In this document: positions 1-46,759 of the stretch, piece by piece
Position numbering within the stretch: position 1 is the first letter of the stretch
Layout: every line of letters begins with the position of its first letter
DNA from: an uncultured Gammaproteobacteria bacterium
GTDB taxonomy: Bacteria; Pseudomonadota; Gammaproteobacteria; Arenicellales; JAANXG01
Direction: 5' to 3'
DNA length: 46,759 nucleotides
NCBI GenBank assembly: GCA_947259175.1
Contig: CAMYKW010000040.1
Location: 1-46,759 of the forward strand
Translations under genes and position numbers: made by a program
Notes under the pieces: generated by a model
Databases searched by the model: none
What the model was told of the DNA's origin: nothing
What the model saw: the letters and a program-made list of their open reading frames with translations, nothing else

Positions 1-1
1 G

Positions 2-115
2 GCGGTGGAAATTTTGAGCATCACCAACCCGAAGAAGTTGGTTGAAGGTGAAGCGCTGGTGTCGATTGAGCCGGCGCCGGTGAAGCGGGGGTTGTTGCGA
101 CGTTTGTTGGGCTGA
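2..115 (+). CDS. C-terminal end of an unidentified protein (partial)
   Basis: An open frame enters from the left edge and ends at the TGA at 113-115. It encodes 37 residues finishing in a basic tail, KRGLLRRLLG. The part before it (ILSITNPKKLVEGEALVSIEP) resembles the end of a beta-rich domain, but I do not recognise the family. The start lies outside the window. Direction and codon use fit a real gene end, and the repeat block begins right after the stop. Confidence 0.5.
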   Translation, partial: AVEILSITNPKKLVEGEALVSIEPAPVKRGLLRRLLG

Positions 116-889
116 GGGTAGAGCGGGGGTCGGATCTGCTATTGGAGTTGATCGGGATTTTGTCATCCTGAGGCGCTTTGAGCCGAGGGGTCTTGCGTTT
201 CCGGAGTGTGCCAATCCGCAGTCGGTAAAGATCCTTCGGCCCTGCGGGCCTCAGGATGACAGCAAGGGCCCTGCGGGCCTCAGGATGACAGCAAGGGTAT
301 TATATATTGTCGCAGAGGGTTTGGATTGTTCGCGGTTGAAAACCGCTCCCGCATACTGCCTTTCTTGTCATCCTGAAGCCTGCAGGGCTGAAGGATCTTG
401 TTGTCTTGCGAGTTGATGCTGGCTAGATTCTTCGCTGCGCTCAGAATGACATCAAAGCATTGTGGGGGAGCGCATTCTAATCAAGTTTGATTTAATCCGC
501 GGTTTCAAACCCCCACATACTACCTTTCTTGTCATCCTGAAGCCCGCAGGGCTGAAGGATCTTGTTTGTCTTGCGGGTTGGTGCTGGCTAGATTCTTCGC
601 TGCGCTCAGAATGACATCAAAGCATTGTGGGGGGGGCATTCTAATCACGATTGATTTAATTCGCGGTTGGAAACCGCTCCCACGTACTACCTTTCTTGTC
701 ATCCTGAAGCCCGCAGGGCTGAAGGATCTTGTTGTCTTGCGAGTTGGTGCTGGCTGGATTCTTCGCTGCCGCTCAGGATGACATTAACGCTCAGAATGAC
801 AAGAAGGGCTGTGGGAGCGCTTTGCAAGCACGATGAATTGATTCGCGGTTGAAAACCCACAGGACCAGGTGGCTCCCACAAAATGCGCT
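116..889. repeat. Intergenic repeat block with three tandem ~165-bp composite units
   Basis: No gene is visible. It opens with an inverted pair of the palindromic repeat: one copy reads GTCATCCTGAGGCGC at 162, the other AAGATCCTTCGGCCC at 228, the latter with a second tandem partial unit to about 296. A composite unit of about 165 bp then occurs three times; its landmark TTTCTTGTCATCC lies at 361, 525 and 692. Each unit joins a REP element (CGCGGTT...CCGCTCCCA), a TCATCCTGAAGCCYGCAGGGCTGAAGGATC-type palindrome and a GATTCTTCGCTGCGCTCAGAATGAC-type palindrome. A REP doublet at 810-861 closes the block beside the BKACE stop. Short open frames here are repeat translations. Confidence 0.85.
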
Positions 890-1708
890 TCAAAACATCG
901 CGCGCAGGGTGTCGGCGTCGGCCAGGGGGCGGCCGAGGGTGGTGGCGGCGTCACGCATGTGATGGATGAGGGCGGCGTTGTCGGGGGCGGTGCTGTGGTC
1001 GGGGAGCAACAGGTTGTTTTCGAAGCCGAGGCGCACGTGGCCGCCTAAGGTTGCGGCGCACACCCCGCAGGCGTGTTCCAGGTGGCCGAAGGCGCACATC
1101 GCCCAGGGCACGGTATCGTCGTGGTGGGTGAGGAACGGCAGCAGGGCCTTGGGATCGGAGACCTGACCGGCGGTGTAGCGGCCGAGCACGAACAGCAGCC
1201 AGTGGGGGGTGCCGGGGATCACGTCGCGCCGGATGAGGTCCTGGTAGCGGAGCAGGTCCTGGTCCGAGTACAGGATGTATTGCGGCACGATGTGTTCCTG
1301 GGCCAGCCAGTGGAAGAACGCGCCGGCCTCGGTTTCAGAAGGCGCGTCGGGGACCAGTTCGCTCACCGCCAGCGACACCGCCTCCGGCTTGACGGCGCGT
1401 ACCGCGGCCATCTGCGCGGGCGGCGCGAAGCGCTTACCGGCCTCGCTGGTGATCTGGATCACCAGTTGGTCGCCCACTTGCGCATGGATGGCGGCGATGG
1501 CCGCCCGGTAGGCGTCGGGATCCAGCGAGTGGCCGCCGTCGGCATCGCGCACGTGCAGATGAATCATCGCCGCGCCGGCGTCGAGGCAGCGCACCGCGGT
1601 GTCGGCGAGCTCAGCGGGTGACATCGGCAGGGCCGGGTGGTCCTGCTTTGTCTTGTATGCGCCGTTCGGCGCGACGGCCAGGACCAGCGGCGGCCAGGCG
1701 TCATTCAT
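890..1708 (-). CDS. BKACE family (DUF849) beta-keto acid cleavage enzyme
   Basis: Encodes 272 residues, the usual size for the BKACE family, which condenses a beta-keto acid with acetyl-CoA and cleaves it to an acetoacetate-type product plus a CoA ester, using a divalent metal. Family marks visible are the APNGA loop (residues 13-17), the metal-binding HLHVRD strand (H50, H52) and the GGHVRLGFENN motif near residue 225. The ATG at 1708 overlaps the preceding stop as ATGA, so translation is probably coupled to the upstream short frame. The gene ends a minus-strand operon begun by a class III aminotransferase, which suggests that the aminotransferase makes the keto acid that this enzyme cleaves. 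The substrate cannot be read from sequence. Confidence 0.9.
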   Translation of the reverse strand: MNDAWPPLVLAVAPNGAYKTKQDHPALPMSPAELADTAVRCLDAGAAMIHLHVRDADGGHSLDPDAYRAAIAAIHAQVGDQLVIQITSEAGKRFAPPAQMAAVRAVKPEAVSLAVSELVPDAPSETEAGAFFHWLAQEHIVPQYILYSDQDLLRYQDLIRRDVIPGTPHWLLFVLGRYTAGQVSDPKALLPFLTHHDDTVPWAMCAFGHLEHACGVCAATLGGHVRLGFENNLLLPDHSTAPDNAALIHHMRDAATTLGRPLADADTLRAMF

Positions 1709-1812
1709 GCCGCGACGACTCGGGCGAACGAGTTGGTGAGTGGGGCCGCGAGCATGGCGGGCGTGAGCGGTAGGGCGGTGTGGTTTTGTTGGGTCTTGTA
1801 CGCGTCGTTCAT
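1705..1812 (-). CDS. 35-residue frame from a 104-bp duplication, copy 2
   Basis: A 35-codon frame, ATG at 1812 and TGA at 1705, overlaps the BKACE ATG as ATGA. It begins MNDA-YKTQQNHTALPLTPAMLA, matching the BKACE start MNDA...YKTKQDHPALPMSPAELA with 13 residues (WPPLVLAVAPNGA) missing. Its tail FARVVAA resembles either the aminotransferase end (FAQTSTA) or the BKACE helix that follows. It lies exactly 104 nt from copy 1. It is most likely a duplication remnant that is still translated for coupling. No separate function is claimed. Confidence 0.5.
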   Translation of the reverse strand: MNDAYKTQQNHTALPLTPAMLAAPLTNSFARVVAA

Positions 1813-1916
1813 GCCGCGACGACTCGGGCGAGCGCGTTGGTGAATGGGGTGGCGAGTTCGGCGGGCGTGAGCGGTGGGGCGGTGTGATTTTGTGGGGTCT
1901 TGCACGCGTCGTTCAT
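1809..1916 (-). CDS. 35-residue frame from a 104-bp duplication, copy 1
   Basis: A 35-codon frame, ATG at 1916, overlaps the aminotransferase TGA (1913-1915) as ATGA and itself ends in an ATGA overlap with copy 2. The product starts MNDACKTPQNHTAPPLTPAE and ends ALARVVAA, near-identical to copy 2. The 104-nt period leaves remainder 2 when divided by 3, which preserves a 4-nt overlap at every junction. Probably a duplication remnant that passes ribosomes along. Confidence 0.5.
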   Translation of the reverse strand: MNDACKTPQNHTAPPLTPAELATPFTNALARVVAA

Positions 1917-3247
1917 GCCGTGGAGGTTTGGGCGAAGGTGTTGGCGAACGCCACGGTGAGCTTATCGACGATCTCGTTCACCTGCCGGTCGTTGATGAGG
2001 AACGGCGGCGCCAGCAGCACGTGGTTGCCGCTGCGCCCGTCGATGGTGCCGCCCATGGGGTAACACATCAGCCCGGCGTTCATCGCCTCGCGTTTGACGA
2101 CTTGGGCGAGCTGCAACGTGGGATCGAACGGCGCCTTGGACTCGCGGTCGGCGACCAGCTCCAGGCCGATGAACAGGCCGCGGCCGCGGATGTCTCCGAC
2201 GTGCGGGTGGCCGCCGAAGCGCTCGGCCAGCGCACTGCGCAACGCGTCGCCCTGACGGCGCACGTTGGCGAGCAGGTCCTCGCGCTCGATCACCTGCATC
2301 ACCGCGAGGCTCGCGGCGCAGGCGGTGGGGTGGCCCATGTAGGTGTGGCCGTGCTGGAAAAAGCCGCTGCCCTGGGCGACGGCGTCGTAGATCTCCCGGC
2401 TCGCCATCAGCGCGCCGATGGGTTGATAGCCGCCGCCCAGGCCCTTGGCGACGGACACCAGGTCGGGCTCGACGCCGTCCTGCTCACAGGCGAACAGCGT
2501 GCCGGTGCGGCCCATGCCGCACATCACCTCGTCGAGGATCAGCAGCACGCCGTATTGATTGCAGATCTCGCGGATGCGTTGGAAGTACCCCGGTACCGGC
2601 GGCAGGGCGCCGGCGGTGGCGCCGACCACGGTCTCGGCGACGAACGCGATGACCGACTCGGCGCCCAGTTCCTGGATCTTCTGCTCGAGCTCGTTGGCGA
2701 CCCGCAGTCCATACTCCTGTTCGCTCTCGTCCGGTCTCTGGTCGCGGTAGGCGTAACACGGCGCGATGTGATGCGAGGGGATCAGCAATGGTTCGAACTG
2801 CGCGCGCCGCCAGGCGTTGCCGCCGATCGCCAACGCGCCGAGGGTGTTGCCGTGGTAGCTCTGGCGGCGGGCGATGAAGTGGCGGCGCTGCGGTTCGCCG
2901 CGCTCCAGGAAATACTGGCGCGCCAGCTTGAGCCCCGCCTCCATGGCCTCGGAGCCGCCGGAGACGAAGTACACCCGGTCCAGCCCCGGGCTGCGATCGA
3001 CGAGAAAGTCGGCCAGCGCCTCCGCCGGACGGGTGGTGAAGAATGCGCTGTGCGCGTAGGGGATGGTGTCGAGCTGCACCTTGATGGCGCCGATCACTGC
3101 CGGGTGGTTGTGGCCCAGGCACGACACTGCGGCGCCGCCACAGGCGTCGAGATACCGTTTACCCTCGGCGTCGATGACGTACACCCCGTCGCCCTGGGAA
3201 GCTTCGGGCAAGGTGGCTTGGGTGTCGCGGTGGAAGATATGGCTCAC
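1913..3247 (-). CDS. Class III PLP-dependent aminotransferase
   Basis: Encodes 444 residues with the fold-type I class III layout. The N-terminal LDACGGAAVSCLGHNHPAV segment is typical, as is LLILDEVMCGMGRTG with PLP-contacting D239. The Schiff-base lysine is K268 in VSVAKGLGGG. Such enzymes transfer amino groups between omega-amino or amine donors and keto acids. The start is GTG at 3247, fitting family length. It is the first gene of the minus-strand operon leading to BKACE through two tiny overlapping frames. A shared pathway in amino-acid or beta-amino acid breakdown is inferred from this; the exact substrate is unknown. Confidence 0.9.
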   Translation of the reverse strand: MSHIFHRDTQATLPEASQGDGVYVIDAEGKRYLDACGGAAVSCLGHNHPAVIGAIKVQLDTIPYAHSAFFTTRPAEALADFLVDRSPGLDRVYFVSGGSEAMEAGLKLARQYFLERGEPQRRHFIARRQSYHGNTLGALAIGGNAWRRAQFEPLLIPSHHIAPCYAYRDQRPDESEQEYGLRVANELEQKIQELGAESVIAFVAETVVGATAGALPPVPGYFQRIREICNQYGVLLILDEVMCGMGRTGTLFACEQDGVEPDLVSVAKGLGGGYQPIGALMASREIYDAVAQGSGFFQHGHTYMGHPTACAASLAVMQVIEREDLLANVRRQGDALRSALAERFGGHPHVGDIRGRGLFIGLELVADRESKAPFDPTLQLAQVVKREAMNAGLMCYPMGGTIDGRSGNHVLLAPPFLINDRQVNEIVDKLTVAFANTFAQTSTA

Positions 3248-3743
3248 GATGTGTGCTCGGATTTGCTATCTACATGGGGTAATTGTAGCGCGCCCGCGGC
3301 ATCTTGGGGGGAACACCTGAAAATTTATCGATATGTGAGTTGGAGATTCTGGTTATCGTGGAGCCGGGGGTGTTGTTGAATCGCGGTTGCACACCGCTCC
3401 CACAGGCGGTGGTTTGGGCACCGTTACCCGACGAGCTCGAAAATAATCGGCAAAAGTAGACTCGCATCCAACATGTCCACAGACTTAAGTATACTGTCCC
3501 CCGAATTGAGACGAATTGAGAGGGACCGGCGAAGCCATACTCCGATGCAAACCTCTTCACTCCGATTTTTCACGTATGCTCATGAAAAACACCAGTGTGA
3601 AACGGAGTCTACCACCGGACTTGTGCAGTGACGGTAACCCAAGCGAGCCACAGTGTTTAAACTCGACTGCCATAATTCAGTGGCCCGGGACAATAGAACT
3701 CGGTCGCTTGTTTGACTGACCAACCACACGCAGCATATCGATC
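3248..3743. other. Intergenic region, no gene seen
   Basis: This 496-nt space separates the divergently oriented aminotransferase operon and the glycan islet. It contains one REP element (TCGCGGTTGCACACCGCTCC, 3381-3405) and, at 3483-3507, a short motif whose core is TTAAGTATACTGTCCCCC. An inverted copy of that motif lies beyond the islet near 7900. GC content drops after about 3430. The short open frames here show no family features. Confidence 0.6.
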
Positions 3744-4472
3744 GTGTATACGAAGTCCGGCAACTTATCGAATAACTCCGTATGGACCCGTTATTGGTCA
3801 GATCAATCTACGTTTGACGATGAGTGGTTTGCCTACCATGTCAACGTATTTCTCGAAAACAGTGAGGAACTCATGGACTATTCCGCACAGGATAGAGTTT
3901 TAGATATCGGTTGCGGGCCGGGGCACTTGCTGGAGGCGTTGGCCCCCAGGGTGGACAAAGTGTGCGGTGTGGATGTGTCTTCCAAGTACGTTCGGCAGTG
4001 TCGCTCACGATTAGCCCCCTTTCGGAACGCGCAAGTCGAGCAGCTTGGCGAGGACTACACCGACCTATCCGTTCTTGGCGAACAAAGATTCAACAAGATA
4101 ATCTGTTTGAGCGTGATTCAATATTACCGAGACAAAAACGATGTGCGGCGTTTGATGGCAGCCGTCAAACGCGTCGCGGTACCTGAGGCACGCTTCTTGA
4201 TAGCCGATATTCTGGTCGATACCGGATTGCTGGAGGATGTCTTCTACGTTGTCCGCTCGGCGCTACGAGAGAAAGCGTTGCTGCGAACGTTTAAGCTTTT
4301 ATGGCGTGCCCAATTTGGACAATACGCACGTTTCAGACGCGAATTAGGCTTGCTCAGCTTCAGCGGTGAGGAGTTACGCAAAATGGCGCGGGAAGAAGAT
4401 CTTGAGAGCGAAATAATCAATCGGCGTCTAACCGTCAATGACAACCGTTCTCACATCATGATACGGATATGA
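3744..4472 (+). CDS. Class I SAM-dependent methyltransferase
   Basis: Encodes 242 residues with a Rossmann methyltransferase core: motif I VLDIGCGPGH at about residues 52-61, the acidic strand VCGVDVS that follows, and a post-I region ending in FNKIICLSVIQYY. The first available start is GTG at 3744, with no clear ribosome site, so the N-terminus is uncertain. It begins a plus-strand run with a GT87 and a GT2 gene, so a glycan or lipid-linked sugar may be the substrate, but sequence does not show this. GC content is visibly lower than in the flanking genes, suggesting transfer as a unit. Confidence 0.8.
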   Translation: MYTKSGNLSNNSVWTRYWSDQSTFDDEWFAYHVNVFLENSEELMDYSAQDRVLDIGCGPGHLLEALAPRVDKVCGVDVSSKYVRQCRSRLAPFRNAQVEQLGEDYTDLSVLGEQRFNKIICLSVIQYYRDKNDVRRLMAAVKRVAVPEARFLIADILVDTGLLEDVFYVVRSALREKALLRTFKLLWRAQFGQYARFRRELGLLSFSGEELRKMAREEDLESEIINRRLTVNDNRSHIMIRI

Positions 4473-4509
4473 TGAAGCTCGGGTATCGGGTTGATTTGGA
4501 TTGTTCGCA

Positions 4510-5805
4510 ATGAATATGGGTAAATCATGGTGTTCGCTCAACCGAGTCATGTGGGCGCTTTTTGCGCTTTGCGGCGTGGTACTTATTGCGCTTGCTTACC
4601 GCAAACAAGTTAACAATCCATTGGGTAGTGACCTCGGTGTTTATCTGCATGCGGCACGAACCATGCTGGCGGCGGAAAATCTATATACCATCGCTAACGA
4701 CGCTGGAAAGTTCTACCGATACCCACCGCTGTTCGCATTCATATGCACGCCGTTGGCGAATCTGCCCTTCAACTGGGCAGTTCTGATTTGGTCAATATTC
4801 AGTATTGCGTTGGTGTGTATCGTCTTTTTGACTTGGTATCACGTGGTCGCAGATCGCAAGTTTCTTGATGAACCACCGGCGACCCAGTTAATTGTGGCGG
4901 GGATCAGTTTGCTCGTGTTGCTACGTTATCTGTTGTCGCATTTGTACTATGGGCAGGCCAACCTATTGTTACTGGCTGTATTGGTTGCCGGTTACCTGCT
5001 GGTTGCGAATCACCGCTTAATTCTGGGCGGTGTGATCATGGGGTGTTCGCTGTTGCTGAAACCGTTCGCTATCCCCTTTTTGGTGTGGTATGCGGTATCC
5101 GCGCGTCTGAAGGTGATCGCCGCGGCGGCGATTGGAGTGGTTGCGGGCGCGGCGATACCGATGACACTGGTTGGTGTGAACAAAAATTGGCTCTACTTGC
5201 ACAGTTGGGTAGCGCATATGATGGAGCAGGCTACGCCACAAGGCGTATGGTCCGCCTCGAATAATGTATCGCTGTATGTCAGTCTGCGCCGGGTGCTGAC
5301 CGATATGGAGGTCCATCACCTCGGCGGCACTCGCGGTAGTGTCTCGCTGTTATCGCTGCCGGATTCTATGGTGCAAATCATGGCCTGGATGGTGTTTGTG
5401 GTCATGTTGCTATGGATTGTTTATGTGGGTTACAAGTATGGACGATCGTCGCAAGCTTGGATGCAACCTGCCGTAGCGTCATTCATTTTCGCCCTGATCG
5501 CGGCAACGACGACCACCGCGCAGAAACACTACTTCGTGGTCATCTTGCCGGCACTCGTGTATGTGCTGTACACCTGGACTGTGCGGCAGTACAAAGACGC
5601 CCTGTTCCGAGGGTTGCTCGTTGCCTCCTTGGTCCTATTGGCCGGGACCAGTCCAATGTTCTGGCCGCGCACGTGGGTGCAAACGTTTCAATCCATCGGG
5701 TTGATTCCGCTGGGTGCCGTGCTGCTTGCGGCAGCCATTCACCGCTCCTTTGGTGAATGGGGCAGAATCAATCGTGAACGGGGAGATGAATTCGGTGAGC
5801 GCTGA
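4510..5805 (+). CDS. GT87/DUF2029-type integral membrane glycosyltransferase
   Basis: About 431 residues with many hydrophobic helices across the length. An early short loop holds GSDLGVYLHAARTMLA then FYRYPPLFAF, the GT-C pattern of GT87 (DUF2029) mannosyltransferase-like proteins; the Asp in GSDLGVY is the probable catalytic residue. These enzymes use polyprenyl-phosphate sugars on the periplasmic side. Possible starts are TTG 4501, ATG 4510 and ATG 4516; ATG 4510 was chosen. The 3' end overlaps the next gene by about 20 nt. Its neighbour is predicted to make a polyprenyl-phosphate sugar, a natural donor for this protein. Confidence 0.8.
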   Translation: MNMGKSWCSLNRVMWALFALCGVVLIALAYRKQVNNPLGSDLGVYLHAARTMLAAENLYTIANDAGKFYRYPPLFAFICTPLANLPFNWAVLIWSIFSIALVCIVFLTWYHVVADRKFLDEPPATQLIVAGISLLVLLRYLLSHLYYGQANLLLLAVLVAGYLLVANHRLILGGVIMGCSLLLKPFAIPFLVWYAVSARLKVIAAAAIGVVAGAAIPMTLVGVNKNWLYLHSWVAHMMEQATPQGVWSASNNVSLYVSLRRVLTDMEVHHLGGTRGSVSLLSLPDSMVQIMAWMVFVVMLLWIVYVGYKYGRSSQAWMQPAVASFIFALIAATTTTAQKHYFVVILPALVYVLYTWTVRQYKDALFRGLLVASLVLLAGTSPMFWPRTWVQTFQSIGLIPLGAVLLAAAIHRSFGEWGRINRERGDEFGER

Positions 5806-6781
5806 GCATTCTGGCGCTAAGGACACAACGGTTGGTCCATCCTTCGCGGTCAGCATCGTGCTGCCCGCGCACAACGAAGCGTTGGGACTGGGCGCCGCCG
5901 TAGAGAGCATTCGCAAGGTGATGCATTCATCAGATGTGGCTTACGAAATCATCGTGGTGGATGACGGCAGTAGCGATGAGACTTTTAAAGAAATTGAGCG
6001 TCAAAATGTCATTGACGGAAATATCAAGGGTATCCGCCTGAGCCGTAAGTTCGGTAAAGAGTCGGCCCTTCTGGCCGGGCTAGGGGCTGCCGATGGGACT
6101 GTGGCCATTACCATGGACGCTGATCTGCAGCACCCACCCGACCTGATACCACAAATGTTACAGGAGTGGCGCGACGGTGCCAGGGTGGTTCATGCCGTAA
6201 AACGAGACCGCCAGATCGATGGCTGGCTTACGCGATCAAGTGCTGCACTGTTCAATAAGCTGCTCTCCTTGACCAGTGGCCTCAACATGCGTGGCGCATC
6301 CGATTTCAAGTTGCTGGATCGTGCCGTGATCGACCTGTTGGTACATGACTTGCCTGAGCGTGGCCGATTTTACCGTGGCTTGGCGGGCTGGGCCGGGTTT
6401 GAGCAGTCGAGCATCCCGTTCGACGTCCTTGAACGTGATGCCGGGAGCAGGAAGTGGTCGAGCTTTGCCTTGTTCGACTTGGCCTTGACCGCTATCACCT
6501 CGTTCACTTCCGCGCCGCTTCGCGTGATTACCATATTGGGTGCGGTGACTCTGGTATTTGGGATTATCGTCTCAGTTGAAGCGTTATGGTCATGGTTTCG
6601 CGGTGACGCGGTTTCCGGTTTCGTCACCATTATCATCACGCTCCTGCTGATCGGCAGTTTTATTATGATTAGCCTGGGCATCATCGGCGAATACATCGCC
6701 AAGATATACGCGGAGGTCAAAGACAGGCCGTCTTATATCGTTGAGGCGACATGCGGGTTTGATGAAAACAATGGGTCATAG
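5786..6781 (+). CDS. Polyprenyl-phosphate GT2 glycosyltransferase (GtrB/ArnC/DPM1-like)
   Basis: Encodes 331 residues from ATG 5786 (GTG 5795 has a better-spaced GGGGAG and is an alternative). The GT2 catalytic domain shows SIVLPAHNE (23-31), VVDDGSSDE (58-66) and the metal-binding DAD (111-113) followed by LQHPPDL. RGASDFKLLDR and ERGRFYRGL are typical of the GtrB/ArnC group. Two transmembrane helices lie near 245-267 and 277-301. The family moves a sugar from a nucleotide donor to polyprenyl phosphate at the inner membrane. The overlap with the GT87 gene implies coupled expression, with GT2 charging the carrier and GT87 using it. Confidence 0.88.
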   Translation: MNSVSAEHSGAKDTTVGPSFAVSIVLPAHNEALGLGAAVESIRKVMHSSDVAYEIIVVDDGSSDETFKEIERQNVIDGNIKGIRLSRKFGKESALLAGLGAADGTVAITMDADLQHPPDLIPQMLQEWRDGARVVHAVKRDRQIDGWLTRSSAALFNKLLSLTSGLNMRGASDFKLLDRAVIDLLVHDLPERGRFYRGLAGWAGFEQSSIPFDVLERDAGSRKWSSFALFDLALTAITSFTSAPLRVITILGAVTLVFGIIVSVEALWSWFRGDAVSGFVTIIITLLLIGSFIMISLGIIGEYIAKIYAEVKDRPSYIVEATCGFDENNGS

Positions 6782-6809
6782 GCCAGTTCCGGTTGGCACG
6801 GTAAGAGAC

Positions 6810-7685
6810 TCAATCAAATGTCGCGGGTGGCGCTACCGTGAGTCTATCATCAAGAATCTCGAGATGGCGGTAACCGATGAGTTGTACCGAGTGCATTTGG
6901 CATAGGCGCTTTATGTCTTCACTGCACAGGAGTTCTCGTTCCTGATCCCAGTTGTGGTAGCGCAGTAGCGCCGGATCGACAATTTCCCCCGGCCGGTAAT
7001 GGCCGGGATGGCACATTAGTTCATACACCTTGTTCGGTTTTAAGGATGGCAGGGTTTTCTCCAGGTAAGATTGATCAAGTTGCCCGCTTTGTGCCAGCCC
7101 CAACATCACCGGTGACTTTGTTCGATACTCAGACGGTGCGCAGCGACCCATTATTTCCATAACTAAGTTCTTGAGCACGGGACCGATCTTGATCCGGATT
7201 TGCCACTCGCCGACCACAACCCGGATGTGAGGAATCGAGTAATCACGAGCCAGACGTACGACCATTGGAAACAGCCCCGGGAGCATGTGTATGTGCTGGT
7301 GCGAATTCAAGAAACGTACTTTGCTGCCGTTCGCTATACAGCGCTCAATCTGCGCACGCCACTCTCTTTCTACCGTGGCCAGGTTTATTCTTTTCAACGC
7401 CAATTGACGTATGAGTATCAATATATCTGGAAACTGGCCCTTCCATTTCCGCATTAATGCTCGCATTTCCGATGTGAGCGGGTCACCGTGGGTCAGATTG
7501 AGATGCACGCCGATATCCAATTGATCTGAGGCTTGAAGGACGTTTAGTTGCCGCTCAAAGTCGGCACAGTTCGCGAGTACACCAGTGGCGGTCAAGATAC
7601 CCCTCGAGGCGGATTCAATAATGCCCTGGTTGATGCCCGGCGCATAACCGAAATCATCGGCGTTAACAATCAGGTAGGATGTCAC
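6810..7685 (-). CDS. ChbG/HpnK (YdjC) family carbohydrate deacetylase
   Basis: Encodes 291 residues, family-typical. The metal and catalytic motifs of YdjC-fold deacetylases are visible: NADDFG (8-13, D10/D11), DIGVHLNLTHG with H61, NSHQHIHMLPG with H129, H131 and H133, and LMCHPGH near the C-terminus. The family removes acetyl groups from N-acetylated sugars; HpnK members occur with hopanoid genes. It starts at GTG 7685 and faces the GT2 gene tail to tail. The pairing with an ArnC-like GT2 recalls how ArnD deformylates a carrier-bound amino sugar, which is an inference. Low GC, like the two glycosyltransferase genes. Confidence 0.87.
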   Translation of the reverse strand: MTSYLIVNADDFGYAPGINQGIIESASRGILTATGVLANCADFERQLNVLQASDQLDIGVHLNLTHGDPLTSEMRALMRKWKGQFPDILILIRQLALKRINLATVEREWRAQIERCIANGSKVRFLNSHQHIHMLPGLFPMVVRLARDYSIPHIRVVVGEWQIRIKIGPVLKNLVMEIMGRCAPSEYRTKSPVMLGLAQSGQLDQSYLEKTLPSLKPNKVYELMCHPGHYRPGEIVDPALLRYHNWDQERELLCSEDIKRLCQMHSVQLIGYRHLEILDDRLTVAPPATFD

Positions 7686-8585
7686 AATGTATTTCGTGGC
7701 CGCTTTGTCTTTCGGTTCTTAGCACTTTCTGACAGAAGGTGAAAGTCCGGATTGTCGAATTTGTAGCGCGAATCAACGCCCACGACCTAAAGGAACGTTT
7801 TTCTATGCTTAAGAGCGAGGCAGGCTTAATCTAGGGACCGCGAAACAACGCCCCCGAACCCACACCCACTGCATAATCGAGTTGGCCACATTGCCGGATT
7901 CCGGGGACATTTTACTTAATTATCGATTCCGGGGCCCGGCTTTACCTATGCGTAAGCATCCCCCACGAATATTTTCCAGTTCCAATAACAAACCATGGTC
8001 TTCGATCGGTCGACCCGCTCGTGCATGCGTTCGAATCGTGTTTAATCCCGAATCAAACGTCACTCAATTGTGTATGTCGTCTGAGAGATTTACACAGTTA
8101 AGTATGTCCCCTATTAATTTCGGGATCGTAGAAAGAAAGGCGTCTCGCCACTCTGTCGTTGTGAACGCCGTGAAGAATCCGGCCCGTTGTCGGTTGCGCT
8201 GGGTATCGCCAGGCATGCCGCTGTGTTGGATCGCGGCGTGGACTTTAGAAAGGTTAAGATCCTTCTGCGCTTCGCGCCTCAGGATGACGAGAAATAAAGT
8301 GTGCGGGGATGGCAAGAAAGAAAGTGTGCCGGGATAACGAGAAAGAAAGGCGTCTCGCGACGCTGTCATTCTGAACGTAGTGAAGAATCTTGTTGTGTTG
8401 GACGCTGGTGGCGACTCTCGCATCAAAAGATTTGTTCCCCAGTTGCGCGGGAACGACAGGTTTTCAACATCAGGACGACTACCGACGATAACGCCTCGTC
8501 ATGACAATATATAAAAGCGCGACGCGATGACGGCGTGAGACAAAATCGAGGTCAGTCTTAATATTTTTCTCGACGCTGGCCGTGA
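7686..8585. other. Long intergenic region with repeat remnants, no gene seen
   Basis: These 900 nt carry no convincing gene. At 7898-7921 there is an inverted copy of the 3483-3507 motif, and a shorter relative (TTAAGTATGTCCCC) lies at 8098-8111. A direct repeat of about 49 nt (GAAAGAAAGGCGTCTCGC...GTGAAGAATC) occurs at about 8135-8183 and 8340-8391. A palindromic AAGATCCTTC...CAGGATGAC element lies at about 8249-8288. Degenerate AGAAAGAAAGTGTGCCGGGA units fill 8289-8348. The open frames at 7882-8337 and 8064-8426 run through these repeats and are not believed. Confidence 0.7.
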
Positions 8586-9137
8586 CTATCGGGGTGCCAG
8601 CGAGACGCGCCCCACGGGATCGGCGTCGCTCAGGTCTTCGGGTTCGGCGTTGCATAGCACCAGATGAAAGCGGTCCTCCTTGCCGGCGTTGATCGCGGTA
8701 TGGGTCTTGTGGGCGTCCATCTGATATAGGTATCCGTCGGCGGGAATGTGATGGAAGGTCCCGGTGTTGTCGTGTACCGCCACAATGTAGGCATCGGGAT
8801 TGGTGATGATCGCGTAGTGGTAACGTCGCGATGGGTCGGCATGGATGGACAGGCAGGATTTGGCCGGCAGGCGCATCAGGCGCGTGCGGCCCCACTGAAA
8901 CGGCAGCGACTGGAGGAATTTTTCGATGTGGGTGCCGCGAAACTCTTCGTTGATCACGCTGTAGTCCGCCTCGGTGACGTCTTCGGGCAGCCAGCCCACG
9001 GCGTCGCGCAGCGGCTCGGCGGCGCCGGGGCGCGAGGTGACGCCGATCTGGTTGTGCCGGTCGAACAACGGTTCGACGGATTGCAACACCGTGCGCATCG
9101 CCGCGAGGTCGAAATGGATGTCGGTCGCTCGGATCAT
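8586..9137 (-). CDS. Aspartyl/asparaginyl beta-hydroxylase-like 2OG-Fe(II) protein
   Basis: Encodes 183 residues. SIHADPSRRYHY gives an H99-x-D101 metal pair, and KTHTAINAGKEDRFHLVL supplies the distal H146 and a candidate 2-oxoglutarate-binding R156. This is the double-stranded beta-helix layout of Asp/Asn beta-hydroxylase-like proteins. It would hydroxylate a small molecule or peptide using oxygen and 2-oxoglutarate; the substrate is unknown. The ATG at 9137 has AGGAG six bases upstream. It stands alone, with repeats downstream. A related fold occurs at 39064, but the two proteins are not obviously close paralogues. Confidence 0.7.
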   Translation of the reverse strand: MIRATDIHFDLAAMRTVLQSVEPLFDRHNQIGVTSRPGAAEPLRDAVGWLPEDVTEADYSVINEEFRGTHIEKFLQSLPFQWGRTRLMRLPAKSCLSIHADPSRRYHYAIITNPDAYIVAVHDNTGTFHHIPADGYLYQMDAHKTHTAINAGKEDRFHLVLCNAEPEDLSDADPVGRVSLAPR

Positions 9138-9274
9138 GCTGGACTCCTGCGTTTATTGATGATGATTGTTTGGTCGCGGGCTAAGCAGTGTCTTCGGTGC
9201 GGCTTTCGTGTTTACGGCCGAATCGGTCGGTGCCATGCCGGCGCGCGCTCATACGGCGCCCGGCGCGAAATCGT

Positions 9275-9619
9275 TCACGGCGCCTGGGGCGCGGATCTCA
9301 GTATGTCCTTGATCTCTTTTTTCAGCCTTTCCAGCTCGCGGCTTTGGCGGCGCAGCGCCTTGATGCGGCGGTCGAGCTCCTGCGACTGCGCCTCGAATGC
9401 CGACAACTGGGTCCGAACGCCGACGACCCCGGCGGTCTGTATTTGATTGGCCTGCTGGTGCTTGGCCCAGTCCCCGGTGAGGACAACGCCCTGGGTCAGG
9501 GGGATGGTCTCGGCGAGCGGTTCATCGGGCGCCGACCCCACGGTGCTGCAGCCGTAGGCGAGCATGGCCAGGCACAGAGCGAGCGGGGTGGTGAGCCGGA
9601 GTTGGGGCTGATGTGTCAA
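9275..9619 (-). CDS. Small coiled-coil lipoprotein, paralogue A
   Basis: A longer ATG frame exists, but the best start is TTG at 9619, with GGAG six bases upstream. That gives 114 residues beginning with a signal peptide ending LAYGC, acylated at C24 (the lipobox is loose). After a short linker, residues from about 70 to the end form a charged heptad-like helix: SAFEAQSQELDRRIKALRRQ and ELERLKKEIKDILRS. The same architecture and C-terminal signature recur in the lipoprotein at 10214-10600. It is probably anchored in a membrane facing the periplasm. Family not recognised. Confidence 0.7.
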   Translation of the reverse strand: MTHQPQLRLTTPLALCLAMLAYGCSTVGSAPDEPLAETIPLTQGVVLTGDWAKHQQANQIQTAGVVGVRTQLSAFEAQSQELDRRIKALRRQSRELERLKKEIKDILRSAPQAP

Positions 9620-10213
9620 TCGGTTCTCCGTGGAGGCGTATGAATGCCGGTGGGGGAATGTAATATGGGAGGCGGGGCGAAACAAGCGGGTAGGGGATTT
9701 TTCGGGGGGCGAGGCCTGTTTGAAGGTTTCAATGTTCGTGCCCGCTCGTGCTGCGCGTCCATTGCAATAGAAAGCCGCTCTCACGGAAACATGCCAACCC
9801 CTCGGACATCGTCGTCAAATCCTCATTCTGCCATCCTGAGGCGCTTTGCGCCGAAGGATCTTATGTTTTTGGCCGTGCGAAGTCCTTACGCCTATTAAGA
9901 TCCTTCGGCCCTGCGGGCCTCAGGATGACATCAATGAAAAGGGTACTGACCGCTTGCCACACCCCTTGCCACATTGTTTTTCTATGTCATTCTGAGTGCA
10001 ACGAAGAATCTTACCTGGGTTGCGTCGGGCAACCGCCTTTGGAGGGGTAAGATCCTTCGGCCGTGCGGGCCTCAGGATGACATCGGGCCGTGCGGGCCTC
10101 AGGATGACATTGGGCCCTGCGGGCCTCAGGATGACAGGGTGGGTGGGAGAGACGACAAAGAGTCGTTAGCGAGTGGGTACGCAGAATTGGACCTCCCCGC
10201 GGGGGAAGCGGGT
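9620..10213. repeat. Repeat-filled spacer between the two lipoprotein genes
   Basis: No gene seen. Palindromic elements lie at about 9831-9863 (ATCCTGAGGCGCTTTGCGCC), 9898-9931 and 9983-10010. At 10049-10130 there are three 27-nt units ending CCTCAGGATGACATY. A block of about 174 nt (9910-10083) is repeated at 12140-12301 beyond the porin: both copies contain ATCAATGAAAAGGGTACTG, then CACATTGTTTTTCTATGTCA, then a gap to AAGATCCTTCGGCC. Confidence 0.8.
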
Positions 10214-10600
10214 TTATTGCGGGCGGGGCTGGGTTCTGAGGATTTGTTTCAGTTCTTCCTTGAGCGCCTCGAGCTCGCGGCGCTGGCGTTCCAGTTCTTC
10301 GATCTGTTGATCGAACTGCTTGGATTGTTCCTCGAGCTGGCGCGCCTGGGCCTGGGTGGGCTGCGCGGCCGCAGGGGGTGCGGCGGGTTGCTTGTCCTTG
10401 CCGGTATTGCGCCGCATCACCAGTTCCCCCTCTTCCCCGGTGAACAGGCCGGGACCTTGCTTGATGTCTTCGTTGGTGCCGGTGACGTCCCGCCTTTCCC
10501 GTGGCGCATCCTTGAAGCTGCTGGAACAGCCGGTGGAAAAAAGCAAAACGGAGGTAAGGGCGACCAGGATCGCTCGCTCGCGCGAAACCTTTTTTGTCAC
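10214..10600 (-). CDS. Small coiled-coil lipoprotein, paralogue B
   Basis: Encodes 128 residues from GTG 10600, with GGAGGTAAGG directly upstream. A signal peptide ends FSTGC, with C25 as the acylation site. A polar, proline- and alanine-rich linker (residues 70-85) leads to a coiled coil rich in Gln/Glu/Arg, QSKQFDQQIEELERQRRELE then ALKEELKQILRTQP. Its last 45 residues closely match paralogue A (ELE-LK-E-K-ILR). It lies just downstream of the porin on the same strand (35-nt gap), so co-expression and an outer-membrane role are plausible. Family not recognised. Confidence 0.72.
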   Translation of the reverse strand: MTKKVSRERAILVALTSVLLFSTGCSSSFKDAPRERRDVTGTNEDIKQGPGLFTGEEGELVMRRNTGKDKQPAAPPAAAQPTQAQARQLEEQSKQFDQQIEELERQRRELEALKEELKQILRTQPRPQ

Positions 10601-10635
10601 CCTTACCTCCGAATCAGATCACTAAACTCGATGGT

Positions 10636-11772
10636 TTAGAATTTTACACGTGATCCGACGAACAATCCATTGATGTCTTCGATTTGGTCCGCGCCGGCGC
10701 CTGAATCGTCATCGATCTCAGCCTTCCAAAGCCCGGCATACAACTCGACGCCGTGGTCCTTCATGTTGTGCACGTACTCGATGCCGAGTTTCTTGCCTTC
10801 AAACGTGCCGATGGTGCCGAGGTTCTCGGTTTTTTTGTAAGCGCCCGAAATATGGTGCGGACCTGACGCCCAGCCCACCTTGATATACCACATCTTCGGA
10901 TCTGACCGCCCTTGCCGAAGGTCTTCACCTGCAAACTGTTTAATATCGCGCTTGCCGTAGGCGCCGGTGATATTGAAACCGTTAGCCAACAGCAGGGACG
11001 CCGACATGCCGAATTGGTTGTACTTCAGGCCAGCAGGGCCGCCGGAGCACCGCTGAGCCTCGTTTCCAATCTTGCACTGGACGTAGCCCAGGGCTGCGCC
11101 GACCTTGCCGCCACCGGCCATCTTCTGACTCAAGCGCGCGGCCCCTTCCCACTTCTCCTGGCCCGCGTCGACGGACAAAACCACCGGGCCGAGGGCCGGG
11201 GTGTCATAACGCAGCCGGTTGTTCCGGCTCAGGCCGTCGAAGTTCTGGCCTATCAGGGAACCGTACGAGCCGACCGTTCGGCCGAACTCGGTGCGGTCCT
11301 TTACCCGGAACTGTAGCCCGGACAGATGGAAGTCGCCGGAGTTGCTGGCGATCCAGGTGCCGGAGTAGTCGATTTCCGAGGTGCCGTTGGCGGCGCCGTT
11401 GCCGCGACCCATGGACAACTTACCGAAAGCGCCTTCGAAGAACAGATCACGAAGACGGTTTTCCGGGGTGTTGTCGTCGTCGGCATCGCCGATGTCCATG
11501 GACGCCGAGTCGTTGAACTGCCAGTCGGTTTCCCAGTTGATGCCGGCCTTGGTGCCGTTACCGAGATCCGTCGCGCCACGTAGGCGAACCCGCGTACCGC
11601 TGTTGTTGTTGTCGACGTGTAAGACGTCGCTATCGATCCCGTTATCGGCATAGCTGATCATACGGCTGATCTGCCCGCCGAGTGCGGCTTCGGTCTTCAT
11701 GGCCATAGCCGCGCCCGGAGCGATCACGCCTGCTACCGCCAGAGCGACGAGGGATTTTGCAGGGAATTTCAT
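10636..11772 (-). CDS. Outer-membrane porin (Gram-negative porin_4 type)
   Basis: Encodes 378 residues from ATG 11772, which has AGGAGG nine bases upstream; a longer frame to 11808 adds an unlikely prefix before the signal peptide. The signal sequence MKFPAKSLVALAVAGVIAPG is cleaved after AAMA. The mature part has alternating beta strands, a GTRVRLRGATDLGNGTKA hairpin, a loop with NSSGDF-like residues, and the terminal SRVKF with final Phe, which is the outer-membrane beta-barrel signal. The size fits 16-stranded trimeric general porins that pass small solutes. A long leader with a strong promoter and two palindromes lies upstream. Confidence 0.9.
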   Translation of the reverse strand: MKFPAKSLVALAVAGVIAPGAAMAMKTEAALGGQISRMISYADNGIDSDVLHVDNNNSGTRVRLRGATDLGNGTKAGINWETDWQFNDSASMDIGDADDDNTPENRLRDLFFEGAFGKLSMGRGNGAANGTSEIDYSGTWIASNSGDFHLSGLQFRVKDRTEFGRTVGSYGSLIGQNFDGLSRNNRLRYDTPALGPVVLSVDAGQEKWEGAARLSQKMAGGGKVGAALGYVQCKIGNEAQRCSGGPAGLKYNQFGMSASLLLANGFNITGAYGKRDIKQFAGEDLRQGRSDPKMWYIKVGWASGPHHISGAYKKTENLGTIGTFEGKKLGIEYVHNMKDHGVELYAGLWKAEIDDDSGAGADQIEDINGLFVGSRVKF

Positions 11773-11937
11773 TGTGTATTGCCTCCTGATTATTGGAACT
11801 TGTTTCAAGCTTGAACGTACATTTCCATATCAATACCTGATATTTGAGTGTCCGCATGGACTGCTTGTCGCTACGAACTTGCGGATATATAGCACGCCGG
11901 TTGCGTTTTCGCAACTAAATTTGTGTTGTAAACACAA
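11773..11937 (-). promoter_or_regulatory. Porin promoter with two palindromes
   Basis: On the minus strand, TTGCGA and TATATA are separated by exactly 17 nt (11886-11914), a near-consensus sigma70 promoter giving a leader of about 105 nt. The -35 box lies within the palindrome TTGCGTTTTCGCAA (11901-11914). A second perfect inverted repeat, TTGTGTT-GTA-AACACAA (11921-11937), sits just upstream. Such placement suggests control by a dimeric regulator. AGGAGG at about 11782-11787 is the ribosome site. Confidence 0.6.
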
Positions 11938-12035
11938 CACATTGCTAGAATGTTGCAAAAAGGAGACAAACGGTCGGAAGAACGGTGCGCCGGTGCCGCA
12001 CCGGGTGCATTCTTCTTGTTGAAACGGCCCGAAAA

Positions 12036-12435
12036 GGTCATTCTGAGTGCAACGAAGAATCTTTACCCGGTCGATTCGGGCAACCGGATTTTGGGGGGTA
12101 AGATCCTTCGGCCCTGCGGGCCTCAGGATGACATCGGGGCCCTGCGGGCCTCAGGATGACATCAATGAAAAGGGTACTGCCCCCTTGTCACATTGTTTTT
12201 CTATGTCATTCTGAGTGCAACGAAGAATCTTGCCTGGTCGAATCGGGCAACCGGATTTTGGGGGGTAAGATCCTTCGGCCCTGTGGGCCTCAGGATGACA
12301 TCAGGTCCTGCGGGCCTCAGGATGACATCAGGTCCTGCGGGCCTCAGGATGACATCAGGTCCTGCGGGCCTCAGGATGACATCAGGCCCTGCGGGCCTCA
12401 GGATGACATCAGGTCCCGCGGGCCTCAGGATGACA
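12036..12435. repeat. Composite repeat block with six 27-nt tandem units
   Basis: A block of about 98 nt (12036-12134) is followed by a longer copy (12140-12301) that matches 9910-10083. From 12274 to 12435 there is a run of 27-nt units, TCAGGYCCYGCGGGCCTCAG plus GATGACA: five complete (starting 12301, 12328, 12355, 12382, 12409) after one partial. Because 27 is a multiple of three, a frame stays open through the array (repeating GPAGLRMTS), but it is not a gene. Each unit holds the right half of the palindrome ATCCT..GGCC..GGCC..AGGAT. Confidence 0.9.
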
Positions 12436-12471
12436 TTTGCCTCAGAATAACGCGCTCAACGGTATGTCGCG

Positions 12472-12903
12472 TCAGCCGCGAACCACCATCACCGAGCAGT
12501 GGGCGTGTTGCGCGACTTTGGTGGTGCACGATCCCAGCAGCGCCTGATCGACGGCGCCGCGGTCGTGGGGCGGCAGCACGATCAGATCGGCGCCGATTTC
12601 ATCGGCGTATTCGACCACCCGTTCCGGCGGGTTGCCTTCCATGACATGGGCTTTGGCGTTTACGGAATCGGGGACCTTCTGCTCGACGTAATCGTGCAAC
12701 CGCTTCGCGATTTCTTTTTTGGCTTCGCGCATCGCGTCCGCGGGGAAGAACGACGCCACCAGCGGCATGCCGAAGCCCGGCACCACGGTGAGCACGTGCA
12801 GCGCGGCGCCGTCGCGTTGCGCGATGGCGATTGCCATTTGCATCGCGTGTTCGGCGTGGCGGGTGTCATCGATATTCACTGGGACGAGTACGGTCTTGAA
12901 CAT
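12472..12903 (-). CDS. Universal stress protein (UspA family), TRAP-associated
   Basis: Encodes 143 residues with a single Usp domain: N-terminal strand TVLVPVNID, central GADLIVLPPHDRG and C-terminal GSCTTKVAQHAHCSVMVVRG. The latter resembles the ATP-binding G-x2-G-x9-G-[ST] motif in degenerate form (GSCTTKVAQHAHCSVMV). It starts 23 nt after the TRAP permease stop, with AAGGA upstream. In Halomonas the Usp protein TeaD sits next to an ectoine TRAP transporter and tunes its activity; the same arrangement here suggests a regulatory role, by analogy only. Confidence 0.88.
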   Translation of the reverse strand: MFKTVLVPVNIDDTRHAEHAMQMAIAIAQRDGAALHVLTVVPGFGMPLVASFFPADAMREAKKEIAKRLHDYVEQKVPDSVNAKAHVMEGNPPERVVEYADEIGADLIVLPPHDRGAVDQALLGSCTTKVAQHAHCSVMVVRG

Positions 12904-12926
12904 GTCGTTTTCCTTCAGTGTCAGTA

Positions 12927-15521
12927 CTAGGGCGCCGCCGCCGTGGCCGGCGCCGGCTTCGCGCGGCGACCGCGCTGCATGAACCAGATCAGCGCCAGCA
13001 ATGCCAGCGCCGGAATAAACACCAGTTGCTTGGGCGGCCGATCCGCCGGCACCTGCACGCTGAGAACCTCCTGGTCGAAGTCGACGCCGGCTTTCTCCGC
13101 GGGACTGGCGAACACGATGTTGTCGACCAGCAACTTCCCTTCTTCATCGCGCAGCTCCAGTCCCGCCTCGGCGATCCGCTCGGCCCCCGGGGCGGCCTTG
13201 CCCATCGGCAGCATCACGGTCTTTTGAAACGGCGTACCGTCATCTTTCTCCCCGGCCAGGGTGATGCGCAGCTGGGTGTCGGGCGCGGCCTGCTCCGCGA
13301 GCTGGTGCAATTCGCCGGCGGGTCGTTCCAGCAGCGGCGGGAACACCATGTCCCAGAAGAAACCCGGCCGGAACAGCGCAAACGCCACCAGCAGCATCGC
13401 CAGGGTTTCCCAGATGCGGTTCCTGACCAGGAAGAATCCCTGGGTGGCGGCGGCGAAGGTGAGCATCGCCACCACCGCGGCGGCGACCACCACCACCAGA
13501 TGGAACGCATTCTGCACCCCGATCATCAATATCTCGGTGTTGAAGATGAACAGGAACGGCAGGATCGCGGTGCGGATGTCGTAGGTGAAGCCCTGGATGC
13601 CGGTGCGGATCGGATCGCCGCCGGAGATGGCGGCGGCGGCGAACGCCGCGAGCCCCACCGGCGGGGTGTCGTCGGCGAGGATGCCGAAATAGAACACGAA
13701 CAGGTGCACCGCGATCAACGGCACGATCAAACCGGTCTCGGCGCCCAGGGTGACGATCACCGGCGCCATCAGGGTGGAGACCACGATGTAGTTGGCGGTG
13801 GTCGGCAGCCCCATGCCGAGGATCAGGCTGATGATGGCGGTGAAGATCAGGATCAGGAACAGGTTGCCGCCGGAGATGAACTCGACGAACTCGGTCATCA
13901 CCAGGCCGATTCCGGTGAGGGTCACGGTGCCGACCACGATGCCCGCCGCCGCGGTGGCGACGCCGATGCCGATCATGTTGCGCGCGCCGGCCACCAGGCC
14001 GTCGAAAAGATCGCGGATTCCGTGGCCCAGCGAGAACTGGTCGCCGTGCAGGCGCCGGAACAGGCCTTTCAGCGGCCGCTGGGTGACGACAATGAACAGC
14101 ATGAACACCGTGGCCCAGTATGCCGACAGGCCGGGGGACAGGCGCTCGATGGTCAGACACCAGATCAGCACCACGATCGGCAGCAAGAAGTAGTAGCCCG
14201 ACTTGGCGGTGGGGCCGAGCTCCGGCAGCTCGTCGATCTGGTGGCTGGTGTCGAGCTCCGGCACGGTGCACGCGTACTTGACGAGGCCCACGTAGGCGAC
14301 CACCAGCAGCGCGGTGGCGATCCAAGGGGTGGCGTCGCCGGCCACGACTTTGATCCAGCCGAGGCCGTAATAGATGATGCCGGAGAGCACGATCAACGAG
14401 ATCACCGTCAGCAGAAACGATAACAGTGACTGTTGCAGCGTGCGTTGAGTGCGTCGCGGCAGGCCTTTCAAGTCCAGCTTGCACGCCTCGAGATGCACGA
14501 TGTACACCAGCGCGATGTAGGAAATGATCGCCGGTAGAAACGCGTGTTTGATGACGTCAACGTAGGAGATGCCGACGTACTCGACCATTAGAAACGCCGC
14601 CGCGCCCATGATCGGCGGCGTGAGCTGGCCGTTGGTGGACGAGGCGACTTCCACCGCGCCGGCCTTTTCCGCCGGGAACCCGACGCGCTTCATCAGCGGG
14701 ATGGTGAAGGTGCCGGTGGTGACCACGTTGGCGATGGAGGACCCGGACACCAGCCCGGTGAGGCCCGAGGACACCACCGCGGCCTTGGCCGGGCCGCCGC
14801 GCATGTGGCCCAGCGCCGCGAACGCGACGCGGATGAAATAGTTGCCGGCGCCGGCCTTCTCCAGCAGCGAGCCGAACAGCACGAACATGAACACCATCGA
14901 GGTGGATACGCCCAGGGCCACGCCGAACACGCCCTCGGTGGACAGCCAGTAATGCGACATGCCCTTATTCAGGCTGGCGCCCTTGTGGGCGATCACGTCC
15001 GGCATGTACGGCCCGGCGAACGTATACAGGATGAACACGCTGGCGACCACCATCAACGGCGGGCCCAGCGCGCGCCGGGTGGCTTCCAGCAGCAGAATCA
15101 GGCCGATCACCGCGACCACCAGGTCGTAGCTGGTGGGGTCCCCGGGACGATCGGACAACTGTACGTAAAATAGAAACAGGTAAGCGGCGCAGAATGCGCC
15201 GACCAGCGCCATGATCCAGTCCTGGATCGGTATGTAGTGGCGCGGTGAGGAGCTGAACGTAGGATAAGCGGTGTAGGCGAGAAAGATGGCGAACGCCAGA
15301 TGGATCGAGCGCGCCTCGGTATCATTGAGCACGCCGATGCCGAACATGAACGGCAGCGGCGACGCGTACCACAACTGGAACAGGGACCACACCAGGGGGA
15401 CGATGATCAACATTTTGGCGGGAATACCGGTCGGCGTGCGCGCCCCGGTATCCGCCTCGGCAATCATCTCCTGCAGTTCGCTGTTGTCGGCGACCTGGTT
15501 CTCTTTCGGTTGTTCGCTCAT
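12927..15521 (-). CDS. TRAP transporter fused 4TM/12TM permease, TAXI type
   Basis: Encodes 864 residues, with the small (DctQ-like) and large (DctM-like) subunits fused as in TAXI systems. The N-terminal part has about four to six helices to residue 170. The DctM core shows SGSSIANVVTTGTFTIPLMK, EVASSTNGQLTPPIMGAAAF and ILGMGLPTTANYIV. A soluble C-terminal segment (about 730-835, DUF3394-like) is followed by one last helix and a basic tail. It drives Na+- or H+-coupled uptake of substrate delivered by the periplasmic TAXI proteins encoded upstream. GGGAG lies eight bases before ATG 15521. Confidence 0.93.
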   Translation of the reverse strand: MSEQPKENQVADNSELQEMIAEADTGARTPTGIPAKMLIIVPLVWSLFQLWYASPLPFMFGIGVLNDTEARSIHLAFAIFLAYTAYPTFSSSPRHYIPIQDWIMALVGAFCAAYLFLFYVQLSDRPGDPTSYDLVVAVIGLILLLEATRRALGPPLMVVASVFILYTFAGPYMPDVIAHKGASLNKGMSHYWLSTEGVFGVALGVSTSMVFMFVLFGSLLEKAGAGNYFIRVAFAALGHMRGGPAKAAVVSSGLTGLVSGSSIANVVTTGTFTIPLMKRVGFPAEKAGAVEVASSTNGQLTPPIMGAAAFLMVEYVGISYVDVIKHAFLPAIISYIALVYIVHLEACKLDLKGLPRRTQRTLQQSLLSFLLTVISLIVLSGIIYYGLGWIKVVAGDATPWIATALLVVAYVGLVKYACTVPELDTSHQIDELPELGPTAKSGYYFLLPIVVLIWCLTIERLSPGLSAYWATVFMLFIVVTQRPLKGLFRRLHGDQFSLGHGIRDLFDGLVAGARNMIGIGVATAAAGIVVGTVTLTGIGLVMTEFVEFISGGNLFLILIFTAIISLILGMGLPTTANYIVVSTLMAPVIVTLGAETGLIVPLIAVHLFVFYFGILADDTPPVGLAAFAAAAISGGDPIRTGIQGFTYDIRTAILPFLFIFNTEILMIGVQNAFHLVVVVAAAVVAMLTFAAATQGFFLVRNRIWETLAMLLVAFALFRPGFFWDMVFPPLLERPAGELHQLAEQAAPDTQLRITLAGEKDDGTPFQKTVMLPMGKAAPGAERIAEAGLELRDEEGKLLVDNIVFASPAEKAGVDFDQEVLSVQVPADRPPKQLVFIPALALLALIWFMQRGRRAKPAPATAAAP

Positions 15522-15548
15522 TACAGACGCTCCCTGGTGATTGAGACC

Positions 15549-15562
15549 GGGGTCTGACCCCC
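15549..15562. promoter_or_regulatory. GGGGTC-T-GACCCC palindrome between binding protein and permease
   Basis: A perfect 6-bp inverted repeat with one central base lies in the 46-nt gap between the second TAXI gene stop and the permease start. In the mRNA it would be a short GC-only hairpin. It could protect the upstream message and help keep binding protein in excess over permease. The function is inferred only from position. A related GGGGTC-rich stretch precedes the MMPL gene near 31940. Confidence 0.3.
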
Positions 15563-15567
15563 AGCGG

Positions 15568-16533
15568 TTATTTCAGACCCCATTTTTCGCGGAAGTACTT
15601 TTGCGCGCCTGCGTGCAGCGGCGCGGTGCGGCCGTCGTGGATCATCGCTTGCGGCGTCAGTGTGGCCCAGGCGGGATGCAGCTTGCGAAACTGGTCCAGG
15701 TTATCGAACACCACCGCCACGATGCGGTAGATCGTCTCCGCCGGCACGTCCGCGGAACTCACCACCGTGGCCTTGACACCGAACGTGCGCACCGCTTCGG
15801 CCGTGCCCGGGTACATGCCGCCGGGAATGATGGTGTAGGCGTAATAAGGATGATCCGCGACCAGCTTATCGATCACCGGCCCGTCGACCGCGGCGATGGT
15901 GGCGTCGCACAGGCCCGCGGCCTTGGATACCGAGGCGTTGGGGTGGCCGACGGTGTACACCATGGCTTCGATGCGGCCGAGACACAGCGCCAGCGATTGT
16001 TCCGCGGCGTTGAGTTCACTCGCCGGTAAGAAGTCTTGCTTGTTCCAGCCCAGCGCCCGCATCACCACCTCCATGGTGGCGCGCTGGCCGGAGCCGGGAT
16101 TGCCGATGTTGACCCGCCGGCCCTTGAGGTCCTCCAGGCGGCGGATGCCGGAATCGCGTCCCACCACCAGGGTGAACGGTTCGCCGTGCAGCGAAAACAA
16201 GGCGCGCAGATTGTCGAACGATCCATCCATGAATTCCACCGGACCGCTGCCCTTGACGGCGTGAAATTGCCAGTCCGATTGCGCGATGCCGATGTCCAGC
16301 GCGCCGTTGCGCACATTGGTGAGGTTGTGCAGCGAGCCGGGCGTGGGGGCCGCCTTGCAGGTCAGGCCTTCGACTTTGGTGTTGATCAACCGGCAGATTC
16401 CGCGTCCGGCGTGATAGTAGACGCCGGCGGTGCTCCCGGTGCCGATGATGATCTGCTGCTCCGCCGCCGCGGTGAACGAGTTGAGCAGCAACGCCAGCAG
16501 CAGCGGCGTCCATGGTGTTTGGAATGGTGTCAT
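15568..16533 (-). CDS. TAXI family TRAP solute-binding protein 2
   Basis: 321 residues from ATG 16533 (GAGGA just upstream); the longer frame to 16614 lacks signal-peptide sense. The signal peptide MTPFQTPWTPLLLALLLNSF ends near TAAAE. Mature features of TAXI proteins are [57 protein letters not shown] and YTVGHPNASV. It binds the solute in the periplasm for the fused permease. It is a clear paralogue of TAXI protein 1 upstream, with the same motifs in register. Confidence 0.92.
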   Translation of the reverse strand: MTPFQTPWTPLLLALLLNSFTAAAEQQIIIGTGSTAGVYYHAGRGICRLINTKVEGLTCKAAPTPGSLHNLTNVRNGALDIGIAQSDWQFHAVKGSGPVEFMDGSFDNLRALFSLHGEPFTLVVGRDSGIRRLEDLKGRRVNIGNPGSGQRATMEVVMRALGWNKQDFLPASELNAAEQSLALCLGRIEAMVYTVGHPNASVSKAAGLCDATIAAVDGPVIDKLVADHPYYAYTIIPGGMYPGTAEAVRTFGVKATVVSSADVPAETIYRIVAVVFDNLDQFRKLHPAWATLTPQAMIHDGRTAPLHAGAQKYFREKWGLK

Positions 16534-16657
16534 GGGTCCTCGCTTCGCGGCATCGTTGCGCCCGGCGGATTGAGCGCTTATCCGGTGCCTGTTCAAGCCG
16601 CGGAGCGCCGGCAACGGACCGGGGGACGCAGTTACGCCCCCCGGTCGGGGTTACCCG

Positions 16658-17638
16658 TTACAGCAGACCGGCTTCCTTGTAGTACTTGGCGGCGCCGTCA
16701 TGCAACGGCGCGGACAGGCCGTCTTTCACCATCGCTTTCTTTTTCAGTACGGCGAACGCGGGATGCAGTTTCTGGAACTGATCGAAGTTCTCGAACACCG
16801 CCTTGACCACCTGGTAGACGACATCGGCGGAGGTGTTGGTGGACGAGACGAAGGTCGCGCCGACGCCAAAGGTCTTTGTGTCGTTGTCGGTGCCGCGATA
16901 CATGCCGCCGGGTATGGTGGCATGGCGGTAGTAGGAGTTGTCGTTGACCAGCTTGTCGATCGCGGCTCCTGACACTTCGACGATGACTGCGTCGCATGAG
17001 GTCGTCGCCTCTTTGATGGAGCCGCTGGGGTGGCCGACGGTGAACACCATGGCGTCGATCTTGTTGTCGCATAAAGCAGAGGCCTGCTCGGCGGATTTCA
17101 ATTCCGAGGCCAGCGAAAAGTCGGACATTTTCCAGCCCAGCGCGCCCATGACCACTTCCATGGTGCCGCGCTGACCGGAGCCGGGGTTGCCGACGTTGAC
17201 CCGTTTGCCCTTGAGGTCGGCGAATTTCTTGATCCCGGAATCGGTGCGCGCGACTACGGTGAACGGCTCGGGATGCACGGAAAACACCGCGCGCAGATCC
17301 TTGTTCGCACCCTTGTCCTTGAATTTACTGGTGCCGTTGAAGGCATGGAACTGCCAGTCGGACTGGGCGACGCCCATGTCCAGCTCGCCGGCGCGGATGG
17401 TGTTCAGGTTATACACCGAGCCGCCGGTGCTTTCGACCGAGCAGCGGATGCCGTGGTCCTTACGGCGTTTGTTGACCAGCCGGCAAATCGCGCCCCCGGT
17501 GGGGTAATACACGCCGGTGACACCGCCGGTGCCGATGGTAATAAAGGTGTCGGCGCGGACCACCGGCGCCGCGAAAAAAGACATCGCGGTTACCAGAGCG
17601 GCCAGGAATGACAAGGTGAACTTGTTTTTGTACGACAT
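16658..17638 (-). CDS. TAXI family TRAP solute-binding protein 1
   Basis: 326 residues from ATG 17638, with GGAGGAG four bases upstream. A signal peptide ends about AAPVVRA. Motifs are [57 protein letters not shown] and [10 protein letters not shown], the same set as in TAXI protein 2. It is first in the operon TAXI1-TAXI2-permease-Usp. Two binding proteins for one permease suggests either two substrates or a division of expression conditions. The substrate is unknown; known or proposed ligands of the family include glutamate and other small carboxylates. Confidence 0.93.
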
Positions 17639-18249
17639 AACGCTCCTCCAGGTGATGCGTAGATAAAGATAATTAATTCTGCCCTCTAAACTTACCACTC
17701 ACGCGCCTAACGGTCCATGATCTGCTGGGGTTACAAAACCATACGATACCCATGAAATAACCCCACGTGAGTCATGAGTTTTCGCTCCGTTGGTCAGGGT
17801 GGGGATGCGTTGCGCGGTACGGTGTATTGTGGCGTGACTGCAACAGCGGGGGTGCAAATAATCGCGGCTGCTCGTGTGCCGCGTGTAGTTTGCGGTAAAA
17901 ACACCGCTTTCACGGACACGCATGTCATTCTGAACGCAGCGAAGAGTCTTATCTGGTTTTAAAGATCCTTCGGCCCTGCGGACCTCAGGATGACAATGAA
18001 CCCTGCGGGCCTCAGGATGACAATGAACCCTGCGGGCCTCAGGATGACAAAGAGTCCTGTGGGCCTCACGATGACAAGGTGGGTGTGTCTGTAATGAATT
18101 GCGGCTGTAAGAGGTGCCCACAAAAGAAAGCCGCTGCCCCAGCAAGCTTACGCAAAACTGATCACAGTGCTTGACGCCGACCCTGGTTTTTCGCGAGTCT
18201 GGCGCCTTGAATCTTCCTTTAAACCCTATGTGACTACCAGGCGGAATCG
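17639..18249. repeat. Divergent intergenic region with a 27-nt repeat array
   Basis: The stretch 17639-17700 is AT-rich and likely carries the TAXI operon promoter, but no clear -35/-10 pair could be fixed. From 17922 there is a TCATTCTGAACGCAGCGAAG palindrome, then AAGATCCTTCGGCCC and about four 27-nt units (17975-18080) with the array-specific joint AATGAAC. The minus-strand open frame 17699-18277 is made from these repeats (CHPEARR repeated) and is rejected. Upstream of 18250 no ribosome site is obvious. Confidence 0.75.
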
Positions 18250-19461
18250 ATGGACGACAAGCACACGCGCGGCACATCAGCGGGGCGCAATGATCCGCAC
18301 CAGGCGGCGCGGCTACGTGACATCGAGCCGTTTTATGTCATGGAGATCCTGGAACGGGCGTTCGCCCTCGAGCGCGCCGGGCGGTCGGTGATACATCTGG
18401 AGGTGGGGGAACCCGACTTCCCGACCCCGGCGCCGGTCGTGGAGGCGGGAATCCAGGCGTTGCGGGAAGGCAAGACGCGCTATGTGCAGGCGCTCGGCAT
18501 TGACGCGCTGCGCGAGGGTATAGCAAATCGTTATCCGCCGGTATGTCGGCCGCCGGCGGAGCGGGTGGCGGTTACCCCCGGATCGTCCGGGGCGTTCCAG
18601 TTAATCTTCGGATCGTTGCTCAACGCCGGAGATGAAGTGCTGTTGACTGATCCCGGGTACCCATGCAACGCCAACTTCGTGCGCCTCTACGAGGGGGTGC
18701 CGAAGCTGATTGCGTGCGACGCCGATGCGGGGTATCAATTCACCGCTGCGGCGATCGAAGCGGCGTGGACTGAACGCACCAAGGCGGTATTGATCGGCAC
18801 CCCGTCGAATCCCACCGGCACCGCGGTGCCGCCGGACGAGATGACGCGCATCGTGGCGGCTGTGGAGCGTCTGGGTGGCGTGTTGATCGTCGATGAGATT
18901 TATCACGGCCTCACCTATGGTTCGGACGTGCGCACCGCGCTGCACGACACCGACCGTGCGTTCATCGTCAACAGCTTCTCCAAGTACTTCGGGATGACCG
19001 GTTGGCGCGTGGGTTGGATGGTGATGCCGCCGGCGTTCATCGACGGCATCACCAAGCTGGCGCAGAACCTGTTTATTTCCACCAGCACGCCGGCGCAGTA
19101 TGCGGCGCTTCGTGCGTTGCAGGACGACGTGATCGCCGAGTTTGAGCGCCGCCGCGAGGTGTTCCGGCAACGACGTGATTTTCTGCTGCCGGCGCTGCGC
19201 GAGCTGGGATTCAAGGTGCCGGTGACGCCGCAAGGCGCGTTTTACGTGTATGCCGACTGCAGCGCGTTTACCGACGACAGTTATGCCTTCGCTATTGACG
19301 TGCTGCAATCGACGGGAGTGGCAATCACGCCGGGCAAGGACTTCGGCCGTCATCGCCAGCGCGAGCATGTAAGGTTTTCCTACGCCAACACTGTGGATAA
19401 TCTGCGCGAGGCGGTAGAGCGGCTTGCGGAGTATTTGCAGGACAAAGTGCCGGCGTCGTAA
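18250..19461 (+). CDS. Class I/II PLP-dependent aminotransferase
   Basis: 403 residues of the aspartate-aminotransferase fold. EVGEPDFPTP (51-60) and TRYVQALGIDALREGIA form the N-terminal arm and small domain. TPSNPTGTAVP (184-194) contains the PLP-contacting Asn, VDEIYHGLTYG (214-224) the Asp and Tyr, and NSFSKYFGMTGWRVGW the Schiff-base K245. Close relatives transaminate aspartate, aromatic or branched amino acids; the substrate cannot be specified. It is monocistronic, isolated between two repeat blocks. Confidence 0.9.
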   Translation: MDDKHTRGTSAGRNDPHQAARLRDIEPFYVMEILERAFALERAGRSVIHLEVGEPDFPTPAPVVEAGIQALREGKTRYVQALGIDALREGIANRYPPVCRPPAERVAVTPGSSGAFQLIFGSLLNAGDEVLLTDPGYPCNANFVRLYEGVPKLIACDADAGYQFTAAAIEAAWTERTKAVLIGTPSNPTGTAVPPDEMTRIVAAVERLGGVLIVDEIYHGLTYGSDVRTALHDTDRAFIVNSFSKYFGMTGWRVGWMVMPPAFIDGITKLAQNLFISTSTPAQYAALRALQDDVIAEFERRREVFRQRRDFLLPALRELGFKVPVTPQGAFYVYADCSAFTDDSYAFAIDVLQSTGVAITPGKDFGRHRQREHVRFSYANTVDNLREAVERLAEYLQDKVPAS

Positions 19462-19774
19462 AACTGCGCATTGATTCGCGGTTGCAAACCGCTCCCACAG
19501 TGGTTGCTTCTAGAAAAGTCGCTGCGACGGACTTTCATGTCATTCTGAGCGCAGCGAAGAATCTAATCTGGTTTTAAAGATCCTTCGGCCCTGCGGGCCT
19601 CAGGATGACAAAGAGCCCTGCGGGCCTCAGGATGACAAAGAGCCCTGCGGGCCTTGGGATGACAGGTGGGGGGAGTGGTTGGTATTGATTGATTCGCGGT
19701 TGCAAACCGCTGCCACAAATGGGAAACCGCTCCCGCAGCGATGTATGAACTGCGGGAGCGGGGAAATCGATTGG
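19462..19774. repeat. Repeat block: REP elements and a three-unit 27-nt array
   Basis: REP copies lie at 19476-19500 and 19694-19717, with a third partial one (AAACCGCTCCCGCAG) just after. A TCATTCTGAGCGCAGCGAAG palindrome at about 19537 is followed by AAGATCCTTCGGCCC and three 27-nt units with the joint AAAGAGC, the last one degenerate. No gene seen. Confidence 0.85.
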
Positions 19775-20359
19775 CTAGAAAAGTTTTTTCGCCAGTCCCA
19801 GTACGTCGTCGGCAATCGAGCCGTCGCCGTCCATGTCCAGGAACGAAGCCAAGCCACCGAGTTGCGAACCGCCGCTGCCGCCCAGCTGGCTCAACACGTC
19901 GCCGATGCCGCCACCGCCCTGCATCTGATTGAGGATGCCGGACGAGGACGCCTGCTTGCTCACCGAGCCCATCGTCAGACCGGCGACCATCGGCAGCATC
20001 TTCTTCAGGATGCCGATATCCAGGCCGGTGGATTGGGCGGCTTGCGCCGCGACCTGACGGCTTTGCTCCTTGCCGCCGAGGAGATGGCCGAGTATGCCGT
20101 TGCCGTCGTCGATCGCGGTTTGGTCGCCGAGGCGCTCGGGCTCGTCCAAATAACGCTGGTGGTTGCCACTGCTCAACGCCGAGAGCAGTGATCCCAGGCC
20201 CTCTTCGTTGGACATATTGTTTTTGATACTGCCGGTCAATGCCGGCAGCAGGCTGCCCAGTGCGCCCTGAGTCTGATCACGGTCGAGTCCGAGCTGTCCG
20301 CCCAGGCGGTCCAGCACCTGGCCGTTTCCGGCGCCGAGAATTTCGCTCAAGATGTTCAT
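19775..20359 (-). CDS. DUF937 domain protein with a C-terminal calcium-loop-like motif
   Basis: 194 residues. The N-terminal half (1-70) has the DUF937 pattern: repeated small helices LDRLGGQLGLDRDQTQGALG then LLPALTGSIKNN. The middle has GILGHLLGGKEQSRQVAAQA, GLDIGILKKMLPMVAGLTMG and a Gly-rich stretch. Residues 175-186 read DMDGDGSIADDV, a D-x-D-x-D-G loop like those in dockerin and EF-hand repeats but with Val at position 12. No signal peptide. The ATG at 20359 has GGAG seven bases upstream. DUF937 has no settled function. Confidence 0.85.
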   Translation of the reverse strand: MNILSEILGAGNGQVLDRLGGQLGLDRDQTQGALGSLLPALTGSIKNNMSNEEGLGSLLSALSSGNHQRYLDEPERLGDQTAIDDGNGILGHLLGGKEQSRQVAAQAAQSTGLDIGILKKMLPMVAGLTMGSVSKQASSSGILNQMQGGGGIGDVLSQLGGSGGSQLGGLASFLDMDGDGSIADDVLGLAKKLF

Positions 20360-20469
20360 CTGTTTACTCCGTCGGAAAAACTGCTGATTGTTGATTGGCC
20401 GCCATTGTCGATGAATTGGACGCGCGGACCAAGTTAAAGATCGTAAATACCTCCCGCACGTCGCGCGGG

Positions 20470-20877
20470 TCAGTAAGTGACCGCGGGTTTCAACTTCTTC
20501 GCGTTCGCCACCCAGGCGGCGACCATCTTCTCGTTGGGTGCCTGGCGCACCATTTTCTTGTTGGCGTTAATCTCCGCCATCGCCCGGGCGAGGTTCCCGG
20601 GATTGCGGTTCTTGAGTTCTTTGACCGTGTCTACTCCGGCGGCCTCGAGCAATTCGGCGTACTGCGTCGCCACGCCTTTGATGCGAAACAGATCGGCCAT
20701 GTTCACGCAGCGCAGTATGACCGCCTCGCGGATTCCGGTTTTGGCGGCGATTTCTTTTCTGCCTTTGCGGGTTCCGCCGTCGCGGAGCAGCTTGTCCGGT
20801 GAGGCGCATCCAACCGCGCGCAGTTTTGCACCGTACGCCGGTCCGATGCCTTCGAGTGATTCAATGGATTTCGCCAT
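20470..20877 (-). CDS. DUF4332 (helix-hairpin-helix) protein
   Basis: 135 residues with two helix-hairpin-helix-like segments. The first, LEGIGPAYGAKLRAVGCASP (8-27), is a GIG hairpin; the second is FRIKGVATQYAELLEAAGVD with KNRNPGNLARAM. This repeats the DUF4332 arrangement, thought to bind nucleic acid through backbone contacts, though no biochemical role is fixed. AGGAG lies eleven bases before ATG 20877. It lies on the minus strand upstream of the DUF937 gene (110-nt gap) and may share its transcript. Confidence 0.85.
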   Translation of the reverse strand: MAKSIESLEGIGPAYGAKLRAVGCASPDKLLRDGGTRKGRKEIAAKTGIREAVILRCVNMADLFRIKGVATQYAELLEAAGVDTVKELKNRNPGNLARAMAEINANKKMVRQAPNEKMVAAWVANAKKLKPAVTY

Positions 20878-21075
20878 TGTCTGGTGATCTCCTGTGGAGT
20901 GAATGGTGGTTGTTTGTCGCCGGCGGCGATACTACTCCGATTGCGTCGGCGCAAGGAACCGGCAACAGCGTGTGTGAGGCTCCTTTCGGTGTTCGTTTGC
21001 AAAACTTTGCAGTTCGGCGCTGCGATGGTCATGGGCGGCATTGGGGCGGGAGCTTGAAAACGGTACAGTACGGTC

Positions 21076-21300
21076 ATGGATGTGTTGTGGCTTTCGATCG
21101 GCGTATTGATTGGTTGGATCGCCGCCTGGTTTCTGGGTCCTGGTCGACCGGCACGGGATGAAGCGGAGGTTTCTCTGGCTCCCGGGGTCGCGCGCGAGCT
21201 TGGTGTGAACAGGCGCATACGTTACCACGCGTTTCGGGCGGTGGTGGCGCTGGTGATCATCGGGGTGATATTGACCGTGTGGGTGATGAAAGCGGTTTGA
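21076..21300 (+). CDS. Small two-helix membrane protein, unknown
   Basis: 74 residues: a helix at 4-20 (LWLSIGVLIGWIAAWFL), a charged middle (PARDEAEVSLAPGVARELG) and a second helix near 53-72 (AVVALVIIGVILTVWVMKAV). Topology predicts both ends on one side and a basic RRIRYHAFR collar. No family recognised. The ribosome site is weak. It is kept because the hydrophobic pattern is clean and codon use matches neighbours; a chance frame cannot be excluded. Confidence 0.45.
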   Translation: MDVLWLSIGVLIGWIAAWFLGPGRPARDEAEVSLAPGVARELGVNRRIRYHAFRAVVALVIIGVILTVWVMKAV

Positions 21301-21441
21301 GCAAGCATGCCGGCGGCGCACCGCGGCGATTGTGTTTTCAATTTCAGTTGTGAACCTTTAAAGTAGCCGCGGTGAATAAAAAGTTCATTGCGGCGCGAAT
21401 GCGCGTAACACAAGTATTAACCACAACCAAAGGAGCTAATC

Positions 21442-21648
21442 ATGGCAGTAGCACGAGTAACCGAGATCATCGCATCTTCCGCCAAGGGTTTTGATGACGC
21501 AGTGCGTGTCGGCATGCGCCGCGCGACCAAGACCTTGAAAAAAGTGAAAGGGGCATGGATTAAAGACCAGAGCGTGGTGGTGGACGCCAAGGGAAAAATT
21601 ACCGAATATCGCGTCAAGCTCAAGGTCACTTTTGTGTTGACCGATTAA
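21442..21648 (+). CDS. Dodecin family flavin-binding protein
   Basis: 68 residues, exactly the dodecin size. It begins ARVTEIIASSAKGFDDAVRV, the beta strand and helix seen in dodecins. It continues with TLKKVKGAWIKDQSVVVDAKGK, including the Trp that stacks on flavin, then YRVKLKVTFVLTD as the last strand. The protein forms hollow dodecamers that store riboflavin, FMN or coenzyme A. The ATG has AGGAG six bases upstream. It is monocistronic, with a hairpin after the stop. Confidence 0.93.
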   Translation: MAVARVTEIIASSAKGFDDAVRVGMRRATKTLKKVKGAWIKDQSVVVDAKGKITEYRVKLKVTFVLTD

Positions 21649-21665
21649 TGCATTTTATGAGCAGC

Positions 21666-21686
21666 GGCGCCTGTCCCGCAGGCGCC
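21666..21686 (+). terminator. GC hairpin after dodecin, possible terminator
   Basis: GGCGCCTG-TCCCG-CAGGCGCC is a perfect 8-bp stem with a 5-nt loop, 17 nt after the dodecin stop. It lacks a run of T after it, so it may stabilise the mRNA end rather than terminate strongly. Confidence 0.45.
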
Positions 21687-21717
21687 GGATGCATCGTTTC
21701 CTCGACGATCGATACTC

Positions 21718-22275
21718 ATGGATCCCGATAAACTGGCCCGGTGCTACGCCAAAATCATCGCCGAGATCGGCGAGGACCTGGACCGCGACGGGCTGAAGAA
21801 TACCCCGCTGCGCGCCGCGTCCGCGATCCGGTATCTGACCCGCGGTTATCGTCAGTCGTTGGATGAAGTCGTCAACAACGCCGTGTTCGAATCCGATAAC
21901 GACGAAATGGTCGTGGTCAAGGACATCGAGCTGTACTCGCTGTGCGAGCATCACCTGCTGCCGTTTGTCGGTAAATGTCATGTGGGCTATGTGCCTACCG
22001 GCAAGGTGATCGGGTTGTCGAAGATCGCGCGAATCGTGGATATGTTCGCCCGCAGGCTGCAGATCCAGGAATCCCTGACCCACCAGATCGCGAACGGCGT
22101 CATGAGCATGATTGACGCGGCGGGGGTCGGCGTGGTCATCGAGGCCAAGCATCTGTGCATGATGATGCGCGGTGTGGAGAAACAAAACTCGGTGATGAAA
22201 ACATCGATGATGCTGGGTTCGTTCCGCGACAATGAGCGTACCCGCGCCGAGTTCCTGGGCTTGATCTCCGGCTGA
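21718..22275 (+). CDS. folE: GTP cyclohydrolase I
   Basis: 185 residues of the zinc-dependent FolE type IA. The zinc ligands are C76 and H79 ([10 protein letters not shown]) and C147 (KHLCMMMRG). Other marks are the family strings [27 protein letters not shown] and NSVMKTS. It converts GTP to dihydroneopterin triphosphate for folate (and, if present, pterin or queuosine routes). The ATG at 21718 fits family length, although the ribosome site is weak. It stands alone; no folate gene is adjacent. Confidence 0.95.
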
Positions 22276-22331
22276 ATTTGCGGCATTGATTTGAGCAAGC
22301 TCGGCATAATCCATTCTCAGGTATTATTAAA

Positions 22332-22383
22332 GCTCGGTACGTCCATGTCCCGGCGGAACCTCTGACAGTCGGAGGATCCTTAA
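22332..22383 (-). repeat. Partial copy of the TTAA-bounded hairpin element
   Basis: In reverse, this reads TTAAGGATCCTCCGA-CTG-TCAGAGGTTCC, then GCCGGGACATGGACGTACC. It matches the first hairpin and the GGTACAGGGA segment of the complete element at 42336-42492, and then stops. Only the outer third of the element remains, in the folE-regulator spacer. Confidence 0.7.
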
Positions 22384-22445
22384 CTCAACGGCAGGCGCGG
22401 GATTTGATATATACTACATGGCACCTTGTGCCGGCATGCTGGATC

Positions 22446-22468
22446 GCGGCGGTAAGGTTTGCCGCCGC
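22446..22468 (+). promoter_or_regulatory. Stem-loop in the response-regulator leader
   Basis: GCGGCGG-TAAGGTTTG-CCGCCGC forms a 7-bp all-GC stem about 45 nt before the regulator start codon. It could act as a leader structure; an RNA role is inferred only from its position. AAGGGT upstream of ATG 22515 is the ribosome site. Confidence 0.35.
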
Positions 22469-22514
22469 CCGCCAGCTGTTGCGGATCCCGAAACTCCGAC
22501 TAGAAGGGTAGCTT

Positions 22515-23201
22515 ATGCGCATCGCACTGCTGGAGGACGACGCTGACCAGGCCGCTCTGCTGATCCACTGGCTCGAGGAAGCGGGCCATCAGTGCTCCCA
22601 TTACACGCAGGGCAAGCCATTCGTTCGTTCCTTGTCCCGTGATAGCTTCGATCTGCTGATTCTCGACTGGATGATTCCGGAAATGAGCGGATTGGAGGTG
22701 TTGCAGTGGGTGCGCGCCAATCTCGACTGGCCGGTCCCGGTGTTATTCATCACGCAGAAACAAGACGAAAAAAACATCGTTGCGGCCCTCGAAGCCGGTG
22801 CCGACGACTACATGGCCAAGCCGGTCAAGCAAATGGAGATGGCGGCGCGAGTGAACGCACTGGCGCGGCGTGCGGGCATGCTGGGCGATGAACAGACGGT
22901 GCTGGAGTTCGATCCATACCGGATCGATTTGAGCAACCACAGCGTTGCCGTGGACGGCGAACCGGTTAAGCTCACACAAAAGGAATACGAGCTGATCGTA
23001 TTCTTGTTCAAGAACATCGGCCGGGTCGTCTCCCGCAGCCATCTGTTGGAGAGCGTGTGGGGCACCAATCCCGATATCAATACCCGCACTATCGACACCC
23101 ATATGAGCCGCATTCGCAGCAAGTTGGGAATCGATCCGGAGAAAGGATGGCGATTGAGTTCCATTTATCAACATGGCTATCGATTGGAAAAATTGACGTA
23201 G
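22515..23201 (+). CDS. OmpR/PhoB-family response regulator
   Basis: 228 residues. The receiver domain (1-118) has the acidic pocket EDD (7-9), phospho-acceptor D51 in LILDWMIPEMSG, T80 and K102 in AKPVK. The winged-helix DNA-binding domain (130-225) carries LTQKEYELIVFLFKNIGRVV, RSHLLESVWG, and RTIDTHMSRIRSKLG with the final beta-hairpin GWRLSSIYQHGYRLE. No sensor kinase is adjacent; the next gene is an Hpt protein, so the signal may arrive through a phosphorelay. Its TAG stop touches the end of a mobile-looking element. Confidence 0.93.
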   Translation: MRIALLEDDADQAALLIHWLEEAGHQCSHYTQGKPFVRSLSRDSFDLLILDWMIPEMSGLEVLQWVRANLDWPVPVLFITQKQDEKNIVAALEAGADDYMAKPVKQMEMAARVNALARRAGMLGDEQTVLEFDPYRIDLSNHSVAVDGEPVKLTQKEYELIVFLFKNIGRVVSRSHLLESVWGTNPDINTRTIDTHMSRIRSKLGIDPEKGWRLSSIYQHGYRLEKLT

Positions 23202-23472
23202 TTAGCCCGCATTGCTCACCAGGCGCCCAGCTACTATTCCTGTCATGCACCGGAAAGACTCGTTACGTTAATTCTATGAAGAGACAGCTTAAATTCCTGA
23301 TGTGGATTGCTGAGAATAGTAGCTGGACTATCCCGGCCCTGGCTGGTCCTCGCACACCTGCGCTGGGCCTTCACTCGACCCATAGCTCGCTATGGGTCTC
23401 GCTCCAGGCGCGGCGCGCATCTGCACGAGTCCTGCGCCAGCATCCGGGATCCCGGCGAGAAATGCGGGCTAG
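23202..23472. mobile_element. MITE-like element bounded by TTAGCCCGCAT repeats
   Basis: A 271-nt non-coding element. The left end TTAGCCCGCATTGCTCACC (23202-23220) and right end (23454-23472, reverse CTAGCCCGCATTTCTCGCC) match at 16 of 19 positions. Inside, CCAGCTACTATTC (23227-23239) and GAATAGTAGCTGG (23314-23326) form a perfect 13-bp inverted repeat. The 25 bases around CTCACCAGGCGCCCAGC recur at 34512-34536. It begins at the regulator stop and ends one base before the Hpt start codon. No transposase is encoded. Confidence 0.75.
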
Positions 23473-23787
23473 ATGGCCGATACCGATCGTCTTGCGCAGC
23501 TGAAGCGGCGCTACCACGGTTCGCTGTCGACCAAAGCGGGGGAACTCGAAGAAAAATGGCGCGCGCTTGCGGCCAGTGAATTCTCCCCCTCCGCGTTGAG
23601 CGAAATGATGCTCTACGTACACCAGTTGGCGGGTTCAACCGCCATGTATGGTTATGCACAAGCGGCGCAACTGGCGCGCGACCTGGAGGGTCATTTGCGG
23701 CAGCCGGCTCCGGTGGATGCCGCGTGGCAGGAGCGGGTCGCGGCATGTGTGAGTGCGCTGGCACAAACGCTGGCCCGCAGCCTATGA
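23473..23787 (+). CDS. Histidine phosphotransfer (Hpt) domain protein
   Basis: 104 residues forming a single helical bundle. YVHQLAGSTAMYGYAQAAQL carries the predicted phosphorylated H50 in the H-x-L-[AK]-G-[SA] pattern, followed by LARDLEGHL. It would carry phosphate between a hybrid sensor kinase and a regulator, possibly the one encoded just upstream. The ATG directly follows the right end of the inserted element and an in-frame TAG, so its native ribosome site is not visible and it may be poorly expressed. Confidence 0.82.
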   Translation: MADTDRLAQLKRRYHGSLSTKAGELEEKWRALAASEFSPSALSEMMLYVHQLAGSTAMYGYAQAAQLARDLEGHLRQPAPVDAAWQERVAACVSALAQTLARSL

Positions 23788-24089
23788 TTTGAGTGGCTTC
23801 CCCACTGGTTGCGCTCTGGTTATTGGGTCTGGCCATGCGAAAGCCGCGGGGCTGAAGGATCTTATTGCTTTGGGAACTGGTGCGGGTTAGATCCTTCGCT
23901 GCGCTCAGGATGACAGCAAAGACATCGTGGGCGTGTTTTTGTGTGTGCGGTTTTTGCCGTAAAAAGTGCACGGCACAAGTACCGTAAAAGGAGCACGGCA
24001 CAAGCAACCGCGAACAGGAAAATCGCGCTTGCAAAGCGCTCCCACCGACAGCGCGCCGGTCCCGCAAAGGCACCGATCCTGCGGTTGAT
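23788..24089. repeat. Intergenic repeats between Hpt and dsbA
   Basis: Contains a degraded palindrome pair (AGCCGCGGGGCTGAAGGATC near 23850 and GATCCTTCGCTGCGCTCAGG near 23892) and a REP element (TCGCGCTTGCAAAGCGCTCC, 24023-24045). No gene seen. Confidence 0.75.
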
Positions 24090-24728
24090 TTATTGCCGCT
24101 CTTTCGCCGCCTTGGCGATCAGGAAGTTGACCAGGTCCATCAGTTGCTGGTGGCCCCCGGCGCTGGAGGCGGTGGCGCGATACTTGCCGTCCACGATCAT
24201 CGTCGGCACGCCGGTCAGGGCATAGTTGCGCGACATCAGTTGCGAGTGACGCACCTTGCTGTCGACGGCGAACGAATTGTAGGTATCGAAGAATTGGTCC
24301 GCCGACACGCCGTTGGCGTCGAGGAACGGGATCAACTGCTCTTTGTTGCGAATGCGGTTGCGCTTTTTATGCAGCTCGTCGAAGAATTTCGGATGCAGTT
24401 TGTCCACCAGGCCCATGGCCTCGAAGGTGAAGTACACGCGCGCATGGAATGCCCAGGTATCGCGCAGTATCGCCGGCAGGCGCACGTGCGCGGCGTTCTT
24501 CGGTTTCTTCGTCAGCCATTTGTCGATGATCGGTTCGAGTTGGTAGCAGTGCGGACAGCCGTACCAGAACAGTTCCAGTACCTCGATTTGATCTCCGGTC
24601 TGCACCGGCTGGGGCGCAGGCAGCTTGAAGTAATGAATTTCGGCGGTGTAATTGGCGGCATGGGATGCGCTAGACGCAACCGTGAACCAAAGCAGCGCGA
24701 TGCACGAGATTAAAAGGGGTTTTCGCAT
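24090..24728 (-). CDS. dsbA: Periplasmic thiol:disulfide oxidoreductase DsbA
   Basis: 212 residues from ATG 24728 (GGAG nine bases upstream; a second ATG five codons earlier is less likely). The signal peptide MRKPLLISCIALLWFTVASS ends near SHAA. The thioredoxin-fold active site is FWYGCPHCY, with C58 and C61, and the cis-proline loop is TGVPTMI. The helical insertion has AILRDTWAFHARVYFTFEAM, typical of DsbA. It introduces disulfides into exported proteins and is reoxidised by DsbB, not seen here. Confidence 0.94.
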   Translation of the reverse strand: MRKPLLISCIALLWFTVASSASHAANYTAEIHYFKLPAPQPVQTGDQIEVLELFWYGCPHCYQLEPIIDKWLTKKPKNAAHVRLPAILRDTWAFHARVYFTFEAMGLVDKLHPKFFDELHKKRNRIRNKEQLIPFLDANGVSADQFFDTYNSFAVDSKVRHSQLMSRNYALTGVPTMIVDGKYRATASSAGGHQQLMDLVNFLIAKAAKERQ

Positions 24729-24812
24729 GCGATGTGACTCCAAGTCTTGTTCGAGGTCAGACTATTTAAACCATTCCGAGAAAGCAAGCCTGGGGTAAAT
24801 GATTAAAACTAT

Positions 24813-26204
24813 TTAATGAATCGGCGGCGGCGCCATGTCGACGCGCTCGAGCAGGCGCCGGGCCAGGCCGTCGAAGCCGCCGTTGCTCATGATCACCACA
24901 TGATCGCCGGGCGCTATTTCCGCCGCGACCCGCTCGATGATCGCGGACACCGAGGCGAGCACTTCAACGCCATCGCCCGATAATGATGCCATGTCCCAGC
25001 CAAGGTCCGGCGGTTGGTACAGCAGCGCTAAATCGGCCCGGATCAAAGACCCGGGTAAAGCGTCCCGGTGCCGCCCCATGCGCATGGTGTTCGATCGCGG
25101 TTCGACGACGGCGATGATCCGGTCGCGGCCGACGTGGCGACGCAGCGCGGCGAGTGTCGCTTCGATCTCGGTGGGGTGGTGCGCAAAATCGTCGTACACG
25201 CGTATCCCGTCGCGCTCGCCGATGACTTCCAGCCGCCTTTTTACCGATCGAAATCCGGCCAGACTGGTGCAGGCGTCGGCCGCCGGCACGCCGGCATGCG
25301 CGGCGGCGGCGACCGCCGCCAGGGCATTGGACATGTTGTGGCGGCCAAGCAGCGGCCAGACGACGTGTCCCGCGGATGCGCCATTGTGCTCGACCTCAAA
25401 GGCGGTGCAATCGTCGTTCAGCGGACGCGCGGTCCACAGCTCCCGCGCGGCCTCGCCGCGGGACCCGGCGGGCCTGGCGTTGAAGAACGCGAGGGTTGAC
25501 CAGCAGCCTTGGTCCACAACGTCGCGCAGCGGCTGATCCTCGCCATTGACGATCAGCCGGCCGTTGCCCGGCACGGTGCGCACCAGGTGATGGAATTGAC
25601 GCTTGATGTCGTCCAAGTCGCGAAAGATGTCCGCGTGGTCGAACTCCAGGTTGTTCAGCACCAGGGTTCGCGGTTGGTAGTGAACAAATTTCGCGCGCTT
25701 GTCGAAGAAGGCGGTATCGTATTCGTCGGCCTCGACGACAAAAAACGGTGTGTCGCCGAGCCGCGCGGAGACGCCGAAGTTGTTGGGAATGCCGCCGACG
25801 AGAAATCCCGGATTCAATTGCGCCTGGTCGAGGATCCAGGCGGTCATGCCGGCGACGGTGGTCTTGCCGTGGGTGCCCGCCACCGCCACCACGTGGCGCC
25901 GGTTGAGAACGTTTTCGCGCAGCCACTGCGGACCCGAGTTATATGCCAGGCCGCGGCTGAGAATCGCTTCCACCGCCGGATTGCCGCGGGACAGCGCGTT
26001 GCCGATGATGGTGATGTCCGGGGCGGGTTCCAGCTGTGCCGCGTCATATCCGGAGACGATGTCGATGCCGAGCGCCGCGAGTTGGTCGCTCATCGGCGGG
26101 TAAACGCCGTCGTCCGCGCCGGTGACGCGATGTCCCATCTCCAGCGCCAACCTCGCGATCCCGCCCATAAAGGTGCCGCAGATGCCGAGGATGTGTACGT
26201 GCAT
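24813..26204 (-). CDS. mpl: UDP-N-acetylmuramate:tripeptide ligase
   Basis: 463 residues of the Mur ligase family. The N-terminal Rossmann domain starts HVHILGICGTFMGGIARLA (the Mpl-type GICGTFMGG), then the ATP loop AVAGTHGKTTVAG (108-119), VVEADEYDTAFFD, LEFDHADIFRDL, VYDDFAHHPTE, and VVEPRSNTMRMG near the C-terminus. It reattaches recycled L-Ala-gamma-D-Glu-meso-DAP to UDP-MurNAc. Its ATG lies one base after the stop of a membrane protein gene, indicating an operon. It is a strong gammaproteobacterial/betaproteobacterial marker. Confidence 0.95.
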   Translation of the reverse strand: MHVHILGICGTFMGGIARLALEMGHRVTGADDGVYPPMSDQLAALGIDIVSGYDAAQLEPAPDITIIGNALSRGNPAVEAILSRGLAYNSGPQWLRENVLNRRHVVAVAGTHGKTTVAGMTAWILDQAQLNPGFLVGGIPNNFGVSARLGDTPFFVVEADEYDTAFFDKRAKFVHYQPRTLVLNNLEFDHADIFRDLDDIKRQFHHLVRTVPGNGRLIVNGEDQPLRDVVDQGCWSTLAFFNARPAGSRGEAARELWTARPLNDDCTAFEVEHNGASAGHVVWPLLGRHNMSNALAAVAAAAHAGVPAADACTSLAGFRSVKRRLEVIGERDGIRVYDDFAHHPTEIEATLAALRRHVGRDRIIAVVEPRSNTMRMGRHRDALPGSLIRADLALLYQPPDLGWDMASLSGDGVEVLASVSAIIERVAAEIAPGDHVVIMSNGGFDGLARRLLERVDMAPPPIH

Positions 26205-26205
26205 A

Positions 26206-26715
26206 TCAGCCGATTTGACCGAACAACATGAACACCACGATCAAGGTAAACACCTGGCAGCCGATGGTGATCAGAAAACTCAAGCCGGTGCCTAGATCCA
26301 ACGCGTTTTTCATAACGAACACGGCAATGGCCAGCACCCAGATGCTGAGTGCAAACAGCAAGGTCATGGGCATCGACACGTCGGGAGAGTCCTTCACCTG
26401 GTGCAGCCAGCCGACGACCGGCCACGCCGCCAGCTGCAGCAATGCGCTGGTGCCGAAAATCGCGGCGATTGTCTGTTGATACCGCTCGCTGTGGGATTTC
26501 CAACGCAGCGCCACCCAGATTGCAAATCCGAACACCAGCACCTGCGCGGCGGACATCGCGATCACCATTGGGATTTGACCTGCGGCGCGGTGGGTGAGAA
26601 TGTTGGTGACGATTGCGGCGACGGTAGTCGCCACCACGAGCCTGCCGTCGGCCGGCAGGTCTTGTGGTTTCGCCTGGAACAGGCAAAGATCGAGCAGAGT
26701 CTTCAGAATATTCAT
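26206..26715 (-). CDS. Integral membrane protein (Yip1-like), unknown role
   Basis: 169 residues with about five hydrophobic segments (roughly 28-45, 51-69, 82-103, 113-135, 145-167). The first 20 residues are polar with MNILKTLLDLCLFQAKPQDL. The layout resembles small YIP1-family inner-membrane proteins, but no signature motif settles it. The stop lies one base before mpl on the same strand, so the two are co-transcribed. It diverges from rnd across only 31 nt. Confidence 0.8.
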   Translation of the reverse strand: MNILKTLLDLCLFQAKPQDLPADGRLVVATTVAAIVTNILTHRAAGQIPMVIAMSAAQVLVFGFAIWVALRWKSHSERYQQTIAAIFGTSALLQLAAWPVVGWLHQVKDSPDVSMPMTLLFALSIWVLAIAVFVMKNALDLGTGLSFLITIGCQVFTLIVVFMLFGQIG

Positions 26716-26746
26716 ACCATGATACTAAACTAGTTGCGCGCCAAGG

Positions 26747-27856
26747 GTGAGTTTACTCGTCATTCAAGATGCCCGACTACTCGCCGAGCGATGCCGGGAG
26801 TTGGAGTCCTGTTCTTGGATCGGGATCGACACCGAGTTCCTGCGCGTTCGCACTTACTACCCGCGCTTGTGTCTGGTGCAGATTTCCAGCCCCCATGGAG
26901 TGATCGGCATCGACCCGGTAAAGTGCGCGACCCTCGACCCATTGTTTCAGGTGCTCGCGGATACCGCCCAGACGAAGGTGATTCATGCAGCGCGGCAGGA
27001 TTTGGAGGTTTTATACCATATTTGCGGTTGCGTGCCCCATCCGGTGTTCGACACCCAGCTCGCCGCGGCCTTGCTCGGTATCGGCGATCAAGTCAGTTAT
27101 GCGGCGCTGGTGGCAAAGATCGCCGGGAAGACGCTGGAGAAAAATGAGACGCGAACCAACTGGTGTTCGCGGCCGTTGACGGCGGGACAACTGGACTACG
27201 CTTACCAGGACGTGCGCTACCTGGGTGAGCTGTATCAGTATCTGCAGGCTGAACTGGACCAACTGGGCCGCCTCGGGTGGCTGGAGGAGGAATGCCGCCT
27301 GCTGGCGGATCCGGCGTTATATGCCGTCGAGCCGAAGAAGGCCTACCGGCGTTTACGCCGCGGCCACTCCCTGGACGCTCCCTCGCAACATGTGCTCAAG
27401 CATCTTGCAATATGGCGGGAGCGCACTGCGCAACGCAAGGACCTGCCCCGCAACTGGGTGGCCGACGACAACCTGCTGTTCGACATTGCGGCGGCGCGCC
27501 CGCCGGATCGGCAACGGCTCCAGTCGGTCAAAGGCGTTTCGGCGAAGTTCGCGAGCCGGCATGCGAACGCGGTGTTGTCGGTGATCGACGATGCGCGCCG
27601 CGGGGACGGGGAGGATATCGTGTGGCGCTCGCCCACCCGGCTCAGCGACCGCGAGAAGTGGTTGGTGGACCGGCTGTTGGAGATCATCAAAGCGGAGGCG
27701 GCGGCGGCGGGGGTTTCGTCGACCCTGATCGCTTCGCGCAAGGAAGTGAACCGGTTCGTGCGCAAGCCCCATGATCATCCGCTGGCCAATGGGTGGCGCT
27801 TCGAACTGGTCGGCCGCGGCTTGTTGCAGGAGCTGGAGAGCGTAGCTGGGGAGTAG
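26747..27856 (+). CDS. rnd: Ribonuclease D
   Basis: 369 residues from GTG 26747. The DEDDy exonuclease domain shows IGIDTEFLR (D28, E30), VIHAARQDLEVL (D85) and the third motif Y151-x3-D155. The HRDC domain follows at about 208-290 (LKHLAIWRERTAQRKDLPRN, DIAAARPPDRQRLQSVKGVS), and a second helical part runs to the end. It trims 3' ends of tRNA precursors and other small RNAs. Its start is 31 nt from the divergent membrane-protein gene, so the two promoters overlap. Confidence 0.94.
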   Translation: MSLLVIQDARLLAERCRELESCSWIGIDTEFLRVRTYYPRLCLVQISSPHGVIGIDPVKCATLDPLFQVLADTAQTKVIHAARQDLEVLYHICGCVPHPVFDTQLAAALLGIGDQVSYAALVAKIAGKTLEKNETRTNWCSRPLTAGQLDYAYQDVRYLGELYQYLQAELDQLGRLGWLEEECRLLADPALYAVEPKKAYRRLRRGHSLDAPSQHVLKHLAIWRERTAQRKDLPRNWVADDNLLFDIAAARPPDRQRLQSVKGVSAKFASRHANAVLSVIDDARRGDGEDIVWRSPTRLSDREKWLVDRLLEIIKAEAAAAGVSSTLIASRKEVNRFVRKPHDHPLANGWRFELVGRGLLQELESVAGE

Positions 27857-28160
27857 TCGGTCAATAGACCGCTGCCACAACATCCGGCTTCGATGTGTTG
27901 GAGGATTGCAGCTGTTGAATTTGTTTTTGTGGGAGTGCTTTGCGAGCGCGGTTGAAAACTTCGCAGTTATAAACCCACAGGTGTTATCCGAGGTCCGCAG
28001 TGCCCATTGTCATCCTGAGGCGCGTAGGGCCGAAGGATCTTATCTGTTTGAAGCCGATCGGAGCCGGACAAGATTCAACATTGTGGGAGCGCTTTGCAAG
28101 CGCGATTGTTCGCGGTTACAAACCGCTCCCACAGGGGTGAGTCGCTCGCACGGGTTGGTG
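27857..28160. repeat. Repeat-filled spacer with an inverted REP doublet
   Basis: A degraded REP pair lies at about 27926-27985. A TCATCCTGAGGCGCGTAGGG palindrome lies at 28009-28045. At 28082-28133 two REP elements face each other, TGTGGGAGCGCTTTGCAAGC and, in reverse, TGTGGGAGCGGTTTGTAACC, as in REPIN doublets. The plus-strand frame at 27906-28469 runs through these and the cupin antisense, and is rejected. Confidence 0.8.
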
Positions 28161-28517
28161 TTACAGCAATACCGTGTCGGCGTGGGAGTAGGGCGGCGCG
28201 CAGGCACAAAGGATGGTGAGCGGTTCGGCGCCGGTGTTGGTGATGCGGTGCGGTGTACCCGGTGGAATCAATATCGTGTCGCCGGCTTGCACCGTAAATA
28301 CGTCGCCGCCCAGGGTCATGCGCCCGGCACCGGAGGTAATGTGGTAGAGTTCCTCGCTGTCGAGGTGTTTGTGCAGGGCGGTGGTGGCGTTCTGTTCAAT
28401 AATCGCCCGCGCCAGACTTTGGTTGGCATTGCCGTGCACGCCGGGATGCATCAGTTCCTGGATCATTGAGCCGTCTTTGGTGACAAAGGAATCAATCTTG
28501 GATATCGCGGTCTTCAT
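28161..28517 (-). CDS. Cupin domain protein
   Basis: 118 residues from ATG 28517. The first cupin motif is ALHKHLDSEELYHITSG (His pair and Glu), then GDTILIPPGTPHRITNTG gives the second motif with its final His. A single small beta barrel is expected, probably binding a divalent metal. Function ranges from isomerases to sensors, so none is assigned. It diverges from the reductase gene at 28590 across 72 nt. Confidence 0.85.
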   Translation of the reverse strand: MKTAISKIDSFVTKDGSMIQELMHPGVHGNANQSLARAIIEQNATTALHKHLDSEELYHITSGAGRMTLGGDVFTVQAGDTILIPPGTPHRITNTGAEPLTILCACAPPYSHADTVLL

Positions 28518-28589
28518 CGCTACGCTCTCGCAACCGATCACGGAAGATTATAACCCCCGTCTTCCCGCTGCTAATCGGATAATCGCACC

Positions 28590-29570
28590 TTGATCACCCT
28601 GGTGACAGGCGCCAGCGGTTTTGTCGGCAGTCATCTCGTCGACGGTTTCTTGCGCGCCGGACATGAGGTGCGTTGTCTGCTGCGTTCGCCGGCGCGTCCC
28701 GGGTGGCTGGCGGATAAACCGGTGGAGCGGGTGGAAGGCGATTGCACCCGTCCGGCAACCCTGGCCGGAGCGGTGCGCGGCGTGGATTGCGTCGTTCACG
28801 CCGCGGGAGTCACCTGGAGCGCGAGGCGATCCAAATATTTTCAGGTCAATGCCGAAGGCACGCACAATCTACTCACGGCGTGCGCCGGCCATGCCCCGGC
28901 GCTGACCCGGTTCGTGCATATCTCCAGCCAGGCGGCGGCCGGCCCGGCGCGCGGCCGGGAAGCGCTTAGCGAGCTGGACATACCGCGGCCAATCACCCCC
29001 TACGGCGAGAGCAAGCTGCTCGCCGAGCGCCATGTCACGGCATTCAGCCGGTGTTTTCCCTGCATAATCCTACGCCCCAGCGCGGTTTATGGCCCCCGCG
29101 ACCGGAATTTTTTGTCCTATGTGCGCATGGTTAAGCGCGGTTTCCTGCTAGAATTGGGTTCCGGACGGCGCACGGTGAGTCTGTGCCACGTTAAAGATCT
29201 GGTAACCTGTACGTTGGCCGCGGCCAATAGCCACGTGCCCTCGGGGTCTGTATATTTCGTCGCCGACGCCGATCCGTACCCCTGGGGGGACGTGGAGCGG
29301 GGAATTTGCACTGCATTGGGTGTCGACCCGCGGCGCATCACGGTGCCGGCATGGAGCCTGCGGGTGATGGGCGCGATCGGGCAATTATATGGACTTGTTA
29401 CAGATCGACCGGTTAGGATTAACACCGCACGGGCGGCGGAACTGCTGGAGAAACGCTGGATCTGTGACGTTACTAAAATGACTAAAGAACTCGGGTGCAC
29501 ATCCAGTACGGATCTAACCCGGGGATTACAACAGCTGGTTCGCTGGTACCAAGAACAATACTGGTTATGA
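28590..29570 (+). CDS. NAD-dependent epimerase/dehydratase, candidate ceramide reductase (CerR-like)
   Basis: 326 residues of the extended SDR family: nucleotide loop LVTGASGFVGSHL (4-16), catalytic Tyr-Lys in TPYGESKLLAERH, and LRPSAVYGPRD. The only usable start is TTG 28590, since an in-frame stop lies six codons upstream. Its TGA overlaps the next ATG as ATGA, tightly coupling it to a serine-palmitoyltransferase-like gene. In Caulobacter, CerR, an SDR of this type, acts with Spt in ceramide synthesis. The same role here is inferred from the pairing; sugar epimerase is the alternative. Confidence 0.72.
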   Translation: MITLVTGASGFVGSHLVDGFLRAGHEVRCLLRSPARPGWLADKPVERVEGDCTRPATLAGAVRGVDCVVHAAGVTWSARRSKYFQVNAEGTHNLLTACAGHAPALTRFVHISSQAAAGPARGREALSELDIPRPITPYGESKLLAERHVTAFSRCFPCIILRPSAVYGPRDRNFLSYVRMVKRGFLLELGSGRRTVSLCHVKDLVTCTLAAANSHVPSGSVYFVADADPYPWGDVERGICTALGVDPRRITVPAWSLRVMGAIGQLYGLVTDRPVRINTARAAELLEKRWICDVTKMTKELGCTSSTDLTRGLQQLVRWYQEQYWL

Positions 29571-30796
29571 CAAACCGAATCCTCGCCAAACAACAGGCTC
29601 CCGGACGCGCGCGAGCAGGGATCTTCGACAAGTGCCATCAGTTTACTCGTGCCCAGGAGCTCATCGAGGCGGGTATTTATCCCTACTTCCACACGGTGGA
29701 ATCGGCCCAGGAGCCCGAGGTGGTGTGCGACGGGCGGCCGATGATAATGATGAGTTCCAACAATTATCTCGGTCTGACGAGCCACCCCAAGGTGAAGGAG
29801 GCTGCGATCGACGCGGTGCGGCGTTACGGCACCGGTTGCGCGGGCTCCCGATTTCTAAACGGCACGCTGGCGATACACGAAGAACTCGAAACCCGCCTGG
29901 CCCATTTCCTGCGCAAAGAAGCTGCGATCGTATTCCCCACGGGTTTTCAAGCGAACCTCGGGGCGATTTCCGCGCTGGTGGGTAAACATGACTTGATCGT
30001 GATCGACAAGATGAATCACGCCAGCATCTTTGACGGCTGCCGGCTTTCATTCGGGCAGATTCGCAAGTTCAAGCACAACGACATGGAAGACCTGGAACGC
30101 ATACTGCGCGACAACGCGGGCAAGGCGGCGCTGGTGGTGGTCGACGGCGTGTTCAGCATGGAGGGCGATATCGCCAGACTGCCGGGGATCGTCGAATTGT
30201 GTCAGCAGTACAACGCCGGTTTGATGGTGGACGATGCGCACGGTATCGGCGTACTCGGAGACAACGGCCGCGGCACCGCGGAACATTTTGCCCTCGAGGC
30301 GGATGTGGATCTGATCATGGGCACCTACAGCAAGTCCCTGGCGACCATCGGCGGGTGTCTGGCCGCGGACGCCGACGTGATCGATTATCTCAAGCACCAT
30401 GCGCGCTCGTTGATCTTCTCCGCCAGCCTGCCCCCGGCGCCGGTCGCCGCGGCCCTGGCCTCGCTGAAGATTATCGAGGAGGAGCCGGAGCGCCGCGAGC
30501 GGCTGTGGCGCAATGCGTCGTACCTGCGCGAGGGTTTCCTGAGCCTCGGCTTCGACATTGGGGTGAGCGAAACCCCGATCGTGCCGGTGGTGGTCGGCGA
30601 CGAAGAAAAGGTGCTGATCACCTGGCGGCGCCTGTTCGACCAGGGCGTGTTCGCGAGCCCGGTGCTGTACCCCGCAGTGCCGCCGGGTATGGCCTTGATT
30701 CGCACCAGCTGCATGGCAACCCACACCATCGAACAACTCGACTTGGTGCTGGATGTGTTCGGGCGAGTCGGACGTGAGATGGGGCTCATCGACTAA
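29567..30796 (+). CDS. spt: Serine palmitoyltransferase-like alpha-oxoamine synthase
   Basis: 409 residues. PLP-enzyme marks are SSNNYLGLTSHPKV (63-76), GTGCAGSRFLNGTLAIHEEL (88-107), DKMNHASIFDG with stacking H151, VDDAHGIGVLG (D222/D223, H225) and MGTYSKSLATIGG with Schiff-base K256. The GTYSKSLATIGG loop is closer to bacterial serine palmitoyltransferases than to the shorter GT-x-GKA loops of BioF or Kbl. The enzyme would join serine and a fatty acyl thioester to give 3-ketosphinganine. Starting by ATGA overlap with the reductase supports sphingoid-base synthesis. Kbl/BioF-like activity remains possible. Confidence 0.8.
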   Translation: MTNRILAKQQAPGRARAGIFDKCHQFTRAQELIEAGIYPYFHTVESAQEPEVVCDGRPMIMMSSNNYLGLTSHPKVKEAAIDAVRRYGTGCAGSRFLNGTLAIHEELETRLAHFLRKEAAIVFPTGFQANLGAISALVGKHDLIVIDKMNHASIFDGCRLSFGQIRKFKHNDMEDLERILRDNAGKAALVVVDGVFSMEGDIARLPGIVELCQQYNAGLMVDDAHGIGVLGDNGRGTAEHFALEADVDLIMGTYSKSLATIGGCLAADADVIDYLKHHARSLIFSASLPPAPVAAALASLKIIEEEPERRERLWRNASYLREGFLSLGFDIGVSETPIVPVVVGDEEKVLITWRRLFDQGVFASPVLYPAVPPGMALIRTSCMATHTIEQLDLVLDVFGRVGREMGLID

Positions 30797-30814
30797 CTGT
30801 CGTATCCCGCTCTC

Positions 30815-31903
30815 ATGCGCCGTTGGTTGGTGTTGCTGGCTGTATCGGTACTCGGCTGCGGATCGGCGCTCGCTGCAGACACCGTAATCGAGGATCACCG
30901 GCCGCTGCTGCTCGGCGCGGAATCCTACACCGAGGGCTGGGATCAATACTTCTATTTTGAAGACGGCGCGTTTCTCGCCGTGCAATTCCTGATCAGCAAT
31001 TACGGACCCACGGATCATCGCGCGCTGGTGATCGGTTCACTGCTGCCCGCCGACGGCGGTGAGCCGATGGTAATCAAGAACGGCCGCGGCCCAAAGGACT
31101 GGAGTTTTGATGAGCGCCGGTTGGATCTCAAGCTGGCCAATCATCGTTTCCAGGGATCGCACCCGGATTATCAATTGTATCTGCGCAATAGCCGCGGCGA
31201 GGTGGAGCTTACCGTGGAAGCACGCGCCGAACCCTGGCGGCTGGGCCGCATTCCCGACCGCGAAGTCGAGAAGTTCCAATACGCCTCCTATACGCTGCCC
31301 CTCGCCCAGGCCCGGGGCCGTTACCGGCGCGGTTCGGAGAGCGCGGGTACCGCGGGCCCCTGGCAGACGTTGCGCAACGGGCGGGGCTTCGCGATCCGTT
31401 ACCTGAACAGCAGCTCATTATCCAGGGTCGCGCGCACGTGGATACGCGTGGCGTCCATCGACGGCAAAGACGCGCCGTCGCCGATCTTCTATCTGGTGCA
31501 ACGCCCGGGCGAGGAACAATCCAGCTTTCTTGCCATCGCCGAGGATGGCAGGATCCGCCGGCAGTGGTCGGAATTCCCGGTGCGCTTGATCAGGCCGGAA
31601 ATAGACGCCGCGGACGAAACCGAAGACGTGTTCACGGACGATACGCGGCCCCCGCAGGCGATCGAGTTCCGCGTTGCGGGAACCGACGGCGCGGTGATGG
31701 GTAAAATCACCATGACGCGACTGCTGCAGCGTTTCGATTTCGTACGGGAACTCAAACGCATCGAACGGTTTATCGTTCAATTTCTCAACACGCCGCGGCA
31801 TTACCGCTATCTGGCGGAGTATGAACTGACTTATCCGGGGGAAAAAGGCCCGCGGAAGTTGACCGGAACCGCATTGGCCGAGATCATGGCGCTCAAGCGC
31901 TGA
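30815..31903 (+). CDS. Exported protein of unknown family, in the putative sphingolipid operon
   Basis: 362 residues with a signal sequence MRRWLVLLAVSVLGCGSALA. This could be cut after ALA (type I) or lipidated at C15 (VLGC); the choice is open. The mature part is beta-rich, with aromatic-charged strands (EGWDQYFYFEDGAFLAVQFL, WSFDERRLDLKL, YQLYLRNSRGEVELTVEARA). The pattern recalls lipocalin-like AttH/Svf1 proteins, but I cannot confirm it. It begins 18 nt after the synthase stop, so it is co-transcribed. A periplasmic carrier or partner of the following exporter is a fair guess. Confidence 0.65.
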   Translation: MRRWLVLLAVSVLGCGSALAADTVIEDHRPLLLGAESYTEGWDQYFYFEDGAFLAVQFLISNYGPTDHRALVIGSLLPADGGEPMVIKNGRGPKDWSFDERRLDLKLANHRFQGSHPDYQLYLRNSRGEVELTVEARAEPWRLGRIPDREVEKFQYASYTLPLAQARGRYRRGSESAGTAGPWQTLRNGRGFAIRYLNSSSLSRVARTWIRVASIDGKDAPSPIFYLVQRPGEEQSSFLAIAEDGRIRRQWSEFPVRLIRPEIDAADETEDVFTDDTRPPQAIEFRVAGTDGAVMGKITMTRLLQRFDFVRELKRIERFIVQFLNTPRHYRYLAEYELTYPGEKGPRKLTGTALAEIMALKR

Positions 31904-32036
31904 GCCGGTTGCGTCACCGCCACAATGACGCCGGTGGGTAAAGTGGGGTCCGGTCTGTAATTTCGCGGGGTCCGCCCCCATATTACCCGTATGCGCGTCC
32001 TTGGACCCAAGGATTCCTGAGCATGGCAGACCACAA

Positions 32037-34502
32037 ATGACCGCCGACCAAACCAGCATGACCCCCAAACCCATACGCTGGGTGGTGGCGTTCCTCGCGC
32101 GCTTTTATTGGCTGGTGTTGATCGCCGCGTTCGCGTCCGCTTATTACTGCTTTTTTATCGCCAAGGAGCTCAAGCTGGATGCAAATGTCATTTCCCTGAT
32201 GCCCGAAGGCGTGCGCAGCGTCGAGAATCTGCGCCGGGTGATCAAGAAGACCGGCGGTTACAGCAATGCCATGATCCTGGTGGAATCGCCGGATCAGGAG
32301 GCGAGCCTGCGGTTCCTGTCGGATCTGAGGGTTGAAATCCTCAAGTCCGATTGGGTCGGCAGCGCCGAATACAGCGAAGACACCGCGATCTTTGAAAGAA
32401 ACAAGCTGTTGTTCGTCGAGACCAACGATTTGCAGGAAATCGATCGCAGGCTGGCGGCGCGGCTCGACTACGAAAAGAAACACCTGAAATTCAAAGTCCA
32501 GGACACCCCGGTGGAAATCGACATTCGCGGCACCAGAAAGCGACCGCCGTCGCTGAACTTTGACGATATCGAGGAGAAATACCAGGGCAAGAAAGACCGA
32601 ACGGAAAAACGAAACCTGTTCCAAAACGATGCCGGAGATCTCATCATCCTGGTGGTGATGCCCAAGGGGGGCACCACCAACGTCTCCTACTCGAAGCGCA
32701 TCATATCGGAGCTTCAGGACAAGATCGCCCTGGTCGATCCCGGCAAATACCACCCCGAGATGCGGGTGCAGCTCGGCGGCAGGGTGACCAATCTGGTCGC
32801 CAAATTCGACGCGATCATGAGCGACATCAAGGGCAGCGCGGTGTGGTCATTGTCGGCGATTTTTCTGGTGGTGGTGTTGTTCTACCGGCGCTTGTCCGCC
32901 TTGTTCTACATCGGTGTGCCGCTGGTAGTCGGCTTCTTGTGGACGTTTGCGATCACCCAGGTGGTGCTCGGCGGCCTGAATCTGATCACCATCTTTCTGG
33001 TGCTGATTCTGTTTGGCCTGGGGATCGACTTCGGCATCCACAACCTGTCGCGTTTCAATGAGGTGCGGCAGCACGGCGGCACCCTGGAGCAGGCCTTGAG
33101 CACCGTGTACCGGCGCACCGGGCAAGCCTCTTTGTTGGCCGCCGTAACCACCATGGCTGGATTCTTCTCGTTGATGATCACTGATTTCCGTGCGTTCTAT
33201 GAGTTCGGATTCATTGCCGGCACCGGCGTCGCGTTTACGTTGTTGGCGATGTACCTGGTGTTTCCCGCATTGATGGTCCTCGCCGAGCGGATCAAGTTGT
33301 ATCGTGCACCGCCGGAGAGGGCCGAGAAGGTGGTAGAAGGTGGGGTGTTTCCGTTCACCAACCCGATCTTGGTGATCGGCGCCATGCTGTGCGTATTCAG
33401 CCTCGTGGCTTTGAACCAGCTCGCGTTCGAAAACGATTTCGGCAAGCTCAAGACCCAGGTACCGAGCCTGGATGAGGTGAAACGCAAGATCCGGGATGTG
33501 TTCCCGCTGCGATCGGACAAGGCGGTGGTATTCGTTGAAAACCTGGAGGACGTCAAAGCGCTGGTGGACGCCGTTGAGTCGATCAAGGATCTGGGTGAGG
33601 AGGCGGGGGACCCGACCATTGAAAAAGTAAAATCCATCTACAACCTGGTGCCGGAATCGGAGGAGCAGAAGGAGCGCATCGAGATCATCGATCGCATCCA
33701 CACACAGTTGGACGAGGCGACGACGCTGCTGGAGGATTTCAAAGAAGACGATGAACGGCGCGCCGAGATGCAAAAGCTGATGACGTATCTCGGTGTGTCG
33801 GAGATGAAACCCGGTGATTTGCCGCTGCCCCTGCAGCGCATCTACACCGGAGTGCCCGACTCCGGCGGCTATCTGGTGTACATCTACAACCGCAAGGGCA
33901 CCTCGAAACTGGAAGAAGCGCAGGCGTTTGTCGACGACATTCGGGAGATCACCATCAACGACAAAACCTATTATCCCGCCACCGAAGCGATGATCTTCGT
34001 GGACATGCTGAATCTGATGAAAAAGGACGCCACCCTCGCGGTCACCGCGGTACTGGCGACCGTTGCGCTAATCCTGTTGATCGCGCTGCGCAGCGTCACG
34101 CAGACCATCGTGGTGTTGATACCGGTGCTGGTCGGCACCCTTTGGATGCTGGGGGTGATGGCGGCGTTCGATGTGCGGCTGAACGTATTCAATATGGTGG
34201 TGCTGCCGACGGTGCTCGGTATCGGCCTGGACAACGGTATCCACATCTACCACCGGTATCGGGAGCGCGGGGCCGGCGGATTGCGCCATGTCATCAAGAC
34301 CACCGGCGCGGCGGCGTTCCTGACTACTTTGACCACCATGCTCGGCTTCGCCGGGACCTTGACCGCATCCAATCTCGGCCTGCAGTCGCTCGGCCTGGTG
34401 GCGTGTATCGGCCTCGGCGCGTGCATGCTCAGCTCACTGACGGTGTTTCCCGCCATCTTGCAATGGCGCGCCAATCACATCGCGCAGCGGCAGGCGGTCT
34501 AG
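32037..34502 (+). CDS. MMPL/RND superfamily lipid exporter (HpnN-like)
   Basis: About 821 residues from ATG 32037 (TTG 32001 and ATG 32058 are alternatives). One helix near the N-terminus (VVAFLARFYWLVLIAAFASA) is followed by a large periplasmic domain (about 40-260) and a five-helix bundle containing FGLGIDFGIHNLSRFNEVRQ. A second periplasmic domain and a second bundle, with TVLGIGLDNGIHIYHRYRER, follow. The duplicated GIDFGIH/GLDNGIH segments carry the acidic residues typical of proton-coupled MMPL pumps such as HpnN. Its position after the synthase pair suggests that it moves the lipid product outward. Its TAG stop is part of the end of a mobile-looking element. Confidence 0.87.
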   Translation: MTADQTSMTPKPIRWVVAFLARFYWLVLIAAFASAYYCFFIAKELKLDANVISLMPEGVRSVENLRRVIKKTGGYSNAMILVESPDQEASLRFLSDLRVEILKSDWVGSAEYSEDTAIFERNKLLFVETNDLQEIDRRLAARLDYEKKHLKFKVQDTPVEIDIRGTRKRPPSLNFDDIEEKYQGKKDRTEKRNLFQNDAGDLIILVVMPKGGTTNVSYSKRIISELQDKIALVDPGKYHPEMRVQLGGRVTNLVAKFDAIMSDIKGSAVWSLSAIFLVVVLFYRRLSALFYIGVPLVVGFLWTFAITQVVLGGLNLITIFLVLILFGLGIDFGIHNLSRFNEVRQHGGTLEQALSTVYRRTGQASLLAAVTTMAGFFSLMITDFRAFYEFGFIAGTGVAFTLLAMYLVFPALMVLAERIKLYRAPPERAEKVVEGGVFPFTNPILVIGAMLCVFSLVALNQLAFENDFGKLKTQVPSLDEVKRKIRDVFPLRSDKAVVFVENLEDVKALVDAVESIKDLGEEAGDPTIEKVKSIYNLVPESEEQKERIEIIDRIHTQLDEATTLLEDFKEDDERRAEMQKLMTYLGVSEMKPGDLPLPLQRIYTGVPDSGGYLVYIYNRKGTSKLEEAQAFVDDIREITINDKTYYPATEAMIFVDMLNLMKKDATLAVTAVLATVALILLIALRSVTQTIVVLIPVLVGTLWMLGVMAAFDVRLNVFNMVVLPTVLGIGLDNGIHIYHRYRERGAGGLRHVIKTTGAAAFLTTLTTMLGFAGTLTASNLGLQSLGLVACIGLGACMLSSLTVFPAILQWRANHIAQRQAV

Positions 34503-34999
34503 TCCGAATTTCTCACCAGGCGCCCAGCTACTATTCTCAGCAAGCAGTAGTAATGGTCTCAAGTCCAACGCTGTCCCACATAATCTCGAACCCATGCGTC
34601 GACATGAATGGGTGGATATATTCCGCGACCCGCCGTGAATCCATCCATGGAGGCTCGGATGCCGCATCCGTGCGGCATACGGTCGCTGAATATATCCACC
34701 CATTCATGCCCCTTACGGTGCAGGGCTCAACCAACGCCCCATAAAACAATGCATTTCGACGTCTCTATCCGTGTTTCATGGGACAGCAGTGGTCTTAAGT
34801 CGTATTTTCATTGAACCAAAACTACGGATGCCTCAACTACCTGCCAAGAATAGTAGCCGGATGGCCGGTTGCGCCGTTGCCTGTCCCAGTTTAGGATGCT
34901 CGGCCGTTTCCACCAACGCCACTGCCGGGCGCCGGACGCCGGGCGTCACCCCGGGCATCGATCAGATTCCTTGCTGCGACGACATGTTCACTGCTCCCT
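34503..34999. mobile_element. Foldback element inside the lipid cluster (34503-34860) plus leader
   Basis: The left end TCCGAATTTCTCACCAGG continues to CCAGCTACTATTC (34524-34536), matched in inverse at 34848-34860 with one mismatch. Nested inside is a perfect 21-bp inverted repeat whose arms lie at 34603-34623 and 34688-34708, enclosing ATGCCGCA-TCCG-TGCGGCAT. Outer arms near 34555-34578 and 34782-34805 also pair imperfectly. It shares 25 bases with the element at 23202-23472. The part 34861-34999 shows no ribosome site or clear promoter. No protein gene seen. Confidence 0.7.
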
Positions 35000-36319
35000 T
35001 TGCCCCCCCAGCGGGACCCGCGGGCTGGTTTGACTGAGCGCGCCGCCACAACGCCGGAGCGCCGATCCGACTACGACGCGGTGATCACCGTTGCCGCCCG
35101 TGCGCCTGCACGCCCCGAGCAGTGGCCGGAATTCCAGCCGATCCTGGGGCGCTCGCCGTTCCAGCGCCACCTCCACCACCTCGGCGCGCTGGGTATCAAG
35201 CGGGTCGCGGTGATGCCGCTGACTGCCGGCGCGGGCGGCGCCACAGCGGATCTCGTCCGGCTGATCGCCGCGCAGCGGGAATCCCTCGGTGGGTCGCCAC
35301 CGACGGTCGCGGTGATCGGCGCGCCGCCGCAGACCGATTGGGTGCAGCCGCTCATGGTGATGCCCGCGGCCGCGATTTACGATGCGCGCCTGTATCAGGC
35401 GGTGCATGGGTCGCCAACCGCGGTGAGCTTGATCGACGGCGGCGATGATACCGGTCTGGCGCGCGTATCCGCGGACGCGCTGGCCGACCTGGCCGCCGGC
35501 GAAGCGCCGCCGTCGGGTGGGGGGCGCACGCTCGACGTGGACGCCTTGCCGCGTTACCTGCCGGCGCTGCGCCGCGATCTGCGGCCCGGGTGGAGCCCCG
35601 CGGTGACGGCAGCGGACCGCGAGCGGGCCGCGCGGCTGCTCATCGACGCTGCGCAGAAAGGGGTGCTCGATTTTCCCGCCCGCTATTTACACCCCTGGCC
35701 CGAGAATCTGTTGGCCAGGGCGGCGGCCGGCACCCGCATCACCCCCAACCAGATCACCGTGTATTCGGCGTTGCTGGCGTTTTTCGGCACTTATTTATTT
35801 GCCGCGCAATATTTTCTGCCTGGTTTGTTGATCGCGGTGGCCGCCGGGATCCTCGACGGGGTGGACGGCAAGCTGGCGCGCATCAAGCTGTTGAGCAGTC
35901 CTTTCGGCGACCGCCTCGACCATAGCCTGGACGTGAGTTTCGAGTTCAGCTGGTATCTCGCCCTCGGTTGGGGCCTGAGCCGGGCCACCGGTGATAGCGA
36001 CGCCGTGTGGGTGGGTATGGCGATCCTGCTGCTGATGGTCGTCGCCCGTGCCCTGAGCGGCGTGTATCGCGTCATCACCGGACACCAGATCCATGACCAC
36101 ACTGCATACGACCGCGCGGTGCGGTTGGTGGCCGGGCGGCGCAACATCTACGTGCTGGTGTGGCTGGCCGGCGCCGTGATGGGAAATCTTCATGCGGCCT
36201 TTTACGTGACCTTGATTTGGGCGCTGGTCACGGTGGCCGCTTACGCAGGACGCATCCTGTCGGCGCTGATCTTGAAAAAACAACGACAGCGCCGCGCGTC
36301 CGCGTTGACACCGGAGTGA
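35000..36319 (+). CDS. CDP-alcohol phosphatidyltransferase with degenerate N-terminal nucleotidyltransferase-like domain
   Basis: 439 residues from TTG 35000 (TTG 35030 is equally possible; no ribosome site for either). The first 190 residues loosely follow a nucleotidyltransferase (YDAVITVAARAP, FQPILGRSPFQRHLHHLGAL) but lack the glycine-rich nucleotide loop. The C-terminal half is a membrane CDP-alcohol phosphotransferase with the full motif D286-x2-DG-x2-AR, then G303-x3-D307-x3-D311. It would transfer a phospho-alcohol from a CDP carrier to a lipid hydroxyl. It is a paralogue of 39873-41174. The flippase starts 3 nt after it. Confidence 0.85.
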   Translation: MPPQRDPRAGLTERAATTPERRSDYDAVITVAARAPARPEQWPEFQPILGRSPFQRHLHHLGALGIKRVAVMPLTAGAGGATADLVRLIAAQRESLGGSPPTVAVIGAPPQTDWVQPLMVMPAAAIYDARLYQAVHGSPTAVSLIDGGDDTGLARVSADALADLAAGEAPPSGGGRTLDVDALPRYLPALRRDLRPGWSPAVTAADRERAARLLIDAAQKGVLDFPARYLHPWPENLLARAAAGTRITPNQITVYSALLAFFGTYLFAAQYFLPGLLIAVAAGILDGVDGKLARIKLLSSPFGDRLDHSLDVSFEFSWYLALGWGLSRATGDSDAVWVGMAILLLMVVARALSGVYRVITGHQIHDHTAYDRAVRLVAGRRNIYVLVWLAGAVMGNLHAAFYVTLIWALVTVAAYAGRILSALILKKQRQRRASALTPE

Positions 36320-36322
36320 TCG

Positions 36323-37870
36323 ATGGCGGCTGATCCCCATACGTCCCAACCGACCGCGCCGGTGAACGGCGCCGAGCTCGCCTCCAAGGCGAGCATCATG
36401 GTGGCGAGCAAGATCGCCGGCGCGTTCAGCAAGATCGTGGCGATCGTCATCCTGGTGCGGTTGCTCGATAAGGAGGATTTCGGGCTGTTGAGCTTCGCCC
36501 TGGTGACTTACCTCACCGTCACCAAGTTGTCGGAACTGGGGCTGTCGGACAGCATCTTTTATTTTTTCGGCAAGTATTCCAACGCCCGCCGGGGCTATGC
36601 GCTGAAGGTCGCGCGCACGCTGTTTTTGCTGGCCATCGCCGGCGGGGGATTGTTGTTGTTCATCGGCGCGGTGACCGGCGCCAACGGCTACTCGACCCTC
36701 GACTTGTTTGTGCCGTTGACGATCCTGGCGCTCATCGAATTACCGACCCTGCCGATCCAGAACGCGTTGATCGCGATTGATCGCACCAAGCATGCGGCGC
36801 TGGCGAATATTTTGTTCAGTCTGGTTTTTCTGCTGGTGGTCACGACGCCGGCGTTCGCCGGTCAATCCATTCAGCTCATCACCTATTGCCTGATCGGCTA
36901 TGGCGTGTTCCGGCTGGTGGTCAGCGCGGTGCTGTTTCAACGCCACTTTGCGCCGGACAGCGGGGAGTTGCCGCCGCGCCTGATGCGTGAAGTGCTCGCC
37001 TACTCGGTGCCGTTGAGCATCGCGTCGATCATGTGGAAGCTCAATGAGTTCGTCGACAAGTACGTGGTGATGTTTTTTCTCCCGGTGGCGGTATTTGCCG
37101 AATATACGGTGGGCTCCTGGGAGATTCCGATGGTGCCCACCATCGCGTTTACCGTGGCGTCGGTGATGATGCCGCAGCTGGTCTCCCTGCACATGCAGCG
37201 CGAAACCGAGTCGCTGCTGGCGCTGTGGAACGAGTCGATCAAGAAGGTGTCGTTGATCGTGTTGCCGCTGATGGTGCTGCTGGTGACCATCGCGCAAGAC
37301 CTCATCGTGGTGTTGTTCTCGGCAGACTACGTGAATGCGGCATGGGTGTTCATGGTGTACACCCTGGTTTTGTTTCACCGTGTGGGCGCCTATGCGGCGG
37401 TGTTGAAGGCGGTCAATCAGACCGGGGTGGTGACGCGCTGGTCGATCTACACGGTGTTGCTCAATTTGTGTCTGAGCGTGCCTCTGGTGCTGTGGTTGGG
37501 GATGATCGGCGCCGCGGTCGCCACCCTGGTGGCGGTGGGCGTCACCTGGGTCTATGTGTTGCGTCGCATCGGGGATGTCCTGGAGGTGCCGCTGCAGCGC
37601 GTGTTTCCGTTCGCCTATTACACCCGCGTGCTCGTTGTCGCGTTCGCCGCCGCCGTCCCCGTGGTGGGCCTCGCGATGTATCTGGAGTCCTCCCACGGCT
37701 TCGGATTGCTATGGAAAACCGTGGTTTATCTTGCGTCGTTTAGCGGGCTTTGTGCGGTCACCGGCATCGTGCAACGCGCCGATGTGTTGTTCGTGGCCGG
37801 GCTCTTCGGCCTGCGCCCGCGCCAGGCGGAGGCGGCGGTGACGGTTGGCAACGCACCGATGCGGCGCTAA
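36323..37870 (+). CDS. Wzx-type oligosaccharide/lipid flippase (MOP superfamily)
   Basis: 515 residues with about twelve to fourteen hydrophobic helices. The N-terminal SKASIMVASKIAGAFSKIVA is followed by VILVRLLDKEDFGLLSFALV, the usual start of Wzx/polysaccharide exporters. GLSDSIFYFFGKYSNARRGY and LAYSVPLSIASIMWKLNEFV are also typical. Such proteins flip lipid-linked substrates across the inner membrane. The 3-nt spacing from the CDP-alcohol phosphatidyltransferase gene implies that they work on the same lipid. The substrate is not encoded in recognisable motifs. Confidence 0.88.
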   Translation: MAADPHTSQPTAPVNGAELASKASIMVASKIAGAFSKIVAIVILVRLLDKEDFGLLSFALVTYLTVTKLSELGLSDSIFYFFGKYSNARRGYALKVARTLFLLAIAGGGLLLFIGAVTGANGYSTLDLFVPLTILALIELPTLPIQNALIAIDRTKHAALANILFSLVFLLVVTTPAFAGQSIQLITYCLIGYGVFRLVVSAVLFQRHFAPDSGELPPRLMREVLAYSVPLSIASIMWKLNEFVDKYVVMFFLPVAVFAEYTVGSWEIPMVPTIAFTVASVMMPQLVSLHMQRETESLLALWNESIKKVSLIVLPLMVLLVTIAQDLIVVLFSADYVNAAWVFMVYTLVLFHRVGAYAAVLKAVNQTGVVTRWSIYTVLLNLCLSVPLVLWLGMIGAAVATLVAVGVTWVYVLRRIGDVLEVPLQRVFPFAYYTRVLVVAFAAAVPVVGLAMYLESSHGFGLLWKTVVYLASFSGLCAVTGIVQRADVLFVAGLFGLRPRQAEAAVTVGNAPMRR

Positions 37871-37910
37871 ACTGCGGCCGCTCATACCACCTACTGTTTC
37901 GCCATCGTTC

Positions 37911-38915
37911 ATGACGAGCAATACCGCCGCCGCCCGGTGGGCGCACTTCAAGTATCAGCTCAGCTACAAGGTGAGCAAGGTGGTGATGCCCAACTCGCCG
38001 TCGGCGTCGTCGATTCCCTTCGTGGAATACCTGAAATGGTTTCGCTACACGCGTTTTACGCCGGAATATCCTTATTCCATCGACATTCAAACCCGCAGCG
38101 GCTGCAACGCGCGCTGTACCTTCTGCGGCGTGGGCCGCGAGCAGAACCGGATCACCGGCCGCATGAGCGATGAACTGTACGAGCAGATCATCGACGAGGC
38201 GCTGACGTTTCCCAACCTGGTACAGATCAATCCGTATCTGCTCAACGATCCGCTGGTGGACAAGACGATCGAGCAGCGCATCGAATACATTGTGCGCAAG
38301 CGCGGCAAGCGACGCCGGCCGGCGGTGCGCATCATCACCAACGCCGCGCTGATGACCGAGGAGCGCGCCTACCGGCTGCTGCAGTCCGGTCTCGATGAGA
38401 TCAATATCAGCTTCAACTCGATCGTTCCCGAGGTCTATGAAAAGGCGATGCCGCCGTTGAAATACGACAAGGTGATGGCAAACATCCTCGAACTGGTGCG
38501 GTTGAAACAACAGTTGGGTGTCAGCCGGCCGCGGATCAATGTCTGGACGGTGCTTACCAGGGACGTGGAGTCCAACCTGAGCAACGAAAAATCATATTGG
38601 AAGAAGGTCGGGGTGAGCTTCAAGGCGCGTAAACTCGACAACCGCGCCAGCGTCGATATCGAAGCCGCCGGGCTCGGCAACCGTCCCATGGACTTGGTGC
38701 AGATCTGCCCGATTCCGTTCTGGCGCGCCTGGATCATGTGGAACGGCGATATGATCATGTGCTGCGTGGACCAGGAGCGATCGAACATCCTCGGCAATTG
38801 CCGCGACCGGCCGATCAGACAGATTTGGAATGATCCTGAATATCAGGATTTGCGCCGCCGCTGGCGCACCAAGGAGTTGGATGGATTGTTGTGCAACGAT
38901 TGCAAGGGCTCGTAA
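37911..38915 (+). CDS. Radical SAM protein with C-terminal cysteine cluster (SPASM-like)
   Basis: 334 residues from ATG 37911 (the longer frame starts inside the flippase gene). The radical SAM 4Fe-4S motif is C65-x3-C69-x2-C72 in RSGCNARCTFCGVG. The partial barrel has QINPYLLNDPLVD and GLDEINISFNSI. Near the C-terminus, cysteines occur in QICPIPFWRAW, MCCVDQE and LLCNDCKGS, a SPASM/twitch-like auxiliary cluster site. Such enzymes do radical chemistry on peptides, lipids or sugars. It lies 40 nt after the flippase in the same direction. Confidence 0.88.
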   Translation: MTSNTAAARWAHFKYQLSYKVSKVVMPNSPSASSIPFVEYLKWFRYTRFTPEYPYSIDIQTRSGCNARCTFCGVGREQNRITGRMSDELYEQIIDEALTFPNLVQINPYLLNDPLVDKTIEQRIEYIVRKRGKRRRPAVRIITNAALMTEERAYRLLQSGLDEINISFNSIVPEVYEKAMPPLKYDKVMANILELVRLKQQLGVSRPRINVWTVLTRDVESNLSNEKSYWKKVGVSFKARKLDNRASVDIEAAGLGNRPMDLVQICPIPFWRAWIMWNGDMIMCCVDQERSNILGNCRDRPIRQIWNDPEYQDLRRRWRTKELDGLLCNDCKGS

Positions 38916-39063
38916 CAGACCGCCGGGCGCGCGCAGGCGAATACTGCCTTAATGGTTGCTTAATGTATCATCGGCGACGATTGATCTTCGCCGGGTGAAA
39001 CGTTACTCTGCGTTGCCGGTGTGACCGGATAAACCGAATAATCCCCCCAGGCTTGATCCAAAA

Positions 39064-39819
39064 ATGGATGAATTGGTACCCGACTGGCAAAAACGACCGC
39101 TGATGCGGGCCGGTCATCATGTCATAAAAAAACTGGAACACTCGATCGTGAAGGCGGATCCGAATGCGGACCAGCCGTTTTACGAATGCGATGATTATCC
39201 CTGGATCGCGCGGTTGGAAAGCGACTGGGAAACCGTCCTGGGCGAACTGCGTCAAGTGATGGCGCATCACGATCGCCTGCCCAATTTTCAAGACATTTCT
39301 CAGGATCAGATCAGCATTACCCGGGATCATCGATGGAAGACGTTCTTCCTGTACGGCTATGGCTATAAGGTGGAACACAACTGCCGGATTTGTCCGCGCA
39401 CAACGGAGTTGGTGGAATCGGTGCCCGGCATGCTGACCGCGTTTTTTTCGATACTTGCCCCGGGAAAACACATCCCCCCGCACCGCGGTCCCTACAAGGG
39501 CATGCTTCGTTATCACCTCGGCCTGATTGTCCCGCAACCCGCCGAGCAGTGCCGCATCCGGGTTGGTGATGAGATCCGTTGTTGGCAGCCGGGAAAGAGT
39601 TTGTTGTTCGATGACACCTTCGAACACGAGGTGTGGAACGAAACCGCGGGGACCCGGGTCGTGTTGTTTGTCGACGTCCTGCGCTCGCTGCCGTTTCCGG
39701 CGTCGGTAATGAACAAACTGGTGATCAACCTGATACGCTGGTCGCCTTTCGTGCAGAATGCACGCAAGAACTTGAGCGACTATAATCTGCAAGCAGAACC
39801 CTCCGTGCAAAGGCACTAG
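39064..39819 (+). CDS. LpxO-like aspartyl/asparaginyl beta-hydroxylase family oxygenase
   Basis: 251 residues. The core begins MLTAFFSILAPGKHIPPHRG (H140) then MLRYHLGLIVP (H151), and ends SLLFDDTFEHEVWNETAGTR (H188, R198) with VVLFVDVLR. This is the signature of the Asp/Asn beta-hydroxylase group that includes LpxO, which 2-hydroxylates lipid A acyl chains using oxygen and 2-oxoglutarate. Inside a lipid cluster, hydroxylation of an acyl or sphingoid chain is a reasonable inference. No signal peptide; cytoplasmic or membrane-associated. The ribosome site is unclear. Confidence 0.83.
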   Translation: MDELVPDWQKRPLMRAGHHVIKKLEHSIVKADPNADQPFYECDDYPWIARLESDWETVLGELRQVMAHHDRLPNFQDISQDQISITRDHRWKTFFLYGYGYKVEHNCRICPRTTELVESVPGMLTAFFSILAPGKHIPPHRGPYKGMLRYHLGLIVPQPAEQCRIRVGDEIRCWQPGKSLLFDDTFEHEVWNETAGTRVVLFVDVLRSLPFPASVMNKLVINLIRWSPFVQNARKNLSDYNLQAEPSVQRH

Positions 39820-39872
39820 CTGGATAACAACAAGAATAATTCGTATACATTTACACGAGCGATAATTCCTTA

Positions 39873-41174
39873 ATGAAAGCGGTCATACTCGCCACGACCC
39901 AACAGGGTCTTTCGTCATCCGAACCCCTCGCGTTCACCGAGCTGTGCGGGGTAAGCCTGCTGGAGCGGCACCTGCGCACGCTCAAGGCCTGTGGATTGAA
40001 TAGCGTCGACGTGGTGGCCGACCACGAAGGTGTATTCGCGATCGAGCAGATTACGGGTCTGACCCGGCGCGGCATGTCGATCCGTTTGCGCACCCTCGAC
40101 GAGTTGCACGGCCGCCAGGTGGTGGCCGACGCTGAATCCGCGCTGATCGTTTGTGGCGACTATATCGTCGAAAAAGCGCTCATCGATGCGGTGCTCCAAG
40201 CCGAGGGTGATTGCGTGTTGGTGGATTCGCATCCTCCGGTCGACGGCACCGATGAGCCGCAACCGGGACACGGTCCGGTGTACGCCGGCGTGGCAGTGAT
40301 CAGTGGTGAAAAAATTGCCGAGCTCCCCACCCGCGACCGCTCGCTGACTGCAACACTGGAAACCTTGCGCGAGGTGAGACAGATCGACGTCAACGCGTTG
40401 CCGAGCTTTGATCCGGCGCTGCGTCGCGACCGGCGGCGCACATGGATGCGGTTGACCGGCGCGGATGACGTGCCGGTCGCCGAGGCGCGCTTGATCGCCG
40501 GGGTGCAGAAAGGATCCCTGGATTGGCCCGCCCAGGCGTTGCATGCGCCGATTGAAAACTGGGCCATCGCCCGGCTGTGCCGCAGGGCGATTACACCGAA
40601 TCAGTTGACGCTGATCACCAACATCGCCGCCTGGGGGGTGACCGCGCTGATTCTTGCCGGGCATTTCGTGAGCGCGTTGGCGCTGGCCGCCGTCGTGGGG
40701 ATCATGGACGGCGTCGACGGAAAACTCGCGCGGTTGAAGTTGATGACATCAAAGATCGGGAAGCTCGAGCACCTGTTCGATATGATTTTCGAATATTCCT
40801 GGTGGTTTGCCCTGGGCTGGGCGTTGTCCCACGGCGACACCGGCGCCGCGATATTCCTGGCCGGGCTGGCGCTGATAGCGTGCAACTTCGCGGACACGGT
40901 AACGGCCGGAATATTCTGGTTTTACAAGGGCCGGCAGCACGGGCGACGGCTGGACAGCTACACGCCGTTCGACCTGATGGTGCGCAAGGTATCCGGCCGG
41001 CGCAACATCTATGTGTGGATCATCCTGCTCACCGCGCTGCTGAGCAGCGTCGAGCTGGGGCTGTGGACGGCGGTGGCGTGGGGCGTGGTGACCGTGGTGG
41101 TGCGGGGCGGCCGGACACTCATGCATCTGCGCGACCGCGGCACACCGGCGGAATTCGAGTTTGTAGTACGCTAG
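39873..41174 (+). CDS. Nucleotidyltransferase-CDP-alcohol phosphatidyltransferase fusion, paralogue 2
   Basis: 433 residues. The N-terminal domain (MKAVILATTQQG, PLAFTELCGVSLLERHLRTL, ALIVCGDYIVEKALID) resembles sugar-phosphate nucleotidyltransferases without the full glycine-rich loop. The membrane domain has D279-x2-DG-x2-AR, but the third part reads G296-KL-E299-HLF-D303. The first Asp of the G-x3-D-x3-D pair is therefore Glu, and one residue is missing. The last 60 residues (MVRKVSGRRNIYV) match the first paralogue. Such fusions make and use a CDP-polyol, as in inositol-phosphate enzymes. It lies 53 nt after the hydroxylase gene. Confidence 0.83.
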   Translation: MKAVILATTQQGLSSSEPLAFTELCGVSLLERHLRTLKACGLNSVDVVADHEGVFAIEQITGLTRRGMSIRLRTLDELHGRQVVADAESALIVCGDYIVEKALIDAVLQAEGDCVLVDSHPPVDGTDEPQPGHGPVYAGVAVISGEKIAELPTRDRSLTATLETLREVRQIDVNALPSFDPALRRDRRRTWMRLTGADDVPVAEARLIAGVQKGSLDWPAQALHAPIENWAIARLCRRAITPNQLTLITNIAAWGVTALILAGHFVSALALAAVVGIMDGVDGKLARLKLMTSKIGKLEHLFDMIFEYSWWFALGWALSHGDTGAAIFLAGLALIACNFADTVTAGIFWFYKGRQHGRRLDSYTPFDLMVRKVSGRRNIYVWIILLTALLSSVELGLWTAVAWGVVTVVVRGGRTLMHLRDRGTPAEFEFVVR

Positions 41175-41178
41175 CGGG

Positions 41179-42192
41179 CTAGCCGGGGTCCGGCAGCTGT
41201 TGCGGCCGGCGCCATTCATCAAAGGCGCTCATCTGATGGACGCAAGTCAAGGTGCACGTCGCGCTGCAGCCCTTGCGGGTGTGGAATTCCCGGCGAACGT
41301 CCTCCCGCGCGTAATCCACGATCGCCTTGTTCGGATAACCCCGTCTTTGTGAACACCAGTGCACCTTGCCGTCTTCGCAGATGTACAGATAGCGCGCACC
41401 GGCGCGGCATTTCCAGTTGGTGGGCTCGCCGAAAATCAGATTCTTCTGAAACAAGTGGTAATTCAATTTGTGGGTGAGCGAACCGGACTGTGCGCCGATC
41501 TGTCGATACACCGCGAACTGTTTGGGGGTAAGTGGTTTCAGGGTGCCGTTTTCGTCGTGCAGCACGCCCACGGAATGATAAAAACCGTAGTGTCTGGCGC
41601 GCTGTGCAACGATCAATGCCTCTTCGGTGCGCTCATCGCTGATGCCGAGCACTGAGTTGATGTTGACCTTGAAACGCGCATAGCGGGCCAGCAGCGCCAA
41701 TTTGCTGTCGACGGAATTGAGGCTCTTCATCGACACTTCATCGGCTTCCAGGTTGTCGATGCTGATCTGCATCTCCTGCAGGCCGCAATCGTTCAGCATC
41801 TCGATGCGCGAGCGGTTGAGGCGGAACCCGTTGGTGATCATGGTGGCGATCATGCCGTGATCCCGGATGGCGCGAATCACGTGTTCGAGTTGCGGGTGCA
41901 TCAGCGGTTCACCGCCGGTGCAGGTGACCGCCGCAGTGGATAAACGGGCCAGCGCGGCGACCCGCTCGCGCAGCCGATCCAGCGGCACCGGCGGCGAGTG
42001 ATCGTCGTATTCGTTGCAGTATCCGCAACTCAGGTTGCAGCGCCGGGTGACCACCAGTTGCGCGAGCAGCGGGTGGTATCGCGACGACACCGCCTTCCAC
42101 AGGAATTTGGACGCCGCCCAGCGGTACCCGCCGTTACGCTGAATGGCGTGCGGTTGCGGCGGCAGTTTGTCGGCGGTTTGTTCGCGTTGCAT
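41179..42192 (-). CDS. Radical SAM/SPASM-like protein, convergent
   Basis: 337 residues. The radical SAM motif is C52-x3-C56-x2-C59 in RRCNLSCGYCNEYD, followed by TCTGGEPLMHP, TMITNGFRLN and QISIDNLEADEVSMKSL. C-terminal cysteines (WKCRAGARYLYICEDGKVHW, CSQ, GCSATCTLTC) suggest auxiliary iron-sulfur clusters. It faces the second CDP-alcohol phosphatidyltransferase tail to tail with a 4-nt gap; a CTAG-CGGG-CTAG palindrome supplies both stop codons. The reaction is unknown. Confidence 0.87.
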   Translation of the reverse strand: MQREQTADKLPPQPHAIQRNGGYRWAASKFLWKAVSSRYHPLLAQLVVTRRCNLSCGYCNEYDDHSPPVPLDRLRERVAALARLSTAAVTCTGGEPLMHPQLEHVIRAIRDHGMIATMITNGFRLNRSRIEMLNDCGLQEMQISIDNLEADEVSMKSLNSVDSKLALLARYARFKVNINSVLGISDERTEEALIVAQRARHYGFYHSVGVLHDENGTLKPLTPKQFAVYRQIGAQSGSLTHKLNYHLFQKNLIFGEPTNWKCRAGARYLYICEDGKVHWCSQRRGYPNKAIVDYAREDVRREFHTRKGCSATCTLTCVHQMSAFDEWRRPQQLPDPG

Positions 42193-42630
42193 GGTTTAAA
42201 GCGCTGTTTACGGCGCGGCAGGCCCGCGGTGAGCGGGGGATTATTGATGACGGGGCGGTCGCCATCAAGCACAATTGCCGGTTTTACGCCGCTGCGGGGT
42301 AAAAACTTGGGTTTTGTAGGTTTATCAGTTATAAGTTAAGGAACCTCTGATTGTCAGAGGTTCCGCCGGTACAGGGATGTACTGACATAGATCGATCACC
42401 TGCGTGATTGATCTATGGAGAAAAACGAAAACCGCAGTTTTCGTTTTTCGTGCTCTGAGAATTCATGGATGAATTAATCGGAGCATCCTTAAGTTATTGA
42501 AAGAACAATGTCGCGCAACCGGTCCCGGCCTTCAGAACGTAACGGAACGTCAGTCTGCTCCGCCTGTAATTTTGGAAACTCCGCCACCGCGAGCGCGCAT
42601 CCGTTTGCCCGGGCGGGGCCTTTTATCGCT
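42193..42630. other. Divergent spacer containing a TTAA element
   Basis: The space between the radical SAM and OstA-like genes holds a complete TTAA-bounded element (42336-42492, listed separately) and little else. A frame from ATG 42508 could extend the OstA-like protein by 41 residues, but these lie before a normal signal peptide and are unlikely to be translated. Confidence 0.6.
42336..42492. mobile_element. TTAA-bounded multi-hairpin element, complete copy
   Basis: 157 nt. The ends TTAAGGAACCTCTGA (42336-42350) and, in reverse, TTAAGGATGCTCCGA (42478-42492) match at 12 of 15. Internal stems in order are GGAACCTCTGA-TTG-TCAGAGGTTCC, then CATAGATC...GATCTATG, then AAAAACGAAAA-CCGCAG-TTTTCGTTTTT, then AATTCAT-GG-ATGAATT. 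A similar element in the opposite orientation lies at 43311-43441. No coding capacity. Confidence 0.8.
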
Positions 42631-43314
42631 ATGCCGGATTATCTGAAAATACTCGCAATGGTTTGCACGGCCGCCGTATTCGGGGCGCCGGCGGCGGTGT
42701 TTGCGCAGGATGACTGCGCACAGATCAGCGAGCTGCCCGCCGCCGCCGCACAGACGCCGGCAGCGGACGCCGAGCAGGTTCCAGTCGACGCGCCGGTGAA
42801 GATCCAGGCCGACGAGATCGAATTCCCGCGCCGTAACGTGGTCCACCTTCGTGGATACACGCAATTAATCCGTGGTGGCCACCGGGTGTATGCCGACGAA
42901 TTGATCTTCGATAAAGAAAAACAGGAGATCGAAGCCCGCGGTCTGGTAACCCTCAAAACGCCGCGGGGCGATGTGGTGAAAACCTCGGTGTTGCATTACG
43001 ACGTCACCCGCAATCATATGGAATCCGGCCCTGCGCAGATCGTGATCGCGAGCCGCGCGGCGAAGCTGGTGGGCGCCACTGGCGCGTCGGTCACCGCCCA
43101 CGGCACCGCCGACCAGGTGGTGTTCGAAGGCACCGATGTGATGCATTTAACGGAAGTTAAGCTGACCACCTGCCTGGACGGCAAGGACGACCTGGTATTC
43201 GCCGCCGACAATCTCAAGGTTGATCTGGAAACCGGTCTGCGCGTCGCCAAGCGCGCCAAACTGCGCCTGGTCACCCCGCACAAGCATCCCCAGCTCATCG
43301 ATTTGATAAATTAA
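42631..43314 (+). CDS. OstA/LptA-like periplasmic protein
   Basis: 227 residues from ATG 42631. The signal peptide YLKILAMVCTAAVFGAPAAV ends FAQ. The rest has the OstA (LptA/LptD N-terminal) beta-jellyroll pattern: VKIQADEIEFPRRNVVHLRG, GGHRVYADELIFDKEKQEIE and ARGLVTLKTPRGDVVKTSVL. This domain family carries lipopolysaccharide or similar lipids across the periplasm. No lptB, lptC or kdsC genes adjoin, so it is probably not the canonical LptA. A link to the nearby lipid cluster is attractive but unproven. Its TAA stop lies inside the end of an inserted element. Confidence 0.75.
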   Translation: MPDYLKILAMVCTAAVFGAPAAVFAQDDCAQISELPAAAAQTPAADAEQVPVDAPVKIQADEIEFPRRNVVHLRGYTQLIRGGHRVYADELIFDKEKQEIEARGLVTLKTPRGDVVKTSVLHYDVTRNHMESGPAQIVIASRAAKLVGATGASVTAHGTADQVVFEGTDVMHLTEVKLTTCLDGKDDLVFAADNLKVDLETGLRVAKRAKLRLVTPHKHPQLIDLIN

Positions 43315-43441
43315 ATATGTTCTGAATAATCCATCCCTGGATTATCAGAGCTCGAAAAACGAAAAGTGCGATTTTCGTTTTTCTCCATAGTCCAATCACT
43401 TGCGTGTTTGAACTATGTCGGTACGTCCCTGTACCGGGACC
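43311..43441. mobile_element. TTAA-bounded multi-hairpin element, inverted truncated copy
   Basis: Read in reverse, it follows the copy at 42336-42492: GGTACAGGGACGTACCGACA, then a CATAGT...ACTATG stem, GAAAAACGAAAA-TCGCAC-TTTTCGTTTTTC, and ATAATCC-AGGGAT-GGATTAT. The inner end is TTAAATATGTTCTGA (43311-43325). The outer hairpin present in the complete copy is missing, so it ends at the MltA stop region. The last stem differs in sequence from the other copy but still pairs. Confidence 0.75.
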
Positions 43442-43450
43442 CGTAGACTC

Positions 43451-44587
43451 TTACTTGCCGTTTGTCTGCCTGGGCAGTAATACGAACAGGCGCCCGGGCT
43501 GCTTCATCAGCCCCGCCATGCGTTCGGCGGCGGCGCCGTGACCCCAGAACAGATCGGCGCGCACCGCGCCCTTGATGGCGCCGCCGGTGTCTTGGGCGAG
43601 CACCAGCCGCCGGTAGGGCTCCGAGTCGGCGCCCGGCCGCGTGGTGTCGAGCCACACCGGCACGCCCAGCGGTATCACGCCGCGATCCACCGCCACACTG
43701 CGTTGCGCGGTGAGCGGCACATTCAGGGATCCCACTGGGCCGTCCTGGTGCGCCGGCCGCATGGCAAAAAATACGTAGCTGGGATTGCGATGCAACAGCG
43801 CATCGGCGCGGTGTGCGTTGTCGCGCAACCAGTCGCGTATGGTGAACATGGTGACGTCCTCGCGCGCCAGTTCCCCCATGTTGATCAGCTCCCGCCCGAT
43901 GGAGCGGTAGGGATGTCCATTCTGATCCGCGTACCCAACGGCGACCATACTGCCATCGGGGAGCTCCACCCGTCCCGATCCCTGGATGTGAAGAAAAAAC
44001 AACGCCACCGGATCGTCCACCCACAGTAGTTCTTCACCCGCCAGCAGTTCCTGCTGGGTGTCGATCTGCCGTCTGTCGTAGTAGGGCACCACTTTGCTGC
44101 CTTTCAGTATGCCGCGAACGCGTTTATCCTTGAGATCCGGGTACAACTGCGACAAATCGACGGTTACCAGATCCTTGGGGCGGCCGTAGATCGGATAGCG
44201 GAATCGTGGCGACGGCGTAAAGCGGCCGCGCAGCAGCGGTTCGTAGTACCCGGTGATCATTCCGCGGTTGCGCCAACCGGCGCCACGCACTTTGTGCGGC
44301 GTGAACCAGGTCTCGAAGAACTTTCGCGCCTGGGTGTCGTCGGGGGCGGACAAATCGTGCGCCGCGGCGCATATCCGCGCCCAGCTCTGGTCTCGATTCG
44401 CCAACCGCTCGCAGCTGCGCAGCAGCGCCGGCCAGCTTTCGGCGTGATGGTCCCGCTCCCACGCCGGCAGGTCGCGCCAAGCCACCGCGCCGCCGATGCC
44501 AGGGGGCGGCGCCAGCCATGCGCAGCCATTCAGACCCATGGCGGCAAGCACCGGGAGCAAAATCATCATCGGTAAGCGTATGCGCAT
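43451..44587 (-). CDS. mltA: Membrane-bound lytic murein transglycosylase A
   Basis: 378 residues from ATG 44587 (the longer frame runs antisense to the next gene). The lipoprotein signal peptide ends AAMGLNGC, with acyl site C22. MltA marks are FFETWFTPHKV, MITGYYEPLLRG, RYPIYGRPKDLV, FFLHIQGSGRVELPDG, and the 3D-domain string LAQDTGGAIKGAVRADLFWG holding the catalytic Asp. It cleaves peptidoglycan to 1,6-anhydro products at the outer membrane's inner face. It diverges from the MoxR gene across 96 nt. Confidence 0.94.
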   Translation of the reverse strand: MRIRLPMMILLPVLAAMGLNGCAWLAPPPGIGGAVAWRDLPAWERDHHAESWPALLRSCERLANRDQSWARICAAAHDLSAPDDTQARKFFETWFTPHKVRGAGWRNRGMITGYYEPLLRGRFTPSPRFRYPIYGRPKDLVTVDLSQLYPDLKDKRVRGILKGSKVVPYYDRRQIDTQQELLAGEELLWVDDPVALFFLHIQGSGRVELPDGSMVAVGYADQNGHPYRSIGRELINMGELAREDVTMFTIRDWLRDNAHRADALLHRNPSYVFFAMRPAHQDGPVGSLNVPLTAQRSVAVDRGVIPLGVPVWLDTTRPGADSEPYRRLVLAQDTGGAIKGAVRADLFWGHGAAAERMAGLMKQPGRLFVLLPRQTNGK

Positions 44588-44683
44588 GGTGGACGCGTCC
44601 AGCGGTTTGCGAAACGCCGCATTGTATACGAAGATGGGCGCTGCCAGCGCTAATGCACCAGACTCCGGGCCAAGGGAGATACT

Positions 44684-45535
44684 ATGGAGACGCGATTCAC
44701 CGGCACCGATACCTATGTCGCCACTGAAGATCTGATGATGGCCGTCAACGCCGCGGTCAACCTCGCGCGGCCGTTGCTGGTCAAGGGTGAGCCGGGTACC
44801 GGCAAGACACAGCTTGCCGAGGAAGTCGCCAAGGCGCTGGACCGGCCGCTGATTTGTTGGCACATAAAATCCACCAGCAAGGCGCAGCAAGGGCTGTATG
44901 AATACGATGCCGTGGCCAGACTGCGGGACTCCCAACTGGGCGATGAACGGGTCCACGACATCGCCAACTACATCGTCAAAGGAAAGCTGTGGGAGGCTTT
45001 CGAAAGCGACGTGCAACCGGTGCTGCTGATCGACGAGATCGACAAGGCGGACATCGAATTTCCCAACGACCTGCTGCTGGAGCTCGACCGCATGGAGTTT
45101 TTTGTCTACGAAACCCGGCGGCGAGTGCTGGCCAGGCATCGCCCCATCATCGTCATTACCAGCAACAACGAGAAAGAACTCCCCGACGCCTTCCTACGGC
45201 GTTGTTTTTTTCATTACATCCGATTCCCGGACAGGCCCACCATGGAGAGGATCGTGGACGTACACTTCCCGCGGTTGAAAAAGGACCTGCTCCGCGATGC
45301 CCTGGAGGTGTTCTTCGATCTGCGGGAGGTGCCGGGACTGAAAAAGAAGCCGTCGACCTCGGAGCTGCTGGACTGGTTCAAGCTGCTCATGGCGGAGGAC
45401 ATCCCCCGCGAGGCCTTGCGCGGCGACGCGCCACGCTCCGCGATCCCGCCCCTGTACGGTGCGCTACTCAAGAACGAGCAGGACGTACATTTGTTCGAAC
45501 GCCTGATATTCATGAATCGGCGCGATGCTCGTTGA
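44684..45535 (+). CDS. MoxR-family AAA+ ATPase
   Basis: 283 residues. Walker A is VKGEPGTGKTQLAEEVAKAL (GEPGTGKT 35-42), Walker B VLLIDEIDKADIEFPNDLLL (about 113-132), sensor 1 IVITSNNEKELPDAF, and an arginine finger lies in FLRRCFFHYIRFP. MoxR ATPases act as chaperones with a von Willebrand partner to mature or insert cofactors. The ATG has AAGGGAG five bases upstream. It overlaps the von Willebrand gene by 11 nt, the standard pair. Confidence 0.93.
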   Translation: METRFTGTDTYVATEDLMMAVNAAVNLARPLLVKGEPGTGKTQLAEEVAKALDRPLICWHIKSTSKAQQGLYEYDAVARLRDSQLGDERVHDIANYIVKGKLWEAFESDVQPVLLIDEIDKADIEFPNDLLLELDRMEFFVYETRRRVLARHRPIIVITSNNEKELPDAFLRRCFFHYIRFPDRPTMERIVDVHFPRLKKDLLRDALEVFFDLREVPGLKKKPSTSELLDWFKLLMAEDIPREALRGDAPRSAIPPLYGALLKNEQDVHLFERLIFMNRRDAR

Positions 45536-46608
45536 TTTTTTCCATGGTTTGCGCAACGCGGGCATACCGGTATCGGTCACCGAATACCTGGCGATGCTGG
45601 CAGGTCTCAAGCAACACGTCGCGGGATTTTCCACGAAAGATTTTTATTACCTGACCCGGGTAACTCTGGTCAAGGACGAAAAACATTTCGATCGATTCGA
45701 TCGCGCGTTCGGCGCCTACTTCAAAGGCCTCGAGGATTGGTTTGAGACGCTGCACGGTGAGATCCCCGCGGAGTGGCTGGCGAAACAGGTGGAGTTGTTG
45801 TTGAGCGATGCGGAAAAAGAAAAGCTTACGGCCCTGGGCGATTGGGAGACGTTGATGGACGCCCTGGGAGACCGGTTGCAGGAACAGACGGGCCGCCATC
45901 AGGGCGGCAGCAAATGGATCGGCACCGCCGGCACCTCACCGTACGGCGCCTACGGCTTCAATCCCGAGGGCGTGCGCATCGGTCAGGACCGGTCACGCAA
46001 TCGCCGCGCGGTGAAGCTGTGGGACCGACGCGAATACCGCAACCTGGACGACAACGTCAGTCACCGCGCGCAACGCCGGACTGCTCGATCTCAAGATGGT
46101 GCCGGAACGCCACAACGCGGTGAAGGTGCTGTTGTTCCTGGATGTCGGCGGCTCCATGGACATCCACGTGCGCACCTGCGAGGAACTGTTCTCCGCTGCG
46201 CGCTCGGAGTTCAAGCATCTGGAGTATTTCTATTTTCACAATTTCCTGTACGATTTCGTGTGGAAAGACAACCGGCGGCGGCGCAGTGAGCAGATCACCC
46301 TGGCGGAGATCGTCAATACCTACGGGCGGGACCACAAAGTGATTGTGGTCGGTGACGCGTCGATGAGTCCCTACGAGATCACCATGCCCGGCGGCGGCAT
46401 CGAGTATTGGAACGAAGAGGCCGGGGCGGTGTGGGCAGGCCGGTTGTTGGCGGCTTTTCCCTACGCGGCGTGGTTGAACCCGGTGCCTGAATCCAGCTGG
46501 CCCTACACCCAGTCCATACAATTGATCCGCACGTTGATGAAAGAGCGCATGTTCCCGTTGACTTTGCGCGGCCTCGAAGACGGCATCAGCGCCCTGAAAC
46601 GCGGGTGA
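45525..46608 (+). pseudogene. von Willebrand (CoxE-like) protein gene, broken by internal deletion and frame change
   Basis: The first part (from ATG 45525) encodes a normal N-terminus: MLVDFFHGLRNAGIPVSVTE through AVKLWDRREYRNLDD at about 46055. After that the frame becomes unrelated sequence and ends at 46289. The rest continues one frame over: ARNAGLLDLKMVPERHNAVK (from about 46064), then LFLDVGGSMD, the metal-site motif, to the stop at 46608. In the family a stretch of roughly 35 residues (SVELGTRNIKVALRRLR-like) normally joins the two parts; it is absent. Both halves remain well conserved, so the lesion is recent or an assembly artefact. Confidence 0.75.
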
Positions 46609-46611
46609 ACC

Positions 46612-46759
46612 GTTAGCCCGCATATTGCACCAGTCGGCCACCGGCCTTAAGGGAACTGAGCGTAAAATCAATGGCATAAATCGAATCTTGCCCTTCTCGC
46701 CCGGGTTACGTTTTGCAAACGGCCGGTGTCCTATCCGGGCTCTGGCTGGTCCAGGCACG
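46612..46759. mobile_element. TTAGCCCGCAT-bounded element, cut by the window edge
   Basis: It begins GTTAGCCCGCATATTGCACC three bases after the von Willebrand stop, like the 23202 copy (TTAGCCCGCATTGCTCACC). It ends at the window edge with CTATCCGGGCTCTGGCTGGT, matching CTATCCCGGCCCTGGCTGGT at about 23328-23347. The middle differs. No gene is visible; the minus-strand frame across it runs antisense to the von Willebrand gene. Confidence 0.65.

Follow-up and report, generated by a model that had tools for sequence, protein, structure and literature searches.

How might a gammaproteobacterium build a sphingolipid, give it a phosphate-linked head group and move it across the envelope? The question is raised by a run of genes in the 46,759-nucleotide stretch of DNA analysed here (the window; contig CAMYKW010000040.1, assembly GCA_947259175.1) from an uncultured Gammaproteobacteria bacterium. 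According to the available sections of a 2024 Caulobacter report, no flippase or lipid transporter had been identified for sphingolipids (PMC11087976); LptC2/F2/G2 and CC_1166 were put forward for this transport, and not tested there, in the accessible part of another study (PMC11324152). Judged from its genes, the cluster in the window, which a group of uncultured gammaproteobacteria shares, probably makes a sphingolipid, attaches a head group (likely inositol) through phosphate and transports the product across the envelope. We give about an even chance to the fuller proposal that this chromosomal cluster makes and exports a phospho-sphingolipid, namely phosphoinositol ceramide, using an MOP flippase and an MMPL protein with an AttH-like partner.

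All ten genes named in an earlier note on this DNA were found where it had placed them (Table 1), and the SDR and SPT-like genes overlap by 4 nt, as it had claimed. The intergenic gaps from the SDR gene through the second radical SAM gene are -4, 18, 97, 497, 3, -26, 148, 53 and 4 nt, and the 497-nt gap 3' of the MMPL gene may divide two transcripts.

Table 1. Genes of the candidate sphingolipid cluster, with positions in the window.
Feature	Coordinates	Strand	Matches and proposed role
SDR, extended type	28590..29570	+	PF01370 138.3 bits; proposed 3-ketosphinganine / oxidised ceramide reductase
Serine palmitoyltransferase (SPT)	29567..30796	+	NF047600 549.9 bits (cut-off 640)
Secreted two-domain lipocalin-like (AttH/CrtC-like) protein	30815..31903	+	Proposed periplasmic lipid carrier
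MMPL/RND protein	32001..34502	+	PF03176 125.6 bits; proposed sphingolipid exporter
CDP-alcohol phosphotransferase 1 (CDP1)	35000..36319	+	PF01066 42.6 bits; N-terminal nucleotidyltransferase-like domain
MOP/Wzx-type flippase	36323..37870	+	PF01943 52.7 bits
Radical SAM/SPASM protein	37845..38915	+	PF04055 and PF13186
OlsC-like acyl hydroxylase (Asp/Arg-type)	39064..39819	+	PF05118 190.8 bits
CDP-alcohol phosphotransferase 2 (CDP2)	39873..41174	+	PF01066 29.7 bits; N-terminal nucleotidyltransferase-fold domain
Second radical SAM protein, convergent	41179..42192	-	PF04055 64.1 bits; link to cluster uncertain

By tree and scores, the synthase groups with SPTs and is nearest to the Bacteroidota type. 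NF047600 is its best NCBIfam model, yet with a score below the curated cut-off (Table 1), and Sphingobacterium SPT structures match it at 441 bits as against 315 for the next kind of enzyme. In the tree, which is rooted for drawing only and holds no CqsA or cysteate acyltransferase rows, it lies on the SPT side (support 99/92) and is split from the named Kbl, BioF and HemA sequences at 100/99; its join with the Parabacteroides row is weaker (94/78 only), and the BioF rows do not form one group (long branch). The SPT-like identity, for which the earlier note had proposed a phylogeny as the check, is thus upheld, and assignment to Kbl, BioF or HemA is ruled out by the tree and scores. A second SPT is also encoded in the genome. 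The SDR is ~29% identical to SDRs adjoining SPT in Caulobacter-type clusters, and a hydrophobic signal segment was looked for in it and not found.

A search of the genome for bacterial ceramide synthase (bCerS), which the earlier note had called for, found a homologue, C63, on another contig (323.5 bits, 1.7e-96). The bCerS reference proteins took their name from the gene clusters in which they lie and not from a curated model; neither of the two matched an NCBIfam model, and no solved relative was found by sequence. The family adjoins SPT in four alphaproteobacterial genomes and in Rhodohalobacter. A bCerS homologue is missing from 7 of the 15 SPT-cluster genomes, including all four of genus g276 and some that are >95% complete, which counts against the ceramide reading. 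The adjacent ACP sought by the same note did not materialize: a motif scan gave no plausible ACP ORF in the window, and neither ACP, acyl-ACP synthetase nor LptF/G-like genes were seen among the scanned window proteins.

The genes that point to a head group are found elsewhere in the genome. On another contig, an inositol-phosphate synthase gene overlaps a gene for a CTP:inositol-phosphate cytidylyltransferase (IPCT-like), whose best match is IPCT and whose solved relatives are 4mnd, 2xme and 4jd0. This pair is kept in 10/10 family genomes that have inositol-phosphate synthase. The synthase is encoded in 13 of the 15 SPT-cluster genomes, and in 39 of the 43 searched genomes with the MMPL family (19 with the closest MMPLs and 24 picked from the others among the ~78 that hold the 80 named loci) versus 28 of 369 of the class. 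Eleven further loci unite inositol-phosphate synthase, flippase, CDP-alcohol transferase, IPCT-like gene and MMPL, and bCerS is present in those of their genomes that were tried. In the cultured Eilatimonas milleporae DSM 25217, MMPL and inositol-phosphate synthase share a locus (L118) and the genome encodes bCerS. As a whole, the interpretation in the earlier note is partly supported; for the head group, phosphoinositol is indicated, and two of the genes for it lie elsewhere in the genome.

CDP1 carries the complete D..DG..AR...G...D...D motif, and in CDP2 a Glu replaces the third Asp. Plain nucleotidyltransferase scans of the first domain of CDP2 gave only 17.9 bits, below cut-off, and the domain was revealed by its fold: the CDP2 model aligns with the archaeal IPCT-DIPPS fusion 4mnd at Z 26.1 (372 residues, rmsd 4.7) and with AF2299 (4o6m) at Z 25.7. 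As modelled, CDP2 has both folds of the archaeal fusion in one chain, and resembles it in two-domain architecture; unlike the archaeal fusion, the first domain here is without the usual motif and the cytidylyltransferase is encoded separately. CDP1 and CDP2 score 58-61 bits against the IPCT-DIPPS NCBIfam model, far under its cut-off of 580. They are not filed as members because the intact nucleotidyltransferase motif is missing; it was not found in the first domain of CDP1, and the pattern occurs in 0/23 C1 rows from the SPT-cluster loci.

It is a distinct possibility that the CDP-alcohol transferases of this sphingolipid cluster add another head to ceramide (phosphoglycerate, glycerol or another polyol), or that they make a diacylglycerol lipid and two lipids share one exporter. 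In the available part of the source, Caulobacter CpgD, which is IPCT-like, makes CDP-glycerate for a sphingolipid (PMC12275187), and the inositol genes are unlinked to the window cluster. Moreover, 10 of the 43 searched MMPL genomes (Latescibacterota, Gemmatimonadota, one Deltaproteobacterium and one Calditrichaeota record) gave no bCerS match and do have inositol-phosphate synthase-type loci; the exported lipid therefore need not be a sphingolipid, and a role for MMPL as a sphingolipid-only transporter is ruled out. Against a different head stand the specific co-occurrence and physical linkage of MMPL with inositol-phosphate synthase, as well as IPCT being the best match of the cytidylyltransferase.

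Conservation was followed in 80 named loci gathered with the MMPL alignment. SPT is held by 13 of them, of which 8 had been rows of the MMPL query alignment and 5 had not. The order SDR-SPT-secreted-MMPL is kept in 13/13, which exceeds chance, the secreted gene being fragmentary in L063. CDP-alcohol transferases are present in 10 of these loci (no C1-type transferase lies within L063, L064 or L067), and the second radical SAM gene in 11, at ~9 kb from MMPL in L067. The flippase, OlsC-like hydroxylase and first radical SAM genes occur in 5, 5 and 6 of the 13, respectively. The ten-gene co-occurrence envisaged earlier therefore reduces to a conserved four-gene core with accessory genes, and there is no fixed ten-gene system. 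A close SPT (at least 64% identical) is encoded in 15/15 genomes with the closest MMPLs, and in 6/6 closest-MMPL genomes outside the query alignment. Twelve other genomes of the class have a CDP1 match, and 10 of the 12 were examined.

Within the genus, the flanking genes mpl, rnd, lptA-like and mltA are conserved too, as would suit neighbours of separate function held together by the ordinary synteny of one genus. This is improbable for the cluster as a whole, given that L066, though at lower identity, has the core along with the two transferases and the two radical SAM genes, and that in L068 and L069 (both from family f112 of the class) SDR-SPT-secreted-CDP-MMPL is retained amid different flanking genes. 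Synteny fits the flippase, hydroxylase and radical SAM genes best.

The secreted protein has one N-terminal hydrophobic segment and gave no match in a Pfam scan. Its structure model (pLDDT 78.9) aligns with 2ich at Z 23.1 (rmsd 3.7 over 290 residues; first unrelated row, Z 9.1), and on this model it has an AttH/CrtC-like two-domain lipocalin-like fold. A lipoprotein reading was rejected, as the Cys of the signal region is not conserved. In MMPL loci of other phyla, the position of the AttH-like protein is held by MlaC. The MMPL protein has 11 hydrophobic segments and shares the MMPL/RND family with the hopanoid transporter HpnN, but its neighbours are SPT and CDP-alcohol genes. A hopanoid or other terpenoid transport cluster, with HpnA-like SDR and HpnN-like MMPL, would agree with the top NCBIfam matches of the two proteins (HpnA, 123.6 bits; HpnN TIGR03480, 291 bits); both fall far under their cut-offs (367.65 and 751.85) and the constant neighbour is SPT, making this very improbable. 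Sulfonolipid (capnine-type) synthesis, with a synthase using cysteate in place of serine, is hardly credible: capnine-type synthases belong to the same enzyme superfamily and have an SDR partner, but a sulfonate head requires no CDP-alcohol transferase, and cysteate acyltransferase 28eh matches at 269 bits versus 441 for SPT.

For phosphoinositol ceramide, we hypothesize that SPT would condense a fatty acyl thioester and serine, the adjoining SDR would reduce the 3-keto group and the N-acyltransferase on the other contig (the bCerS homologue) would form ceramide. Inositol-phosphate synthase and the cytidylyltransferase would provide CDP-inositol, from which CDP1 and CDP2 would transfer phosphoinositol to ceramide, or one would do so and the other add a second phospho-polyol. 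The OlsC-like enzyme may hydroxylate an acyl chain; it had been called LpxO-like, a label not borne out by its scores (OlsC model NF052565, 251.6 bits, cut-off 450; LpxO, 123 bits, cut-off 500), and it appears to work like OlsC, although membership is not claimed below the curated cut-off. Flipping of the lipid would fall to the MOP protein, and its carriage towards the outer membrane to MMPL together with the AttH-like protein of the periplasm. The scheme gives neither radical SAM protein a step. Family membership, conservation and co-occurrence were read from the sequences of MAG data; from these we infer all substrates (head group and acceptor), the order of steps and the export role. The CDP-inositol-dependent inositol phospholipid synthesis of Jorge et al. 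2015 reportedly uses CDP-inositol as donor and a glycerol-based acceptor; the proposed pathway would share the donor, with ceramide as acceptor instead.

Several points run against phosphoinositol ceramide: the inositol genes on another contig, the lost third Asp of CDP2, the low IPCT-DIPPS scores of both transferases, the three loci without a C1-type transferase and the bCerS-less MMPL genomes.

The available text on the Caulobacter-type ceramide/CPG2 cluster, also found in Azotobacter vinelandii and Pseudomonas luteola, describes SPT, SDR, a GNAT ceramide synthase, a nucleotidyltransferase and CDP-alcohol enzymes for the head, and transport genes of its own (PMC11324152, PMC12275187). It also has ACP, acyl-ACP synthetase, ceramide kinase and LptC2/F2/G2-like genes, none of which was seen in the window, where a Bacteroidota-type SPT is accompanied by MMPL, an AttH-like protein and an MOP flippase. 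The putative CDP-inositol route to phosphoinositol dihydroceramide in Bacteroides vulgatus/Prevotella similarly includes inositol-phosphate synthase, an NTP transferase and a CDP-alcohol transferase; in the accessible sections, the transfer proposed is from PI-DAG by a HAD protein, and the exporter is unnamed (PMC9246714). In the window, by contrast, the transferases share a cluster with SPT, MMPL and the secreted protein. Literature searches returned no description of SPT, MMPL and sphingolipid together and no bacterial sphingolipid SPT gene cluster for Gammaproteobacteria; for inositol phosphoceramide, SPT and Gammaproteobacteria, the sole match concerns, in its available text, Sphingobacterium. 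The chemistry has precedents; no publication with this gene combination and exporter was found.

One cluster brings together candidate genes for sphingolipid synthesis, the head group, flipping and export, and a single MMPL family is tied to inositol-phosphate synthase across several phyla; genes can therefore be named for deletion and assay. If the reading holds, bacterial sphingolipid export, an open question, would become directly testable. Rather doubtful is a general Pseudomonadota route, in which IPCT-DIPPS-like transferases would use CDP-inositol directly for phosphoinositol ceramide, and the MMPL family, acting with a carrier in the periplasm (an AttH-like protein in the window; in other phyla, MlaC together with a TolC-like channel), would be the missing envelope transport for sphingolipids and inositol lipids. 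If true, this route could explain the phosphoinositol ceramide-like lipid of Novosphingobium acidiphilum, which the available part of the source presents without a known cluster (PMC9246714).

Every gene of the ten-gene sphingolipid synthesis, head-group and export cluster proposed in an earlier note was found in the window, the complete contig C40 of a 4.18 Mb draft genome (completeness 97.7%). A gap of 497 nt separates the MMPL gene from the first CDP-alcohol phosphotransferase gene (CDP1), and the gene spacing suggests two putative units, SDR-SPT-secreted protein-MMPL and then CDP1 to CDP2. The sphingolipid reading of the cluster is well supported, with a putative phosphoinositol head group and putative export by MMPL as its likeliest candidate parts. 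The cluster would add a new form to the known kinds of bacterial sphingolipid synthesis, and it offers a candidate for the exporter still sought for bacterial sphingolipids.

Coordinates of the cluster genes and related loci
Feature	Location	Coordinates	Remark
SPT	window	29567..30796	
MMPL	window	32001..34502	candidate exporter
CDP1	window	35000..36319	CDP-alcohol phosphotransferase
CDP2	window	39873..41174	CDP-alcohol phosphotransferase
Aminotransferase class I/II	window	18250-19461	no SPT candidate by scans made
Second SPT locus	own genome, G000:C49 (L201)	7253-13602	AsmA-like, alpha/beta hydrolase and polysaccharide deacetylase genes nearby, likewise in L240
Second, divergent inositol-phosphate synthase-like gene	own genome, G000:C15 (L169)	19350-19664	118.9 bits
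Consecutive LPG_synthase_TM-like, TolC-like, nucleotidyltransferase-CDP-alcohol transferase fusion, MlaC, MMPL and GMC oxidoreductase genes	L081	5275-14883	domains from a Pfam scan of L081

The top NCBIfam model for the window synthase was Bacteroidota SPT (549.9 bits, under the cut-off of 640), followed by TIGR01825 (454 bits) and BioF (422.7 bits). Among solved structures, Sphingobacterium SPT scored highest (441 bits), ahead of a BioF/Kbl-like enzyme (315), Sphingomonas SPT (298), Kbl (289), cysteate acyltransferase (269) and BioF (242). In keeping with the earlier assignment, a 59-row tree separated the synthase from named Kbl, BioF and HemA (100/99). There it groups (94/78) with the SPTs of the other clusters and with a Parabacteroides row that is annotated only as an aminotransferase-fold enzyme and is taken as an SPT; a wider group (99/92) adds ACP-linked SPTs from Roseomonas and a Pseudomonas plasmid. 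SPT matches at 1e-85 occur in 12 of 13 family genomes, and the own genome encodes a second SPT (72% identity). The phylum sample gave matches in 48 of 398 genomes (best beyond the own genome, 45% identity), part of which cluster with Kbl in the tree. In another draft genome, a 3.4 kb contig (G394:C72, L246) carries an SPT 100% identical to that of the window, besides that genome's own 86% copy, and is probably cross-binned.

CDP1 matches were found in 13/369 class genomes (1e-15) and 11/109 order genomes (1e-12), with two in each of the six genus genomes examined. Three of ten class loci read have an SPT-like gene and SDR near a CDP-alcohol transferase, the SPT being 71% identical to the window's in L023 and 41-42% in L024 and L027. 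Among the best 80 of 196 loci from an MMPL alignment search, 13 contain SPT, 8 of which had served as query-alignment rows. The expected co-occurrence of ten genes held in part: SDR (directly upstream of SPT), SPT, the secreted-protein gene (fragmentary in L063) and MMPL are present in 13/13, a CDP-alcohol transferase from the same protein cluster in 10, the second radical SAM gene in 11, the first in 6, and the flippase and hydroxylase in only 5 each. In all 15 genomes carrying the closest MMPLs, six of them outside the query alignment (L063, L064, L067, L068, L070, L075), SPT is at least 64% identical. Genomes with these clusters are labelled uncultured Gammaproteobacteria, Arenicellales, Arenicellaceae or Acidiferrobacteraceae. 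In L064, L066 and L069, a fatty acid desaturase-family gene adjoins another CDP-alcohol transferase near the SPT cluster.

A bacterial ceramide synthase (bCerS), which the earlier note expected elsewhere in the genome, was sought with an alignment of two GNAT proteins (L209, L210) that are encoded in Caulobacter-type spt neighbourhoods and read as bCerS because their neighbours are LptF/G-like genes and SPT. A single strong match was obtained in the own genome (contig C63, 1.7e-96). The assignment is favoured by 34% identity of the own-genome protein to the N-acetyltransferase of an annotated ceramide cluster on Pseudomonas plasmid pBYT5-2, and because the family adjoins SPT in G871-G874 and Rhodohalobacter G893. 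Matches occur in 5/13 family genomes, counting the own genome, and in 8/15 SPT-cluster genomes; their absence from the other 7, among which are all four genomes of genus g276, counts against a ceramide synthase step. The plasmid itself (NZ_CP097491.1, L266) is conjugative, its apparent Caulobacter-type ceramide cluster including LptF/G genes.

The CDP2 model matches the Archaeoglobus fusion of inositol-phosphate cytidylyltransferase (IPCT) and DIPPS (Z 26.1) and AF2299 (Z 25.7). The pattern GxG[ST]R...K is present in 15 Latescibacterota/Gemmatimonadota-type fusions and in 0/23 rows from SPT-cluster loci; the head-group donor should therefore come from elsewhere. The own genome encodes an inositol-phosphate synthase (TIGR03450, 444.5 bits; cut-off 638), and the synthase gene overlaps one for a nucleotidyltransferase. 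In NCBIfam this nucleotidyltransferase matches the IPCT half of IPCT-DIPPS best (119.2 bits; cut-off 580), and its nearest solved relatives are inositol-1-phosphate cytidylyltransferases. The two genes are adjacent in 10/10 family genomes having the synthase and in 4/4 other SPT-cluster genomes read; in one of the latter, L276, another nucleotidyltransferase gene and one for a CDP-alcohol transferase come after the pair. The synthase was found in 39/43 MMPL genomes tried and 13/15 SPT-cluster genomes, compared to 28/369 of the class (Fisher p = 7e-32 and 3e-12, ignoring kinship, the 43 MMPL genomes spanning several phyla). By Pfam scan of one representative per cluster, 11 loci (ten labelled alphaproteobacterial, one gammaproteobacterial) unite synthase, CDP-alcohol transferase, flippase, MMPL and IPCT-like gene, and a bCerS homologue is present in 10/10 of the genomes tried that carry such a five-gene locus. 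CDP-inositol lipid chemistry is not new, since in other systems CDP-inositol is already known or predicted to supply lipid head groups (PMC9246714); no published account of its coupling to this SPT/MMPL cluster was found in the open-licence literature.

The secreted protein has a two-domain AttH/CrtC-like fold in its structure model. Its slot is taken by an MlaC protein in Latescibacterota and Gemmatimonadota loci (representative L081), where the MlaC gene neighbours those of a TolC-like protein and a nucleotidyltransferase-CDP-alcohol fusion. The fold and the MlaC-equivalent position therefore suggest that the secreted protein may act as a periplasmic lipid carrier serving MMPL. The L081-type row resembles an envelope-spanning lipid exporter that brings along a head-group enzyme; similar gene rows occur in L086, L091, L095 and L103.
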